Source: an uncultured Lachnospiraceae bacterium
Lineage (GTDB): Bacteria; Bacillota; Clostridia; Lachnospirales; Lachnospiraceae
Length of the DNA stretch: 49,234 nt
Direction: 5' to 3'
Assembly (NCBI GenBank): GCA_946536155.1
Contig: CAMNEB010000003.1
Location: forward strand, 1-49,234
Shown here: positions 1 through 49,234 of the stretch, piece after piece
How positions within the stretch are numbered: position 1 is the stretch's first letter
How the letters are laid out: every line of letters starts with the position of its first letter
Made by a program: the position numbers and the translations under genes
Notes under the pieces: model-generated
The model's database searches: none
Told to the model about the DNA's origin: nothing
The model's input: the letters and a program-made list of their open reading frames with translations, nothing else

Positions 1-2
1 AG

Positions 3-76
3 CGTGCGCGAGAAGATTCGAACTCCCGACCTTTTGATCCGTAGTCAAACGCTCTATCCAGCTGAGCTACGCGCAC
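3..76 (-). tRNA. tRNA-Arg (anticodon ACG)
   Basis: Read on the minus strand from 76 to 3 this folds as a 74-nt cloverleaf. The acceptor stem GTGCGCG pairs with CGCGCAC, the D arm contains GCTCAGCTGGATAGAGC, the T arm contains GTTCGAATC, and the discriminator base is G. The anticodon loop is CTACGGA, giving anticodon ACG for arginine CGN codons. The 3' CCA is not encoded. A strong promoter lies just upstream. Confidence 0.97.
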
Positions 77-97
77 ATTCAGATTCACAACAGATGT

Positions 98-126
98 ATT
101 TTAGTATGAATATTGAATAATGTCAA
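98..126 (-). promoter_or_regulatory. Promoter of tRNA-Arg
   Basis: On the minus strand TTGACA (121-126) and TAAAAT (98-103) are separated by exactly 17 bases. The predicted start falls about 15 bases before the mature tRNA 5' end. This fits a sigma-A tRNA promoter. Confidence 0.7.
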
Positions 127-167
127 TAATTGTTTTTGGATTTAAGAGCATGAGAGAGGGCTGTATG

Positions 168-193
168 AAAAAGGGAGCAGATGCTCCCTTTTT
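168..193 (-). terminator. Bidirectional rho-independent terminator of the PadR-DUF4097 operon
   Basis: GGGAGCA and TGCTCCC form a hairpin with a 2-nt apex, flanked by five A on one side and six T on the other. It works as a T-tailed terminator in either direction. It lies 13 bases beyond the stop codon of the minus-strand DUF4097 gene. Confidence 0.85.
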
Positions 194-205
194 TACGTCC
201 GGAAA

Positions 206-1249
206 TTATTCCGTGAAATCTATATTGACCGAGCCGCTGGTGGTGGAAATGTCCAGTGTCTTATCACCTTCTCTTGAATTTGTCAGGTTGCAGGAACCGG
301 ATGTGGTGCTAGCGATAATGCTGAAATCATCCTCACTGCCTGTGATCGATCCGCTTACGCTTCCGCTGGATGCGGTTATCTTGATGCTGTGGCCTGCGGA
401 CAATTCCTCAAATCTGGTGGAGCCGGAAGTGGTGGAAGAGGTCAGGGAATCGCTGACAGAGACTCTTTCTGCCTTGAAGGAGCCGGAGTTCCCCTCGGCT
501 GAGATGTTGGCAGCCGTAACATCCTCGAGGGTTCTGCTTCCCGATGTGTTCGAGATGTTTACGTCACCTTCTGCTGATACGGATATGAGTCTGATGGACC
601 CGCTGGAGCTTTTTCCCTGAAGATCTCCGCGGATATCCGCATCTTCGATGGTGATGCCGCCCGAAGTGTTTGAAGCTTTAAGGCCTGCACTGTCCAGTCT
701 TTCAACGCTGATCGAGCCGGAAGTGTTTGTGAGATTCACCTTGCCTTCGCTGGTGATCCCGATAACGGAGATGCTTCCCGAGGTGTTGCCTATATCGAGG
801 GAGCTGACTGTCAGGTTTTCCGCATAGATGCTGCCGCTGCTTGAGTTAAGGTCAGCCTTGCCGGCAAAAGATTCAGGTACGGTAATTGTAACCGGTTCAT
901 CCGGAACATAGCCGATATCCACTACGAAATGGACGGGGCCGTTAAGGTCTTTGTATCTGATCTTTAATGTGTCGCCGGATTCCGATATTTCATATTCGTA
1001 ATATTCCGGTCTGTCGTAATATGTCAGGCAGACAGTATCCACATCTCCGGTCCTGATCTCGAGATTATCCGATGTTATATCCGCTTCGATGAACTTTATT
1101 TCGTTTGAACATACGTATTCCTGTCTTTCGGAAGCAACGGTTTTTGTTGAAAAATCTGCAGCCAGGTTTCTTGTTCCCAGCAAAGCCACGGCCATGAGTG
1201 CCAATCCGACAAGGGAGCATCCTCCTGCTATCAATAATCCTTTTTTCAT
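206..1249 (-). CDS. DUF4097 beta-strand repeat protein, membrane-anchored
   Basis: A 347-residue protein. Residues 7-27 form one hydrophobic segment (signal anchor). The rest is a repeating beta-rich region with the motif TSGS or SSGS recurring about every 20 residues from roughly residue 135, typical of the DUF4097/YvlB beta-helix-like repeat. The start is chosen from the AAGGAG motif 7-8 bases upstream. It is the last gene of the PadR-DUF1700-DUF4097 operon, a conserved Firmicute arrangement thought to respond to envelope stress. No enzymatic residues are apparent. A structural or sensory role on the outer face of the membrane is inferred from the family only. Confidence 0.85.
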   Translation of the reverse strand: MKKGLLIAGGCSLVGLALMAVALLGTRNLAADFSTKTVASERQEYVCSNEIKFIEADITSDNLEIRTGDVDTVCLTYYDRPEYYEYEISESGDTLKIRYKDLNGPVHFVVDIGYVPDEPVTITVPESFAGKADLNSSSGSIYAENLTVSSLDIGNTSGSISVIGITSEGKVNLTNTSGSISVERLDSAGLKASNTSGGITIEDADIRGDLQGKSSSGSIRLISVSAEGDVNISNTSGSRTLEDVTAANISAEGNSGSFKAERVSVSDSLTSSTTSGSTRFEELSAGHSIKITASSGSVSGSITGSEDDFSIIASTTSGSCNLTNSREGDKTLDISTTSGSVNIDFTE

Positions 1250-1264
1250 TTTTATGCTCCTTTC

Positions 1265-1870
1265 TTAAGCAATGCTTTTTTTGATCTTTTTGAAGATGTA
1301 AGGTATCATTCCCGCTATGGCTTTACAGAGAGCCCAGATGGGCCGGCTGAGCAGAACGGTGAGCCCGCCGAGGAAGAGCGCTGCTCCGAGAGAGAAGATT
1401 CCGAGGGGCCATGGTACCACGCCTGTAAACATCATTATGAATATGAACAATCCCGCAAGTGACATGAGGCCGAATGCGACCAGTACGCAGAAGACCGCAA
1501 CCACGATACACCACAGCACAATGTAGAGAGCAAAAAGAAGTGCCAGTATCGTGATCAGGAGCGGAAGCCAGATGGGGAATCCTATGATGGCGAGTACGAC
1601 CCAGAGAACTCCCTTTCCTTTTCCCTTTGCTTCATCGTGGCTCTTCTGGACCTTGTCCATTATAAGCTTTGTGACCGGCTTCTCCGCCTTGTAATTGCTG
1701 ATAATGGAATCTATGGACTCCATCTGGGCAACGGCACTTTCTTCGTTCATTCCGGCTTCCACACGGTCGCTGATCATCTCATCGTAAAATTCGATGCATT
1801 CGTCAATATCTTCGATGCTTGCTGCTTCCAGACCGGCTCTGAGCTGCGTCAGAAATTCCTGTTTAAGCAT
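1265..1870 (-). CDS. DUF1700 (HAAS-domain) membrane protein
   Basis: 201 residues. The N-terminal ~65 residues are a charged helical domain with the HAAS/DUF1700 pattern (LKQEFLTQL, then DIDECIEFYDEMISDR, then a glutamate-rich helix). About three to four hydrophobic segments follow from residue ~85 and the tail is basic. The start overlaps the end of padR by 8 bases, so translation is probably coupled; GGGGAGAG lies 4 bases before the ATG. DUF1700 proteins commonly sit between a PadR regulator and a DUF4097 protein and are thought to modulate that system at the membrane. No catalytic motif is seen. Confidence 0.85.
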   Translation of the reverse strand: MLKQEFLTQLRAGLEAASIEDIDECIEFYDEMISDRVEAGMNEESAVAQMESIDSIISNYKAEKPVTKLIMDKVQKSHDEAKGKGKGVLWVVLAIIGFPIWLPLLITILALLFALYIVLWCIVVAVFCVLVAFGLMSLAGLFIFIMMFTGVVPWPLGIFSLGAALFLGGLTVLLSRPIWALCKAIAGMIPYIFKKIKKSIA

Positions 1871-2186
1871 TTTTCTCTCCCCTTTCTTCGGCTATATACT
1901 TATAGACTTTAACGATCTCTTCCCATTCGCCCAGCAGTTCGTCTATTCTTGCCCTGCCGGCATCGGTTATGGAGTAGTACTTGCGGAGTCGTCCGCTGTA
2001 TTCTGCTTTCCTTACGGTCAGCATGTTCTGGGATTCGAGCCTTTTCAGGATCGGGTACAGTGTTGATTCGGTTATTTCTATGAATGTTGAAATATCTGCA
2101 ACGAGTTTGTACCCGTATGATTCGCCGCGCTCAAGAACCGCCAGAACGCAGGCATCCAATATGCCGCGTCTAAGTTGAGCATCCAT
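1863..2186 (-). CDS. PadR family transcriptional regulator
   Basis: 107 residues with a PadR winged helix: a leading LRRGILDACVLAVL helix, the GESYGYKLV segment, then the TESTLYPILKRLESQ recognition helix and the SGRLRKYYSIT wing. The start is placed at 2186 because AAGGAGG lies 7 bases before it; the longer reading from 2207 would put the start inside the leader and over the Shine-Dalgarno. It probably represses its own operon through the palindrome at 2209-2229. The inducer is unknown. Confidence 0.93.
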   Translation of the reverse strand: MDAQLRRGILDACVLAVLERGESYGYKLVADISTFIEITESTLYPILKRLESQNMLTVRKAEYSGRLRKYYSITDAGRARIDELLGEWEEIVKVYKYIAEERGEKNA

Positions 2187-2208
2187 ATGCATTACCTCCT
2201 TACGCATA

Positions 2209-2239
2209 ATACTATATGACGCATAGTATAATGTGTCAA
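2209..2239 (-). promoter_or_regulatory. Promoter with PadR-type operator
   Basis: On the minus strand TTGACA (2234-2239) and TATAGT (2211-2216) are 17 bases apart. A perfect inverted repeat ATACTAT-N7-ATAGTAT (2209-2229) covers the -10 box and most of the spacer, where a bound repressor would exclude polymerase. The first gene downstream is padR, so autorepression is the simplest reading. Confidence 0.7.
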
Positions 2240-2353
2240 GTAGTATTTTAAAAATTTTTTTTAAAAGGTTTTTTATCTGAAAACCGCGCAGTTATGCGGC
2301 TTTTTCGCCGGCAGGTATAGGCCGGAGTTATAACGGGCAAAAGAAAATAGGAA

Positions 2354-2383
2354 TTGGACGATGTAATTTTACGCTGTTACGAT
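2354..2383 (+). promoter_or_regulatory. Possible promoter of the GDSL hydrolase gene
   Basis: TTGGAC (2354-2359), an 18-base spacer, then TACGAT (2378-2383). Both boxes are imperfect. Otherwise 2240-2417 is AT-rich with a weak CCGC/GCGG stem near 2283-2300 and no gene. Confidence 0.4.
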
Positions 2384-2417
2384 ATTAAACAGATAAAGCT
2401 TTTATGAGGAATGAGCT

Positions 2418-3044
2418 ATGAAAAATCTGCTTTGTTTCGGTGATTCAAATACCTGGGGTTATAATCCGGCAAACGGTGAACGCTTTCCGGAGAATGTCAG
2501 ATGGACCGGCCTTCTGCGGGATTCACTGAAGGATGAAGATGTAAATGTCCTTGAAGATGGGCTGTGCGGAAGGACCACCGTATATGAAGACTCATACAGA
2601 GAGGGCAGGAAGGGTGTCGATTCCATCAGGGATATCTTCAGCAGGGGTGAGAATGTGAACGCCGTGGTCCTGATGCTCGGAACAAACGACTGCAAGACCT
2701 GTAACCATACCACACCCGAAGCGATAGCCGAGGGGATAGATAAATGTCTTGATGTCATATTAGAGAACGTTCCTTCAGAAAAAGTACTTCTGATATCGCC
2801 GATCCTCCTGGGCGAGAATGTATGGAAGGAAGGTTTCGACCCCGAATTTTGCCGTCGCTCCGTGAAAGTATCAAGGGGACTTAAATCGGAGTACAGCAAG
2901 GTGGCACGCAAAAGACATGTCAGATTCATGGCGGCATCCGATCTTGCCGCCCCCAGCAGCACGGATCAGGAGCACTTAAGTGCCGATGATCATAAGATAA
3001 TGGCAGATGCCATATATAAAGAAGTACGGAAGATGGTGAGCTGA
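2418..3044 (+). CDS. SGNH/GDSL-family hydrolase (probable carbohydrate esterase)
   Basis: 208 residues, no signal peptide, so cytoplasmic. Block I is FGDSNTWG with catalytic Ser10; block II is DGLCGRTT with the oxyanion Gly; block III is LGTNDCK with Asn; block V is DQEHLSADDH near the C-terminus, giving Asp183 and His186. Gene length and the GLCGRTT form match the cytoplasmic esterase group that contains arylesterases and acetylxylan esterases. The start is preceded by GAGGAATGAGCT. It stands alone between its own possible promoter and a terminator. Deacetylation of imported hemicellulose oligosaccharides is plausible given the GH26 and GH10 genes in the window, but the substrate cannot be read from the sequence. 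Confidence 0.88.
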   Translation: MKNLLCFGDSNTWGYNPANGERFPENVRWTGLLRDSLKDEDVNVLEDGLCGRTTVYEDSYREGRKGVDSIRDIFSRGENVNAVVLMLGTNDCKTCNHTTPEAIAEGIDKCLDVILENVPSEKVLLISPILLGENVWKEGFDPEFCRRSVKVSRGLKSEYSKVARKRHVRFMAASDLAAPSSTDQEHLSADDHKIMADAIYKEVRKMVS

Positions 3045-3067
3045 TATCTTCCCGTATGGTATAAGCC

Positions 3068-3130
3068 CGGCAGAACTTGTGGTTTGCGGATCGAAGATAC
3101 ACCGTGTACCATATGTTCTGCCGTTTTTTT
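3068..3130 (+). terminator. Rho-independent terminator after the GDSL gene
   Basis: CGGCAGAAC (3068-3076) pairs with GTTCTGCCG (3115-3123) and is followed at once by seven T. The 38-base apical region is longer than usual. Confidence 0.65.
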
Positions 3131-3168
3131 ATATGGTATTTTTATTAAAAAAATTTTTTTAAAAAAAA

Positions 3169-3195
3169 TAAAACCTTTCAGGCTTCCCGTTCGTA
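3169..3195 (+). promoter_or_regulatory. Possible ECF-sigma autoregulatory promoter
   Basis: TAAAAC (3169-3174), 17 bases, then CGTA (3192-3195) resembles the sigma-W type TGAAAC...CGTA promoter. It lies directly upstream of an ECF sigma gene, where autoregulation is common. No good TTGACA/TATAAT pair is seen here. Confidence 0.4.
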
Positions 3196-3231
3196 TTATT
3201 TACAAAGACGTCTTTAACGGAGAGTTTAAAA

Positions 3232-3708
3232 TTGCATTTGGATTTTGAAGAGATCACAAAAAAATACGGAAACAGGCTGTATGCCGCCGCATTCAATGTA
3301 TGCAGACAGAACCAGGATGCGGAAGATGCCGTGCAGGATGCTCTGATCGCTCTTTACCGGTCGGATGCGGAATATATGAGCGAGGAACACATGAAGGCAT
3401 GGCTCCTCAGAGTTACCATCAACAATGCAAAGAGCATACGCCGTTCATTCTGGAACCGGAACAAAACATCCTATGAGGAATATATGGACAGCCTCACATT
3501 CGAGGATGAGTCTGACAAAAGTTTGATGGATGAAGTTCTGAGACTTCCGGAGAAAATGCGTATAGTGGTGCATCTCCACTATTACGAAGGGTACAGGATC
3601 GAAGAAATAGCCCAAATGCTTGAACTGTCCGGTAACACAGTAAAAACAAGGCTCTTTAACGCAAGAAAGATCTTAAAGAGCAGATTGGAGGGATGGGAAG
3701 ATGAGTAA
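3232..3708 (+). CDS. ECF-type RNA polymerase sigma factor
   Basis: 158 residues. The sigma-70 region 2 (about residues 5-75) shows the YGNRLYAAAFNVCRQNQDAE and DAVQDALIALYR pattern and the WLLRVTINNAKS helix. Region 4 (about 100-155) shows LPEKMRIVVHLHYYEGYRI, EEIAQMLELSGNTVKTRLF, ending in ARKILKSRLEG. The start is TTG at 3232, supported by GGAGAG 8 bases upstream; no ATG lies in the right place. It overlaps the next gene by 8 bases. It recruits RNA polymerase to a stress regulon; the signal is unknown. Confidence 0.93.
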   Translation: MHLDFEEITKKYGNRLYAAAFNVCRQNQDAEDAVQDALIALYRSDAEYMSEEHMKAWLLRVTINNAKSIRRSFWNRNKTSYEEYMDSLTFEDESDKSLMDEVLRLPEKMRIVVHLHYYEGYRIEEIAQMLELSGNTVKTRLFNARKILKSRLEGWEDE

Positions 3709-4420
3709 GAAAAACAATGAGGAAAAATATATAAGAAGTTTTAATGCTCTTCATCTCTCCGGCGATTTTCAGGCTAATCTTGATAAGCGCCTGGAAGAGG
3801 AAAGAGAGGGCAGAAAAATGAATCTCGGAACTATCGGAAATATAAGACGTATCGCGGCGGGAATTGCAGTATTTGCGGTTACCATGGGCAGCTTCGGAGT
3901 CTGCTATGCATCGGATTTCGGAGGACTTCGTACCAATCTGAAGCTCTGGCTCGGCGGAGAAGAAAAGGAAGTCACCGTTGTTCAAAGCGGGGACTACAGC
4001 TACGATGTGATCGATGAAGACGGAAATGTCAGCGGATTCGGCGGACTCACCGCAGACGGAAACGGGGGTCAGACCGCAATGAGCGCAGAACAGCTTGCGG
4101 CTCTTCAGAACAATGCATGTATGCTGAAGCCCGAAAACGGAAGATATATCCTTTATTACAAGAACATCAGCGCGGATGTTACCGATCAGATCAAAAACGG
4201 AAAGCTTAACATTCATATCACCGATCCCAATAATGAATATACCTATTTCAGGATTTCAGAGATAAATGGTGAGAGCTTTGTATGCGAAGCAGGTAGAAAA
4301 GCTGACTGGGGAGTCGATTATATAGAGATAGATTCATCATCCCTTACGGATGACGGAGCTTCATTCGAAACTGACTGTTCCGATGATGTAAGTTTTACCA
4401 CATCTGTCATAAGTGACTGA
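3701..4420 (+). CDS. Putative anti-sigma factor / membrane sensor paired with the ECF sigma
   Basis: 239 residues. The N-terminal ~45 residues are charged and helical and lack the zinc-binding HxxxCxxC anti-sigma motif. One hydrophobic segment at about residues 48-68 (RIAAGIAVFAVTMGSFGVCY) is followed by an extracytoplasmic domain rich in Asp, Asn and Ser with no recognised enzyme motif. Position directly after an ECF sigma with an 8-base overlap, and the topology, support an anti-sigma role. The gene is closed by a strong terminator. Function is inferred from context. Confidence 0.65.
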   Translation: MSKKNNEEKYIRSFNALHLSGDFQANLDKRLEEEREGRKMNLGTIGNIRRIAAGIAVFAVTMGSFGVCYASDFGGLRTNLKLWLGGEEKEVTVVQSGDYSYDVIDEDGNVSGFGGLTADGNGGQTAMSAEQLAALQNNACMLKPENGRYILYYKNISADVTDQIKNGKLNIHITDPNNEYTYFRISEINGESFVCEAGRKADWGVDYIEIDSSSLTDDGASFETDCSDDVSFTTSVISD

Positions 4421-4433
4421 TGATACAGGATTT

Positions 4434-4471
4434 GCCCTCTTTGCCGGAAGACCGGCAGGGAGGGCTTTTTT
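4434..4471 (+). terminator. Rho-independent terminator after the sigma/anti-sigma pair
   Basis: GCCCTC (4434-4439) with GAGGGC (4460-4465), and inside it TGCCGG with CCGGCA around an AAGA loop, then six T. A strong two-part stem. Confidence 0.9.
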
Positions 4472-4500
4472 ATTTCGTGGAAATTTTTATAAATGACATC

Positions 4501-4553
4501 TTGACAGCGGTAATGGCAGCATGTATTATTTGTATTACAAGGACTAATACAAA
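4501..4553 (+). promoter_or_regulatory. Promoter with YtrA-type (GntR) operator
   Basis: Perfect TTGACA (4501-4506), 17 bases, TATTAT (4524-4529). A perfect inverted repeat TTTGTATTA-N7-TAATACAAA (4529-4553) starts at the -10 box and covers the start site. Known YtrA-subfamily operators contain the same GTATTA/TAATAC half-sites. The operon encodes a YtrA-type regulator as its second gene, so autorepression is likely. Confidence 0.75.
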
Positions 4554-4578
4554 GCATACAAATGAGGAGGCTGACAAA

Positions 4579-5442
4579 ATGTATGAATTTGCAAAGATAG
4601 GAACAATGCAGTTTGTGCTGTGGATGACAGGAACGATACTGTTTCTGGGAGTGCCTGTGGCTATAGCCATCATATGGACCGTTAAGAAGAAAGAGAAGTT
4701 CACGAGCGTTCTGACAGGGGCCGTGACATTTCTTCTTTTCGCCATCATCCTCGAGAAGCCTATTCAAAATGCACTTATCTTCCCCACAGCGATGGGACTT
4801 CCGGATCATGCAGCGGCACAGTTCATAAATGCAAGACCTGTTTTGTGGGCGTTCCTTGTGGGATTATTCCCGGGCCTGTTCGAAGAGACCGGACGCTTCA
4901 TTGCATTTAAGACAGTTCTTAAAAACAGAAAGAACAGGGAAACATCGCTTTCGTACGGTATCGGTCACGGCGGATTTGAGGTGATGCTGATCCTCGGACT
5001 GACCTACATAAATTATATTACCTACGGCATCATGATCAATTCAGGTGCATACGCTGAGACGATAAAGCAGATAGCACAGGTGATGCCGGATCAGGTTGAA
5101 GCGTATCTTGCCATTCCCGATCAGCTTGCGGGATTCACTGCCGGTTCGTTTGCGATAAATCTCTATGAAAGGATATTTGCGGTTCTGTTCCACATCGGAG
5201 CATCCATCCTTGTGTTCTATGCATGCAGGGATAAGAAAAAAATCTGGCTGTATCCTCTGGCGATAATTCTTCACACATTGATGGACGGGATCCTGGGACT
5301 TGATCTTGCCGGTGTCATCGAGCTTTCCGACTGGGGACTTGAAGGGGTATGTACGGTCATGGGACTTGCGGTATTTTTCGGAGCATATTTCCTGCTGTAC
5401 AAAAAGGATGGTCAGGCTCATGAAATGGCTGACAATACCTGA
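4579..5442 (+). CDS. YhfC-family intramembrane metalloprotease-like protein
   Basis: 287 residues with about seven to eight hydrophobic segments. The start is placed at 4579 because GAGGAGG lies 8 bases upstream; the open frame runs back to 4420 but through the terminator and promoter. Conserved blocks of the YhfC/PrsW-like group are present: FEETGRFIAF, GIGHGGFEVM and a later ILHTLMDGILG, supplying the Glu and His residues proposed to bind metal within the membrane. The substrate is unknown. It is first in a three-gene operon with a GntR regulator and a DUF5808 membrane protein. It could also act as a non-proteolytic membrane protein of the same fold. Confidence 0.8.
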   Translation: MYEFAKIGTMQFVLWMTGTILFLGVPVAIAIIWTVKKKEKFTSVLTGAVTFLLFAIILEKPIQNALIFPTAMGLPDHAAAQFINARPVLWAFLVGLFPGLFEETGRFIAFKTVLKNRKNRETSLSYGIGHGGFEVMLILGLTYINYITYGIMINSGAYAETIKQIAQVMPDQVEAYLAIPDQLAGFTAGSFAINLYERIFAVLFHIGASILVFYACRDKKKIWLYPLAIILHTLMDGILGLDLAGVIELSDWGLEGVCTVMGLAVFFGAYFLLYKKDGQAHEMADNT

Positions 5443-5490
5443 AGTTTTAGAAGTATATCAACCGGAAAAAGATAATGGATGAGGCGTTAT

Positions 5491-5865
5491 ATGATAATCA
5501 GAATAGATGAATTATCGGATGTACCGATATATCAGCAGATACGAAATCAGATAGTGATGGGGATCTCCGGCGGTGAACTGAAGGCCGGAGAACAGCTCCC
5601 CACGGTAAGGGCACTTGCCCTGGAGATGGGTGTCAATACCATGACGGTGAGCAAGGCATATCAGATACTTAAATCCGAGGGCTATATCATGACGGACCGT
5701 AAGAACGGTGCAAGAGTCAGAAATGAGATCAGGCAGGAAGGGGCCCTCTCCGATGCGAACCGTATGGAACTTAAGCGGATCGTCTCGGAGGCCAGGATAG
5801 CCGGGATTTCCAGAAAAGAACTGATAAGTCTTGTAGAAGAGTATTACGGAAAGCAGGGTGAATGA
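5491..5865 (+). CDS. GntR family transcriptional regulator, YtrA subfamily
   Basis: 124 residues. The N-terminal GntR winged helix has VPIYQQIRNQIVMGI, LKAGEQLPTVRALA and VNTMTVSKAYQIL followed by EGYIMTDRKNGARV. The C-terminal tail is only ~45 residues, too short for a FadR- or HutC-type ligand domain and typical of YtrA members that control membrane-protein or ABC operons. The start is at 5491 with GAGG 6 bases upstream; an ATG at 5479 would use that GAGG as coding sequence. It probably binds the palindrome at 4529-4553. Confidence 0.92.
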   Translation: MIIRIDELSDVPIYQQIRNQIVMGISGGELKAGEQLPTVRALALEMGVNTMTVSKAYQILKSEGYIMTDRKNGARVRNEIRQEGALSDANRMELKRIVSEARIAGISRKELISLVEEYYGKQGE

Positions 5866-5866
5866 G

Positions 5867-7297
5867 ATGACGAACATTATGATGGGCATAATACTTGCGA
5901 TATGCATACTTCCCACTATTTGGATGATCTGCTTTTTGAGCTATCCGAAAGATCTTAAGTCTTCAAAGCTGATCTTCGGTGTGAAGAACAGGGATGAATT
6001 TGCGGATCCCGGGATCAGGGAAACGGTGGAAAAGGTAATTGAAAAATACAGAAAAAAAGGCCTGAGGCTTTCGTGGATACTGACAGCGATCTGCGGCGTC
6101 ATCTTTATCCTGACATTATCGGACATACTGAGCCTTGTGATGTTTGTCTGGATAATGTACATATTTGTCTCACTGATTCTTATCACTGTCCCGTACTGGC
6201 AGGGAAATCGTGAGATGATGGATATCAAGCGCAGTCTGGGGCTGTCTACGGAAAAGGGTGTCATCTACACCGACCTGAATAATGCCGGCGCGGTAAAGGC
6301 TTTGAATGTCACGGGCATCATGGTCCCCAATGCAGTCGGACTCATCATCGTTCTGGCAGCATTGTTTAAGGATGCCGGAGTGCTGAATATCGGAAGAAGC
6401 GGTATGCATCCGGGTTATCTGACAACTGCGATGTGCCTGACATTCTGGATAATGGGCGTAGTTATGACTGTTATCGGATTTGTGATCGACAGGATGAAAA
6501 ATGAGATCATATCTGTGGACAGTGATGTAAATGCCAATTATAACCGTGCAAGAAAAAAGACTCTGGCCGATCTTATGATCTCGTTTGTATGGGTCAATAC
6601 CCTGTATATTGCTGCTTTTCTGCTCTGCTATGCTATTTCCGGAAGTGAGATCCTTTTCATGATATCAATGGGGATCTATGCTGTACTTCTCATGGCAGCG
6701 GTCGCTGTCTGCGTTTCCAGAATGAAGAAGGTTGAACAGACATACCGCGTTAAGACCGACATTGTAATGGATGATGATGAATACTGGATCGGAGGGATGT
6801 TTTACTATAATCCTTCGGATAAAAGACTCAATGTCGAAAAAAGAGTCGGAGTCGGAAGCACGATCAACATGGCTCACCCCGTGGGCAAAGTCCTCAGTGT
6901 GATCCTGGCTTTGACCATTGCCGCAACACTTCTGCTCGTCGTGTGGGTCGGAATGCTCGAGATTACTCCCATTAGCCTTCGCATTGAAGGGGATACGCTC
7001 ATATGTCATCAGCTCCGGGACGAATATGTGATCCCCCTTGAGACAATAGAAAGTGCGGAGTATATCTCAGACATTAAGACTGTCAGGCTATCCCGTTCAA
7101 GCGGAGTCGGAATGGAAGAACTGCTCAAGGGTGATTTTATCGAGCTTAATTCTTCCGAACGCTGTAAGGTATTCCTTAATCCCGGGACGGGAAGCTGCAT
7201 ACGCATTGAGGCTTCGGGCAGAGTGTATTATGTGAGTTCCGGTTCCGCGGATGAGACGTCCGGGGTCTGGAACATACTTAAAGACATGGAAAATTAA
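5867..7297 (+). CDS. DUF5808-containing multi-pass membrane protein
   Basis: 476 residues from the ATG at 5867 (a GTG at 5858, overlapping the regulator by 8 bases, is an alternative start). It has about eight hydrophobic segments. Near residues 300-345 is the block YWIGGMFYYNPSDKRLNVEKR followed by VGVGSTINMAHPVG, the DUF5808 signature, and after another membrane segment a ~110-residue beta-rich C-terminal domain resembling a bacterial PH-like domain. Proteins of this type usually accompany YtrA-type regulators in Firmicutes. Biochemical role unknown. Confidence 0.75.
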   Translation: MTNIMMGIILAICILPTIWMICFLSYPKDLKSSKLIFGVKNRDEFADPGIRETVEKVIEKYRKKGLRLSWILTAICGVIFILTLSDILSLVMFVWIMYIFVSLILITVPYWQGNREMMDIKRSLGLSTEKGVIYTDLNNAGAVKALNVTGIMVPNAVGLIIVLAALFKDAGVLNIGRSGMHPGYLTTAMCLTFWIMGVVMTVIGFVIDRMKNEIISVDSDVNANYNRARKKTLADLMISFVWVNTLYIAAFLLCYAISGSEILFMISMGIYAVLLMAAVAVCVSRMKKVEQTYRVKTDIVMDDDEYWIGGMFYYNPSDKRLNVEKRVGVGSTINMAHPVGKVLSVILALTIAATLLLVVWVGMLEITPISLRIEGDTLICHQLRDEYVIPLETIESAEYISDIKTVRLSRSSGVGMEELLKGDFIELNSSERCKVFLNPGTGSCIRIEASGRVYYVSSGSADETSGVWNILKDMEN

Positions 7298-7299
7298 CC

Positions 7300-7328
7300 T
7301 TGTTATCCCTTTGGGGTTTCAGTACAAT
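7300..7328 (+). promoter_or_regulatory. Promoter of the GH26 gene
   Basis: TTGTTA (7300-7305), 17 bases, TACAAT (7323-7328), 54 bases before the start codon. The -35 box matches at 4 of 6 positions and the -10 box at 5 of 6. Confidence 0.55.
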
Positions 7329-7381
7329 ATCCGCTGCCGGCAGATGCCGGAACATCCGGACCGTAAAGGGGAATACTTATC

Positions 7382-8353
7382 ATGAAAAAAACAAAGCCTT
7401 GTAATCCCGCTTCACTTCCCTGCGTTGGGAGAGTGATTGACTATCTGAATGAGATATCCGGGGACAGGATAATAACCGGGCAGCACACCCAGACTGTTCC
7501 AATGGAAGAGCTTCAGGTCATAAAGAGTGTCACCGGCAAGGAGCCCGCACTTCTCGGTTTTGAGCTTCTTTCGTATTCACCGAATATCAATTACCTGAAT
7601 GCGGATGAAGAGTGCCTTACGGAGGTAAGGGAGAATAACGGTACTCTCGAAAAGACCTGGGAATGGGCTGCAAAGGGCGGTCTCATTACTTTTACGTGGC
7701 ACTGGTTCTCGCCTCTTTACGGAAAAGACAAAGCATTTTTTTCCGAGAAGACCGAATTTGATGCCGCAAAAGCGGTACAGGACGGTACTGCAGAAAATGC
7801 CGCTCTCATTTCCGACATGGATGTCATGGCGGGATATCTTAAGCCCTTCTGCAGAGCCGGAGTTCCCATTCTCTGGAGACCGCTTCACGAAAGCGAAGGA
7901 GAGTGGTTCTGGTGGGGAAGATCCGGAAGCGAAGTGTATGTAAAACTCTACAGGATGATGTATGAGCGCTTTACGAAGGTCCATGAGCTCAACAATCTGG
8001 TCTGGGTCTGGAACGGCGCCGCCGCATCCACATATCCCGGTGATGACGTTGTTGATGTCCTGTCGAGAGATATGTATCCTCCCGCCCATACTCATGCGGC
8101 ACATGAAGATGTGTACGAAACCATGCTCTCTATATCGGGGGCGGGTAAACCCGTTATCATCGGTGAGATCGGAACCCTTCCTTCTCCCGAAGAGATCCAC
8201 AGGAAAAAAACAGGCTGGGCAAGTTTTATGATATGGTCGAAGGTATTCTGCCTGACCGAGGAATTCAATACACATGAAGAACTGAAAAAGGTATATGACA
8301 GCCCGTATGCCGTGACGCTGTCGGATCTTCCCGGAGATCTGTACACCATCTGA
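7382..8353 (+). CDS. GH26 beta-mannanase, cytoplasmic
   Basis: 323 residues with the GH26 (beta/alpha)8 pattern: RIITGQHTQ near the N-terminus, the FTWHWFSP segment, RPLHESEGEWFWWG with acid/base Glu170, and PVIIGEIGTLP with nucleophile Glu262. It would cleave internal beta-1,4-mannosidic bonds. There is no signal peptide or lipobox, so it probably acts inside the cell on imported manno-oligosaccharides; most GH26 mannanases are secreted. The start is preceded by AAAGGGGAA. It has its own promoter and a hairpin behind it. The neighbouring LacI gene and importer support a mannan-derived substrate. Activity on another beta-mannan or a beta-1,3-xylan-like substrate, known in GH26, cannot be excluded. 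Confidence 0.88.
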   Translation: MKKTKPCNPASLPCVGRVIDYLNEISGDRIITGQHTQTVPMEELQVIKSVTGKEPALLGFELLSYSPNINYLNADEECLTEVRENNGTLEKTWEWAAKGGLITFTWHWFSPLYGKDKAFFSEKTEFDAAKAVQDGTAENAALISDMDVMAGYLKPFCRAGVPILWRPLHESEGEWFWWGRSGSEVYVKLYRMMYERFTKVHELNNLVWVWNGAAASTYPGDDVVDVLSRDMYPPAHTHAAHEDVYETMLSISGAGKPVIIGEIGTLPSPEEIHRKKTGWASFMIWSKVFCLTEEFNTHEELKKVYDSPYAVTLSDLPGDLYTI

Positions 8354-8356
8354 ACA

Positions 8357-8406
8357 AAAGAGCCGTCTCTGTGTTCTGCTCCGTCGGAACATGGGGACGG
8401 TTCTTT
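8357..8406 (+). terminator. Long hairpin after GH26; terminator-like, REP-like sequence
   Basis: 8357-8376 pairs with 8387-8406 as a continuous 20-base stem in plus-strand RNA; all four non-Watson-Crick positions are G-U. The 10-base loop is tgctccgtcg. The 3' arm carries ATGGGGACGGTTCTTT, closely related to the hairpin at 13141-13193. It lacks a long T tail, so termination is only moderately supported. Confidence 0.6.
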
Positions 8407-8414
8407 CATTCACC

Positions 8415-8478
8415 TTGACTTGCCCAAAAATTACCCTATAATTTAATTTAAATTGTGCTTTTTTAGCCAAAATTAATT
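8415..8478 (+). promoter_or_regulatory. Promoter and possible operator of the lacI-family gene
   Basis: TTGACT (8415-8420), 16 bases, TATAAT (8437-8442). Downstream of the start site, 8459-8478 contains TTTTTTAGCCAAAATTAATT, whose reverse complement shares TTTTGGCTAAA with the region upstream of the binding-protein gene (around 9627-9638). A shared site for the LacI-type regulator is possible. Confidence 0.55.
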
Positions 8479-8501
8479 CGAGATGGATTTTGGAGGGTAA
8501 T

Positions 8502-9521
8502 ATGTCAAAGGCAGTAAAGCTCTCTGACATAGCCGAGAGGCTCGGGGTCAGCAAGGTGACGGTATCAAAGGCGCTTTCAAACCAGAAGGGTGTCAGCGAG
8601 GACATGCGCCGCAGGATAAAAGCACTGGCGGATGAACTGGGGTATGTTTCTCCGTCCGCGGCAAAGCTTCCGCCGGAGGAAAGGTCATACAATATAGGGA
8701 TACTGGTGGCCGAGAGATATCTGTACCAGTCCGAATCCTTCTATTGGTCCATGTATCAGGAGACGGCGGTCTACACACTGACCAAGAACAGCTTTACGAT
8801 GCTGGAGGTTGTGAGCGTTCAGGACGAAGAGGCCTGCAATGTTCCGAAGCTCATAGAGTCAGACAAGATAAACGGGATCATCATAATCGGTATCATGAAC
8901 AGCGCTTATCTTGACATGATAGCGGGCATTGGCGGCATTCCGACCGTGTATCTGGATTTCTATGAACCGGTCCCGAGGTGCGATTCGGTGGTTTCGGACA
9001 GTTTTTTCGGCATGTATCAGATGACGGATCTTCTGTGCAGGAACGGGCATAAAAAGATCGCATATGTCGGTACTCTTTTTACGACGAACAGTATCACGGA
9101 CAGATATCTGGGGTACTGCAAAGCTCTTCTTGAGCATGGCATAGAACTTCGCAAAGATTATGTGATAGAGGACAGATTCCCGGATACGGGTTCCAGGGTG
9201 GGGCACAGACTTAAGCTTCCGAAGGACATGCCCACTGCTTTTGTCTGCAATTGCGACGTTGTCGCCCTTGAACTCATAGAACTCCTGGAAAAGAACGGTT
9301 ACAGGGTTCCTGAGGATATATCCGTCGTAGGCTTTGACAACTATGCTTTTTCGAACATAAATCATATAGAACTCAGCACATACATGGTCGATGTAAAGGC
9401 CATGGCTAAGCTCGCGGTCAAGAAACTGATCAGGAAGATGAGCGGTGACAGATCCGTCAGGGGAGTATCGGTGGTCGAAGGAAAGGTGGTACCCGGAAGG
9501 ACCGTGAAGAAGATCGGATGA
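8502..9521 (+). CDS. LacI family transcriptional regulator
   Basis: 339 residues. The helix-turn-helix is VKLSDIAERLGVSKVTVSKAL (about residues 6-27) with the hinge GYVSPSAAKL. The periplasmic-binding-like effector domain follows, with TVYLDFYEPV, GMYQMTDLLCRNGHKKIAYVG, PTAFVCNCDVVALELI and DISVVGFDNYAFSN. The start is at 8502, 4 codons inside the open frame, because GGAGGG lies 6 bases upstream and is read through by the longer frame. It is the likely regulator of the adjacent sugar importer, with a manno-oligosaccharide or breakdown product as inducer (inference from the GH26 gene). Confidence 0.93.
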   Translation: MSKAVKLSDIAERLGVSKVTVSKALSNQKGVSEDMRRRIKALADELGYVSPSAAKLPPEERSYNIGILVAERYLYQSESFYWSMYQETAVYTLTKNSFTMLEVVSVQDEEACNVPKLIESDKINGIIIIGIMNSAYLDMIAGIGGIPTVYLDFYEPVPRCDSVVSDSFFGMYQMTDLLCRNGHKKIAYVGTLFTTNSITDRYLGYCKALLEHGIELRKDYVIEDRFPDTGSRVGHRLKLPKDMPTAFVCNCDVVALELIELLEKNGYRVPEDISVVGFDNYAFSNINHIELSTYMVDVKAMAKLAVKKLIRKMSGDRSVRGVSVVEGKVVPGRTVKKIG

Positions 9522-9555
9522 ATTTAGCGGAAAAATAATAAAGATGATTTTTTAA

Positions 9556-9590
9556 GCTTCAGACTAAATTTAGTCTGAGGCTTTTTCTTT
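9556..9590 (+). terminator. Rho-independent terminator after the lacI-family gene
   Basis: GCTTCAGACTAAA followed directly by TTTAGTCTGAGGC gives a 10-base-pair stem with a 6-base loop and one G-U pair, then CTTTTTCTTT. The core CAGACTAAATTTAGTCTG is a perfect 18-base palindrome, so an operator role cannot be excluded. Confidence 0.75.
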
Positions 9591-9594
9591 GTGA

Positions 9595-9738
9595 TTTTTT
9601 TAACCATAGTAAATCGTTTTTTATGCTTTTTGGCTAAATTTAACTTATAAGTTTAATCTTGTTTAACTATGAAAATGCCCCAAACTTTCATAGTTAAACC
9701 AGTTTAACATTGACTTTACCGTATAGACTAAATAAAAT
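9595..9738 (+). promoter_or_regulatory. Complex control region of the sugar importer operon
   Basis: Promoter: TTGACT (9710-9715), 17 bases, TAAAAT (9733-9738). Upstream lies a perfect 14-base inverted repeat, GTTTAACTATGAAA (9661-9674) and TTTCATAGTTAAAC (9686-9699), 11 bases apart. A related TTTAACCATAGTAAA is at 9599-9613, a GTTTAACAT at 9702-9710 touches the -35 box, and a 12-base palindrome AACTTATAAGTT lies near 9641-9652. Several copies of TTTAAC next to a LacI-family gene suggest cooperative repressor or activator binding. The leader also has a short AGCCT/AGGCT stem before the GGAGGG ribosome site. Confidence 0.6.
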
Positions 9739-9780
9739 TAAAAAAGCCTAAAATAAGGCTAAAAACAAAGGAGGGTATTT

Positions 9781-11187
9781 ATGAAAAACAAGTTATTATC
9801 TATAGTTCTGTCATCTGCAATGGTCCTTTCACTTGCGGCATGCGGCGGTAACGGACAGACTTCACAGTCCGGCGGCAGCGGAAGCGGAAGCGCACCTTCC
9901 ACAGCGCCTGTTACAGAAGCGGGAGTGCTCAGCTACACCACCCTTAATCTTGATGATTATAAGGATTACACCGCTTCCATCAAGTTTCTCCATCACAAGA
10001 CAGACCGTGAAGAGGACGGAACGATCGCAGCCATGATCGCGGCCTTCAACAAGGATTTCCCTAACATCACAGTTACCACCGAGGCTGTCACCGATTATGC
10101 GGAGGATTCGCTCCTTCGTCTCAACACCGGCGACTGGGGAGATATAATGTTCATCCCCGCTGTCGACAAGAGTGATCTCGGAACCTACTTCATGCCTCTC
10201 GACAGTCTCGACAATCTTTCACAGCAGCTGAATTTCGTCAGCTCCTGGTCATATGACGGAACCTGCTACGGAATCCCCTACATGGCTAACGCCCAGGGCG
10301 TTCTCTACAACAAGAAGGTCTTCGCCGATGCCGGTATCACCACACTTCCCAAGACCGCATCCGAGTTCATCGCAGATCTTCAGCTGATAAAGGACAAGAC
10401 CGATGCCATCCCTCTCTACACCAATTACGCAGCAGGCTGGACCATGGGTGCGTGGGATGCTTACGTAGGCGTCGTTTCAAACGGGGATGATACCTATATG
10501 AACCAGAAATTCGTCCATACCGCAGAGCCTTTTAAGGATCCCGGTGACGGATCGGGCGCTTACAACGTATACAAGATCCTCTACGATGCATGTGCAAAGG
10601 GACTTATCGAAGACGACTACACCACCACCGACTGGGAAGGATGCAAGGGCATGCTCAACAGAGGTGAGATCGGAACCATGGTCCTCGGATCCTGGGCATA
10701 CGCTCAGATGCAGGAAGCAGGCGATACTCCCGAGAATGTCGGCTATATGCCCTTCCCCATCACCGTAAACGGAACCCAGTATGTCGCAGCAGGCGGCGAC
10801 TATAACTACTGCATCAACGCAAAGGCATCTGACGAGAACAAGACCGCAGCCCTCATCTTCGTAAAGTGGATGGTTGAGAAGTCTGACTGGTGCTACAACG
10901 AAGGCGGATATACCGTCGTAAAGGGCGGCAAGAACCCGGATATGTACTCTGCATTTGACGGCTGCGTTGTCCTGAGCGATCAGGATGCTCTTGACGGGGA
11001 AGCGGATTTTCTCAATCAGATGAACTCCGAGTCAGAGCTTTCCGTAAATGCCGGAGGAAATGCCAAGGTTCAGGAGATCGTTGAAGCCGGAGTCACCGGT
11101 TCTAAGAGTTTTGATGACATCATGGCCGAGTGGAACAAAAAGTGGCAGGATGCACAGGCCGAGCTTGGCATAGATGTTCTTTATTGA
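9781..11187 (+). CDS. ABC sugar-binding lipoprotein
   Basis: 468 residues. The signal peptide ends in lipobox LAAC with lipidated Cys21, then a Gly/Ser-rich linker, then a family 1 extracellular solute-binding fold: AAMIAAFNKDFPNITVTTE, GDWGDIMFIP, YGIPYMANAQGVLYNKKVFADAGI, GTMVLGSWAYAQM. It binds an oligosaccharide at the cell surface and delivers it to the two permeases downstream. The GH26 and LacI neighbours suggest manno-oligosaccharides. The start has GGAGGG 8 bases upstream. A long hairpin separates it from the permease genes, probably allowing higher expression of the binding protein. Confidence 0.92.
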   Translation: MKNKLLSIVLSSAMVLSLAACGGNGQTSQSGGSGSGSAPSTAPVTEAGVLSYTTLNLDDYKDYTASIKFLHHKTDREEDGTIAAMIAAFNKDFPNITVTTEAVTDYAEDSLLRLNTGDWGDIMFIPAVDKSDLGTYFMPLDSLDNLSQQLNFVSSWSYDGTCYGIPYMANAQGVLYNKKVFADAGITTLPKTASEFIADLQLIKDKTDAIPLYTNYAAGWTMGAWDAYVGVVSNGDDTYMNQKFVHTAEPFKDPGDGSGAYNVYKILYDACAKGLIEDDYTTTDWEGCKGMLNRGEIGTMVLGSWAYAQMQEAGDTPENVGYMPFPITVNGTQYVAAGGDYNYCINAKASDENKTAALIFVKWMVEKSDWCYNEGGYTVVKGGKNPDMYSAFDGCVVLSDQDALDGEADFLNQMNSESELSVNAGGNAKVQEIVEAGVTGSKSFDDIMAEWNKKWQDAQAELGIDVLY

Positions 11188-11222
11188 TCGGATCTGTCTG
11201 AAGGGGTATTAAAAGTGATGAC

Positions 11223-11262
11223 CGAATCCGGGCCGGAGAGAGTTTTCTCCGGCCCGGATTCG
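11223..11262 (+). repeat. Intercistronic 17-bp perfect stem-loop
   Basis: 11223-11239 and 11246-11262 are perfect inverted copies (CGAATCCGGGCCGGAGA in the left arm) around a 6-base loop, GC-rich, with no T tail. It sits between binding-protein and permease genes, the place where malE-malF type mRNA-stabilising hairpins occur. A processing or partial-termination role is inferred. Confidence 0.85.
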
Positions 11263-11288
11263 ATAACAGTGATTAGAAGGCGATTTCT

Positions 11289-12278
11289 ATGAGTATGAAA
11301 AGAAAGTTCAGGAAGTGGATCGGATCGCGTAAAGTTCAGAAGGTTCTGGTCATAACCACATTCATGGCCATTCCCCTGATATTACTTTTTGTGTTCACCT
11401 ACCTTCCTTTCGGCAAAATGTTCGGGTACAGCTTTTATGAAATGAAATATACGGGTGCCCGTAAATTTGTGGGGATGAAAAATTTCATCAAGGTATTTCA
11501 GAGAGACGACTGTTTCAAGGCTCTTAAACTCTCACTCTACTACATGGTCGGTTCTCTCGTACAGCTGGCACTTGCCCTTTATCTGGCGACAGTGCTCAGC
11601 TTCAAGGTAAAGTTCGGCGCACTGTTCAAGGGGGTCATGTTCTTCCCCTATCTGATAAACGGTATAGCCGTAGGTTTTATCTTTAAATTCTTTTACACCA
11701 GAGGATTTGTGTTTGATACGGTCCTCCAGTGGATAGGATTCAATCTGGATAATCTTCCTTACTGGCTCAAGGACCAGAGCATCAATAACTGGTCACTTGT
11801 GGGGACCAGCGTATGGAGATATTTCGGTCAGAACATGGTACTTTTCATCGGGGCGATAATGTCTGTGGACAATGATCTGTATGAGGCTGCAATGCTGGAC
11901 GGAGCAAACCGTTTCCAGCAGTTTAAGTACATCATCATTCCCAGCATCAAGACCATAATCACCCTGAATGTGATTCTGTCCATCACCGGTTCGCTCAGTG
12001 CTTTCGAGCCTCCCTTTGTCATCACCAGCGGAGCTAACGGGACCGGTACTTATTTTGTCATAATGCATGAGATCGCCCACACGCAGCAGAAGGTCGGACT
12101 TGCTTCCGCAATGGCTATAGTGCTCCTGGCGATCATCCTTACGGCTACTGGACTGCAGAAGATAATACTCGGGCATGTGCTCAAGTCCAATGAGGATGAG
12201 GACATCAATCAGACAAAGAGGCGTGAACGGAGACTTGCCAGGAAACTGGCTTCCCGTCGTGCGGAGCAGGAGGCGTAA
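11289..12278 (+). CDS. Sugar ABC transporter permease (MalF/UgpA type)
   Basis: 329 residues, six hydrophobic segments beginning at about residue 20, and the cytoplasmic EAA loop at about 198-220 (YEAAMLDGANRFQQFKYIIIP) that contacts the ATPase. The C-terminus is strongly basic. AAGG lies 8 bases before the ATG. It forms the channel with the next gene. No ATPase is encoded in the operon, so a shared MsmX/UgpC-type ATPase must energise it. Confidence 0.93.
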   Translation: MSMKRKFRKWIGSRKVQKVLVITTFMAIPLILLFVFTYLPFGKMFGYSFYEMKYTGARKFVGMKNFIKVFQRDDCFKALKLSLYYMVGSLVQLALALYLATVLSFKVKFGALFKGVMFFPYLINGIAVGFIFKFFYTRGFVFDTVLQWIGFNLDNLPYWLKDQSINNWSLVGTSVWRYFGQNMVLFIGAIMSVDNDLYEAAMLDGANRFQQFKYIIIPSIKTIITLNVILSITGSLSAFEPPFVITSGANGTGTYFVIMHEIAHTQQKVGLASAMAIVLLAIILTATGLQKIILGHVLKSNEDEDINQTKRRERRLARKLASRRAEQEA

Positions 12279-12281
12279 AGG

Positions 12282-13133
12282 ATGAATTCAAAGGTTAAAA
12301 ACATAAGATCTCTTCCGCTGACGATACTTAAGTATTTTTCACTGGTGTTCTTTTCCCTGATGGCCGCACTCCCCGTTGTATCCTGCGTGATCACCGCATT
12401 TAAGACGGATGAGGAATACCAGCGTACCAATGTCATGACGCTTCCGGAGAGCTGGCTGAATTTTGATAACTTCAGACAGGCGTTCATAAAGGCGAATATG
12501 GGCAGGGCATTCCTGAATTCAACCATCATCCTGATTTTTGTCCTGCTGCTGTCTGCGATCATCGGAACCCAGCTTGCCTACATACTCAGTCGTTTTGCTT
12601 TTCCCGGAAACGGGATAGTCAGAAATCTGTTCCTGTTTGCTTCGCTCCTTCCCGGAGTCGCAATGCAGATCGCGGTCTATGAGATCATGTACAAGCTGAA
12701 TTTCATCAATTCGCTTCCCGGATATATCATCATGATGTGCGGAACGGATGTCATATCGATATACATATATATCCAGTATTTCGAGAATATACCGGTATCA
12801 CTGGATGAATCTGCGATAGTGGACGGGGCGGGATATTTTACGATCTTCTACAAGATACTCCTGCCGCTTATGAAACCGGCCATTGTCACGAGCTGTATCC
12901 TCAAGGGTGTCGGCACGTACAACGAGTACTACGCCGCCAGCCTGTATCTTCAGGACAAAAAAAATTACTGCACGGTGGCAACCTCCCTCTACACATTTGT
13001 AGGGCCGCTGGGCAGTAAGTACAATCTTATATGTGCCGGAGTCATCATAGCGCTTCTTCCGGCATTTATAGTATTTATCACCTGCCAGAAACAGATCTAC
13101 TCCGGCCTTACGGCAGGCGCGGTCAAAGGATGA
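12282..13133 (+). CDS. Sugar ABC transporter permease (MalG/UgpE type)
   Basis: 283 residues, six hydrophobic segments, EAA-type loop DESAIVDGAGYFTIFYKILLP near residues 170-190. It starts 3 bases after the previous stop, with GGAGG inside the end of the upstream gene 8 bases before the ATG, so the two permeases are translated together. It is the second half of the heterodimeric channel for the lipoprotein at 9781. A long hairpin follows. Confidence 0.93.
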   Translation: MNSKVKNIRSLPLTILKYFSLVFFSLMAALPVVSCVITAFKTDEEYQRTNVMTLPESWLNFDNFRQAFIKANMGRAFLNSTIILIFVLLLSAIIGTQLAYILSRFAFPGNGIVRNLFLFASLLPGVAMQIAVYEIMYKLNFINSLPGYIIMMCGTDVISIYIYIQYFENIPVSLDESAIVDGAGYFTIFYKILLPLMKPAIVTSCILKGVGTYNEYYAASLYLQDKKNYCTVATSLYTFVGPLGSKYNLICAGVIIALLPAFIVFITCQKQIYSGLTAGAVKG

Positions 13134-13140
13134 CCGAAGG

Positions 13141-13193
13141 AATATGGGGACGTTTCATCTGTCACGGCGTGACGATAGAAACGTCCCCATATT
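13141..13193 (+). repeat. REP-like long hairpin at the end of the importer operon
   Basis: AATATGGGGACGTTTC (13141-13156) and its exact complement (13178-13193) form a 16-bp stem; inside it GTCAC/GTGAC (13161-13165, 13169-13173) forms a second stem. It begins 8 bases after the permease stop. The ATGGGGACG core recurs in the hairpin at 8387-8406. It may also end transcription. The rest of the gap, 13194-13361, shows nothing I can assign. Confidence 0.75.
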
Positions 13194-13361
13194 ACGTTTT
13201 ACAGGGGAGCGTTTATGCGGGGGATGGCAAAACGGCATCTGCATTGTTCGAGAAAAATGATCTCCATAGGGCCTCCCAGCAATTCTGCTTTTTTTATGAA
13301 TTGTATCACGGATGGGCGTTAAAAATTTATTCATAAATCTATCCCATAAAACAGCGATAAA

Positions 13362-13370
13362 TGGTATACT
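13362..13370 (+). promoter_or_regulatory. Extended -10 promoter of the mcrB-like gene
   Basis: TGGTATACT (13362-13370) is an extended -10 element; no good -35 box lies 17 bases upstream, which is usual for this promoter class. It is 37 bases before the start codon. Confidence 0.5.
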
Positions 13371-13407
13371 CATATGGCGGTATATTTTTATTGGGGAGGT
13401 TCTCATC

Positions 13408-15567
13408 ATGAAAGGTTTTTCTACCGAATGGATTCCTTATTACCAGGAGCTCGGCAGGTCGCTCATGAGATACAAGAACGACAGGCACGAACTTGTTGAC
13501 AGACTTAAGAAGACTTATGCCAAGATCGGCGTCACGATGCCCATCCTGGAATTATATAATGAGCTTTTTGACCTTGATCCCTTCACTGTGATCGGTCTTT
13601 TTAACAGACTGGGCATGGATGATGAGACAAGACGCAAGATCATGACCGGTCTTGCGGTAAATATAGGTGTCGGAGCCGATGTTCCGGACAATTTCGAGGG
13701 AATCCCGGTCCTCACCGAACTCGATACCACATTCTACAGGTTCAACGACCAGAGAGACATGAACGACATAGACAGGCTCTGGACTCTTTTTGAGAGTGCG
13801 ATGAACTATGCCGCATCACCCACTCCGATGAACAGGAAGACCTTCGCGGATTCCTTTGATATATGTCTTAAGGTCAAAGGAAACGGTAATATCAAGATCA
13901 CAAAGGGACTCTATTGGATGGCTCCCAATGTGTTCATGCCCATAGATTATTCCATCATATGGTATGTGCTCAAATCCGGGGCTATTTCCGAAGAGGATGC
14001 TTCAAGATTCCCCGAGGTGGTCGATGACATACCGTCCGGCAGCTATCTTGAGTTCCTTGACAGGCTGAATGAGCTCATCCTTGCCGGAAAGACATCTTTC
14101 CGCAGCATTCCCGAACTTGTCTATAAGGCGTGGGAGGCTTCCGTAAATCAGAGCAGACTCTCTGAGGTCGGGGAGAAGTATTCCAAGGGAACCGGACTTC
14201 CCGATGATGATGTCAACATGGTTCGCTATTGGATGTTTGCTCCCGGACAGTTCTCTGAGAGATGGGATTCCTTCTACAAGAAGGGCATCATGGCTATCCG
14301 CTGGGGAAATACCGGCGACCTCAGAGCCTATGATTCACAGGAAGAACTGAGACAGGCGATGATGGCGAAGATCGATCCCACCAAGCCCTTCAAGCATTCT
14401 TCCTATTCGGCATGGCAGTTTGTTAACGGTATCAAGCCCGGAGATATCATTTTTGTCCGTAAGGGCGACAATGAGATCCTCGGAAGAGGTATCGTCACAT
14501 CCGATTATATATATGATGATTCACCGGATGATGATTACAAGCATTTCAGGCTCGTTAACTGGACCCACAACGGCGGATGGGATATCCCTCTCCAGTCCGC
14601 AGTCAAGATACTCAACGACATCACTCCTTATACGGATTATGTTGAAAAACTCAATTCCCTGTTCGGATTCGAGAAGGGCAACAATGAGGACGGAGTAGCA
14701 CTTCACTACCCCAAGTACGGAAAAGAGGAATTCCTCCGCGACGTTTATATGCAGCCCGAGAGCTATGACAGACTCGTAAGGCTTGTCAAGAACAAGATGA
14801 ACATCATCATCCAGGGCGCTCCCGGTGTAGGTAAAACCTTCACTGCTAAGCGTCTTGCATACTCGATCCTCGGTGAGAAGGATCCCGAGCGTGTTGAGAT
14901 GATCCAGTTCCATCAGAGCTACAATTATGAGGATTTCATCGAAGGATTCAGACCCTCCGAGAAAGGAATGGGCTTTGATATCAAGAGAGGCGCATTCTAC
15001 AAGTTCTGCCGCATGGCACAGGAGGATCCGGATAACAAGTATTTCTTCATAATCGACGAGATCAACCGTGGTAATGTCAGCCGTATCTTTGGTGAGCTCT
15101 TCATGCTCATCGAGCCTGACAAGAGAGGAAACGAGCTGCAACTTCTGTATTCGGGAGAGAAATTCAACGTTCCGAGAAATATCTACCTCATCGGCCTTAT
15201 GAATACCGCCGACAGAAGTATAGCGATGATCGACTACGCTCTGAGAAGAAGATTCGTATTCTTCGACATGAAGCCCGGATTTGAATCCGACGGATTCATT
15301 CAGTATATGCGTTCCTTCGGAAGCCCCGCTTTCGAGAATCTCATTGCCTGCGTAAAGGAACTCAACCGTGCGATCACCGAAGATCCGGCACTCGGAGCCG
15401 GCTTCTGCGTCGGACACAGCTACTTCTCGAACCTTAAGTCTGCCGATGCCGAGATTCTTTCCAATATCGTTGAATACGAGATGGTACCCCTTCTTCAGGA
15501 GTACTGGTTTGACGATCCCGATCGTGTTGCGGAATGGACACAGAAACTGAGGAGTTCTATAGCATGA
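13408..15567 (+). CDS. mcrB: McrB-like AAA+ GTPase with EVE (modified-base reader) domain
   Basis: 719 residues from the ATG at 13408, which has GGGGAGG 8 bases upstream (the open frame extends upstream but without a ribosome site). Residues 1-270 are a helical region found in other McrB-like proteins. About 272-400 is an EVE/PUA-like domain (RYWMFAPGQFSERW, MAIRWGNTGDL, SAWQFVNGIKPGDIIFVRKG), which in related systems binds modified cytosine. From ~470 comes the AAA+ core: Walker A GAPGVGKTF, Walker B FFIIDEINRGNVSRIFGELF, and MNTADRS at 598-604, the McrB hallmark. It should form a nucleotide-driven ring that recognises modified DNA and activates McrC. It overlaps the next gene by 4 bases. 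Confidence 0.9.
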   Translation: MKGFSTEWIPYYQELGRSLMRYKNDRHELVDRLKKTYAKIGVTMPILELYNELFDLDPFTVIGLFNRLGMDDETRRKIMTGLAVNIGVGADVPDNFEGIPVLTELDTTFYRFNDQRDMNDIDRLWTLFESAMNYAASPTPMNRKTFADSFDICLKVKGNGNIKITKGLYWMAPNVFMPIDYSIIWYVLKSGAISEEDASRFPEVVDDIPSGSYLEFLDRLNELILAGKTSFRSIPELVYKAWEASVNQSRLSEVGEKYSKGTGLPDDDVNMVRYWMFAPGQFSERWDSFYKKGIMAIRWGNTGDLRAYDSQEELRQAMMAKIDPTKPFKHSSYSAWQFVNGIKPGDIIFVRKGDNEILGRGIVTSDYIYDDSPDDDYKHFRLVNWTHNGGWDIPLQSAVKILNDITPYTDYVEKLNSLFGFEKGNNEDGVALHYPKYGKEEFLRDVYMQPESYDRLVRLVKNKMNIIIQGAPGVGKTFTAKRLAYSILGEKDPERVEMIQFHQSYNYEDFIEGFRPSEKGMGFDIKRGAFYKFCRMAQEDPDNKYFFIIDEINRGNVSRIFGELFMLIEPDKRGNELQLLYSGEKFNVPRNIYLIGLMNTADRSIAMIDYALRRRFVFFDMKPGFESDGFIQYMRSFGSPAFENLIACVKELNRAITEDPALGAGFCVGHSYFSNLKSADAEILSNIVEYEMVPLLQEYWFDDPDRVAEWTQKLRSSIA

Positions 15568-15986
15568 CCCTTGATGATTGTGCGAAGACCCTGGTGGACG
15601 GACTGACGCTCCAGGTGAAACGCGGACTAGTAAAAGAATATGTTACCGGTACGGATGAGGAATCCTCGATAAAGGGAAGGATGGACGTTTCCTCATCGAT
15701 CAGGGAGAGGACCATCTATAAGAGAAGGATGATCTGCGTATTCGAGGAATATACCGAGAACTGCCCCCTGAACCGTATAGTCAAAGCCGGTGCAAAGCTT
15801 CTCATCTCGTGCGATGATGTCTCGGAGGAAAACAGGAAGAAGCTCCAGGATCTTATGCTGTACTTTTCCACCGTGGACAATATAAATCTCAGAAGGATGA
15901 GCTGGCGCATCAATTACGGCAAGAATGCCAAGGATTACCGCCCGATGGTGGAAGCCTGCAGGTTTGCCGCCAAAGCACTTCTTTAA
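15564..15986 (+). CDS. mcrC: McrC-like protein, only the central domain, no nuclease domain
   Basis: 140 residues, starting at an ATGA overlap with mcrB. It matches the middle part of McrC: LVDGLTLQVKRGLVKEYV, SSIKGRMDVSSSIRE, MICVFEEYTENCPLNRIVK, then a helical block ending RPMVEACRFAAKALL. Ordinary McrC proteins are about 350-450 residues and carry an N-terminal piece and a C-terminal PD-(D/E)xK nuclease. Both are absent. A strong terminator starts within about 30 bases of the stop and no nuclease remnant is seen in another frame. It may bind McrB and stimulate its GTPase without cutting, or be a decayed gene. The intact frame and coupled start argue against very recent decay. Confidence 0.75.
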   Translation: MTLDDCAKTLVDGLTLQVKRGLVKEYVTGTDEESSIKGRMDVSSSIRERTIYKRRMICVFEEYTENCPLNRIVKAGAKLLISCDDVSEENRKKLQDLMLYFSTVDNINLRRMSWRINYGKNAKDYRPMVEACRFAAKALL

Positions 15987-16015
15987 GCTTCTCCGCACTC
16001 TGTAGGTATACGCTG

Positions 16016-16055
16016 AAAAAGCAATTATTCAAATAATCGAATAATTGCTTTTTTT
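16016..16055 (+). terminator. Rho-independent terminator after mcrBC
   Basis: AAAAAGCAATTATTC (16016-16030) pairs with GAATAATTGCTTTTT (16039-16053) around an 8-base loop, then further T. It can act in both directions. Confidence 0.9.
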
Positions 16056-16140
16056 GTTCGGAAATTGCTTTTAAGTTTATTAAGTGTTGAATCATTCGGA
16101 GTTTAATAGTATCATTCTTCCTCGGGAGTACAGATTCAAA

Positions 16141-17289
16141 ATGAAATCGAACGGGGTTAAACGTTTAATATACGGAAAATACTGTAAAAGAGCAGCTTGT
16201 TTCGGCATGCTCTTTTTTGCGTTGTCGGCAGCGGTCCTTCCCATGGGGGGATGCGCCGGTCAGGCCGAAGAAGAGAATATGGTCCTTCTCTACAATGATG
16301 AAGGAGTCGAGGAAGTCGCGGGAAATCTGCCTGTGGAATATGCGGATGTCGTATCCACCATGACCATAAGCGCCAGATACCGTACGGCTGTCACGATGGA
16401 CCTTGCATTTGACGTCGAGAGGGCGAGGATAGATTCTGTCCTTGTCACCGCAGGCGAGGAGGTCAAAAAAGGCCAGCTTCTCATTTCGGTTGAAAACAAC
16501 AAGGATATTCAGGCGGAGAGAGAAGACCTGCTTTATCAGATTGAGAGGATCGGGCTGCTGAAGCAGAAGACCCTCGATCAGAAAGAGCATGACATCACTG
16601 TCGCCAGATTCGATATCGCCATGACCGGAGTCATAGGCAGGGAGCTCGAAGAGGCGGAAAAGGAAGCTATCGCGCAGATTGACGAAAAGTATTACTTTAC
16701 CCTTCAGGGCTACGAGGACGATCTGGCCATAGCACAGCTCAAACTCTACAATCTTGAGAACAGCAATGTTGATCATAATATCTATGCGGGAATGGACGGA
16801 ATAGTCGATTTCCTCAGGGACGGACTTGAAGGATCGCAGACAGTGATCGGAAGGACCGTCATCACTTTGAAAGATCCCAATGACATGTATTTTTATGCAA
16901 ACGATCCCACGCTCTTTTCCTACCTGGACGGAGTAGACGAGGTGACGATAAGCGTTTCGGGAACATCTGCGGGTGATTATACCGCGATGCCCGAGATGTC
17001 TGCAGACGGACAGAGTCTCAGATTCATCCTCACGGGGGACGATGCCGCTTCGGCATCCTTCGCGGAGGGCACGAACGGCAATATCACGCTGGAACTCGGC
17101 AGAAGCGACAATGCACTGAGTGTTCCCAGAAGAGCCGTGCACACAGCGGGAGATGTTTCCTTTGTGTATGTGGTGGATGAAGACGGATACAGACGTTACA
17201 GAGAGATTAAGACCGGACTTATCGGAGATACGAGGATCGAGGTCCTTGACGGACTCAAAGCCGGTGAAGTGGTAGCGGTGAACTTTTGA
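16141..17289 (+). CDS. HlyD/MacA-type adaptor of an ABC export system
   Basis: 382 residues from the ATG at 16141 (the frame opens earlier at 16084 with a GTG lacking a ribosome site). A hydrophobic leader ends near AVLPMGGCAG, a weak lipobox. Then come a barrel-sandwich half-motif (about 75-105, RIDSVLVTAGEEVKKGQLLIS), a helical hairpin with heptad-like pattern (~110-205), the second half-motif YAGMDGIVDFLRDGLEG, and a beta-barrel/membrane-proximal part ending RIEVLDGLKAGEVVAV. It would link the permease to the outside of the cell. It overlaps the next gene by 1 base (TGATG). Substrate unknown. Confidence 0.82.
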   Translation: MKSNGVKRLIYGKYCKRAACFGMLFFALSAAVLPMGGCAGQAEEENMVLLYNDEGVEEVAGNLPVEYADVVSTMTISARYRTAVTMDLAFDVERARIDSVLVTAGEEVKKGQLLISVENNKDIQAEREDLLYQIERIGLLKQKTLDQKEHDITVARFDIAMTGVIGRELEEAEKEAIAQIDEKYYFTLQGYEDDLAIAQLKLYNLENSNVDHNIYAGMDGIVDFLRDGLEGSQTVIGRTVITLKDPNDMYFYANDPTLFSYLDGVDEVTISVSGTSAGDYTAMPEMSADGQSLRFILTGDDAASASFAEGTNGNITLELGRSDNALSVPRRAVHTAGDVSFVYVVDEDGYRRYREIKTGLIGDTRIEVLDGLKAGEVVAVNF

Positions 17290-19487
17290 TGAGAAACTTT
17301 AAGAGAAAATTTCACAGAGGCCGCGGGCTTGCCGCAGTGGGACTTGCATTTATGATGCTCATGTCCGCATGCGGTCAGGAACCCGTCTCCGCCCCTGAGA
17401 TAGAACTGATCGATCCGGTCGCCTCGGCAAATGTCAGCGAGACAGTGACGAGGCGTACCATCTATGAGTATGAAGTTCTTGACGGAGGCGTTTTCCCGGT
17501 CGTCACCGAGTATTCTGCCGCAACGGGAATGAATGCCGCAGATATCGGATATTTTCCCGGACAGAGAGTTGCCGGCGGAAGCACTCTTTTTTCCGGCAAT
17601 ATGCAGGATTATTACGATCAGGAGAAGTCCGTAAGGAATCAGCTGGACGATCTGATCGTCAATTATGCCGAGAACTGGAGAGTCAACCATTTAAAGCTCA
17701 AGGATTATGATTATTTCATCGAGAGCCGCAGCCGTGATCTTGAGGATAATCTCGAGATAGCCATCGTTGTCCAGAGGAAGATGTTCGAAAGAGATCTTCT
17801 CGAGCAGATGATGGAGGATGATGAAGATATCTTCATGCTGGATGCCCTTCACTACAACCAGCTCCTGTACAGACTGCAGGTAAACGAATCCAGGAGAAGG
17901 GTACGTTCGGGAATGAGCGGTACCGTGGTGGCTGTTTCCAATGTTTCCCCCGGAGCTTATGTGAGCGAGGGAACCAATGTTGCGGCTGTCACCGACGGAA
18001 AGAGCCTGAACATCCTGGCGACCTACAGATCGGCAAAGGACATCGCTGCGGCCGAAGAGGTCTATGCGGTCATAAACGGAAAGAGATATTCCGTAAATTA
18101 TATTCCGTATTCGACTGGCGAGATCAGCTCGCTTAAGGCTTCCGGAAGGACTGTTTATTCCGTTTTCGAGATAGACGATCCCGAGAGCAGCGTAAAGGCC
18201 GGACAAAAGGCTTCCATAGTCGTCATCAAGAATAAATATGAGGATGTTCTTTCTGTTTCGAGAGAGGCTGTTCACAGAGATGAGGGCGGCTATTTCGTGC
18301 TGCGCACCTCCGGTGAAAAGGTCTACATAACAAGGGGAATAAGTGACGGAATGTTCACCGAGATCCTTGACGGGTTAAACGAGGGCGATGAGGTGATGCT
18401 GGACAGCTACAATGAGGTCCCCGAGAATGTGGCCACCCTGAGGACCGGTGATTACTATCAGTTATATGAAGGCGCGGGCTCGCTCGGCTATCCCGATATC
18501 ACCAATATCAGCAATGATGTCAAATACGGTACGGTAACTCTTGTCCGCAAGAATGTTACCGAAGGCCAGAGAGTCAGCCGCGGAGATGTCATCGCATATG
18601 TGTCGGTTGCGGAGAATTCCGTGATACTCGAGGAACTATACCTCAGACAGCTCAGGCTGCAGGAGAGGAGAGAAAAGGCACAGGAGACTGTGGATGATCC
18701 CCTTACCGAATATCTTTCCAAGGATGTTCAGGAGCAGCTCAAAAATGCGGTCTCGGTTCTTGACAGGCAGATCGCATCCATAAATGAACAGATGGCGGAG
18801 ATAACTGCTTCATATACGGTCACGGCATTCACATCACCCGTTGACGGAGTTGTCGGATATATCACCGACCTCAGTGACGGAGCCGTTCTCAAGAGCGGTG
18901 AGAGGATCGCAACCGTTGCAGCCGGATCCGCAGAGTATCTGTATGCGCAGAATGATGCCGGAACTCTTTTGTACGGAATGGAACTGACCGGCGAATATAC
19001 CGATCCAGTATCCGGGGAGAAGATCACCTTCCCCGCTTCGGTTTCAAGTGTGTCGTTCGGCGCTGTGAGCAACGATCTGGCATCTGACAGAGTATATGTA
19101 ATGCCCGCACAGGGAGTTACTCTCCCCGGCGGAGTCAAAGACCCCAATGCCCAGATAGCCGCTGAGATCCCGTCCGGACAGGCGGCGAGCATCAACAATC
19201 CATGGGAAGCGTGGCTCGCACAGCAGGCAGCTGCCAACGCCCCTGCGGCACAGTCCTATAAACTCAGCGGATATACACAGTATGAGACCGGAGTTGTGCT
19301 GGTTCCCGCCAAGGCTGTCACCTTTGCCGGGAAGCAGGCGTATGTCACAGTCTTTGAAGACGGAAAATATATAAGACGCGGATTCATCGCAGGCGGTGCG
19401 GATCCCATAAGATCCGTGACGATCGATTCCGTAGCATATATCTGGTCCATCGAAGGACTTGAAGAAGGAATGGTGGTAGTTTACTGA
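17289..19487 (+). CDS. Large lipoprotein adaptor with two tandem HlyD-like modules
   Basis: 732 residues, nearly twice the usual adaptor length. The signal peptide ends LMSAC with lipidated Cys28. Module one: coiled helices ~113-205, lipoyl-like half at 208-237 (SGMSGTVVAVSNVSPGAYV), barrel, and EILDGLNEGDEVML near 363. Module two: half-motif GTVTLVRKNVTEGQRVSRGD at ~413, helices ~445-505, second half SPVDGVVGYITDLSDGAV at ~516-533, then a barrel ending SIEGLEEGMVVV. The upstream gene supplies a third module. It overlaps the permease start by 1 base. Together they would build a tall adaptor stack on the single FtsX-type permease. An internal duplication is the likely origin. Confidence 0.8.
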   Translation: MRNFKRKFHRGRGLAAVGLAFMMLMSACGQEPVSAPEIELIDPVASANVSETVTRRTIYEYEVLDGGVFPVVTEYSAATGMNAADIGYFPGQRVAGGSTLFSGNMQDYYDQEKSVRNQLDDLIVNYAENWRVNHLKLKDYDYFIESRSRDLEDNLEIAIVVQRKMFERDLLEQMMEDDEDIFMLDALHYNQLLYRLQVNESRRRVRSGMSGTVVAVSNVSPGAYVSEGTNVAAVTDGKSLNILATYRSAKDIAAAEEVYAVINGKRYSVNYIPYSTGEISSLKASGRTVYSVFEIDDPESSVKAGQKASIVVIKNKYEDVLSVSREAVHRDEGGYFVLRTSGEKVYITRGISDGMFTEILDGLNEGDEVMLDSYNEVPENVATLRTGDYYQLYEGAGSLGYPDITNISNDVKYGTVTLVRKNVTEGQRVSRGDVIAYVSVAENSVILEELYLRQLRLQERREKAQETVDDPLTEYLSKDVQEQLKNAVSVLDRQIASINEQMAEITASYTVTAFTSPVDGVVGYITDLSDGAVLKSGERIATVAAGSAEYLYAQNDAGTLLYGMELTGEYTDPVSGEKITFPASVSSVSFGAVSNDLASDRVYVMPAQGVTLPGGVKDPNAQIAAEIPSGQAASINNPWEAWLAQQAAANAPAAQSYKLSGYTQYETGVVLVPAKAVTFAGKQAYVTVFEDGKYIRRGFIAGGADPIRSVTIDSVAYIWSIEGLEEGMVVVY

Positions 19488-22297
19488 TGCTCTTACTTGA
19501 ACTTCAGAAAATAAAGAATAAAAAATGGATGTTCGTATGTCTCCTTCTCGGAGCTGTGCTGCTGTTTGCATCTGCCGTGAGCTTTCCGATGTACAGGACC
19601 GCGGTCCTCGACAGGATGCTTGAGGATCAGTTTGCCGAGTATATGACGGAGAGCGGAAAAGAACCCATGCAGATGGTCTTTTCCTTCCAGGTGGGCAAAT
19701 CCGGGAACATGACCACAGCACTTGACAACAAGATTGCAGGTACCATGTCCGCATATCAGTCCATAGGGGTTCCCGAGCGCAGGACCATCTATTTTTATTC
19801 CACGACCAAAACAGACTGTTATCCCGAGCTTTCGAGGGGAGAGGATGCGGCGTTCTCGCTCAAGGTATCCTCCATAACGGATCTTGAAAACCATGTAACC
19901 ATCATAGACGGTCACTTTTGGGAAGATGAGGATATAAGCGACAACACTATGGATGCGATAGTGAGCGAGCAGACCTTCCTTGCTTCCGGCATGGTCATCG
20001 GAGATGTTATCTCGTTCCCTGCCTTTTCTCCGCATGTAAAGGATCCCATCAGGCTTAAGATCGTCGGCGTATTCGACATAACGGATCCTTCGGAAACTTT
20101 CTGGCAGAGTGATATGAAGAGCTTCACGTCCAACCTTTTCGTAAGGTCGGACCAGTATATGGATTATTTTGTATATAATCCCGAGCGTCCCAAATTCGCC
20201 ATCAACTGCCTTGTCTATGACCAGTTTGACTACACTGTCGTAAAGGCTTCACATGCGGCGGATATATTTGCAAGGACCGAGAACTTCCTCGAGGGAAGCT
20301 ACGGTCAGCTGACCCACCGTCCGGATTATATGGATGTTCTCGAAGAGCATGAGAGCATGAGGAGAAGGATTTCCGTATCACTGCTCCTTCTTGAGATACC
20401 TCTTTTGCTTCTTCTGGGTGCTTTTATACTCATGATCTCCGGCCAGCTCTATTCCATGGAAGAAAATGAGATATCCATGTACAAGAGCCGCGGTGCTTCT
20501 TCCGGTCAGATCTTTATGCTGTACCTTCTTCAGAGTGTGATAATCGCGGCTGTATCAAGTGCCATAGGTATTCCTCTGGGAATGCTGGTATGCAGGGTCC
20601 TGGGCACCGCCAGTTCGTTCCTTGAGTTCGGCATCAGACGTGAGCTTGATGTCACATTCACGGATGAGGCCGTTGTGTATGCACTTGTCGCCGCTCTTAT
20701 CTGTATCCTTATAATGACGCTGCCTTCCATTCCCGCGGCAAGACTTACGATAGTCGGTTCAAAGCGCGGAGGCGGCAAAAAGAAGAAGTCCCTCTGGGAG
20801 AGATTCTTCCTCGATATACTGTTCCTTCTCGTATCTGTATACGGATATTATAATTTTTCACATCATACCGATGATCTTCTCGAGAGCGCACTTAAAGGTG
20901 AGGCTCTGGATCCTCTTCTGTATTTTTCATCGTCGCTTTTCATACTCGGAGCCGGAATGCTCCTGATACGTATGAGACCCATGCTGGTCAGGTTCATATT
21001 CTTCATCGGAAAAAAGAGATTCTCACCGGCATCATACGCCGCTATGCTCGAGAGTATCAGAAGTGCGAGACTCCAGCAGAACATATCGCTCTTCGTTATC
21101 CTTACCGTTGCTCTGGGAATGTTCGATGCCGTTTCCGCAAGGACCATACTTGAGAACTCTCTGGCAAACACATCCTATCTCGGCGGAACGGATATAAGAT
21201 TCAAGGAAGTGTGGTACGACAACAGCGCTTCGAAGCAGCTCAATCCGGAACTGGAATTTACCTATTACGAGCCCGATTATACGGACTATGCTCCTTTTAC
21301 CGCATTCAGCGACGGCTACACCAGAGTCTATCTCGAGGACGGATATACCAAGAGCGGATCGAGCGCCAGGGATTCCGTTTCCATCATGGGCATCCATACC
21401 AAGGAATTCGGAACCATTACAAGCGTTGATGATTCTCTGCTCAACACTCCTTACAGACAGCTCCTGAACGATCTTGCCCTTTCACCGCAGGGAGTCCTTC
21501 TCTCAGCGGATTTCAGGGATCTTGACGGAATGGCTGTCGGAGACAAGATAAGCTTTTACGACAAGAACAGCACCAGCGTTACGGCAACTGTTGTCGGATT
21601 CTTTGAATACTGGCCGGGATATGAGCCCGTCAGCAGAACGGTCGGCGCATCCGGAGATATCATCCAGACCCAGAACCGCATGATAGTCGCCAACTACTCG
21701 TTTGTCAGAAAGAAATTCGGACTTCAGCCCTACTATATCTGGATGGGCCTGAGTGAGGGCAGCGGCACGGAAGAGTTCTACAACTGGATCGCAGAGACCG
21801 GAACACAGCTCACATATTTTTCGGACAGAGTCCTTGACCTCGAAAAGACTGTCGAGGATCCCCTGCTCCAGGGAATGAACGGAATCCTTACCATGAGCTT
21901 TATCATAATGCTCGTGCTGTGCGCTACCGGCTATCTCATCTACTGGGTTCTTTCGATCAGGTCAAGGGAGATGATGCTCGGTGTGCTCAGGGCTATGGGA
22001 CTTCATTCATCGGAAATGGTCAAGATGCTGTCGATAGAGCAGGCTATATGCGGACTTTATTCGGTTGCCGCGGGATCTGTTGTCGGCTATATCGCTTACA
22101 GGCTGTTCGTTCCCATGCTCCAGACGGCTTATTCATCCACCGCACAGGTGCTTCCTCTTGTGATGATCAGAGAGAATTCCGACATGGTCAAACTTTTTGC
22201 ATCGGTAGGCATCATGCTCGTGGTCAGCATATTCGTACTTGCGGTGATCATCAAGAAACAGAACATGATAAGAGCGCTGAAGCTCGGAGAGGAGTGA
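19487..22297 (+). CDS. FtsX/MacB-type ABC permease
   Basis: 936 residues. There is one N-terminal membrane helix (about 13-35), a large extracytoplasmic domain (36-290), then a cluster of helices at ~300-435 with an FtsX-type core (EENEISMYKSRGASSGQIFML), a second large extracytoplasmic domain (~565-790), and a final cluster with a second FtsX core (SREMMLGVLRAMGLHSSEMVK), ending in a cytoplasmic tail. Two FtsX units in one chain mean a single protein can form the whole membrane part, or a dimer of it. Such proteins couple ATP hydrolysis to mechanical movement of adaptors rather than passing substrate through the membrane. The start overlaps the adaptor stop. Confidence 0.88.
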   Translation: MLLLELQKIKNKKWMFVCLLLGAVLLFASAVSFPMYRTAVLDRMLEDQFAEYMTESGKEPMQMVFSFQVGKSGNMTTALDNKIAGTMSAYQSIGVPERRTIYFYSTTKTDCYPELSRGEDAAFSLKVSSITDLENHVTIIDGHFWEDEDISDNTMDAIVSEQTFLASGMVIGDVISFPAFSPHVKDPIRLKIVGVFDITDPSETFWQSDMKSFTSNLFVRSDQYMDYFVYNPERPKFAINCLVYDQFDYTVVKASHAADIFARTENFLEGSYGQLTHRPDYMDVLEEHESMRRRISVSLLLLEIPLLLLLGAFILMISGQLYSMEENEISMYKSRGASSGQIFMLYLLQSVIIAAVSSAIGIPLGMLVCRVLGTASSFLEFGIRRELDVTFTDEAVVYALVAALICILIMTLPSIPAARLTIVGSKRGGGKKKKSLWERFFLDILFLLVSVYGYYNFSHHTDDLLESALKGEALDPLLYFSSSLFILGAGMLLIRMRPMLVRFIFFIGKKRFSPASYAAMLESIRSARLQQNISLFVILTVALGMFDAVSARTILENSLANTSYLGGTDIRFKEVWYDNSASKQLNPELEFTYYEPDYTDYAPFTAFSDGYTRVYLEDGYTKSGSSARDSVSIMGIHTKEFGTITSVDDSLLNTPYRQLLNDLALSPQGVLLSADFRDLDGMAVGDKISFYDKNSTSVTATVVGFFEYWPGYEPVSRTVGASGDIIQTQNRMIVANYSFVRKKFGLQPYYIWMGLSEGSGTEEFYNWIAETGTQLTYFSDRVLDLEKTVEDPLLQGMNGILTMSFIIMLVLCATGYLIYWVLSIRSREMMLGVLRAMGLHSSEMVKMLSIEQAICGLYSVAAGSVVGYIAYRLFVPMLQTAYSSTAQVLPLVMIRENSDMVKLFASVGIMLVVSIFVLAVIIKKQNMIRALKLGEE

Positions 22298-22298
22298 T

Positions 22299-22985
22299 AT
22301 GGGATCATCGGTTGATATCAGAAGTGTCACAAGGGATTTCCAGACTCCTGCCGGCAAGGTGTCGGTGCTCAAGGGTATAACCTGCAGCATTGCCGCCGAT
22401 ACGATGTGCATCCTCAGGGGTAAATCCGGATCCGGCAAGACCACTCTTCTCAATATGATAGGAGGACTTGACGATCCTTCGTCGGGACAGATTCTGATCG
22501 ACGGAAAGAGCGTGGCCGGAATGAGCAGCAGGGCCAGGGAAAATTTCAGGCGCAGACAGATGGGATTTGTTTTCCAGTCGGTCAGCCTCATTCCCTCCAT
22601 GAATGCCATTCAGAACGTCGAATTTGCGATGCGTATGGCAGGCATTAAGGACGGAAGGGAAAAGAGGGCCGCAGAGGTTCTTACTCTGGTGGGGCTCTCA
22701 AACAGAATGACACACATGCCTCAGGAAATGTCCGGAGGTGAGCAGCAGAGAGTAGCCATAGCAAGGGCTATAGCACACCACCCCAAGCTCATCCTGGCCG
22801 ATGAACCTACGGCTGAACTTGATTCCGCCATGGCGGCGGAGGTCGCAAGACTCTTCAAACAGATATCCGAAGAAGAGCACGTGACCATAATAATGACCAC
22901 CCACGATGTCGGACTCATGGGAGCGGGTGATCAGCTTATTGAACTCAAAAACGGACGCATAGAGGGTAGCGAAGATAATGAGTGA
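22299..22985 (+). CDS. MacB/LolD-type ABC ATPase (first of two)
   Basis: 228 residues. Walker A GKSGSGKTT (~44), Q-loop FVFQSVSLIPSMNAIQNV, signature SGGEQQRVAIARA, Walker B LILADEPTAELD, and switch His in MTTHDVGL. Length and sequence fit the MacB/LolD/FtsE class. GGAG lies 7-8 bases upstream and the ATG begins 1 base after the permease stop. It overlaps the next ATPase by 8 bases. With that protein it probably forms a heterodimeric motor for the FtsX-type permease. Confidence 0.93.
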   Translation: MGSSVDIRSVTRDFQTPAGKVSVLKGITCSIAADTMCILRGKSGSGKTTLLNMIGGLDDPSSGQILIDGKSVAGMSSRARENFRRRQMGFVFQSVSLIPSMNAIQNVEFAMRMAGIKDGREKRAAEVLTLVGLSNRMTHMPQEMSGGEQQRVAIARAIAHHPKLILADEPTAELDSAMAAEVARLFKQISEEEHVTIIMTTHDVGLMGAGDQLIELKNGRIEGSEDNE

Positions 22986-24147
22986 TGAAAACCTCATGAC
23001 AAATCAGGAGACGCAGCTGCGGGAAAGTCCCGGTTCCGAAGCGGTGCAGGCTCAGACGGCGGAAGCTTTCGAAGCTGTCCCCGCACCCGAAATATATGTC
23101 CCTTCGGGTGCACCCGCAGAAGCGGAAGGAGCTTATGCCAAAGTCGGTGAAGCCTATGCCGAAAATACCTATGCTGAGGCAGCCGGCGCAGATGCGGTAT
23201 CGGCCGGTGCCGGTGAAAATACCGCGGAGAGCACTGAGGATAACGGAGAGGCTCAGGATGCCGGAAGCGGACCCGAGTATATGATCGATGCGGAGGGGCT
23301 TGTCAAGATATACAAGACCAAGGAAACTGAGGTGCTTGCTCTCTCGGGACTCGATCTTAAAGTTGAAAAGGGCGAATTTACCGCTCTCATAGGAAATTCC
23401 GGTTCCGGAAAATCCACATTCCTAAATATGATCGGCGGACTGGATATACCCAGTGCCGGGAAGCTCTACGTCGGAGGACGGAATCTCTTCAGGATGAATG
23501 AACGGGAGAGAGTCAGATATAAGAGGGAAACGGTCGGATTTGTCTGGCAGAACAATGCAAGAAACCTTTTCCCGTATCTTACGGCCATAGACAATGTCTG
23601 CATACCGATGAGATTCAGCGGCGCAAAGCGGAAAAAACAGAGGGCCGAAGAACTTCTTGAGACGGTCGGAATGGCGGATCACCGCTACAGCAGGCTCGGG
23701 ACTCTTTCGGGAGGAGAGCAGCAGAGGATTGCCATCGCCATAGCACTGGCCAACTCGCCCGGACTGCTCCTTGCGGACGAGCCCACGGGTTCCGTGGACG
23801 AGAGAACGGGAGACCAGATCTTCGAGATATTCACCAAACTGAACGAAGCCGGACAGACGATACTGGTCGTCACGCACGATCTGGCACTTTCCAGGAAAGT
23901 AAGAAGGGTTGTCGCCATAAGGGACGGACGCATCAGTTCCGAGAGGATACTCAAGGAGAGTTTTGCAGACAGGCTCAGGGAATCCGGTGTCGACTGGAGA
24001 AACGAAGAGACCCAGGAAGAGTATGTTGTTCTTGATAAGGCGGGACGCCTTCAGCTGCCGGCGGATGTCATAGAAAAGCTCGGCGGCGGAACAGGAAGGT
24101 TAATCGTTTCATATGAAGATGGTCAAATTAGACTAAAGAAACCGTAG
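22978..24147 (+). CDS. MacB/LolD-type ABC ATPase with acidic N-terminal extension and C-terminal AbrB-like domain
   Basis: 389 residues. Residues 1-100 are a low-complexity Ala/Glu-rich acidic extension with repeats such as GEAYAEN and GAYAKVG. Residues ~102-335 are a complete ABC ATPase: GNSGSGKST, FVWQNNARNLFP, LSGGEQQRIAIAIA, LLLADEPTGSVDE, VTHDLAL. Residues ~347-389 read YVVLDKAGRLQLPADVIEKL and a following beta strand, the pattern of a SpoVT/AbrB swapped-hairpin domain. A DNA-binding-like hairpin fused to an ATPase may serve for dimerisation rather than DNA binding. The acidic N-terminus has no clear homologue that I recognise. Last gene of the overlapping operon. Confidence 0.88.
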   Translation: MSDENLMTNQETQLRESPGSEAVQAQTAEAFEAVPAPEIYVPSGAPAEAEGAYAKVGEAYAENTYAEAAGADAVSAGAGENTAESTEDNGEAQDAGSGPEYMIDAEGLVKIYKTKETEVLALSGLDLKVEKGEFTALIGNSGSGKSTFLNMIGGLDIPSAGKLYVGGRNLFRMNERERVRYKRETVGFVWQNNARNLFPYLTAIDNVCIPMRFSGAKRKKQRAEELLETVGMADHRYSRLGTLSGGEQQRIAIAIALANSPGLLLADEPTGSVDERTGDQIFEIFTKLNEAGQTILVVTHDLALSRKVRRVVAIRDGRISSERILKESFADRLRESGVDWRNEETQEEYVVLDKAGRLQLPADVIEKLGGGTGRLIVSYEDGQIRLKKP

Positions 24148-24205
24148 CAAGTTACATTAAAACATATTAAATGTAGACATTCTGCACAAATAATTCATAA
24201 AACAA

Positions 24206-24235
24206 TTGACTTTTACTCTATTTTTTGCATAAAAT
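24206..24235 (+). promoter_or_regulatory. Promoter of the large ATPase-less importer operon
   Basis: TTGACT (24206-24211), 18 bases, TAAAAT (24230-24235). The leader contains GGATT-T-AATCC (24262-24272), a possible operator half-palindrome. No Shine-Dalgarno precedes the first ATG. Confidence 0.5.
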
Positions 24236-24290
24236 CAACTTTGAAAAAGCAAAAATTAACTGGATTTAATCCACTACGCTAACTATAATA

Positions 24291-27257
24291 ATGACTATGA
24301 GAAACGGTACCAAAAAATTAATAGGAACTATAGTTTTCTGCGGTGCTTTCGCAGGCGTTTGCGTACTCCTCAACCTTCGCGGAAAAGAGGACTACAGTGA
24401 AAAGTATGCGGGATATGATCTGAATTCAGATATTGCCGGAATGGAAAGAGCCGGCACATATTCAGGCTATCTTCTGGAACATGAAGGAGCTGCATATCCC
24501 AATAAGACGGTTGATATCGATATCTTCAACTTCACTGCAGGCGATGAAGGCGGAGTCGAGGTAGTAAATGATTATTACGGAGTTGCAAAGGCTCTGTATA
24601 CCGATACCGAATCGGAGGTAACGTTCTCGGTGGATGTACCCGAGAGCGGATATTATTATGTAAAGATGGATTACCTCATCCCCGAGTCCAGAGGTGTCGC
24701 TGCAGAGAGGAGCATTTCCATTAACGGAGAGCTTCCTTTTACCGATGCGGGTAATCTTTCCTTCAGCCGTATCTGGACTGACGGCGGTGAGATCAAGGTT
24801 GACAATCAGGGCAACCAGATCAGGCCTTCACAGGTGGAGATCTATGACTGGCAGACTTCCTATTTCAGAGATGATATGGGATATGTCCAGGATCCTTATA
24901 CTTTCTATTTTGATCAGGGTCAGACGGATATCACTCTCGGTGCAGAGAATGAACCCATGGCCATCAAGGGACTCAGACTTGAGCCTGTAGCTCCCATCCG
25001 TTCCTATGATGAATATATTGCTTCTCTTCCCGCAGATACCGGTGCGGCTTCCGATTTCTATGAAGTGATCCAGGGCGAAGATTCGGTTCGCCGTTCAGAA
25101 TCATCTCTTTATGCAAAATATGACAGGTCTTCACCGACCACCGTTCCCTACAGCGTCACCAACACCGTCCTCAATTATACCGGCGGCGAAGCGTGGAGAG
25201 CATACGGACAGTGGATCGAGTGGGAGTTTGAGGTTCCCGAAGACGGCTACTACAACATTATGATCAAGGGCCGTCAGAATTATCAGAGAGGACAGGTTTC
25301 GTCCCGCGCCATCTACATCGACGGAGAGATCCCCTTTGCAGAGGCAGGCGTTGTTTCCTTCCCTTATGATACGGACTGGAGATGCGTCGAACTCGAGGAC
25401 GAGAACAAAGAGGATTACAAGTTCTATCTTACAAAGGGTACCCACACCATCAGAGCAGAGTCTGTTCTCGGAAGTGTAGGTCCGATCGTTCAGGAACTTG
25501 AGGATTCAACCTTCAGACTTAACCAGATCTACAGAAAGATCCTTGTTTATACCGGTGCAAATCCGGACCAGTACAGAGACTACCGTATTCAGGACAACTA
25601 TCCCGAAGTTATGGAAGCTATGGAGCTTGAATACAGAAGACTCTACAAGATCATCGATGAGTATGTCGAGTTCTCCGGACAGAAGGCTGATAACATAGCT
25701 TCAGCCCAGACCGTTGCTCAGCAGCTCGAGCGTTTCTGTGAGAAGCCCGGCAAGATCACTCATGAGTTTACTACATTTAAGGATAACATCACCGCCATCG
25801 GTACTGCGATGCTCAATATGAGCGATACCAAGATGGATATCGATTACATCGTCATCACCGGAACCGGAGTCGACCCCAAGAAGGATAAGTCACACTTCTG
25901 GAACAAGGCGGCTCACGAGGTCAAGAGCTTCATCGCATCATTCATCGTCGACTATAACGCTGTCGGAGATGTTTACGAAGATGCGAGCAGAGCAGATACC
26001 ATTAAGGTATGGGTTCTCACCGGACGTGATCAGGGTACCATCCTTAAGACGATGATCGATGACACCTTCACTCCCGAGTCGGGCGTCAAGGTCAATGTGG
26101 ACATAGTCGATCCCGGAGCTCTTATGAATGCGGTTCTTGCAGGAAGAGGACCTGACGTGGTTCTTTCCGTCGGTGCCGATCAGCCTGTAAACTACGCACT
26201 CAGACATGCTTCCGAAGATATCACCCAGTTCGAGGGATGGCAGGATGTGCTCAGCCATTATTCACCCAGTTCCTACGAACAGTACAAGCTCGAAGGCGGA
26301 ATTTACGCAGTTCCCGAGCAGCAGACCTTCAACGTAATGTTCTATCGTGAAGACGTTCTTGAAGAGCTCGGTCTTGAACCGCCCAACACCTGGCAGGATC
26401 TTATAGAGATGATGCCTACGATCCAGGGTAATAACCTTTCCGTGGGAATTCCTACGGCAGCAGGATCCAGCGGTGCTGCCACAGCCAGTACCGCAGTCGC
26501 ATCTACGGCACCCGACCTTTCACTCTACTTCACACTTCTCTTCCAGTACGGCGGAGATATGTACAATGAGGCGGGAACCAAGACCACTGTCGATTCCGAA
26601 GCAGGTGTCAGAGCATTTGATGATTATCTCAAATACTTCAATGACTACGGCCTTCCTACGATATATGACTTCGTTAGCCGTTTCCGTTCAGGAGAGATGC
26701 CCATCGGTATCAGTGCATATTCTACATATAACACTCTGATGGTATCCGCTCCCGAGATCAGAGGTCTCTGGGATTTCACACTTGTTCCCGGAACCATCCG
26801 GACTGATGCGGCAGGCAACGAGTATATCGACAGATCCGTATTCATAACAGGTAATGCGACCATGATGATCGCCACCGATGACGAACAGGTCAAGCTTAAT
26901 TCCTGGGAGTTCATGAAGTGGTGGGCAAGACCTGAGACTCAGGTAAGATTCGGACGAGAGATCGAAGCACTCCTCGGATCTTCCGCAAGATATGCTACCG
27001 CTAACCGCGATGCATTCTCACAGCTTTCATGGAGCTACAACGATATCAGAGTTCTTAATGAACAGTGGGATACCACAGTCGGTATCAGAGAAGTGCCCGG
27101 CGGATATTACACCGGTCGCCACATCGCAAATGCCTGCAGAAAGGTCATCAACGAAAAGACGGACAGCCGTGAGACGATCATCGACTATTCGATCCTTATC
27201 AACGATGAGATAGACAGAAAGCGCAGAGAGTTCGGTTTACCGTTATACGGAGAGTAA
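24291..27257 (+). CDS. Giant membrane-anchored extracellular solute-binding protein with two carbohydrate-binding-like repeats
   Basis: 988 residues, about twice a normal binding protein. A hydrophobic anchor at ~9-28 has no proper lipobox (AGVC has Val before Cys), so a signal anchor is likely. Two similar beta-sandwich units follow, around 105-150 (FSVDVPESGYYYVKMDYL, RSISINGELPFTDAG) and 306-352 (FEVPEDGYYNIMIKGR, RAIYIDGEIPFAEAG), resembling CBM6/35-like folds. A helical spacer runs ~400-560. Residues ~565-965 are a family 1 solute-binding fold (IKVWVLTGRDQG, GRGPDVVLSVGADQPVNYA, IYAVPEQQTFNVMFYREDVL, WEFMKWWARPETQVRFGRE). No ribosome binding site precedes 24291 or the next in-frame ATG (24297). 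First gene of the operon. Substrate unknown. Confidence 0.85.
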   Translation: MTMRNGTKKLIGTIVFCGAFAGVCVLLNLRGKEDYSEKYAGYDLNSDIAGMERAGTYSGYLLEHEGAAYPNKTVDIDIFNFTAGDEGGVEVVNDYYGVAKALYTDTESEVTFSVDVPESGYYYVKMDYLIPESRGVAAERSISINGELPFTDAGNLSFSRIWTDGGEIKVDNQGNQIRPSQVEIYDWQTSYFRDDMGYVQDPYTFYFDQGQTDITLGAENEPMAIKGLRLEPVAPIRSYDEYIASLPADTGAASDFYEVIQGEDSVRRSESSLYAKYDRSSPTTVPYSVTNTVLNYTGGEAWRAYGQWIEWEFEVPEDGYYNIMIKGRQNYQRGQVSSRAIYIDGEIPFAEAGVVSFPYDTDWRCVELEDENKEDYKFYLTKGTHTIRAESVLGSVGPIVQELEDSTFRLNQIYRKILVYTGANPDQYRDYRIQDNYPEVMEAMELEYRRLYKIIDEYVEFSGQKADNIASAQTVAQQLERFCEKPGKITHEFTTFKDNITAIGTAMLNMSDTKMDIDYIVITGTGVDPKKDKSHFWNKAAHEVKSFIASFIVDYNAVGDVYEDASRADTIKVWVLTGRDQGTILKTMIDDTFTPESGVKVNVDIVDPGALMNAVLAGRGPDVVLSVGADQPVNYALRHASEDITQFEGWQDVLSHYSPSSYEQYKLEGGIYAVPEQQTFNVMFYREDVLEELGLEPPNTWQDLIEMMPTIQGNNLSVGIPTAAGSSGAATASTAVASTAPDLSLYFTLLFQYGGDMYNEAGTKTTVDSEAGVRAFDDYLKYFNDYGLPTIYDFVSRFRSGEMPIGISAYSTYNTLMVSAPEIRGLWDFTLVPGTIRTDAAGNEYIDRSVFITGNATMMIATDDEQVKLNSWEFMKWWARPETQVRFGREIEALLGSSARYATANRDAFSQLSWSYNDIRVLNEQWDTTVGIREVPGGYYTGRHIANACRKVINEKTDSRETIIDYSILINDEIDRKRREFGLPLYGE

Positions 27258-27260
27258 ATC

Positions 27261-28199
27261 ATGTCACAATTTGTAAACGATTATATCAAGGTTAAAAAGC
27301 ATAACTTCAGAGTCGGAGTGAAGAAGGCAAGACTTTCAAAGAGCTGCTATCTTTTCCTGGCTCCCTATGCGATCCTTTTCACGACCTTCTTTATACTGCC
27401 GATCGTGATCTCGATCATCTTCAGTTTTACTTACTATAATATTCTGGAGCCTCCCAGATTTATCGGACTTCATAATTACCTGTCTCTTTTCCTTGAGGAT
27501 GATATATTCCTGATCTCTATCAAGAATACCTTCATGATCGCTATCATCACCGGACCTCTGGGATACATAATGTCATTCCTGTTTGCATGGCTCATAAACG
27601 AGCTTCCCAGATGGGTACGAAGTGTTGCGGTCGTCATTTTCTACGCACCTTCCATCGCAGGTAACTGTTACGTTATCTTTTCCGTATTTTTCAGAGGCGA
27701 TGCATACGGGCATATCAATGCATTCCTTATAAACAATGGTTTTATCGATGCCCCGATCCTCTGGTTCACCGATCCCAGATACATGCTCAACGTATGTATG
27801 GGCGTCATTCTCTGGATGAGCCTCGGAACCGGATTCCTTTCATTCGTTGCAGGTCTTCAGGGTGTTGACAAGTCACAGTTCGAAGCCGGATACATGGACG
27901 GTATCAAGAACAGATGGCAGGAGCTCTGGTACATCACTCTCCCCAGCATGAAACCCATGCTCATGTTCGGTGCGATCATGTCCATAACCCAGGCATTCGG
28001 TGTCTGCGACGTTACCATGGCACTTTGCGGATATCCTTCGACGGACTACGCAGCAAGAACCATTGTCACCCACCTTTTTGACTATGGTTTCACAAGATTC
28101 GAAATGGGTTACGCATGTGCTATCGCGACCATTCTGTTCCTGTTAATGATGCTCTGCAACAAGGCAATACAGTCACTTCTTGCAAGAGTAGGTACCTGA
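27261..28199 (+). CDS. ABC transporter permease 1A (MalF/UgpA type)
   Basis: 312 residues, six hydrophobic segments, EAA loop FEAGYMDGIKNRWQELWYITLP at about 206-227. GGAGAG lies 6 bases before the ATG and the gap to the binding protein is 3 bases. It should pair with the next gene to form the membrane channel for the 988-residue binding protein. No ATPase gene is nearby. Confidence 0.92.
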   Translation: MSQFVNDYIKVKKHNFRVGVKKARLSKSCYLFLAPYAILFTTFFILPIVISIIFSFTYYNILEPPRFIGLHNYLSLFLEDDIFLISIKNTFMIAIITGPLGYIMSFLFAWLINELPRWVRSVAVVIFYAPSIAGNCYVIFSVFFRGDAYGHINAFLINNGFIDAPILWFTDPRYMLNVCMGVILWMSLGTGFLSFVAGLQGVDKSQFEAGYMDGIKNRWQELWYITLPSMKPMLMFGAIMSITQAFGVCDVTMALCGYPSTDYAARTIVTHLFDYGFTRFEMGYACAIATILFLLMMLCNKAIQSLLARVGT

Positions 28200-28209
28200 G
28201 ATATCCGAT

Positions 28210-29340
28210 ATGAGTAATTTTTCACCAGAAAACAATGAAATCCGTGAGGAGACAGGCAACGTGACTACCGATCTCGATCAGAATTTAGACAATCTCGAAA
28301 CGGATGAGACATTTGCTCCCGAAGCAGGAGAAGCTGCGGAGGCTTCGCTCGAGCCCGCAGAGTTCACTGTTTCAGATGAGTACAAATCATCTTTGGCGGA
28401 AGCGATTATTTCATCTGAAGACGGCACATCAAAAAAGCGTGCCGGCAAGAAAAAGAAAGATGATGATGAAGAGGTATACAAGAAACCGCTCATCAAGAGG
28501 CGTAAGCCCAATCGAAGCGTAGCGGGAGATATTTTCCTTTATATCTTCCTTGCCTTTGTGGCGGTTGTGATGTTCTTCCCCATAGTCTACGCTGTCGAAT
28601 CCGCGTTGAAGCCTCTGGATGAACTCTTCAAGTTCCCTCCGAAGATATTTGCCCAGAACCCTACGCTTGACAACTTCTCGGATCTGTTTGTCACACTGAG
28701 TAAGTCATACGTTTCGTTCTCAAGATACCTGTTCAACACGGTGTTCATCACCTTTATGGGAACCGCGGGCCATCTCTTCATCGCATCCATGGCTGCATTC
28801 GTTCTTGCAAAGTACGAATTCCCCGGCGGCAAGACATTCTTCAAGGTCGTCACCGTTGCAATGATGTTCACCGGTTATGTTACCGGTATTCCCAACTACA
28901 TCATCATGAGTAAGCTGGGAATGATCGATACCTACTGGTCCATAATCATCCCCGCATTTGCTTCGCCCATGGGACTCTTCCTTATGAAGCAGTTCATGGA
29001 AGGTCTTCCCACCTCCCTTATCGAGGCGGCCAAGATTGACGGAGCTACAGAGTGGAAAGTATTTACCAGCATCGTAATGCCTAACGTCAAGCCCGCATGG
29101 CTGACGCTGATCATATTCTCCGTTCAGGGTCTGTGGAATAACAAAGCATCGGCTCTTATCTATTCGGAGGAGATGAAGACACTTCCTTACGCCATGCAGC
29201 AGATACAGGCAGGCGGAATCGCCAGAACAGGTGAAGCTGCAGCGGTTCTCGTAGTACTGATGGTAGTACCTATTACAATATTCATATTCTCGGAGAGCCA
29301 GATTCTCGAAACCATGGCTTCTTCCGGCTTGAAGGATTGA
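28210..29340 (+). CDS. ABC transporter permease 1B with a long charged N-terminal extension
   Basis: 376 residues. Residues 1-100 form a cytosolic extension, acidic at first (EAGEAAEASLEPAEF) and then basic (KKRAGKKKKDDDEE...KPLIKRRKPNR). The usual MalG-type permease follows with six hydrophobic segments and the EAA loop IEAAKIDGATEWKVFTSIVMP near 273-293. Ordinary permeases of this class have only ~10-20 residues before the first helix. The extension may contact the shared ATPase or the cytosolic tails of neighbouring membrane proteins (inference). Translation probably overlaps that of the next gene. Confidence 0.9.
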   Translation: MSNFSPENNEIREETGNVTTDLDQNLDNLETDETFAPEAGEAAEASLEPAEFTVSDEYKSSLAEAIISSEDGTSKKRAGKKKKDDDEEVYKKPLIKRRKPNRSVAGDIFLYIFLAFVAVVMFFPIVYAVESALKPLDELFKFPPKIFAQNPTLDNFSDLFVTLSKSYVSFSRYLFNTVFITFMGTAGHLFIASMAAFVLAKYEFPGGKTFFKVVTVAMMFTGYVTGIPNYIIMSKLGMIDTYWSIIIPAFASPMGLFLMKQFMEGLPTSLIEAAKIDGATEWKVFTSIVMPNVKPAWLTLIIFSVQGLWNNKASALIYSEEMKTLPYAMQQIQAGGIARTGEAAAVLVVLMVVPITIFIFSESQILETMASSGLKD

Positions 29341-29345
29341 TGCTG

Positions 29346-30974
29346 ATGAAAATGTCCGGTTTTAAACAATTAAAAACATTAGGGATCGCTGCTGCTGTTG
29401 CGGCAGCGGCTCTTGCGGTTCCGATGCATGCACAGGCCATCGAACACAGAACTTACACCTATATCTACGATTATTGGGAGGAAGTTCAGGACTGCCCGAA
29501 CGTCTATGATGTTTATTCCGTATATACATCTTCGGACCTCGGTCTGGACAAGAGAATGAATTCACCCAGCGGTCTTTATGTCAAGGATGATCACGTATAT
29601 ATCTGTGACACCGGAAACAACCGCATCGTAGTTCTGGAGAAGACTGAAACCGGCCTTGTTCCCTCTGACATCATAGAGAAGGTCAAGGGTGCTCCCGGTG
29701 AGAACTCTCTCAGCGGACCTACAGATATAGCCATTTCCGACGAAGGAAATATTTTTATCGCCGACAAGGGTAATAACAGGATCATCAAGACGGACAGCAA
29801 TCTGAACTATATCATGGAGTTCGGGCTTCCCACGGATTCGGCGATATCATCCGATACCACATTCTTCCCCAACAAGATCGTCATCGATACCGCGGAGAGA
29901 GTGTACTGCATAGCGGACGGTATCAACAAAGGACTTATCAAGTACGAAGCAGACGGAACGTTTTCCGGATTTGTCGGTGCTACCAAGGCCGCTTATGACT
30001 GGCTGGATTATCTCTGGAAGAGATTCGCTACCCAGGAACAGCTGGACAGAATGCAGAACGACGTTCCTACCGAGTATGACAACATCTATATGGACTATGA
30101 AGGGTTCATATATGCATGCACGGGAAGGTTCGAGCCTGAAGATCTCGATGCCGGAACCGTTGATGCTGTAAGAAGACTTAACCTTCTGGGAAATGACATT
30201 CTTGTCAGAAACAGCGATATTCCCGTATACGGAGATCTCTACTGGGGATCTGCCGGCGGATATTCGGGACCTTCATATTTCTCCGATGTCACCGCATTTG
30301 AAAATGACATTTTCGTATGCCTTGACAGAAACCGCGGAAGACTGTTCGGATATGACGATCAGGGACGCATGGTATTTGCATTCGGCGGTAACGGAAATAT
30401 GGACGGATATTTCAGACGTCCCGTTGCCATCGATCATATAGGATATGATCTCATCGTTCTCGATACACTCGACTGCTCGATAACCTATTTTGTTCTCAGT
30501 GATTTCGGTAAGGACATATACGGAGCTATCGATAAGTTCGACGAAGGCGACTATGACGAGTCCGGAGCTCTTTGGGAGAAGGTACTTTCCACCGACGGAA
30601 ACTATGATCTTGCATATATCGGGATCGGACGTTCTCTTCTCAGACAGGAGAGATACAAAGAGGCGATGAAGTATTTCGAGATCAAGTATGACGATGACAA
30701 TTACTCCAAAGCTTTCAAGGAATACAGAAAAGAGTGGATACAGACCCATCTCTTTGCGACTGTCCTTGTACTGCTGATCCTCATCCTCATTCCTCTTACC
30801 CTTGATAAGATAAGGGATATGAAGATCGAAATAGCAACATCCGATGTATTCAGATTCCCGGATCCCGAGGATAATATGACCAGGGAAGAGATCAGGGAGT
30901 ATCACAAAAAACAGAGACAGGAAGCCAGGGAGCGTGAAAAAGCTAAGAAAGCTGCCCGCAAACGTGGTTATTAA
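29346..30974 (+). CDS. NHL beta-propeller / TPR protein with C-terminal membrane anchor
   Basis: 542 residues from the ATG at 29346 (GAAGGA 9 bases upstream; ATGs at 29340 and 29352 are alternatives). Signal peptide to about residue 31. NHL-type blades include YICDTGNNRIVVLEK, IFIADKGNNRIIKTD and later RGRLFGYDDQGRMVFAFGG. A TPR-like helical pair follows near 400-455 (ALWEKVLSTDGNYDLAYIGIGRS, ERYKEAMKYFEIKYDD). One membrane helix at ~468-485 is followed by a cytosolic tail rich in Lys, Arg and Glu. An outward-facing protein interaction or sensing platform for the importer is inferred. No catalytic residues are evident. Confidence 0.8.
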   Translation: MKMSGFKQLKTLGIAAAVAAAALAVPMHAQAIEHRTYTYIYDYWEEVQDCPNVYDVYSVYTSSDLGLDKRMNSPSGLYVKDDHVYICDTGNNRIVVLEKTETGLVPSDIIEKVKGAPGENSLSGPTDIAISDEGNIFIADKGNNRIIKTDSNLNYIMEFGLPTDSAISSDTTFFPNKIVIDTAERVYCIADGINKGLIKYEADGTFSGFVGATKAAYDWLDYLWKRFATQEQLDRMQNDVPTEYDNIYMDYEGFIYACTGRFEPEDLDAGTVDAVRRLNLLGNDILVRNSDIPVYGDLYWGSAGGYSGPSYFSDVTAFENDIFVCLDRNRGRLFGYDDQGRMVFAFGGNGNMDGYFRRPVAIDHIGYDLIVLDTLDCSITYFVLSDFGKDIYGAIDKFDEGDYDESGALWEKVLSTDGNYDLAYIGIGRSLLRQERYKEAMKYFEIKYDDDNYSKAFKEYRKEWIQTHLFATVLVLLILILIPLTLDKIRDMKIEIATSDVFRFPDPEDNMTREEIREYHKKQRQEAREREKAKKAARKRGY

Positions 30975-30997
30975 CAGGTCTACTTGAGAGAATTGAT

Positions 30998-31693
30998 ATG
31001 GCAGGATTAACTATTAACGAAAACAACATCATAGGAAAATGCGCAGGATGGTTTAAGAATACCTTCAACGCAAAGTATTGGGATTCGCTTAAGTTTTCTC
31101 TTTACTGCATAACGCATCCGCTCGACGGATTCTGGGATCTGACCCATGAAAAGAGGGGAACATATGCAGCGGCGAACACCATCTTGTTTTTGACGATCCT
31201 CATAAGGATCCTCAAGCTCAAGTACACCAGCTTCATCTTTATCACGGTCTATTGGGAAGAACTCAATATATTCCTTTACATAGCGAGTATCCTTTTCCCG
31301 CTTGCACTGTTTGTTATCGGAAACTGGGCGACCACGACTCTGTTTGACGGTAAAGGCCGGCTTGGTCAGGTATATATCGGAACCTGTTATTCGCTTGTTC
31401 CCTATCCTCTGATGCAGATTCCCCTTATGTTCATCAGTAACGTTGTCACCAATGAAGAAGCAGAGTTCTATTCGGTTCTCTCGGCTCTTTCCATCGTATG
31501 GTGCGGAGTCCTTATCATTGCGGCGATGGGACAGATACATGAGTTCTCGGGAGCAAAGAATATACTGTTCATGATCTTCTCGCTCTTTGCAATGCTGGTC
31601 ATGGTCTTCATCCTGCTTTTGTTCTTCAGTATGATCTCCCAGGGTGTTGCGTATTTCTACTCGCTCTACAGAGAGTTCATGTTCAGGATGTAG
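30998..31693 (+). CDS. Yip1-family multi-pass membrane protein
   Basis: 231 residues with about five to six hydrophobic segments, and the amphipathic N-terminal stretch and CITHPLDGFWDLTHEKRG motif typical of bacterial Yip1 (PF04893) proteins. It sits between the NHL/TPR protein and the DUF5696 protein in the operon. Bacterial Yip1 proteins have no settled function; a scaffold or assembly role for the importer is a guess based on position. GAGAGAATTGAT precedes the start. Confidence 0.8.
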   Translation: MAGLTINENNIIGKCAGWFKNTFNAKYWDSLKFSLYCITHPLDGFWDLTHEKRGTYAAANTILFLTILIRILKLKYTSFIFITVYWEELNIFLYIASILFPLALFVIGNWATTTLFDGKGRLGQVYIGTCYSLVPYPLMQIPLMFISNVVTNEEAEFYSVLSALSIVWCGVLIIAAMGQIHEFSGAKNILFMIFSLFAMLVMVFILLLFFSMISQGVAYFYSLYREFMFRM

Positions 31694-31756
31694 CCAGATC
31701 TCAGTCAGTGTGATCCATAATCAGATTTTAAATAATTCAGTTATACCGGAGCATTC

Positions 31757-34351
31757 ATGAAAAAAAGAAGTGCAGAACAAATCACAGAGAGCAGAAATGC
31801 CGTATTAAAGACCCTTAAGGGCATGATAGTGCCTGTTGTGGTGCTTGTGCTGATCGTCGGGCTGTTTGCCTTCATGGTCAAGAATACGGCTATAGAAGAT
31901 GAGATTGAGGTCATTCCCGTCAATGCATATGCGGGAGACGGCAAGGCTATCGTTCTGGAAAACGATCAGCTTGTTTTCACCATGGATCCCAATACCACAT
32001 ATTTCACCGTCAGAGTGAAATCTTCCGGCAAGGAATGGACTTCGATCCCTGCGGATGTCGATAATGACACCATTGCGATGGGCTCGGAGAAGGGGCATAT
32101 AAGATCCACCGTCAACCTCACCTATTCCGATGACATCGGTTCGGAGGTTCCTCTCAACAACTACTCCTACAGTATCGAGAATCAGACTTATGACATCGAA
32201 TCCGATGAGGATTCCATTACTGTTCACTACAGCATAGGCAAGGTGCAGAAGGAATTCACCATTCCTCCCGTATGTACGGCTGCACGCTTTGAAGCCCTCC
32301 TTGCAAATGCAACCCAGGCCGAGTCAAACATGATAAAGCAGTACTACAAGAAGTACGATATCAACAATCTCGGCAAAAAGGATGACAAAGAGGCACTTCT
32401 TGCCAATTATCCCGAACTTGCAAATCAGGTTCTTTACATTCTCCGTGATACCGCAACTGATGCGATTAAGGGAAAACTCCAGGGAATGTTTGAAGGACTC
32501 GGATACACCTATGAGGAGTATCTTGAGGATAAGGCTCTTGATCTGTCGATAGCAGTGAATGAAAATCCTGTATTCAATATTGATGTCACTTACAGGATAG
32601 ACGGACGCGATCTCATAGTTGAGATGCCTTACAGCGCAATGCAGTTCCCCGCAGACCGTCCTATCCTTACCGTTGACCTTCTTCCTTTCTTCGGTGCGGG
32701 CGGACTTGATGATGAGGGATTCATGCTGGTTCCCGAGGGAAGCGGTTCCCTTATCCATTTCAATAACGGCAAGACCGCGCAGAGTGTTTATTATGCAAAT
32801 GTTTACGGCTGGGATATGTGCCATGCGAGAAATGCACTTGTTCATAATACCAGCACAGCATTCAGCACCTTCGGTATTTCTAACGGAAATGACTCCTTCA
32901 TATGCAATGTTGAAAGGGGAGCATCCTATGCCGCTGTAGAGGCTGATATCTCCGGAAGATTCAACTGCTATAACAATGTTAACGTGGAATACGGCGTTAT
33001 CGAGCGCGAGCAGTTTGACGTAGGAAGCATATCCAATAACCAGGTATTCGTTTACCAGGAGGATATTCCCGAGGAGACTCTTTCACAGAGATATACCTTT
33101 ATCGATTCCGGAAGCTATGTTGATATGGCTAAGACATATCAGGAGTATTTGTTCGGGAACTACGGTGAATATATCACCGCTAATACCGACACTTCGGCTC
33201 CTGTCGTACTCGAGATCATAGGTGCGGTCGACAAGGTCAAGCAGATCGTCGGTGTTCCCGTGTCCAGACCTCTTGAACTCACCACATACAAGGAAGCAAA
33301 CGAGATCGTCACCCAGCTCGATTCCGAAGGATTCGACAACATGATCGTCAAGATGGTAGGCTGGTGCAACGATGGTGTCAATCAGTCCATACTCAAGGAT
33401 GTTGATACCGTACATTCTCTCGGATCGGGAAGAGACCTTAAGAACCTCTGCGAGACCGTAGCTTCCCAGGGTAATGCCATTTACCTCGACGGTATAACCG
33501 AGTATGCTTACAACTCGAATGTTTTCGACGGATTCTTTGCTTTCAAGGATTCCGCAAGATTCATAAGCCGTGAGCTCAGCGCACTGTATCCTTACAGTAA
33601 TGTCACTTACGGAATAAGAGAAGGCCTTGATGCCCATTATCTGCTTCATGAGCAGCTCATCCTGAAGATGATGAACAATCTCTACAAAGCGACCGGCAAG
33701 TACGGTGCGACCGGTGCTTCCTTCCAGGATGTCGGTATGGACCTTGCAAGTGATTTCTACAGAAAGAATCCCTATTCAAGAGAGCAGGCCCTTCTTGATC
33801 AGTCCGCAACACTTAAGGCTATCAGAGACGACGGCGGACACTTCATGATCAACTACGGTAACATCTATGCAGCGGTTTACAGTGATGTTATCACTCATAT
33901 GGATCTGATGGGCAGTGAATACACCATAATCGATGAGAGGATCCCGTTCCTTGAGCTTGCTCTTCACGGATATATCAACTATACCGGTGAGGCTGCCAAT
34001 ATCTGCGGTGACGAAAACCAGGAGATCCTTGCATCCGCAGAATATGGTGCAGGTCTTTGCTACAGCGTTATGGCTGAGGAGGTTGAAGCTCTTCAGAAGA
34101 CTCTCTATCCTCAGTACTACGGAAGTTCTTATGATTCTGTCCATGACAGGATGGTTGCTACATATACCAGATACAATAATGAACTCGGTCATATCTTCAA
34201 TCAGGAGATGACCGGCCACAGAAACCTTAACGAGTACGTTTCCTGCACTGAGTATAAGGACGGTACCAAGGTGTATGTAAATTACGGATACGAAGCATTT
34301 ACCGTAGACGGTGTGACTGTTCCTGCAAGGGATTATAAGGTTGTAAAATAG
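31757..34351 (+). CDS. DUF5696 protein, anchored extracellular, glycosidase-like C-terminal half
   Basis: 864 residues. CGGAG lies 5 bases before the ATG. One membrane anchor (about 21-44) has basic residues before it, so the bulk is outside. Residues ~55-480 are beta-rich with a helical insert, including SGSLIHFNNGKTAQSVYYAN. Residues ~480-800 alternate strands and helices like a TIM barrel: VVLEIIGAVDKVKQIVG, FDNMIVKMVGWCNDGVNQ, NAIYLDGITEYAYN, GATGASFQDVGMDLASDFY, DDGGHFMINYGNIYAAVYSD. This pattern recalls GH101-like hydrolases, but I cannot assign catalytic acids. It may process or present the glycan taken up by the operon's transporters. Confidence 0.8.
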   Translation: MKKRSAEQITESRNAVLKTLKGMIVPVVVLVLIVGLFAFMVKNTAIEDEIEVIPVNAYAGDGKAIVLENDQLVFTMDPNTTYFTVRVKSSGKEWTSIPADVDNDTIAMGSEKGHIRSTVNLTYSDDIGSEVPLNNYSYSIENQTYDIESDEDSITVHYSIGKVQKEFTIPPVCTAARFEALLANATQAESNMIKQYYKKYDINNLGKKDDKEALLANYPELANQVLYILRDTATDAIKGKLQGMFEGLGYTYEEYLEDKALDLSIAVNENPVFNIDVTYRIDGRDLIVEMPYSAMQFPADRPILTVDLLPFFGAGGLDDEGFMLVPEGSGSLIHFNNGKTAQSVYYANVYGWDMCHARNALVHNTSTAFSTFGISNGNDSFICNVERGASYAAVEADISGRFNCYNNVNVEYGVIEREQFDVGSISNNQVFVYQEDIPEETLSQRYTFIDSGSYVDMAKTYQEYLFGNYGEYITANTDTSAPVVLEIIGAVDKVKQIVGVPVSRPLELTTYKEANEIVTQLDSEGFDNMIVKMVGWCNDGVNQSILKDVDTVHSLGSGRDLKNLCETVASQGNAIYLDGITEYAYNSNVFDGFFAFKDSARFISRELSALYPYSNVTYGIREGLDAHYLLHEQLILKMMNNLYKATGKYGATGASFQDVGMDLASDFYRKNPYSREQALLDQSATLKAIRDDGGHFMINYGNIYAAVYSDVITHMDLMGSEYTIIDERIPFLELALHGYINYTGEAANICGDENQEILASAEYGAGLCYSVMAEEVEALQKTLYPQYYGSSYDSVHDRMVATYTRYNNELGHIFNQEMTGHRNLNEYVSCTEYKDGTKVYVNYGYEAFTVDGVTVPARDYKVVK

Positions 34352-34374
34352 AAAGTCTATACGGAGACCCAGGT

Positions 34375-35286
34375 ATGAAGAAGAATTTAAACGGAAAAAT
34401 GAGTGGGCTTGAGAAGAGAAGAGCTGTAACAGGATATCTGTTCATATCTCCCTTTATTCTCGGATTTCTGCTCTTTATGGTCAAGCCTCTGTTCCAGTCG
34501 CTTTACATGAGCTTCTGTAATGTTGAAGTCGGCTCCGGAAACTTCAAGTTGGTGCTTGCCAAGAATTTTGTGAACTATAACAAGGCGTTCAGGGTAGACC
34601 CCGATTTCTCGAGAATGCTCATTGAGGGCTTCCTGAGAATGATAGTGTACAGCCTTGCGATCATGGTCTTTAGTTTCTTCGTGGCTCTCATCCTCAATCA
34701 GGACTTCCACGGAAGAGCACTTGTAAGAGCCATTTTCTTCCTGCCGGTCATCCTTTCCAGCGGTGTTATCCTCGGTCTTGAGTCCAATAACTCCATTATC
34801 TCCATGGTCCAGGCAGATATCGCAGATGAGCTTAACGGTGTCAGCGTTACAGCGGCTCTGGAATCGATACTTCGAACGGCCGGGGTCGGTACGCGGGCAT
34901 ATGAGCAAGTCTTCGAACTGATAGACAATATTTACGATATAGCTCTTGCTTCGGGTATTCAGATCATAGTTTTCCTGTCCGGTCTCCAGACAATACCCGA
35001 GAGTATGTATGAAGCAGCTTCCATCGAAGGATGTACTTCATGGGAAAGCCTCTGGAAGGTTACATTCCCCATGGTGAGTTCCATATTCCTTGTAAACTGG
35101 GTATACACGATAGTCGACTTCTGTATGAGAACCGATAATGAAGTCATGGAGAAGATCACTGATAACCTTATTCTCCTCGATTATGGTTATGCCTCAGCAA
35201 TGGCTTGGAGTTATTTCGTTCTTACAATGGTCTTCTTAGCGATAAGCGCGTTTATCATTTCCAGGAGGGTGTATTATTATGAGTAA
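34375..35286 (+). CDS. ABC transporter permease 2A (MalF/UgpA type)
   Basis: 303 residues, six hydrophobic segments, EAA loop YEAASIEGCTSWESLWKVTFP near 211-231. Between helices it has an unusual ~60-residue insertion (about 140-195, SIISMVQADIADELNG onward) facing outward. It starts after GGAGACCCAGGT and overlaps the next gene by 8 bases. It is the first half of a second membrane channel in the same operon. Confidence 0.9.
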   Translation: MKKNLNGKMSGLEKRRAVTGYLFISPFILGFLLFMVKPLFQSLYMSFCNVEVGSGNFKLVLAKNFVNYNKAFRVDPDFSRMLIEGFLRMIVYSLAIMVFSFFVALILNQDFHGRALVRAIFFLPVILSSGVILGLESNNSIISMVQADIADELNGVSVTAALESILRTAGVGTRAYEQVFELIDNIYDIALASGIQIIVFLSGLQTIPESMYEAASIEGCTSWESLWKVTFPMVSSIFLVNWVYTIVDFCMRTDNEVMEKITDNLILLDYGYASAMAWSYFVLTMVFLAISAFIISRRVYYYE

Positions 35287-36289
35287 TGCTGCAGCGGTAA
35301 AAGCCCCTGCTGGTATGGGCAACACGACGGCAAAGCCGAAGCTTTCTTCTTACAAAAAGAAGAAGATTGCCAGAAACATGTTTATAAGTGTGGTAAGATT
35401 CATACTCCTTTTCGGATTGTGTTTCCTTATCATCCAGCCGATCCTTAACAAGATATCCATCAGTTTTATGACTGAGGAGGATCTTTACGATCCTGTTGTC
35501 ATTAATATTCCCGGACATTTTACTACCGAGAACTATGAGCTCAGTTATACGATCATGTCCTACAAGGAAGCATTCAAGAATTCCATGATCATATCGTTTA
35601 CCATAGCGGTCATTCAGGTTCTTGTATGTACCTTCGTCGGATACGGATTCGCAAGATATGAGTTCCCTTTCAAGAAGTTCTGGTTCGGTGCCGTTCTTCT
35701 TATGATCATTGTTCCTCCGCAGGTTATTTCGACATCACTGTATCTGCACTTCAGATTCTTTGATATCCTGGGTATCATAAGACTTATAAAGGGCAGTGCG
35801 ATCAACATGAACGGTTCGGTCCTTCCGTATTACATGATGAGTGCGGGATGTATGGGCCTTAAGAACGGTCTTTATATCTATCTGATAAGACAGTTCTTCA
35901 GGAACATTCCCAAGGATATTGAGGAAGCAGCGTACGTTGACGGCTGCGGAACTCTCAGGACCTTCTTCACCATCATGCTTCCCGATGCAAGGCCGATCCT
36001 TACCTCCTGTTTCCTGTTTGCCTTTGTATGGCAGTGGACCGACGGATTCTATTCGACCATGTTCCTCGGAACAACCAAGCTTGTTAGTACCTCGCTTTCA
36101 AGGATTGTTGATTCGCTCTCTTCATTCATCATGAGAGAGCTGGGTATACAGTCTTCGATATCTGTTGCTTACAGTAACTGTATCCTTTCAACCGGTACTC
36201 TGATGATCATCCTTCCTCTTATCATCCTGTATCTGTTCGCTCAGAGAGGATTCGTTGAGAGTTTGTCACAGACCGGTATCAAGATGTAA
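35279..36289 (+). CDS. ABC transporter permease 2B (MalG/UgpE type)
   Basis: 336 residues, six hydrophobic segments after a ~30-residue basic N-terminus, and EAA loop EEAAYVDGCGTLRTFFTIMLP near 220-240. AGGAGGG lies about 11 bases before the ATG, inside the upstream gene. It forms a channel with 2A, probably served by the binding lipoprotein encoded next. Shared ATPase required. Confidence 0.92.
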   Translation: MSNAAAVKAPAGMGNTTAKPKLSSYKKKKIARNMFISVVRFILLFGLCFLIIQPILNKISISFMTEEDLYDPVVINIPGHFTTENYELSYTIMSYKEAFKNSMIISFTIAVIQVLVCTFVGYGFARYEFPFKKFWFGAVLLMIIVPPQVISTSLYLHFRFFDILGIIRLIKGSAINMNGSVLPYYMMSAGCMGLKNGLYIYLIRQFFRNIPKDIEEAAYVDGCGTLRTFFTIMLPDARPILTSCFLFAFVWQWTDGFYSTMFLGTTKLVSTSLSRIVDSLSSFIMRELGIQSSISVAYSNCILSTGTLMIILPLIILYLFAQRGFVESLSQTGIKM

Positions 36290-36293
36290 AGTA

Positions 36294-36401
36294 TGGACAT
36301 TTCGCAAGCGTATATGCTATAATCGCTTGTGGGTTTTGATAAGCCCGGTATATATCCGTAATAATACGGAATTATATATTTTTTAACAGACCTTTAAGGT
36401 C
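36294..36401 (+). promoter_or_regulatory. Strong promoter and structured leader of the second binding protein
   Basis: TGGACA (36294-36299), 18 bases, TATAAT (36318-36323) with an extended TGC just upstream. An inverted repeat CGCAAGCG (36303-36310) / CGCTTGTG (36324-36331) brackets the -10 box. In the leader, CCGTA-ATAA-TACGG (36356-36369) and the palindrome GACCTT-T-AAGGTC (36389-36401) lie just before AAGGAGG. An internal promoter gives high expression of the binding protein. Confidence 0.65.
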
Positions 36402-36413
36402 AAAAGGAGGATT

Positions 36414-37904
36414 ATGAAGAGAAAGTTTTTGAACCAGCTTGTTGCTGTCGGCGCTACCGCAGCCATGGTTGCAGGACTTGCAGGATGTGGCGGACCCACT
36501 GAACCCGTTACAGATCCCAATCCCGCTCCCGATGTTACGCAGCCCAGCACAACCACCGATCCTGTAGCTGATCCCGTTGACGAGAGCCCTTACGAGGTCA
36601 TCACAGATGAAAATGGTAATCCCATTGATCTCGGCGGAATGGAGATCATCATCCGTGACTGGTGGTCATCCGGCGAGCCTGCTACTCCGAACAACGATTA
36701 CGAGGAAGCTCGTGAAGAGTATCGTGAGTGGTGCCAGGAGACCTACAACTACACCATCAAAGAGCTTGCTATTTCAGACTGGGGCGGAGCTCCTCAGGAT
36801 TTCTCTGACTATGTTCTTGCCGGTGATGATGGAAACAACTATGTGTTCACCATTCGTCCCGATGCAGCTACCACTGCAGCTCTTTCACAGGGTCTTATGT
36901 ATGACCTCGCTACTCTGGATTGCCTTGATTTCGATCACAATCCTATCTTCACCAGAAACCAGATCGATGAGCTCTATTCACAGGGTGACAGCATCTATGC
37001 TATGTACGCTGCCAACAACGGATTCGCAGAAGCTCGTGCGGGTATCTACTTCAACAAGAGAGTTCTTGAGGATGCAGGTATCGATCCCGAGAGCATCTAT
37101 GATATGCAGGCAGACGGAACCTGGACTTGGGACGCTTGGATCCAGATGATGGATACAGTTCAGAGAGACAAGGACAACGATGGTACCATCGATGTTTACG
37201 GATGCGGAGAGAACTACGGTGATCTCATTCACGGATTCGTTATGTCAAACGGCGGAAGCTATGTCAAGTATGACAACTCCGGCAAGTTCGTTATCGCTCT
37301 TGAGGATGCAAATACTCTTGAGGGACTTACCAAGTGTAAGGAAGTTATGGACACCTATGATGTTCACGCTTCTTACGAAGCTGACGCAGCTTGGGACTTC
37401 TACAAGCAGGATTGGCTTTCCGGACACTTCGCTTTCTATCCCGGACAGGTTTGGGAGTGCGACAACGTCAGACAGATGGATGACGAAGTTGGATTCGTTA
37501 CCTTCCCTAAGGGACCTTCAGCAGGAAGCAACTACACCTCACTTGCAAGTGACAACCTTTATGTAATCCCTGCTTGCTACAGCGCAGAGAAGGCATGGGC
37601 TCTTGCATTCGCATATCAGCTCTACTTCGGCGATGTTCCCGGATATGAAGATTTCATCGAGGGACTTGACGGACTTAAGGCTGGATACTATGCAAAGTTC
37701 GATGACACCAGAGCAGTTGACGAGACCGTCGTTGACATCATCCGTTCTTCAGGATATGAGCCCGGCGAACTTGTTCCCAACATGCAGATCGGTCCTGATT
37801 TCGAGTACAACATCTATGCAAACGGACCCGATATCTCTTCTGTAATCGAGGCTACAAAGACTGCATGGCAGACCTACATCGATGAGGCTAACGCTAAGAG
37901 ATAA
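36414..37904 (+). CDS. ABC sugar-binding lipoprotein (second of the locus)
   Basis: 496 residues. Signal peptide ends LAGC with lipidated Cys25, then a Pro/Thr/Asp linker (about 26-60), then a family 1 solute-binding fold: GGMEIIIRDWWSSGEPA, YVFTIRPDAATTAALSQG, ARAGIYFNKRVLEDAGIDPES, TWTWDAWIQMMDTVQRDKD. Its codon use is biased towards few preferred codons (GGA, CTT, GAC), suggesting strong expression, as does its own promoter and AAGGAGG site. Substrate unknown. A terminator follows. Confidence 0.92.
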   Translation: MKRKFLNQLVAVGATAAMVAGLAGCGGPTEPVTDPNPAPDVTQPSTTTDPVADPVDESPYEVITDENGNPIDLGGMEIIIRDWWSSGEPATPNNDYEEAREEYREWCQETYNYTIKELAISDWGGAPQDFSDYVLAGDDGNNYVFTIRPDAATTAALSQGLMYDLATLDCLDFDHNPIFTRNQIDELYSQGDSIYAMYAANNGFAEARAGIYFNKRVLEDAGIDPESIYDMQADGTWTWDAWIQMMDTVQRDKDNDGTIDVYGCGENYGDLIHGFVMSNGGSYVKYDNSGKFVIALEDANTLEGLTKCKEVMDTYDVHASYEADAAWDFYKQDWLSGHFAFYPGQVWECDNVRQMDDEVGFVTFPKGPSAGSNYTSLASDNLYVIPACYSAEKAWALAFAYQLYFGDVPGYEDFIEGLDGLKAGYYAKFDDTRAVDETVVDIIRSSGYEPGELVPNMQIGPDFEYNIYANGPDISSVIEATKTAWQTYIDEANAKR

Positions 37905-37934
37905 CCTCTGAGATAAGATTCAGATTTTCTTATG

Positions 37935-37967
37935 CAGGGCGGCGGCAAAACGCCGCCCTGTTTTTTT
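37935..37967 (+). terminator. Rho-independent terminator of the importer locus
   Basis: CAGGGCGGCG (37935-37944) pairs perfectly with CGCCGCCCTG (37951-37960) around GCAAAA, followed by seven T. Confidence 0.95.
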
Positions 37968-38011
37968 AGAGAAATTCAAGAAAACGGTTTACTATTCGAT
38001 GGAGTGTGATC

Positions 38012-38983
38012 ATGGGCGAAGCTAAATTTCATCTTCCGGGACTTAGACAGAATTATCCGCTTAATATGCTTATCATCAGCTTATATGAGAAGAACCCCGA
38101 ATTTTTCAGGGAGGGAGTTAAGATTGCCAGCTGTTACGGCGAATTTCCCACATCCCTCTGGAACGGCGGACGGCCTTCATACAACGACCAGTGTTCCGCC
38201 GACTATATCGTAAATGTTATAAAAAATCTTAATGCACACGGTGTATCGGTAAGACTCACCTATACAAATATGACTATCAACGAGAATGAGTGCGAGGATC
38301 CCTACTGCAATTTCTGTCTCGACAGACTTGCGGAGAACGATCTTAATGCGGTCATTATCTTTTCCCCCATTCTCGAGAAATATATCAGAAACAAATATCC
38401 GAATCTGAAGATCGTATCCTCCACATGCAAGAGGATCAGGGATATCGACAAGGTCAATGAGGAACTTGAAAAGCCCTATCATCTGGTCGTTCTCGATTAT
38501 GATTTCAACAATGATTTTGAATCCCTTGCAAAGATCAACCACCATGACAGATGTGAGGTGTTGGTAAACTGTCTGTGCATACCCAACTGCCCCAGACGTT
38601 CAGCGCATTATCAGAATATAGCCGAGAACCAGAGACTTATCCTGAAGAACAGGCATATGCCGCCCGACCATCATATCCCTCTTAAACAGTGGGGATGCGA
38701 GTACGGTGAGCACAACTGTTACTATACGATCCAGAATTACAGGACCTTTATAAAGCCCGAGGATGTTGTGGGAAAATACAGCGAAGAACTTGATATACAT
38801 AATTTCAAGATTGAGGGCCGTACCACCGGAAGCATCTTCTCCATCGTTGAAACATACAGCAATTATCTGATCAAGCCCGAATATCAGGGATATGTGAGAA
38901 TACAGCTTCTGAACAATCTCAGGGCCAATAACATAATCGCCTTCAGAAAGCCCAAGCCTGAACCCTTTATAATGCCCCAGTGA
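38012..38983 (+). CDS. U32-peptidase-like protein A (putative Fe-S TIM-barrel)
   Basis: 323 residues from the ATG at 38012 with GGAG 7 bases upstream. It has the alternating strand-helix layout of a TIM barrel, no signal peptide, and NFKIEGRTTGS near residue 265, the hallmark block of U32 peptidase-like proteins. Other conserved blocks shared with the next gene: FHLPGL, YGEFPTSLWNGGR, VRLTYTNMTINENEC, IVSSTCKRI, LVVLDYDFN, and CLCIPNCPRRSAHY. The Cys-rich segments (CEDPYCNFC, NCLCIPNC, WGCEYGEHNC) could hold an Fe-S cluster, as in UbiU/UbiV relatives. Reaction unknown. It is the first gene of a coupled operon ending in a xylanase. Confidence 0.6.
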   Translation: MGEAKFHLPGLRQNYPLNMLIISLYEKNPEFFREGVKIASCYGEFPTSLWNGGRPSYNDQCSADYIVNVIKNLNAHGVSVRLTYTNMTINENECEDPYCNFCLDRLAENDLNAVIIFSPILEKYIRNKYPNLKIVSSTCKRIRDIDKVNEELEKPYHLVVLDYDFNNDFESLAKINHHDRCEVLVNCLCIPNCPRRSAHYQNIAENQRLILKNRHMPPDHHIPLKQWGCEYGEHNCYYTIQNYRTFIKPEDVVGKYSEELDIHNFKIEGRTTGSIFSIVETYSNYLIKPEYQGYVRIQLLNNLRANNIIAFRKPKPEPFIMPQ

Positions 38984-38993
38984 GGTGAAGTAC

Positions 38994-39935
38994 ATGACAG
39001 AGAATGCGGATAAGAAAATATACTGGCATCTTCCCGGATTTTGTATTTTCCGTCTCCTTAATCAGGTCCTGTTCAACCTTATGAAGGATCATCCGGAATA
39101 TTTCAATGAGGGATATACCGTGGGCTCGGCCTACGGGACTTTTCCCGGTGCGATATGGAACGGCGGGAGAGCTGTTATAGGAATAACCCAGAAGGCACAG
39201 ATCGAATCGACCTTAAACATTTATAACTCCAGAAATATTCCGGTCAGGTTCACCTGGACCAATTCGCTTATCGGTGAGAAGGAGTGTTACGATACTTACT
39301 GCAATCTCATCATGCGTCTTGCAAATAACGGGATGAATCAGGTGCTTGTCAATTCTCCCGCGCTTGAGGAATATCTGAGAAAAAATTATCCCGGTTTTAA
39401 GATGATCTCCTCGACCACCAAGAGGATAACCGGATTGGATAAACTGTCCGAGGAGTTTGATAAGGACTATTTTCTTGTTGTACTTGATTACGATTTGAAC
39501 CATAACGAAGAGGCACTGAAAAAAGTTGTGGAATCCGGAAATGCCGGAAGATGCGAGATACTTGTAAATGAAGTCTGTTTCCCGAACTGTCCGAGGCGTA
39601 AAGAGCATTACGAACAGCAGTCGAGGATGCAGCTTGAATATGATGCCATGACGTCGTTCCCCTGTCTGAACATCCAGAATCCCAGGACCTTTGCCGAGTG
39701 CATGGACAGACCCGCATTCATCAAAGATACCGAGATCCCTGAGTATGTTGAGAAGGGATTTAACAATTTCAAGATTGCCGGCAGGGGGATGCCGGAGAGC
39801 TACGTTCTGGATTCATATATTTATTTCCTTGTACGTCCCGAGTACAGGGATCTGGTGAGGAATAAAATACAGACCTCACTGCGCGAACTGAGAAACAGAG
39901 CTGCTGCGGGGGCAGGGAATAAGAGGAAGATATGA
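38994..39935 (+). CDS. U32-peptidase-like protein B (paralogue of A)
   Basis: 313 residues from the ATG at 38994 (GAGGTG 6 bases upstream). It is clearly related to protein A along its length: WHLPGFCIFRL, YGTFPGAIWNGGR, VRFTWTNSLIGEKEC, MISSTTKRITGLDKL, LVVLDYDLN, NEVCFPNCPRRKEHYE and NFKIAGRGMPES near the end (KIEGR changed to KIAGR, a key-residue difference). The central Cys pattern is kept but the CxxxxxC extension of A is reduced. Such pairs in UbiU-UbiV form heterodimers, so A and B may do the same. Its stop overlaps the xylanase start (ATGA), so all three are translated together. Confidence 0.6.
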   Translation: MTENADKKIYWHLPGFCIFRLLNQVLFNLMKDHPEYFNEGYTVGSAYGTFPGAIWNGGRAVIGITQKAQIESTLNIYNSRNIPVRFTWTNSLIGEKECYDTYCNLIMRLANNGMNQVLVNSPALEEYLRKNYPGFKMISSTTKRITGLDKLSEEFDKDYFLVVLDYDLNHNEEALKKVVESGNAGRCEILVNEVCFPNCPRRKEHYEQQSRMQLEYDAMTSFPCLNIQNPRTFAECMDRPAFIKDTEIPEYVEKGFNNFKIAGRGMPESYVLDSYIYFLVRPEYRDLVRNKIQTSLRELRNRAAAGAGNKRKI

Positions 39936-42037
39936 GGTTTAAAAAGGTATCGAAAAATCTTATCAGAGTGGGGATAGGGGTTCTTTCAGTATCGGCCATG
40001 GTCCTTTCCGGGATCGCTTTTCCGGGATCTGCCGGAAACAGAGTATATGCCGATACATATTATGCCGATTATATGTCTCAGGAAAGCCTTAAGGAAGTCT
40101 ATGCCGATCGTTTCAGACTTGGTGTGGCGGTACAGGCGATCAGCCACTGGGGCGATCAGAGTGCGGAGATCGGAAATGTTACCAAAGAGCAGTTCATAGA
40201 CAATCAGTTCAATTCCATGACCTTCGGAAATGAATTCAAGCCTGCTTACAATTTTTCCGCATCATCCGACGGTCTTTTTAAAGTCGACAGAGCGGCTGAG
40301 GAGTTGCTCGACTGGGCAACCGAGCACAATATGCCGGTAAGAGGTCATGTCCTCGTCTGGCATTCGCAGGTCGATCCCTCAATTTTTGCCAAGGATTTCA
40401 AAGCAACCTCCGGCGGAACGATCACCAAGGATTACAATGCCGTTCTTGATGAGGACTGTCTGGTAGACAGAGCTACACTTCTTAAGAGGCTCGATACATA
40501 TATAAACAGCGTCATTGAGTATACCTATGCCAACGGATATGCTGATACCATCTATGCGTGGGATGTTGTAAACGAAGCGGTTGAAGAGGGACAGGATGAC
40601 GGCCTCAGGAGAAGCTACTGGTACAGGATAATCGGTCCCGATTTCCTTTATTACAGCTTCCTCTATGCAAGAGAGGCAGAGACCAGATGTGCAAAACAGT
40701 ATGCGGCAGATTACGGACTCGATCCCGAAGGGGACCTTTCGTCCATTACTCCCGAGCTTTTCTACAATGATTACAACGAGTGGTACACAGTCAAGTGCAA
40801 CAAGATCATCACACTTCTTACCGAAACACCCTTCAACGAAGGCCATAACATGGTAAAGAGTGATGTCATCAATCCCGACGGAGACGGAACCATCTACGGA
40901 GACGGACTCATTGACGGTATCGGACTTCAGGGACACATGACGGACACGGAGTCCCTTGCCCAGTACAAGACCGCCATTGAAAAATATGCAGCAGCCATCA
41001 ACAATCTCCATGTCACCGAGCTGGATGTGGGAAAATCCGTTACCGGTCCTGCCGGAGATTTCAGACAGGCTAAGTTCTACTATGATTTCTTCAAACTTCT
41101 CTGCGATGAGCAGGATGCCGGAGTGAATATCACCTCCGTAACCCTCTGGGGACTTACGGATACCTCCTCATGGAGAAAGGATACGGAGCCCCTGCTCTTT
41201 AACAGGGATCTGTCCGGAAAGCCCGCTTTTGAAGCGGTCCTCATGGCAGGCAAGGGAGAAGAGTTCACTCTTAAGGATACAGCTGCAATAGGTAAGGCCG
41301 AGGACATACTGATCACCTTCGAACCTGTGACCGTAGACGGACAGATTTCCAACAAAACACCTACCGAGTACGGCTTCATCGGCCGCGGTGCAGGTCATCA
41401 GGCTACCATCATGCTCAAGCTGGGCGTAAACCATACCGAGGGAGCCACTCCCGGATTCTCGCTCCAGGTCAGGAGAGAGGCTCAGGATGCGACCGTGAGG
41501 TATGACATAACCAGATTCATCGGTCATACCGTAAAGATCGGTTTCTATTACAAGTCCGCAGATGCAAAATTATATCTCGGAACCGAAGGATATGAATCAG
41601 GTCCTCTTGAATATGAAATAACAGGCGAAGACTGGCAGCTCATCGAAGCAGTGCTTAAGGTTCCCGAGGATGCCGATACCGTGGCACTGTATTTTGAGAC
41701 CGACGGAAACGGTGAGTTTTTGATCGACGATTTCTGCATCACTCTTGCGGATGATATGGAAGCAGCTGACGGATTGACTGATCCGAATGCAGAGCCTGCT
41801 CCCGAAGATACGGAAACAGGTGCGGAAACTGAGACTCCTGCAGCAACACCCGAAGCAGGAACGGGAGGCGGTGGAAGCAAGACCTTCGGCATCATCGCAC
41901 TCATCGCAGCGCTTGTGATCGCAGCACTCGGCCTTAAGGTCGCTTCGGATAAAAAAGTGTCCGCAAAAGAGGATGCTCCCGAAAAGAAGGATCAAAAGAG
42001 CGGAGACAAGCAGGACAAGCAGGATAAGAAAAACTAA
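39932..42037 (+). CDS. GH10 endo-1,4-beta-xylanase, membrane-anchored, with C-terminal binding module
   Basis: 701 residues. Signal peptide (residues 1-40, ending VYA). GH10 catalytic domain about 50-435: FGNEFKPAYNF, RGHVLVWHSQ, WDVVNEAV with acid/base Glu215, HVTELDVG with nucleophile Glu363, and LWGLTDTSSW. A beta-sandwich module ~450-610 (ILITFEPVTVDGQ to IDDFCITL) resembles CBM4/9/22. A Pro/Thr/Glu linker (~618-645) leads to a membrane helix (about 652-670) and a Lys/Asp-rich cytosolic tail. It degrades xylan at the cell surface. The extra membrane anchor replaces a sortase signal. GAGGAAG lies 3-5 bases upstream. Cotranscribed with the U32-like pair. Confidence 0.93.
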   Translation: MRFKKVSKNLIRVGIGVLSVSAMVLSGIAFPGSAGNRVYADTYYADYMSQESLKEVYADRFRLGVAVQAISHWGDQSAEIGNVTKEQFIDNQFNSMTFGNEFKPAYNFSASSDGLFKVDRAAEELLDWATEHNMPVRGHVLVWHSQVDPSIFAKDFKATSGGTITKDYNAVLDEDCLVDRATLLKRLDTYINSVIEYTYANGYADTIYAWDVVNEAVEEGQDDGLRRSYWYRIIGPDFLYYSFLYAREAETRCAKQYAADYGLDPEGDLSSITPELFYNDYNEWYTVKCNKIITLLTETPFNEGHNMVKSDVINPDGDGTIYGDGLIDGIGLQGHMTDTESLAQYKTAIEKYAAAINNLHVTELDVGKSVTGPAGDFRQAKFYYDFFKLLCDEQDAGVNITSVTLWGLTDTSSWRKDTEPLLFNRDLSGKPAFEAVLMAGKGEEFTLKDTAAIGKAEDILITFEPVTVDGQISNKTPTEYGFIGRGAGHQATIMLKLGVNHTEGATPGFSLQVRREAQDATVRYDITRFIGHTVKIGFYYKSADAKLYLGTEGYESGPLEYEITGEDWQLIEAVLKVPEDADTVALYFETDGNGEFLIDDFCITLADDMEAADGLTDPNAEPAPEDTETGAETETPAATPEAGTGGGGSKTFGIIALIAALVIAALGLKVASDKKVSAKEDAPEKKDQKSGDKQDKQDKKN

Positions 42038-42047
42038 GGTAAGAAAA

Positions 42048-42093
42048 ATCGATAAAGAATATCGATAAGAAAAACGATAAAGATATCGATCAG
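42048..42093 (+). repeat. Imperfect ~12-bp tandem repeat behind the xylanase gene
   Basis: Four degenerate copies of A(T)CGATAAAGAA follow the Lys-rich 3' end of the xylanase gene. They resemble the AAG/GATAAG-rich codons of the tail, so replication slippage of the coding tail is a likely origin. Confidence 0.6.
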
Positions 42094-42110
42094 AAAATAA
42101 GACTGTTCAA

Positions 42111-42143
42111 AAAACTCCCTGTCCGGTATGGACAGGGAGTTTT
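42111..42143 (+). terminator. Bidirectional terminator between xylanase and Rrf2 genes
   Basis: AAAACTCCCTGTCC (42111-42124) and its exact complement (42130-42143) form a 14-bp stem around a 5-base loop, with T-rich flank on the plus strand and A4 on the other side. It serves two converging genes. Confidence 0.9.
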
Positions 42144-42148
42144 ATATT

Positions 42149-42559
42149 TCATGAACCGTTATTGATAAGATCCGAAAGCGTGTATTGCTCGAAGAATTCT
42201 TTCAGGTTTTTATCAAGTCTGATCCACATGGGGAGGGTCTTGCACAGTGTTTTCTTCGGACATGTAAAGTGATCGTCCGAAACACAGGATACGGAGATGA
42301 AATTCTCCTCACAGGCAGATATCACATCCCACGCGGTACATTTACCGGGATCGACGTTGATCTTATATCCTCCGCCCTTTCCCCTCAGGCCTTTGACCAT
42401 ATCCATATGTACCAGGTCTTTTATTATGGCTTCCAGATATTTTTTGGAAATGCCCTGCCTCTCGGCAATGGTATTAAGAGCCACATAGTTTTCATCGCCT
42501 GACTCAGCAAGATCGATCATAACCTGCAGGGCATATCTGCCCTTTGTTGAAATAAGCAT
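42149..42559 (-). CDS. Rrf2 family transcriptional regulator, possibly Fe-S binding
   Basis: 136 residues from the ATG at 42559, where GAGGT lies 7 bases upstream (the frame extends 14 codons further without a ribosome site). Rrf2 winged helix: STKGRYALQVMIDLA, NTIAERQGISKKYLEAIIKDL, MVKGLRGKGGGYKINV. Three Cys follow (SCVSDDHFTCPKKTLC; spacing C-X8-C-X5-C), close to the IscR/CymR-type cluster region, which suggests Fe-S sensing although spacing differs from IscR. CymR-like cysteine control is the alternative. No isc or suf genes are in the window to indicate the target. Confidence 0.9.
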   Translation of the reverse strand: MLISTKGRYALQVMIDLAESGDENYVALNTIAERQGISKKYLEAIIKDLVHMDMVKGLRGKGGGYKINVDPGKCTAWDVISACEENFISVSCVSDDHFTCPKKTLCKTLPMWIRLDKNLKEFFEQYTLSDLINNGS

Positions 42560-42595
42560 GCACTTTACCTCGATTTGGGGATGCGTCCGGTATCG

Positions 42596-42607
42596 GCACA
42601 AATGTGC
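42596..42607 (-). promoter_or_regulatory. Palindrome upstream of the Rrf2 gene
   Basis: GCACA-AA-TGTGC is a perfect 12-bp palindrome 37 bases upstream of the Rrf2 start. It could be the regulator's own binding site. No clear -10/-35 pair was found for this gene. Confidence 0.3.
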
Positions 42608-42680
42608 GACAGAAAACGCTTAACGTAATAATACAACTAAAAAGATAGGTTTTCAAGGAGACGGTTTTAACTGATATTTG

Positions 42681-42689
42681 TGATATAAT
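42681..42689 (+). promoter_or_regulatory. Extended -10 promoter of folC, very short leader
   Basis: TGATATAAT (42681-42689) is a perfect extended -10 element. The expected start near 42696 leaves only about 4 bases before the ATG at 42700. No good -35 box is seen. AAGGAG at 42654-42659 is too far upstream to serve as ribosome site. Confidence 0.55.
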
Positions 42690-42699
42690 TCTCTTTGAT

Positions 42700-43974
42700 A
42701 TGAATTACACAGAAGCAAGAAAATATATAGAAAATACCGGTTCAGCGGGAATAATTCCCGGTACGGACGTGATATCGGAGCTCCTGGGACGGATGGGAGA
42801 TCCTCAGAAGCGTCTGAAGGTCATACATGTGGCCGGGACCAACGGTAAAGGATCCGTATGCACATACCTCGAGCGTGCGCTCTCCGAATGCGGACTTAAG
42901 ACAGGCAGATATTCTTCGCCGTCGGTCTTCAGATATCTTGAGAGGATAAGATTGTCGGAGCAGGATATCACCGAGGAGGATTATGCTCTTGCGGTTTCCG
43001 AGGTAAAAAGATGTGCCGGAGAGATGAAAACACCTCCCACGGGATTTGAAGCGGAGACGGCAGCTGCATTCCGGTACTTCGACTATAAGAAAGCAGATGT
43101 TATTATAGTCGAATGCGGCATGGGAGGCCGCGATGATGCCACGAATGTATTTGATTCTCCCCTCGCTTCAGTCTTTACTTCGATAAGCATGGACCATATG
43201 AGCTTCCTTGGGGACGATCCTGAGGAGATCGCACTGAACAAAGCGGGCATCATGAGAAAAGATACGCCTGTTATTATATCTCATATGCCACCGGTCTCTT
43301 GCAAGAATACCCTGTATTTTCCGGATAAAGTTCTCCAAAACGAAGGAATAACACTTGGTTGTGAAGTTTTTCCTGCAAAAGATCTGATACCAGAAGGCTT
43401 TAAAAATCCCCTTCCGGGCTCATATCAGACGGATAATCTTAATACAGCCCTTACGGTTCTTGAGGTTTTGGAGGAAAGGTTAAAGAAGCTGTTCCCCTCC
43501 GCTGAGATATCACATGATATTTTTATGAAGGGGATTGAAAAAGCATCCTGGCCGGGAAGATATGAGAAGATTTCCCATGACCCGGTCATCATAAGGGACG
43601 GTGCTCATAATCCGGGAGCCGCCCTTGCGCTTCGGGATGCAATACTTAATGACGTAACTCTTCCGGAAGACAGACGGATCAGACTGGTGATGGGGGTGTT
43701 CAGGGATAAGGATTACAGTGAAGTGCTTGAGATAATGCTTCCCATTGCAGATACCTTCACATCGATCGACCTGCCGGACAAAAACAGGAGACTCCCCAAG
43801 GAACAGCTCGCGGATATTGCCCGGAGCATCGCAAAAGGCACGGGAGTATCATCCATCCGTACCGCAGATTCCCTTAAGGAAGCACTGGAAGTGCCGGACA
43901 GATCTTCAAGGGATGTTTTTATTGTTTTTGGTTCACTTTCCTTAATGCAGATGTTTCAAGAAATACAGTTTTAG
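42700..43974 (+). CDS. folC: Bifunctional dihydrofolate/folylpolyglutamate synthase
   Basis: 424 residues. It adds glutamate to dihydropteroate and to folates, in the cytoplasm, using ATP. P-loop HVAGTNGKGSVC (~43-54), then RYSSPSVFRYLERI, VECGMGGRDDATNVFD, TSISMDHMSFLGDD and the Mur-ligase-like C-terminal block SWPGRYEKISHDPVIIRDGAHNPGA (Asp and His of the active site), ending FIVFGSLSLMQ. Length is normal for FolC. No Shine-Dalgarno precedes the ATG, and the promoter lies almost on top of it, so translation may be leaderless. Confidence 0.95.
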   Translation: MNYTEARKYIENTGSAGIIPGTDVISELLGRMGDPQKRLKVIHVAGTNGKGSVCTYLERALSECGLKTGRYSSPSVFRYLERIRLSEQDITEEDYALAVSEVKRCAGEMKTPPTGFEAETAAAFRYFDYKKADVIIVECGMGGRDDATNVFDSPLASVFTSISMDHMSFLGDDPEEIALNKAGIMRKDTPVIISHMPPVSCKNTLYFPDKVLQNEGITLGCEVFPAKDLIPEGFKNPLPGSYQTDNLNTALTVLEVLEERLKKLFPSAEISHDIFMKGIEKASWPGRYEKISHDPVIIRDGAHNPGAALALRDAILNDVTLPEDRRIRLVMGVFRDKDYSEVLEIMLPIADTFTSIDLPDKNRRLPKEQLADIARSIAKGTGVSSIRTADSLKEALEVPDRSSRDVFIVFGSLSLMQMFQEIQF

Positions 43975-44017
43975 TGTATAATGAAATTTAGTGTATCGGA
44001 CGATGAAGGACGCCTGA

Positions 44018-46414
44018 ATGGTATTTTTTCTCACAAGTTCTTTTATAGAATATAAGATGGAAAACGAGCCGGGCTCTGCATATATTTGCAGAGACTATGA
44101 GTTTGTGTCCAATCTTAAGAAGTACTGGAGAGAGAAATCCAGGATCCTTCTCATTGCTGCAGATCCTGATGATATAAGGGTCAACGATATCAATTTCAGG
44201 AAGATCAAGGCGGCATTTGTGGATTCGGGTCTGAAGGTGAGTGATGTTACGCTTTTGGACCGCAGGAATCTTGACAATGTGGTTGATCTTATCAAGAAAT
44301 CGGATGTGGTCATATTAACCGATGGTCATGCTCCCACTCAGAACAGATTTTTCAGAGAGACAGAACTGAAGACACTTCTGCAGGGTTATCCCGGAATCCT
44401 GATAGCTATGGGCTCCGGAAGTATTAACTGTGCGGAAAATGCATATATTTATCCGGAATTTGACGGAGAGACCGAAGATCCCGAGTTTGAAAGATTCACT
44501 AAGGGTCTCGGACTCACCGATATGTGCATCATCCCTCACAGTTCTTATCTTAAGCATATCGAGGCTGACGGTAAGAATCTGATCGATGATATCATCTATC
44601 CGGACAGTAAGGATCATAAATTCTATCTTGTCGAAGACGGCAGCTATTTCCTGATCGATGATGACGTGATCAAGTTCTATGGCAAGGGAGATATGCTCGA
44701 AAACGGAGCATACCGGTCGATTGACACACGTGTCAGTGAGAGTGACTGGGATGCCATTATGACAAGCGGTTACATAAGTGTATTTGAGATAGATATTGAA
44801 ACATGGCGCCTTTTCAATAAATACACCAGCCTGCTATTAAAAAAATATGACGTCAGTGTCAGCAAAAGTGAGACCTTTGACAGGTTCATAAAAGAGTTTG
44901 CTTCAAAGCTCCTGGTGGACAGCGAGAAGAATTATATTATAGAGCAGTCGACCCCGGAGAGGATAAAAGAGGAGATAAGATCCCTCGGCAGTTATTCACG
45001 TACCGTTCATTGTGAGAAGAGCGGTTTCAGAAGATCCTTCGATATACGCATCAAGACTCTTAAAGAGGATAAGACCAGGTATATCTGCATCATCTTTGAT
45101 ACATCGGAGATCGTAGACCGGGACTGGATGACAGACATTCTTTCCAGGAGCGGTTTCCTCAGGGATGCCGAGAAATGCCTGAAGGATCTGGATCTCAGTG
45201 AGGGCTATTCCCTTATCTATACCAATATCAGGGGCTTTAAGACCATCAACGATCTTTTCGGCGAAGAGAGCGGAGATGATGTCATATTCATGGTCAGAGA
45301 CCGCATCAAGAGCATCCTGGATCCTTTGGTCTTTGGCAGGCTCGAGAGCGATCACTTTGTCGCCATAGTCAGAAACGAACTATTAAAGAGTGCAAGGATC
45401 CGCAAGATCACACAGATGACATACAGAAGCATTTACAAGATGTACGATTTCAATGTCACCTGCGGCATATATCCCATAACCGATTCCGGAATATCCGTCG
45501 GACTTATGATAGACAGAGCCAAGCTTGCGGAGAAGAATCTCGCGGAGACCGATACTGCGATGTATTCGGAATATACGGATAAGATGAGATCCGATTACGT
45601 TAATCAGATGATAATGATATCCGATCTCAGCGAAGCCTTAAGGCGCAGGGAACTGGTGGCATATTATCAGCCCATTGTCGATGCGAGAACACATAAGGTG
45701 GTGTCTGCCGAATCTCTTATCAGATGGAATCACCGCGATCTCGGAATGGTTTCCCCCGGACTGTTCATCCCGGCTCTCGAAGCTTCGGGCAAGGTGTCCC
45801 GGGTAGACCTTTATATGGCGGAAACGGTATTCGGAATGCTTTTAAGGGATTCCAGGGAAGGACTTCCCATAGTACCTGTTTCCATCAACCTTTCACGAGT
45901 TGACTTTTACGATCCCACACTTCTTGAGAGGATCAATGAGATACTTGAAGAGAAGGATTTCCCCGTAGGTGCCGCGAAGATCGAGATCACAGAGTCGGCA
46001 TATGCAAATCTTGAGAAGAATGCCCTCGATTTCTTAAGGGGAATGAAGGAGAAGCATGTCAGGATCCTTCTTGATGATTACGGCAGCGGAATGTCTTCTC
46101 TTTCAACACTTGAAAGCTACGAGTTCAATACCATAAAGCTCGATCTTGGTTTTATACGTAAGATAGGTTCCAGTGACAGAGCGGAGACCATAATCAGATC
46201 CACCATCAGCATGGCTCATGCATTCGGTGCGGATGTCATTGCGGAGGGCGTTGAGAATGAGCAGCAGCTCGCATTTTTATCGGATGCCGGAGTGGATATG
46301 ATACAGGGATTCTATTTCTACAAACCCATGTCCGAAGAGGATTTCAGGGATATAATGAATAATCCCAACAAGACGGATATGATGATCACCTGGGGAAAGG
46401 ATACAGACCATTAA
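44018..46414 (+). CDS. S51-peptidase-like / PAS-like / GGDEF(degenerate) / EAL protein, probable c-di-GMP phosphodiesterase
   Basis: 798 residues, no membrane segment. Residues 1-230 resemble S51 dipeptidase-like proteins (LTSSFIEY, HAPTQNRFFRETELKTLLQGY, IIPHSSYL, YPDSKDHKFYLVEDGSYFL), but the nucleophile site GxSAG appears as MGSGS. About 255-355 is PAS-like (FEIDIETW...). GGDEF at ~370-515 has GRLESDHF in place of GGDEF, so it is not a cyclase. EAL at ~530-790 keeps ESL, SINLSR, EITES, LLDDYGSG, IKLD, AEGVEN and QGFYFYKP, all metal and catalytic positions, so it should hydrolyse c-di-GMP. GAAGGA lies 7 bases upstream. The first domain may sense a ligand. Confidence 0.85.
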   Translation: MVFFLTSSFIEYKMENEPGSAYICRDYEFVSNLKKYWREKSRILLIAADPDDIRVNDINFRKIKAAFVDSGLKVSDVTLLDRRNLDNVVDLIKKSDVVILTDGHAPTQNRFFRETELKTLLQGYPGILIAMGSGSINCAENAYIYPEFDGETEDPEFERFTKGLGLTDMCIIPHSSYLKHIEADGKNLIDDIIYPDSKDHKFYLVEDGSYFLIDDDVIKFYGKGDMLENGAYRSIDTRVSESDWDAIMTSGYISVFEIDIETWRLFNKYTSLLLKKYDVSVSKSETFDRFIKEFASKLLVDSEKNYIIEQSTPERIKEEIRSLGSYSRTVHCEKSGFRRSFDIRIKTLKEDKTRYICIIFDTSEIVDRDWMTDILSRSGFLRDAEKCLKDLDLSEGYSLIYTNIRGFKTINDLFGEESGDDVIFMVRDRIKSILDPLVFGRLESDHFVAIVRNELLKSARIRKITQMTYRSIYKMYDFNVTCGIYPITDSGISVGLMIDRAKLAEKNLAETDTAMYSEYTDKMRSDYVNQMIMISDLSEALRRRELVAYYQPIVDARTHKVVSAESLIRWNHRDLGMVSPGLFIPALEASGKVSRVDLYMAETVFGMLLRDSREGLPIVPVSINLSRVDFYDPTLLERINEILEEKDFPVGAAKIEITESAYANLEKNALDFLRGMKEKHVRILLDDYGSGMSSLSTLESYEFNTIKLDLGFIRKIGSSDRAETIIRSTISMAHAFGADVIAEGVENEQQLAFLSDAGVDMIQGFYFYKPMSEEDFRDIMNNPNKTDMMITWGKDTDH

Positions 46415-46430
46415 CAGAGTATATGAGATA

Positions 46431-47567
46431 ATGGCTCCATGTCATTTTGGCATGGAGTCAGTGCTTAAAAGAGAAATAACAGATCTTGGGTATGACGTGA
46501 CGGGTGTTTCCGACGGTCGTGTCACTTTTGAAGGGGACGCCGAAGCGATAGCAAGAGTCAATATCTGCTCGAGATGCGCAGAAAGGCTGCTGATAAAGGC
46601 AGCCTCTTTTACGGCAAAGACTTTTGATGAACTCTTTGAAGGAGTCAAGGCTGTTCACTGGGAAGAGTTCATCCCGGTAAACGGCAGGTTCTGGGTCGCT
46701 AAGGCTGCAAGCGTAAAGTCAGCATTGTTCAGCCCATCGGATATCCAGTCAATTGTCAAGAAGGCTATGGCCGCACAGCTGAGCAGCGTATATCACCTCG
46801 ACTGGTTTCCTGAGGACGGGGATTCTTTTCCCTTCAGGGTCTTCATAATGAAGGACGAGGTGACGATAGGACTTGATACTACGGGCGAGTCACTTCACAA
46901 AAGAGGCTACAGAAAACTCACTGCCAAGGCTCCCATTGCCGAGAATCTTGCCGCGGGACTCATCATGCTCACGCCCTGGAGGGAGGACCGCATACTTGTG
47001 GATCCCTTCTGCGGAAGCGGTACATTCCCTATCGAAGCTGCGATGATGGCAGCAGGCATATCACCCGGAATGAACAGGTTTTTCACGGCGTGCAGCTGGG
47101 AACATCTGATAGAAAAGTCCGTTTGGAACGATGCATACGAAGAGGCGAGGGATCTTGTCTCAATACCTAAGGATACCGATATACAGGGATATGACATCGA
47201 CGAGGAGATGATACGCATTGCCAGGAAAAATGCTGCAGATGCGGGAGTTGAGAGTATGATCCATTTCCAGAGAAGGGATGTTGCGGATCTTTCGCACCCG
47301 AAGAAATACGGATTCATCATCACAAATCCTCCCTACGGTGAGAGACTGATGGATAAAAACGAAGTATCGTCTCTTTATCGCACTCTCGGAGAGAGATATA
47401 AGAATCTGGACAGCTGGAGCATGTATCTCATCACATCATATGAAAGAGCGGAAAATGACATCGGAAGAAAAGCCGATAAGAACCGCAAGATATACAACGG
47501 TATGATGAAGACGTATTTTTACGAATTCAGGGGACCGAAACCGCCGAAACGCACGGAAAAAACATGA
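46431..47567 (+). CDS. THUMP-domain class I rRNA (guanine-N2) methyltransferase, RlmL/YpsC-like
   Basis: 378 residues. N-terminal ferredoxin-like/THUMP part (APCHFGMESVLKREI to FRVFIMKDEVTIGLDTTGESL), then the methyltransferase: KAPIAENLAAGLI, VDPFCGSGTFPIEAAMMA (SAM binding), IQGYDIDEEMIRIARKNA, and catalytic NPPYGERL. It most resembles the RlmL half of E. coli RlmKL and B. subtilis YpsC, which modify 23S rRNA G2445. The start at 46431 has only a weak ribosome site (ACAGAG) and begins a few residues shorter than usual; no in-frame start lies upstream. It follows the EAL gene after 16 bases. Confidence 0.9.
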   Translation: MAPCHFGMESVLKREITDLGYDVTGVSDGRVTFEGDAEAIARVNICSRCAERLLIKAASFTAKTFDELFEGVKAVHWEEFIPVNGRFWVAKAASVKSALFSPSDIQSIVKKAMAAQLSSVYHLDWFPEDGDSFPFRVFIMKDEVTIGLDTTGESLHKRGYRKLTAKAPIAENLAAGLIMLTPWREDRILVDPFCGSGTFPIEAAMMAAGISPGMNRFFTACSWEHLIEKSVWNDAYEEARDLVSIPKDTDIQGYDIDEEMIRIARKNAADAGVESMIHFQRRDVADLSHPKKYGFIITNPPYGERLMDKNEVSSLYRTLGERYKNLDSWSMYLITSYERAENDIGRKADKNRKIYNGMMKTYFYEFRGPKPPKRTEKT

Positions 47568-47651
47568 CATATGCATGCAAAGGACCGCATGGTCTTTGAA
47601 CGCTGTCATGGTATTAAAAGGATATATCAAATTGATCGGAGTTTTTTACAG

Positions 47652-48260
47652 ATGGAGAAATTGGTTTTTGCAACAGGTAACATGGGTAAGATGAGAGAGA
47701 TCCGCGAGATCATGGAAGGCTCGGGATTTGAGATCCTTTCTATGAAGGAAGCGGGCGCCTGTCCCGATATAATAGAGAACGGCTTATCCTTTGAGGAAAA
47801 TGCCATGATCAAGGCAAGAGCAGTACATGAGCTTCTTCCCGATTCGATCGTCCTTGCAGACGATTCGGGACTTGAGGTCGATGCTCTCGGCGGAGAACCC
47901 GGTATTTATTCCGCAAGATATCTCGGGGAAAACACTCCCTACAGTGTCAAGAACAAAGAGATAATAAAGAGGCTCGAGGGTGTTCCCGATGAATACAGGA
48001 CCGCAAGATTCGTCTGTGCGATAGCCGCTGTTTTTCCCGACGGGACAGAGAAATGCGTACGCGAGACCGTTGAAGGAAGAATAGGATATGAGGAAAGAGG
48101 AGAGCACGGTTTCGGTTACGATCCCATATTCTATGTTCCCGAACTCGGATGCACCACGGGTGAGATCCCTGAGCTTGAGAAGAACAAGATCTCTCACAGG
48201 GGCAAGGCTCTCAGAAAGATGAGGACAGAGATCCTGGAGAGTTTTTCTGACGGAAAATAA
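47652..48260 (+). CDS. rdgB: dITP/XTP pyrophosphatase (RdgB/HAM1 family)
   Basis: 202 residues from the ATG at 47652; the frame opens at 47571 but the conserved protein starts at MEKLVFATGN. Motifs: FATGNMGKMREI, LSFEENAMIKA, LADDSGLEVDALGGEPGIYSARY with the metal-binding Asp, and GFGYDPIFYVP, then ISHRGKAL. It removes deaminated purine nucleotides (ITP, XTP) from the pool. Adjacent to a YfcE-type phosphoesterase, a usual Firmicute pairing. GGAG precedes the start by 11 bases. Confidence 0.95.
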   Translation: MEKLVFATGNMGKMREIREIMEGSGFEILSMKEAGACPDIIENGLSFEENAMIKARAVHELLPDSIVLADDSGLEVDALGGEPGIYSARYLGENTPYSVKNKEIIKRLEGVPDEYRTARFVCAIAAVFPDGTEKCVRETVEGRIGYEERGEHGFGYDPIFYVPELGCTTGEIPELEKNKISHRGKALRKMRTEILESFSDGK

Positions 48261-48302
48261 GAAACTTCGTATGGATTCATTTTCCCGGGTAAAATATCGG
48301 AC

Positions 48303-48400
48303 GGATCGGTTTACATCCGGAAAACCATCAGATGGATCGGTTTACATCCGGAAAACCATCAGACGGATCGGTTTACACCCGGAAAGTCATCAGACGGATC
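48303..48400 (+). repeat. 31-bp tandem repeat, three copies plus a partial
   Basis: Units at 48303-48333, 48334-48364 and 48365-48395 begin GGATCGGTTTACATCCGG and differ at only a few positions; GGATC at 48396-48400 starts a fourth. Each unit contains GGTTT...AAACC, a small stem. Units abut without spacers, so this is not a CRISPR array. It lies in the gap between rdgB and the phosphoesterase gene. Confidence 0.95.
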
Positions 48401-48474
48401 AATCGGCAATCTTAAAAGTGTAAGCCGGGTTTGCTGATATTCGGAAAAGATACCGTAAAGAAGGAACTTTATAA

Positions 48475-48966
48475 TTGAGAAAAGCACTTATCGTGAGTGA
48501 CACTCACGGCAATAACCGCAATTTAATAAGAGTACTCGATATGCATCCTGATGTGGAGTTCATCATTCATTGCGGTGATATCGAGAACGGTGAAGACGAG
48601 CTCAGGTGCAGGGCGGGATGCCCTCTCTATATCGTGGCGGGCAACAACGATTTCTTCAATGCATTGCCAAGGGAGCTTGAAGAGAACCTCTTCGGACACA
48701 GAGTGCTTATCACTCACGGACATTATTACAGGGTTTCTTTTTCGCCCGAAATGCTCCGTCAGGAAGCAATAAGCCGCGAATGCGATATTGCATTTTTCGG
48801 ACATACACACAGACCGGAAGTGAGCTACGGAGAGGGCTGCATATGCGTCAATCCCGGGTCCCTTTCCTATCCGAGACAGGAGGGGCACAAGCCGAGCTTC
48901 TGTATCTGGGAGATCGATGATAAAGCACAGGAACATTTCACAATCGGATACCTCACAGAAATGTGA
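48475..48966 (+). CDS. YfcE/MJ0936-type metallophosphoesterase
   Basis: 163 residues. Calcineurin-like motifs in order: VSDTHGN, HCGDIENGEDEL, VAGNNDFF, ITHGHYYRV, and FFGHTHRPEV, supplying the usual two-metal site. It hydrolyses phosphodiesters such as bis-pNPP in homologues; the natural substrate is unknown. The start is TTG at 48475 with GAAGGA 9 bases upstream; no ATG is available. The stop codon lies inside the stem of the terminator that follows. Confidence 0.93.
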   Translation: MRKALIVSDTHGNNRNLIRVLDMHPDVEFIIHCGDIENGEDELRCRAGCPLYIVAGNNDFFNALPRELEENLFGHRVLITHGHYYRVSFSPEMLRQEAISRECDIAFFGHTHRPEVSYGEGCICVNPGSLSYPRQEGHKPSFCIWEIDDKAQEHFTIGYLTEM

Positions 48967-48998
48967 CAAGGGAATCATCCCCTTGTCACATTTTTTTT
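48962..48998 (+). terminator. Rho-independent terminator after the phosphoesterase gene
   Basis: TGTGACAAGGG (48962-48972) pairs with CCCTTGTCACA (48980-48990), then eight T. The gene's TGA is in the left arm. Confidence 0.95.
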
Positions 48999-49077
48999 GC
49001 CTGTGATATGGTGACGCATCGTTTGCCACACATTTAAGAACAAAAACGGGTGACGCGAATGCATAAAATGATGACGA

Positions 49078-49234
49078 CTCAGCACCGGCGAAGAGATGCG
49101 TTCGCCTGGCCCGGGCACAGCACGGGCCTGCGGCGGGAAAATGTAACCGTTTCATTAAAGCATCTCCGCTTGGTGCTGACAAAGGAAGCATTTTCATGCA
49201 AGCGGCAGGACCCGATTGCCCGCATAAAGTTGTG
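49078..49234. ncRNA. Candidate structured RNA, incomplete at the window end
   Basis: No gene is seen in 48999-49234. TCAGCACC (49079-49086) is complementary to GGTGCTGA (49172-49179). Inside, GGCGAA (49087-49092) pairs with TTCGCC (49101-49106), and its loop GAGATGC (49093-49099) is complementary to GCATCTC (49160-49166), a possible 7-bp pseudoknot. GGCCCG/CGGGCC (49108-49113, 49123-49128) and GCAT/ATGC (49188-49199) add hairpins. I do not recognise tmRNA, RNase P, SRP RNA or a known riboswitch. The strand is undecided. Confidence 0.45.

Follow-up and report, generated by a model that had tools for sequence, protein, structure and literature searches.

An uncultured Lachnospiraceae bacterium of the rumen carries a block of nine plus-strand genes at positions 24291–37904 of the 49,234-nucleotide stretch of DNA analysed here, called the window throughout (Table 1). 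Gene number, strand, order and domains, read from open reading frames and Pfam, are as the first-pass annotation had them, and the single terminator that it placed at the end of the block corresponds to a strong terminator-like site just past that end. Two sets of genes have the composition of a CUT1 importer, with two BPD_transp_1 permeases and a solute-binding protein (SBP) each, the second SBP being recognised by a weak match under the Pfam cut-off (E 4.6e-4, 20.7 bits vs 26), and an EAA-type coupling loop is found in all four permeases. In the NHL/TPR protein, the N-terminus has a hydrophobic stretch and the C-terminal part a single membrane helix; its tail is charged. Of the charged cytosolic extensions described earlier, that of the second permease of the first pair is lineage-specific and not conserved (the protein has 366–374 aa in 6 of 52 near relatives and 249–323 aa in the other 46). 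Promoter-like sites show no excess over shuffled sequence (20 in the region vs a shuffle mean of 22.9); the site before the second SBP makes it possible that the block is read as one long transcript with an extra start for this gene.

Table 1. Features of the block and its borders (positions in the window)
Feature	Position	Strand	Basis and remarks
Promoter-like site before block	24206..24235	+	TTGACT-18-TAAAAT, 10/12; weak, region-wide frequency equals chance
Large binding protein (XloE-like)	24291..27257	+	Anchor, two CBM35/CBM6-like beta-sandwiches, helical bundle, SBP domain
Permease A, first pair (XloF-like)	27261..28199	+	BPD_transp_1 E 9.6e-11; EAA-type loop
Permease B, first pair (XloG-like)	28210..29340	+	BPD_transp_1; EAA-type loop; charged N-terminal extension
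NHL propeller + TPR protein, 545 aa ("X", N-terminal part)	29337..30974	+	Pfam domains
Yip1 membrane protein ("X", C-terminal part)	30998..31693	+	Yip1 E 1.5e-10
DUF5696 protein	31757..34351	+	E 7.7e-184; N-terminal anchor and GH129-fold domain (predicted)
Permease A, second pair (AxoF-like)	34375..35286	+	BPD_transp_1 E 5.8e-6; EAA loop
Permease B, second pair (AxoG-like)	35279..36289	+	BPD_transp_1 E 2.4e-9; EAA loop
Promoter-like site before second SBP	36294..36323	+	TGGACA-18-TATAAT, 11/12, TG-extended
Second binding protein (AxoE-like)	36414..37904	+	Weak SBP_bac_1; lipobox LAGC read by eye
Terminator-like site, strong	37934..37961	+	11-pair stem, 9 G-C, then T-run
GH10 protein, next operon, outside block	39932..42037	+	Glyco_hydro_10 E 3.4e-62

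The large binding protein (988 aa) has its SBP domain at about residues 582–886 according to Pfam. In its AF2 model (mean pLDDT 65), a helix at the N-terminus is followed by two beta-sandwiches, a helical bundle and an SBP domain of low model quality, and the fold match of this C-terminal half was used only for naming the domain. With a profile made from the first 500 residues, 5x7g was matched on the second sandwich (E 6.8e-8) and 2vzp on the first (E 4.1e-7), and the matched stretches of both are presumably CBM35 modules. The top match of the profile, a designed coiled coil (E 9.5e-9), falls on the helical bundle and is probably compositional. Among the large-SBP members given to Pfam, CBM_35 was reported in 6 of 27 and Golvesin_C in 20 of 27.

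The neighbourhood of the block was compared in a near set of 62 loci, obtained by searching genome contigs with the window DUF5696 protein (titles Lachnospiraceae, Butyrivibrio, Acetatifactor or Blautia), and in a distant set of 78 loci (two annotated plasmid loci and 76 fetched regions) with 67 distinct DUF5696 frames; only loci with a long enough contig count as assessable. Gene set and order recur across Bacillota. In the near loci, NHL/Yip1 lies directly upstream of DUF5696 in 54/54, permease A of the second pair (A2) directly downstream in 58/58, permease B (B2) downstream in 55/55, and the large SBP shares the locus in 50/50. The corresponding counts for the distant loci are 65/65 for NHL/Yip1, 60/60 for each of the two downstream permeases and 48/55 for the large SBP, whose set is missing from the fetched stretch in the remaining seven; a scripted "no" for NHL/Yip1 (L172) and for permease A2 (L143, L147) was due in all three cases to overlong ORF starts, and these were counted as present. 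Seen from the other side, 58 distant large-SBP genes comprise 48 that share a locus with DUF5696, 7 that are cut off and 3 without it. The large-SBP set stands upstream in 40 distant loci and downstream in 8, so the two halves appear to be movable. Independent occurrence of the two importer sets, named earlier as the observation that would speak against a single complex, is therefore mostly not what is seen, since the large SBP accompanies 98 of 105 assessable DUF5696 frames (129 in all, 62 near and 67 distant), although the seven distant loci without the large-SBP set and the three without DUF5696 are departures from it. Refetched regions contained whole blocks (L169 and L173–L176), blocks cut by the end of a contig or stretch (L172, L177, L188) and real exceptions to the linkage (L170, L178, L179); an earlier impression that the large-SBP set often lies apart from DUF5696 was partly an artefact of a search that scored no more than two or three top candidates in each genome.

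Co-occurrence in genomes is close to complete. In 398 Bacillota genomes, PF18952 matched 49 at E 1e-3, 40 over the cut-off and 38 at E below 1e-140; of the 40, G314 owes its match to a GH129 protein and G292 to a DUF6259 protein. The large SBP was found at E 1e-60 in 41 genomes and NHL/TPR at E 1e-15 in 39 (the same 38 and one weak match), so that strong DUF5696, large SBP and NHL/TPR occur together in 38 genomes, the large SBP alone in 3 and strong DUF5696 alone in none. The three genomes with only the large SBP (G077, G101, G149) are represented by contigs of 3.1–4.3 kb that break off within the first permease pair, and they were rejected as exceptions. Median identity to the window in the near loci is 80% for each permease of the first pair, 70% for Yip1, 68% for the large SBP, 66 and 67% for the second permease pair, 57% for NHL/TPR, 52% for DUF5696 and 49% for the second SBP, which is the most variable member because its median is the lowest. 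SBP2-like frames number six in L100 and five in L105, mostly behind a single permease pair, a layout suggestive of many binding proteins for one importer. Seven block families diverge in parallel over 42 loci (r 0.83–0.96), a correlation in which species kinship is uncontrolled and which is thus no proof of linkage.

Additionally, NHL/TPR and Yip1, adjacent separate genes in the window, are fused in at least 43 of the 67 distant cases (44 if L172 is included) into a single frame of about 670–835 aa where complete, and the Pfam order is NHL, TPR, Yip1 in both fused frames checked (L132, L107). The fusion suggests one contact within the block, between these two proteins. By synteny, genome co-occurrence and this fusion, the block is one inherited unit.

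The block contains no ATPase, as stated before, but its surroundings require a correction: an operon at 16084–24147 codes for HlyD-like proteins, an FtsX permease and two ABC ATPases of this export type (22299–24147), which end 143 bases upstream of the block. A block without an ATPase is the usual CUT1 arrangement because such importers share an MsmX/MsmK-type ATPase, and a UgpC-family gene of this kind lies elsewhere in the same genome (NF008653, 492.1 bits, cut-off 432). The importers that depend on MsmX in Bacillus subtilis, on MsmK in Streptococcus pneumoniae or on the shared ATPase of Caldicellulosiruptor (Anaerocellum) bescii likewise consist of an SBP and two permeases without an ATPase, whereas in the window two importers are kept together with three accessory proteins between them. 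In C. bescii, msmK deletion causes a severe growth defect on cellobiose, cellulose, xylan and pectin (Rodionov et al., 2021; PMC8579813). A UgpC/MsmX-type ATPase would thus be expected to serve the block permeases, and in the P. cellulosilyticus block ugpC stands directly in front. Against this reading, the strict EAA pattern is found in the four permeases of the distant loci in 57/57, 42/54, 22/61 and 43/60 cases, the low value being that of permease A of the second pair. A gene with a MusI-family match (L151:2820-3515; E 6.6e-33, 114.2 bits, cut-off 160) adjoins the UgpC-type ATPase gene.

A close counterpart of the block has been described in print. The C. bescii operon xloEFG-X-GH129-axoFGE-xynF-xynE-xynD-xyn10A-xynX-xynB is a xylan degradation locus with two CUT1 transporters, MsmK is listed as their shared ATPase, and 10- to 100-fold rises on xylan are reported for a gene group including proximal genes (Rodionov et al., 2021; PMC8579813). 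The earlier statement that similar gene orders occur in other Firmicutes is borne out, but the view that they had no functional description does not hold for this operon. It shares with the window the gene order, a block without an ATPase and adjoining xylanase genes; it differs in that X is one NHL-TPR-Yip1 protein where the window has two genes, and in that the CAZyme genes continue in the same operon while the GH10 gene of the window follows a terminator-like site. Within the open-licence literature, PMC8579813 alone treats XloEFG and AxoFGE together, no mention of DUF5696 and no paper combining any three of Yip1, NHL repeat, permease and solute-binding protein were found, and a search of main texts gave no role for X or DUF5696. 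XynR binds the operator of the xylan degradation locus (PMC12285236), and the exact published operator occurs 150 bp upstream of the block in L132 (genome G174) and also in L131 and L133. The L132 block is followed by a 1370-aa GH43-CBM6 protein and two GH10 genes, and the genome is presumably that of C. bescii or of an organism very close to it. Unlike L132, the window has XynR-like sites at chance level only (6 matches to the core pattern vs 6.07 expected), which leaves room for other regulators.

Xylanase genes are frequent neighbours of the block in the near loci. Besides the GH10 gene in the next operon of the window, GH10 is present in 37 of the 44 near loci (out of 62) that exceed 18 kb, directly before the large SBP in 25, elsewhere in 9 and unplaced by the script in 3, as tallied with a profile built on six sequences, for three of which Pfam confirmed GH10; genomes G000 and G139 each contain about two clear GH10 genes. 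In the distant loci this narrow profile matches only 6/78, and the neighbours are varied (GH43, GH26, GH3, GH42 and others among the 25 commonest families listed per run, from 122 of 154 non-redundant neighbours), so xylan does not appear to be the general substrate. The block would rather be a general platform that is xylan-directed in the near lineage. In Paenibacillus O199, crystalline cellulose was the only substrate on which GH129 and CBM35 proteins, possibly those of this block, were produced (PMC4867992). Elsewhere in the window, a pair of neighbouring genes at 38006–39935, in the operon of the GH10 gene, gives weak peptidase U32 matches, and relatives of their products adjoin the block in many near loci. 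At 7382–13133, a GH26 gene and a LacI regulator gene accompany an SBP and two CUT1 permeases, again with no ATPase, and probably form a second locus, of mannan type.

The DUF5696 protein has a membrane anchor at about residues 23–41 and, in its AF2 model (mean pLDDT 82), a GH129 fold over residues 64–864. The remark that the block holds no soluble hydrolase is thus literally right, but it passes over a protein with a predicted glycosidase fold. In Pfam at E 0.01 the window protein matches PF18952 only and not PF11308, which itself gave no match in 299 Bacillota genomes searched, a result that does not show absence. DUF5696 is kin in sequence to GH129 enzymes, with one GH129 member (L198, G314) used as a bridge between them, and it differs by its membrane anchor from the enzymes NagBb (5wzn) and DagB/ZgGH129 (5opq, 8rzk); the place of DagB in GH129 is doubted by its own authors (PMC5698469). 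Acid positions were mapped by eye, and residues were counted in 58 near and 58 distant sequences, with 20 fetched regions left out. D658 of the window matches D435 of NagBb and D486 of DagB, a position with D or E in only 24/58 distant members, and N699 stands at the position of DagB E517, where all 58 near members have N or Q. The pair of residues is D/N in 48, N/N in 9 and D/Q in 1 of the near relatives, both acids are kept in 15/58 distant members, and L132, in its xylan locus, has T at both. On this mapping, the window and most members lack one or both of the acids needed in the studied relative (DagB D486 and E517), and the GH129-labelled protein of the C. bescii xylan operon may differ in function from ordinary GH129 enzymes. 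One fetched locus seemed to contain a very long DUF5696 "fusion", which was an artefact of withheld bases (3000 of its 3554 letters are X); its frame is still among the 67 distant ones. DUF6259 proteins (L189, L190) match DUF5696 weakly over the barrel part, a hint of kinship with the glycosidase fold.

That the block is probably one functional unit has to be weighed against other explanations of the same genes. Two ordinary CUT1 importers could be co-regulated and co-inherited for one diet without a working link, while NHL/TPR, Yip1 and DUF5696 serve another purpose at the cell surface; Rodionov et al. treat the sets as two transporters (PMC8579813), and the loci with one half only, together with the shifting place of the large-SBP set, agree with this, but the nearly complete genome co-occurrence and the position of the accessory genes between the two pairs in most loci make it unlikely. 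A sensor formed by NHL/TPR-Yip1 and DUF5696, reporting bound glycan and standing outside transport, would suit the layout of propeller, TPR, membrane segment and charged tail as well as several NHL/TPR-Yip1 loci without the large-SBP set. It is very unlikely given that Pfam finds no signalling domain in these proteins and that neighbouring regulators vary, none being constant among the 25 commonest families listed. That the two upstream ATPases power the block permeases is hardly credible despite their closeness and the presence of the FtsX/HlyD module in 10/44 long near loci, since they belong with the export genes, the module occurs in 0/78 distant loci and lies upstream, downstream or inverted (L044) in near ones, and the genome has its UgpC-family ATPase.

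A further alternative concerns DUF5696 itself, which could be an active alpha-glycosidase, anchored in the membrane and removing side groups ahead of import, the block then being an importer with its enzyme. The modelled fold, the sequence kinship, the distant members with both acids and the GH129 label given by the C. bescii authors (PMC8579813) speak for it. The asparagine at the second position in the window, the residue pairs of the near relatives and the two threonines of L132 speak against it, with the reservation that the mapping was by eye and other residues could serve, and on balance this explanation is rather doubtful.

The preferred reading, a single conserved cell-surface system for the uptake of hemicellulose fragments, most likely xylan in this lineage, is considered likely. 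Xylan would be hydrolysed extracellularly, and the polymer or long fragments would be held by the anchored large binding protein, which would feed the first permease pair; the lipoprotein-type second binding protein would feed the second pair, both pairs being powered by a shared ATPase. NHL/TPR and Yip1 may form a membrane scaffold beside DUF5696. Next to the importers, DUF5696 could bind substituted fragments, or trim them where its acidic residues are retained. This claim does not extend to physical contact among all the parts. More tentatively, and on the doubtful side of possible, the block could be a Gram-positive polysaccharide-handling machine in which one assembly of two CUT1 pairs, an NHL-TPR-Yip1 scaffold, a largely non-catalytic GH129-fold lectin and a CBM-bearing SBP couples surface hydrolysis, capture and import.

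In many Bacillota, both published transporters are thus passed on together with gene X and "GH129" as a single system; DUF5696 additionally gains a predicted fold of GH129 type. Paenibacillus JDR-2 uses polymeric xylan faster than an oligosaccharide derived from it, and the means by which it couples surface hydrolysis to import is a stated gap (PMC4765114). The block may be regarded as a widespread and testable candidate for such coupling of hydrolysis and import.
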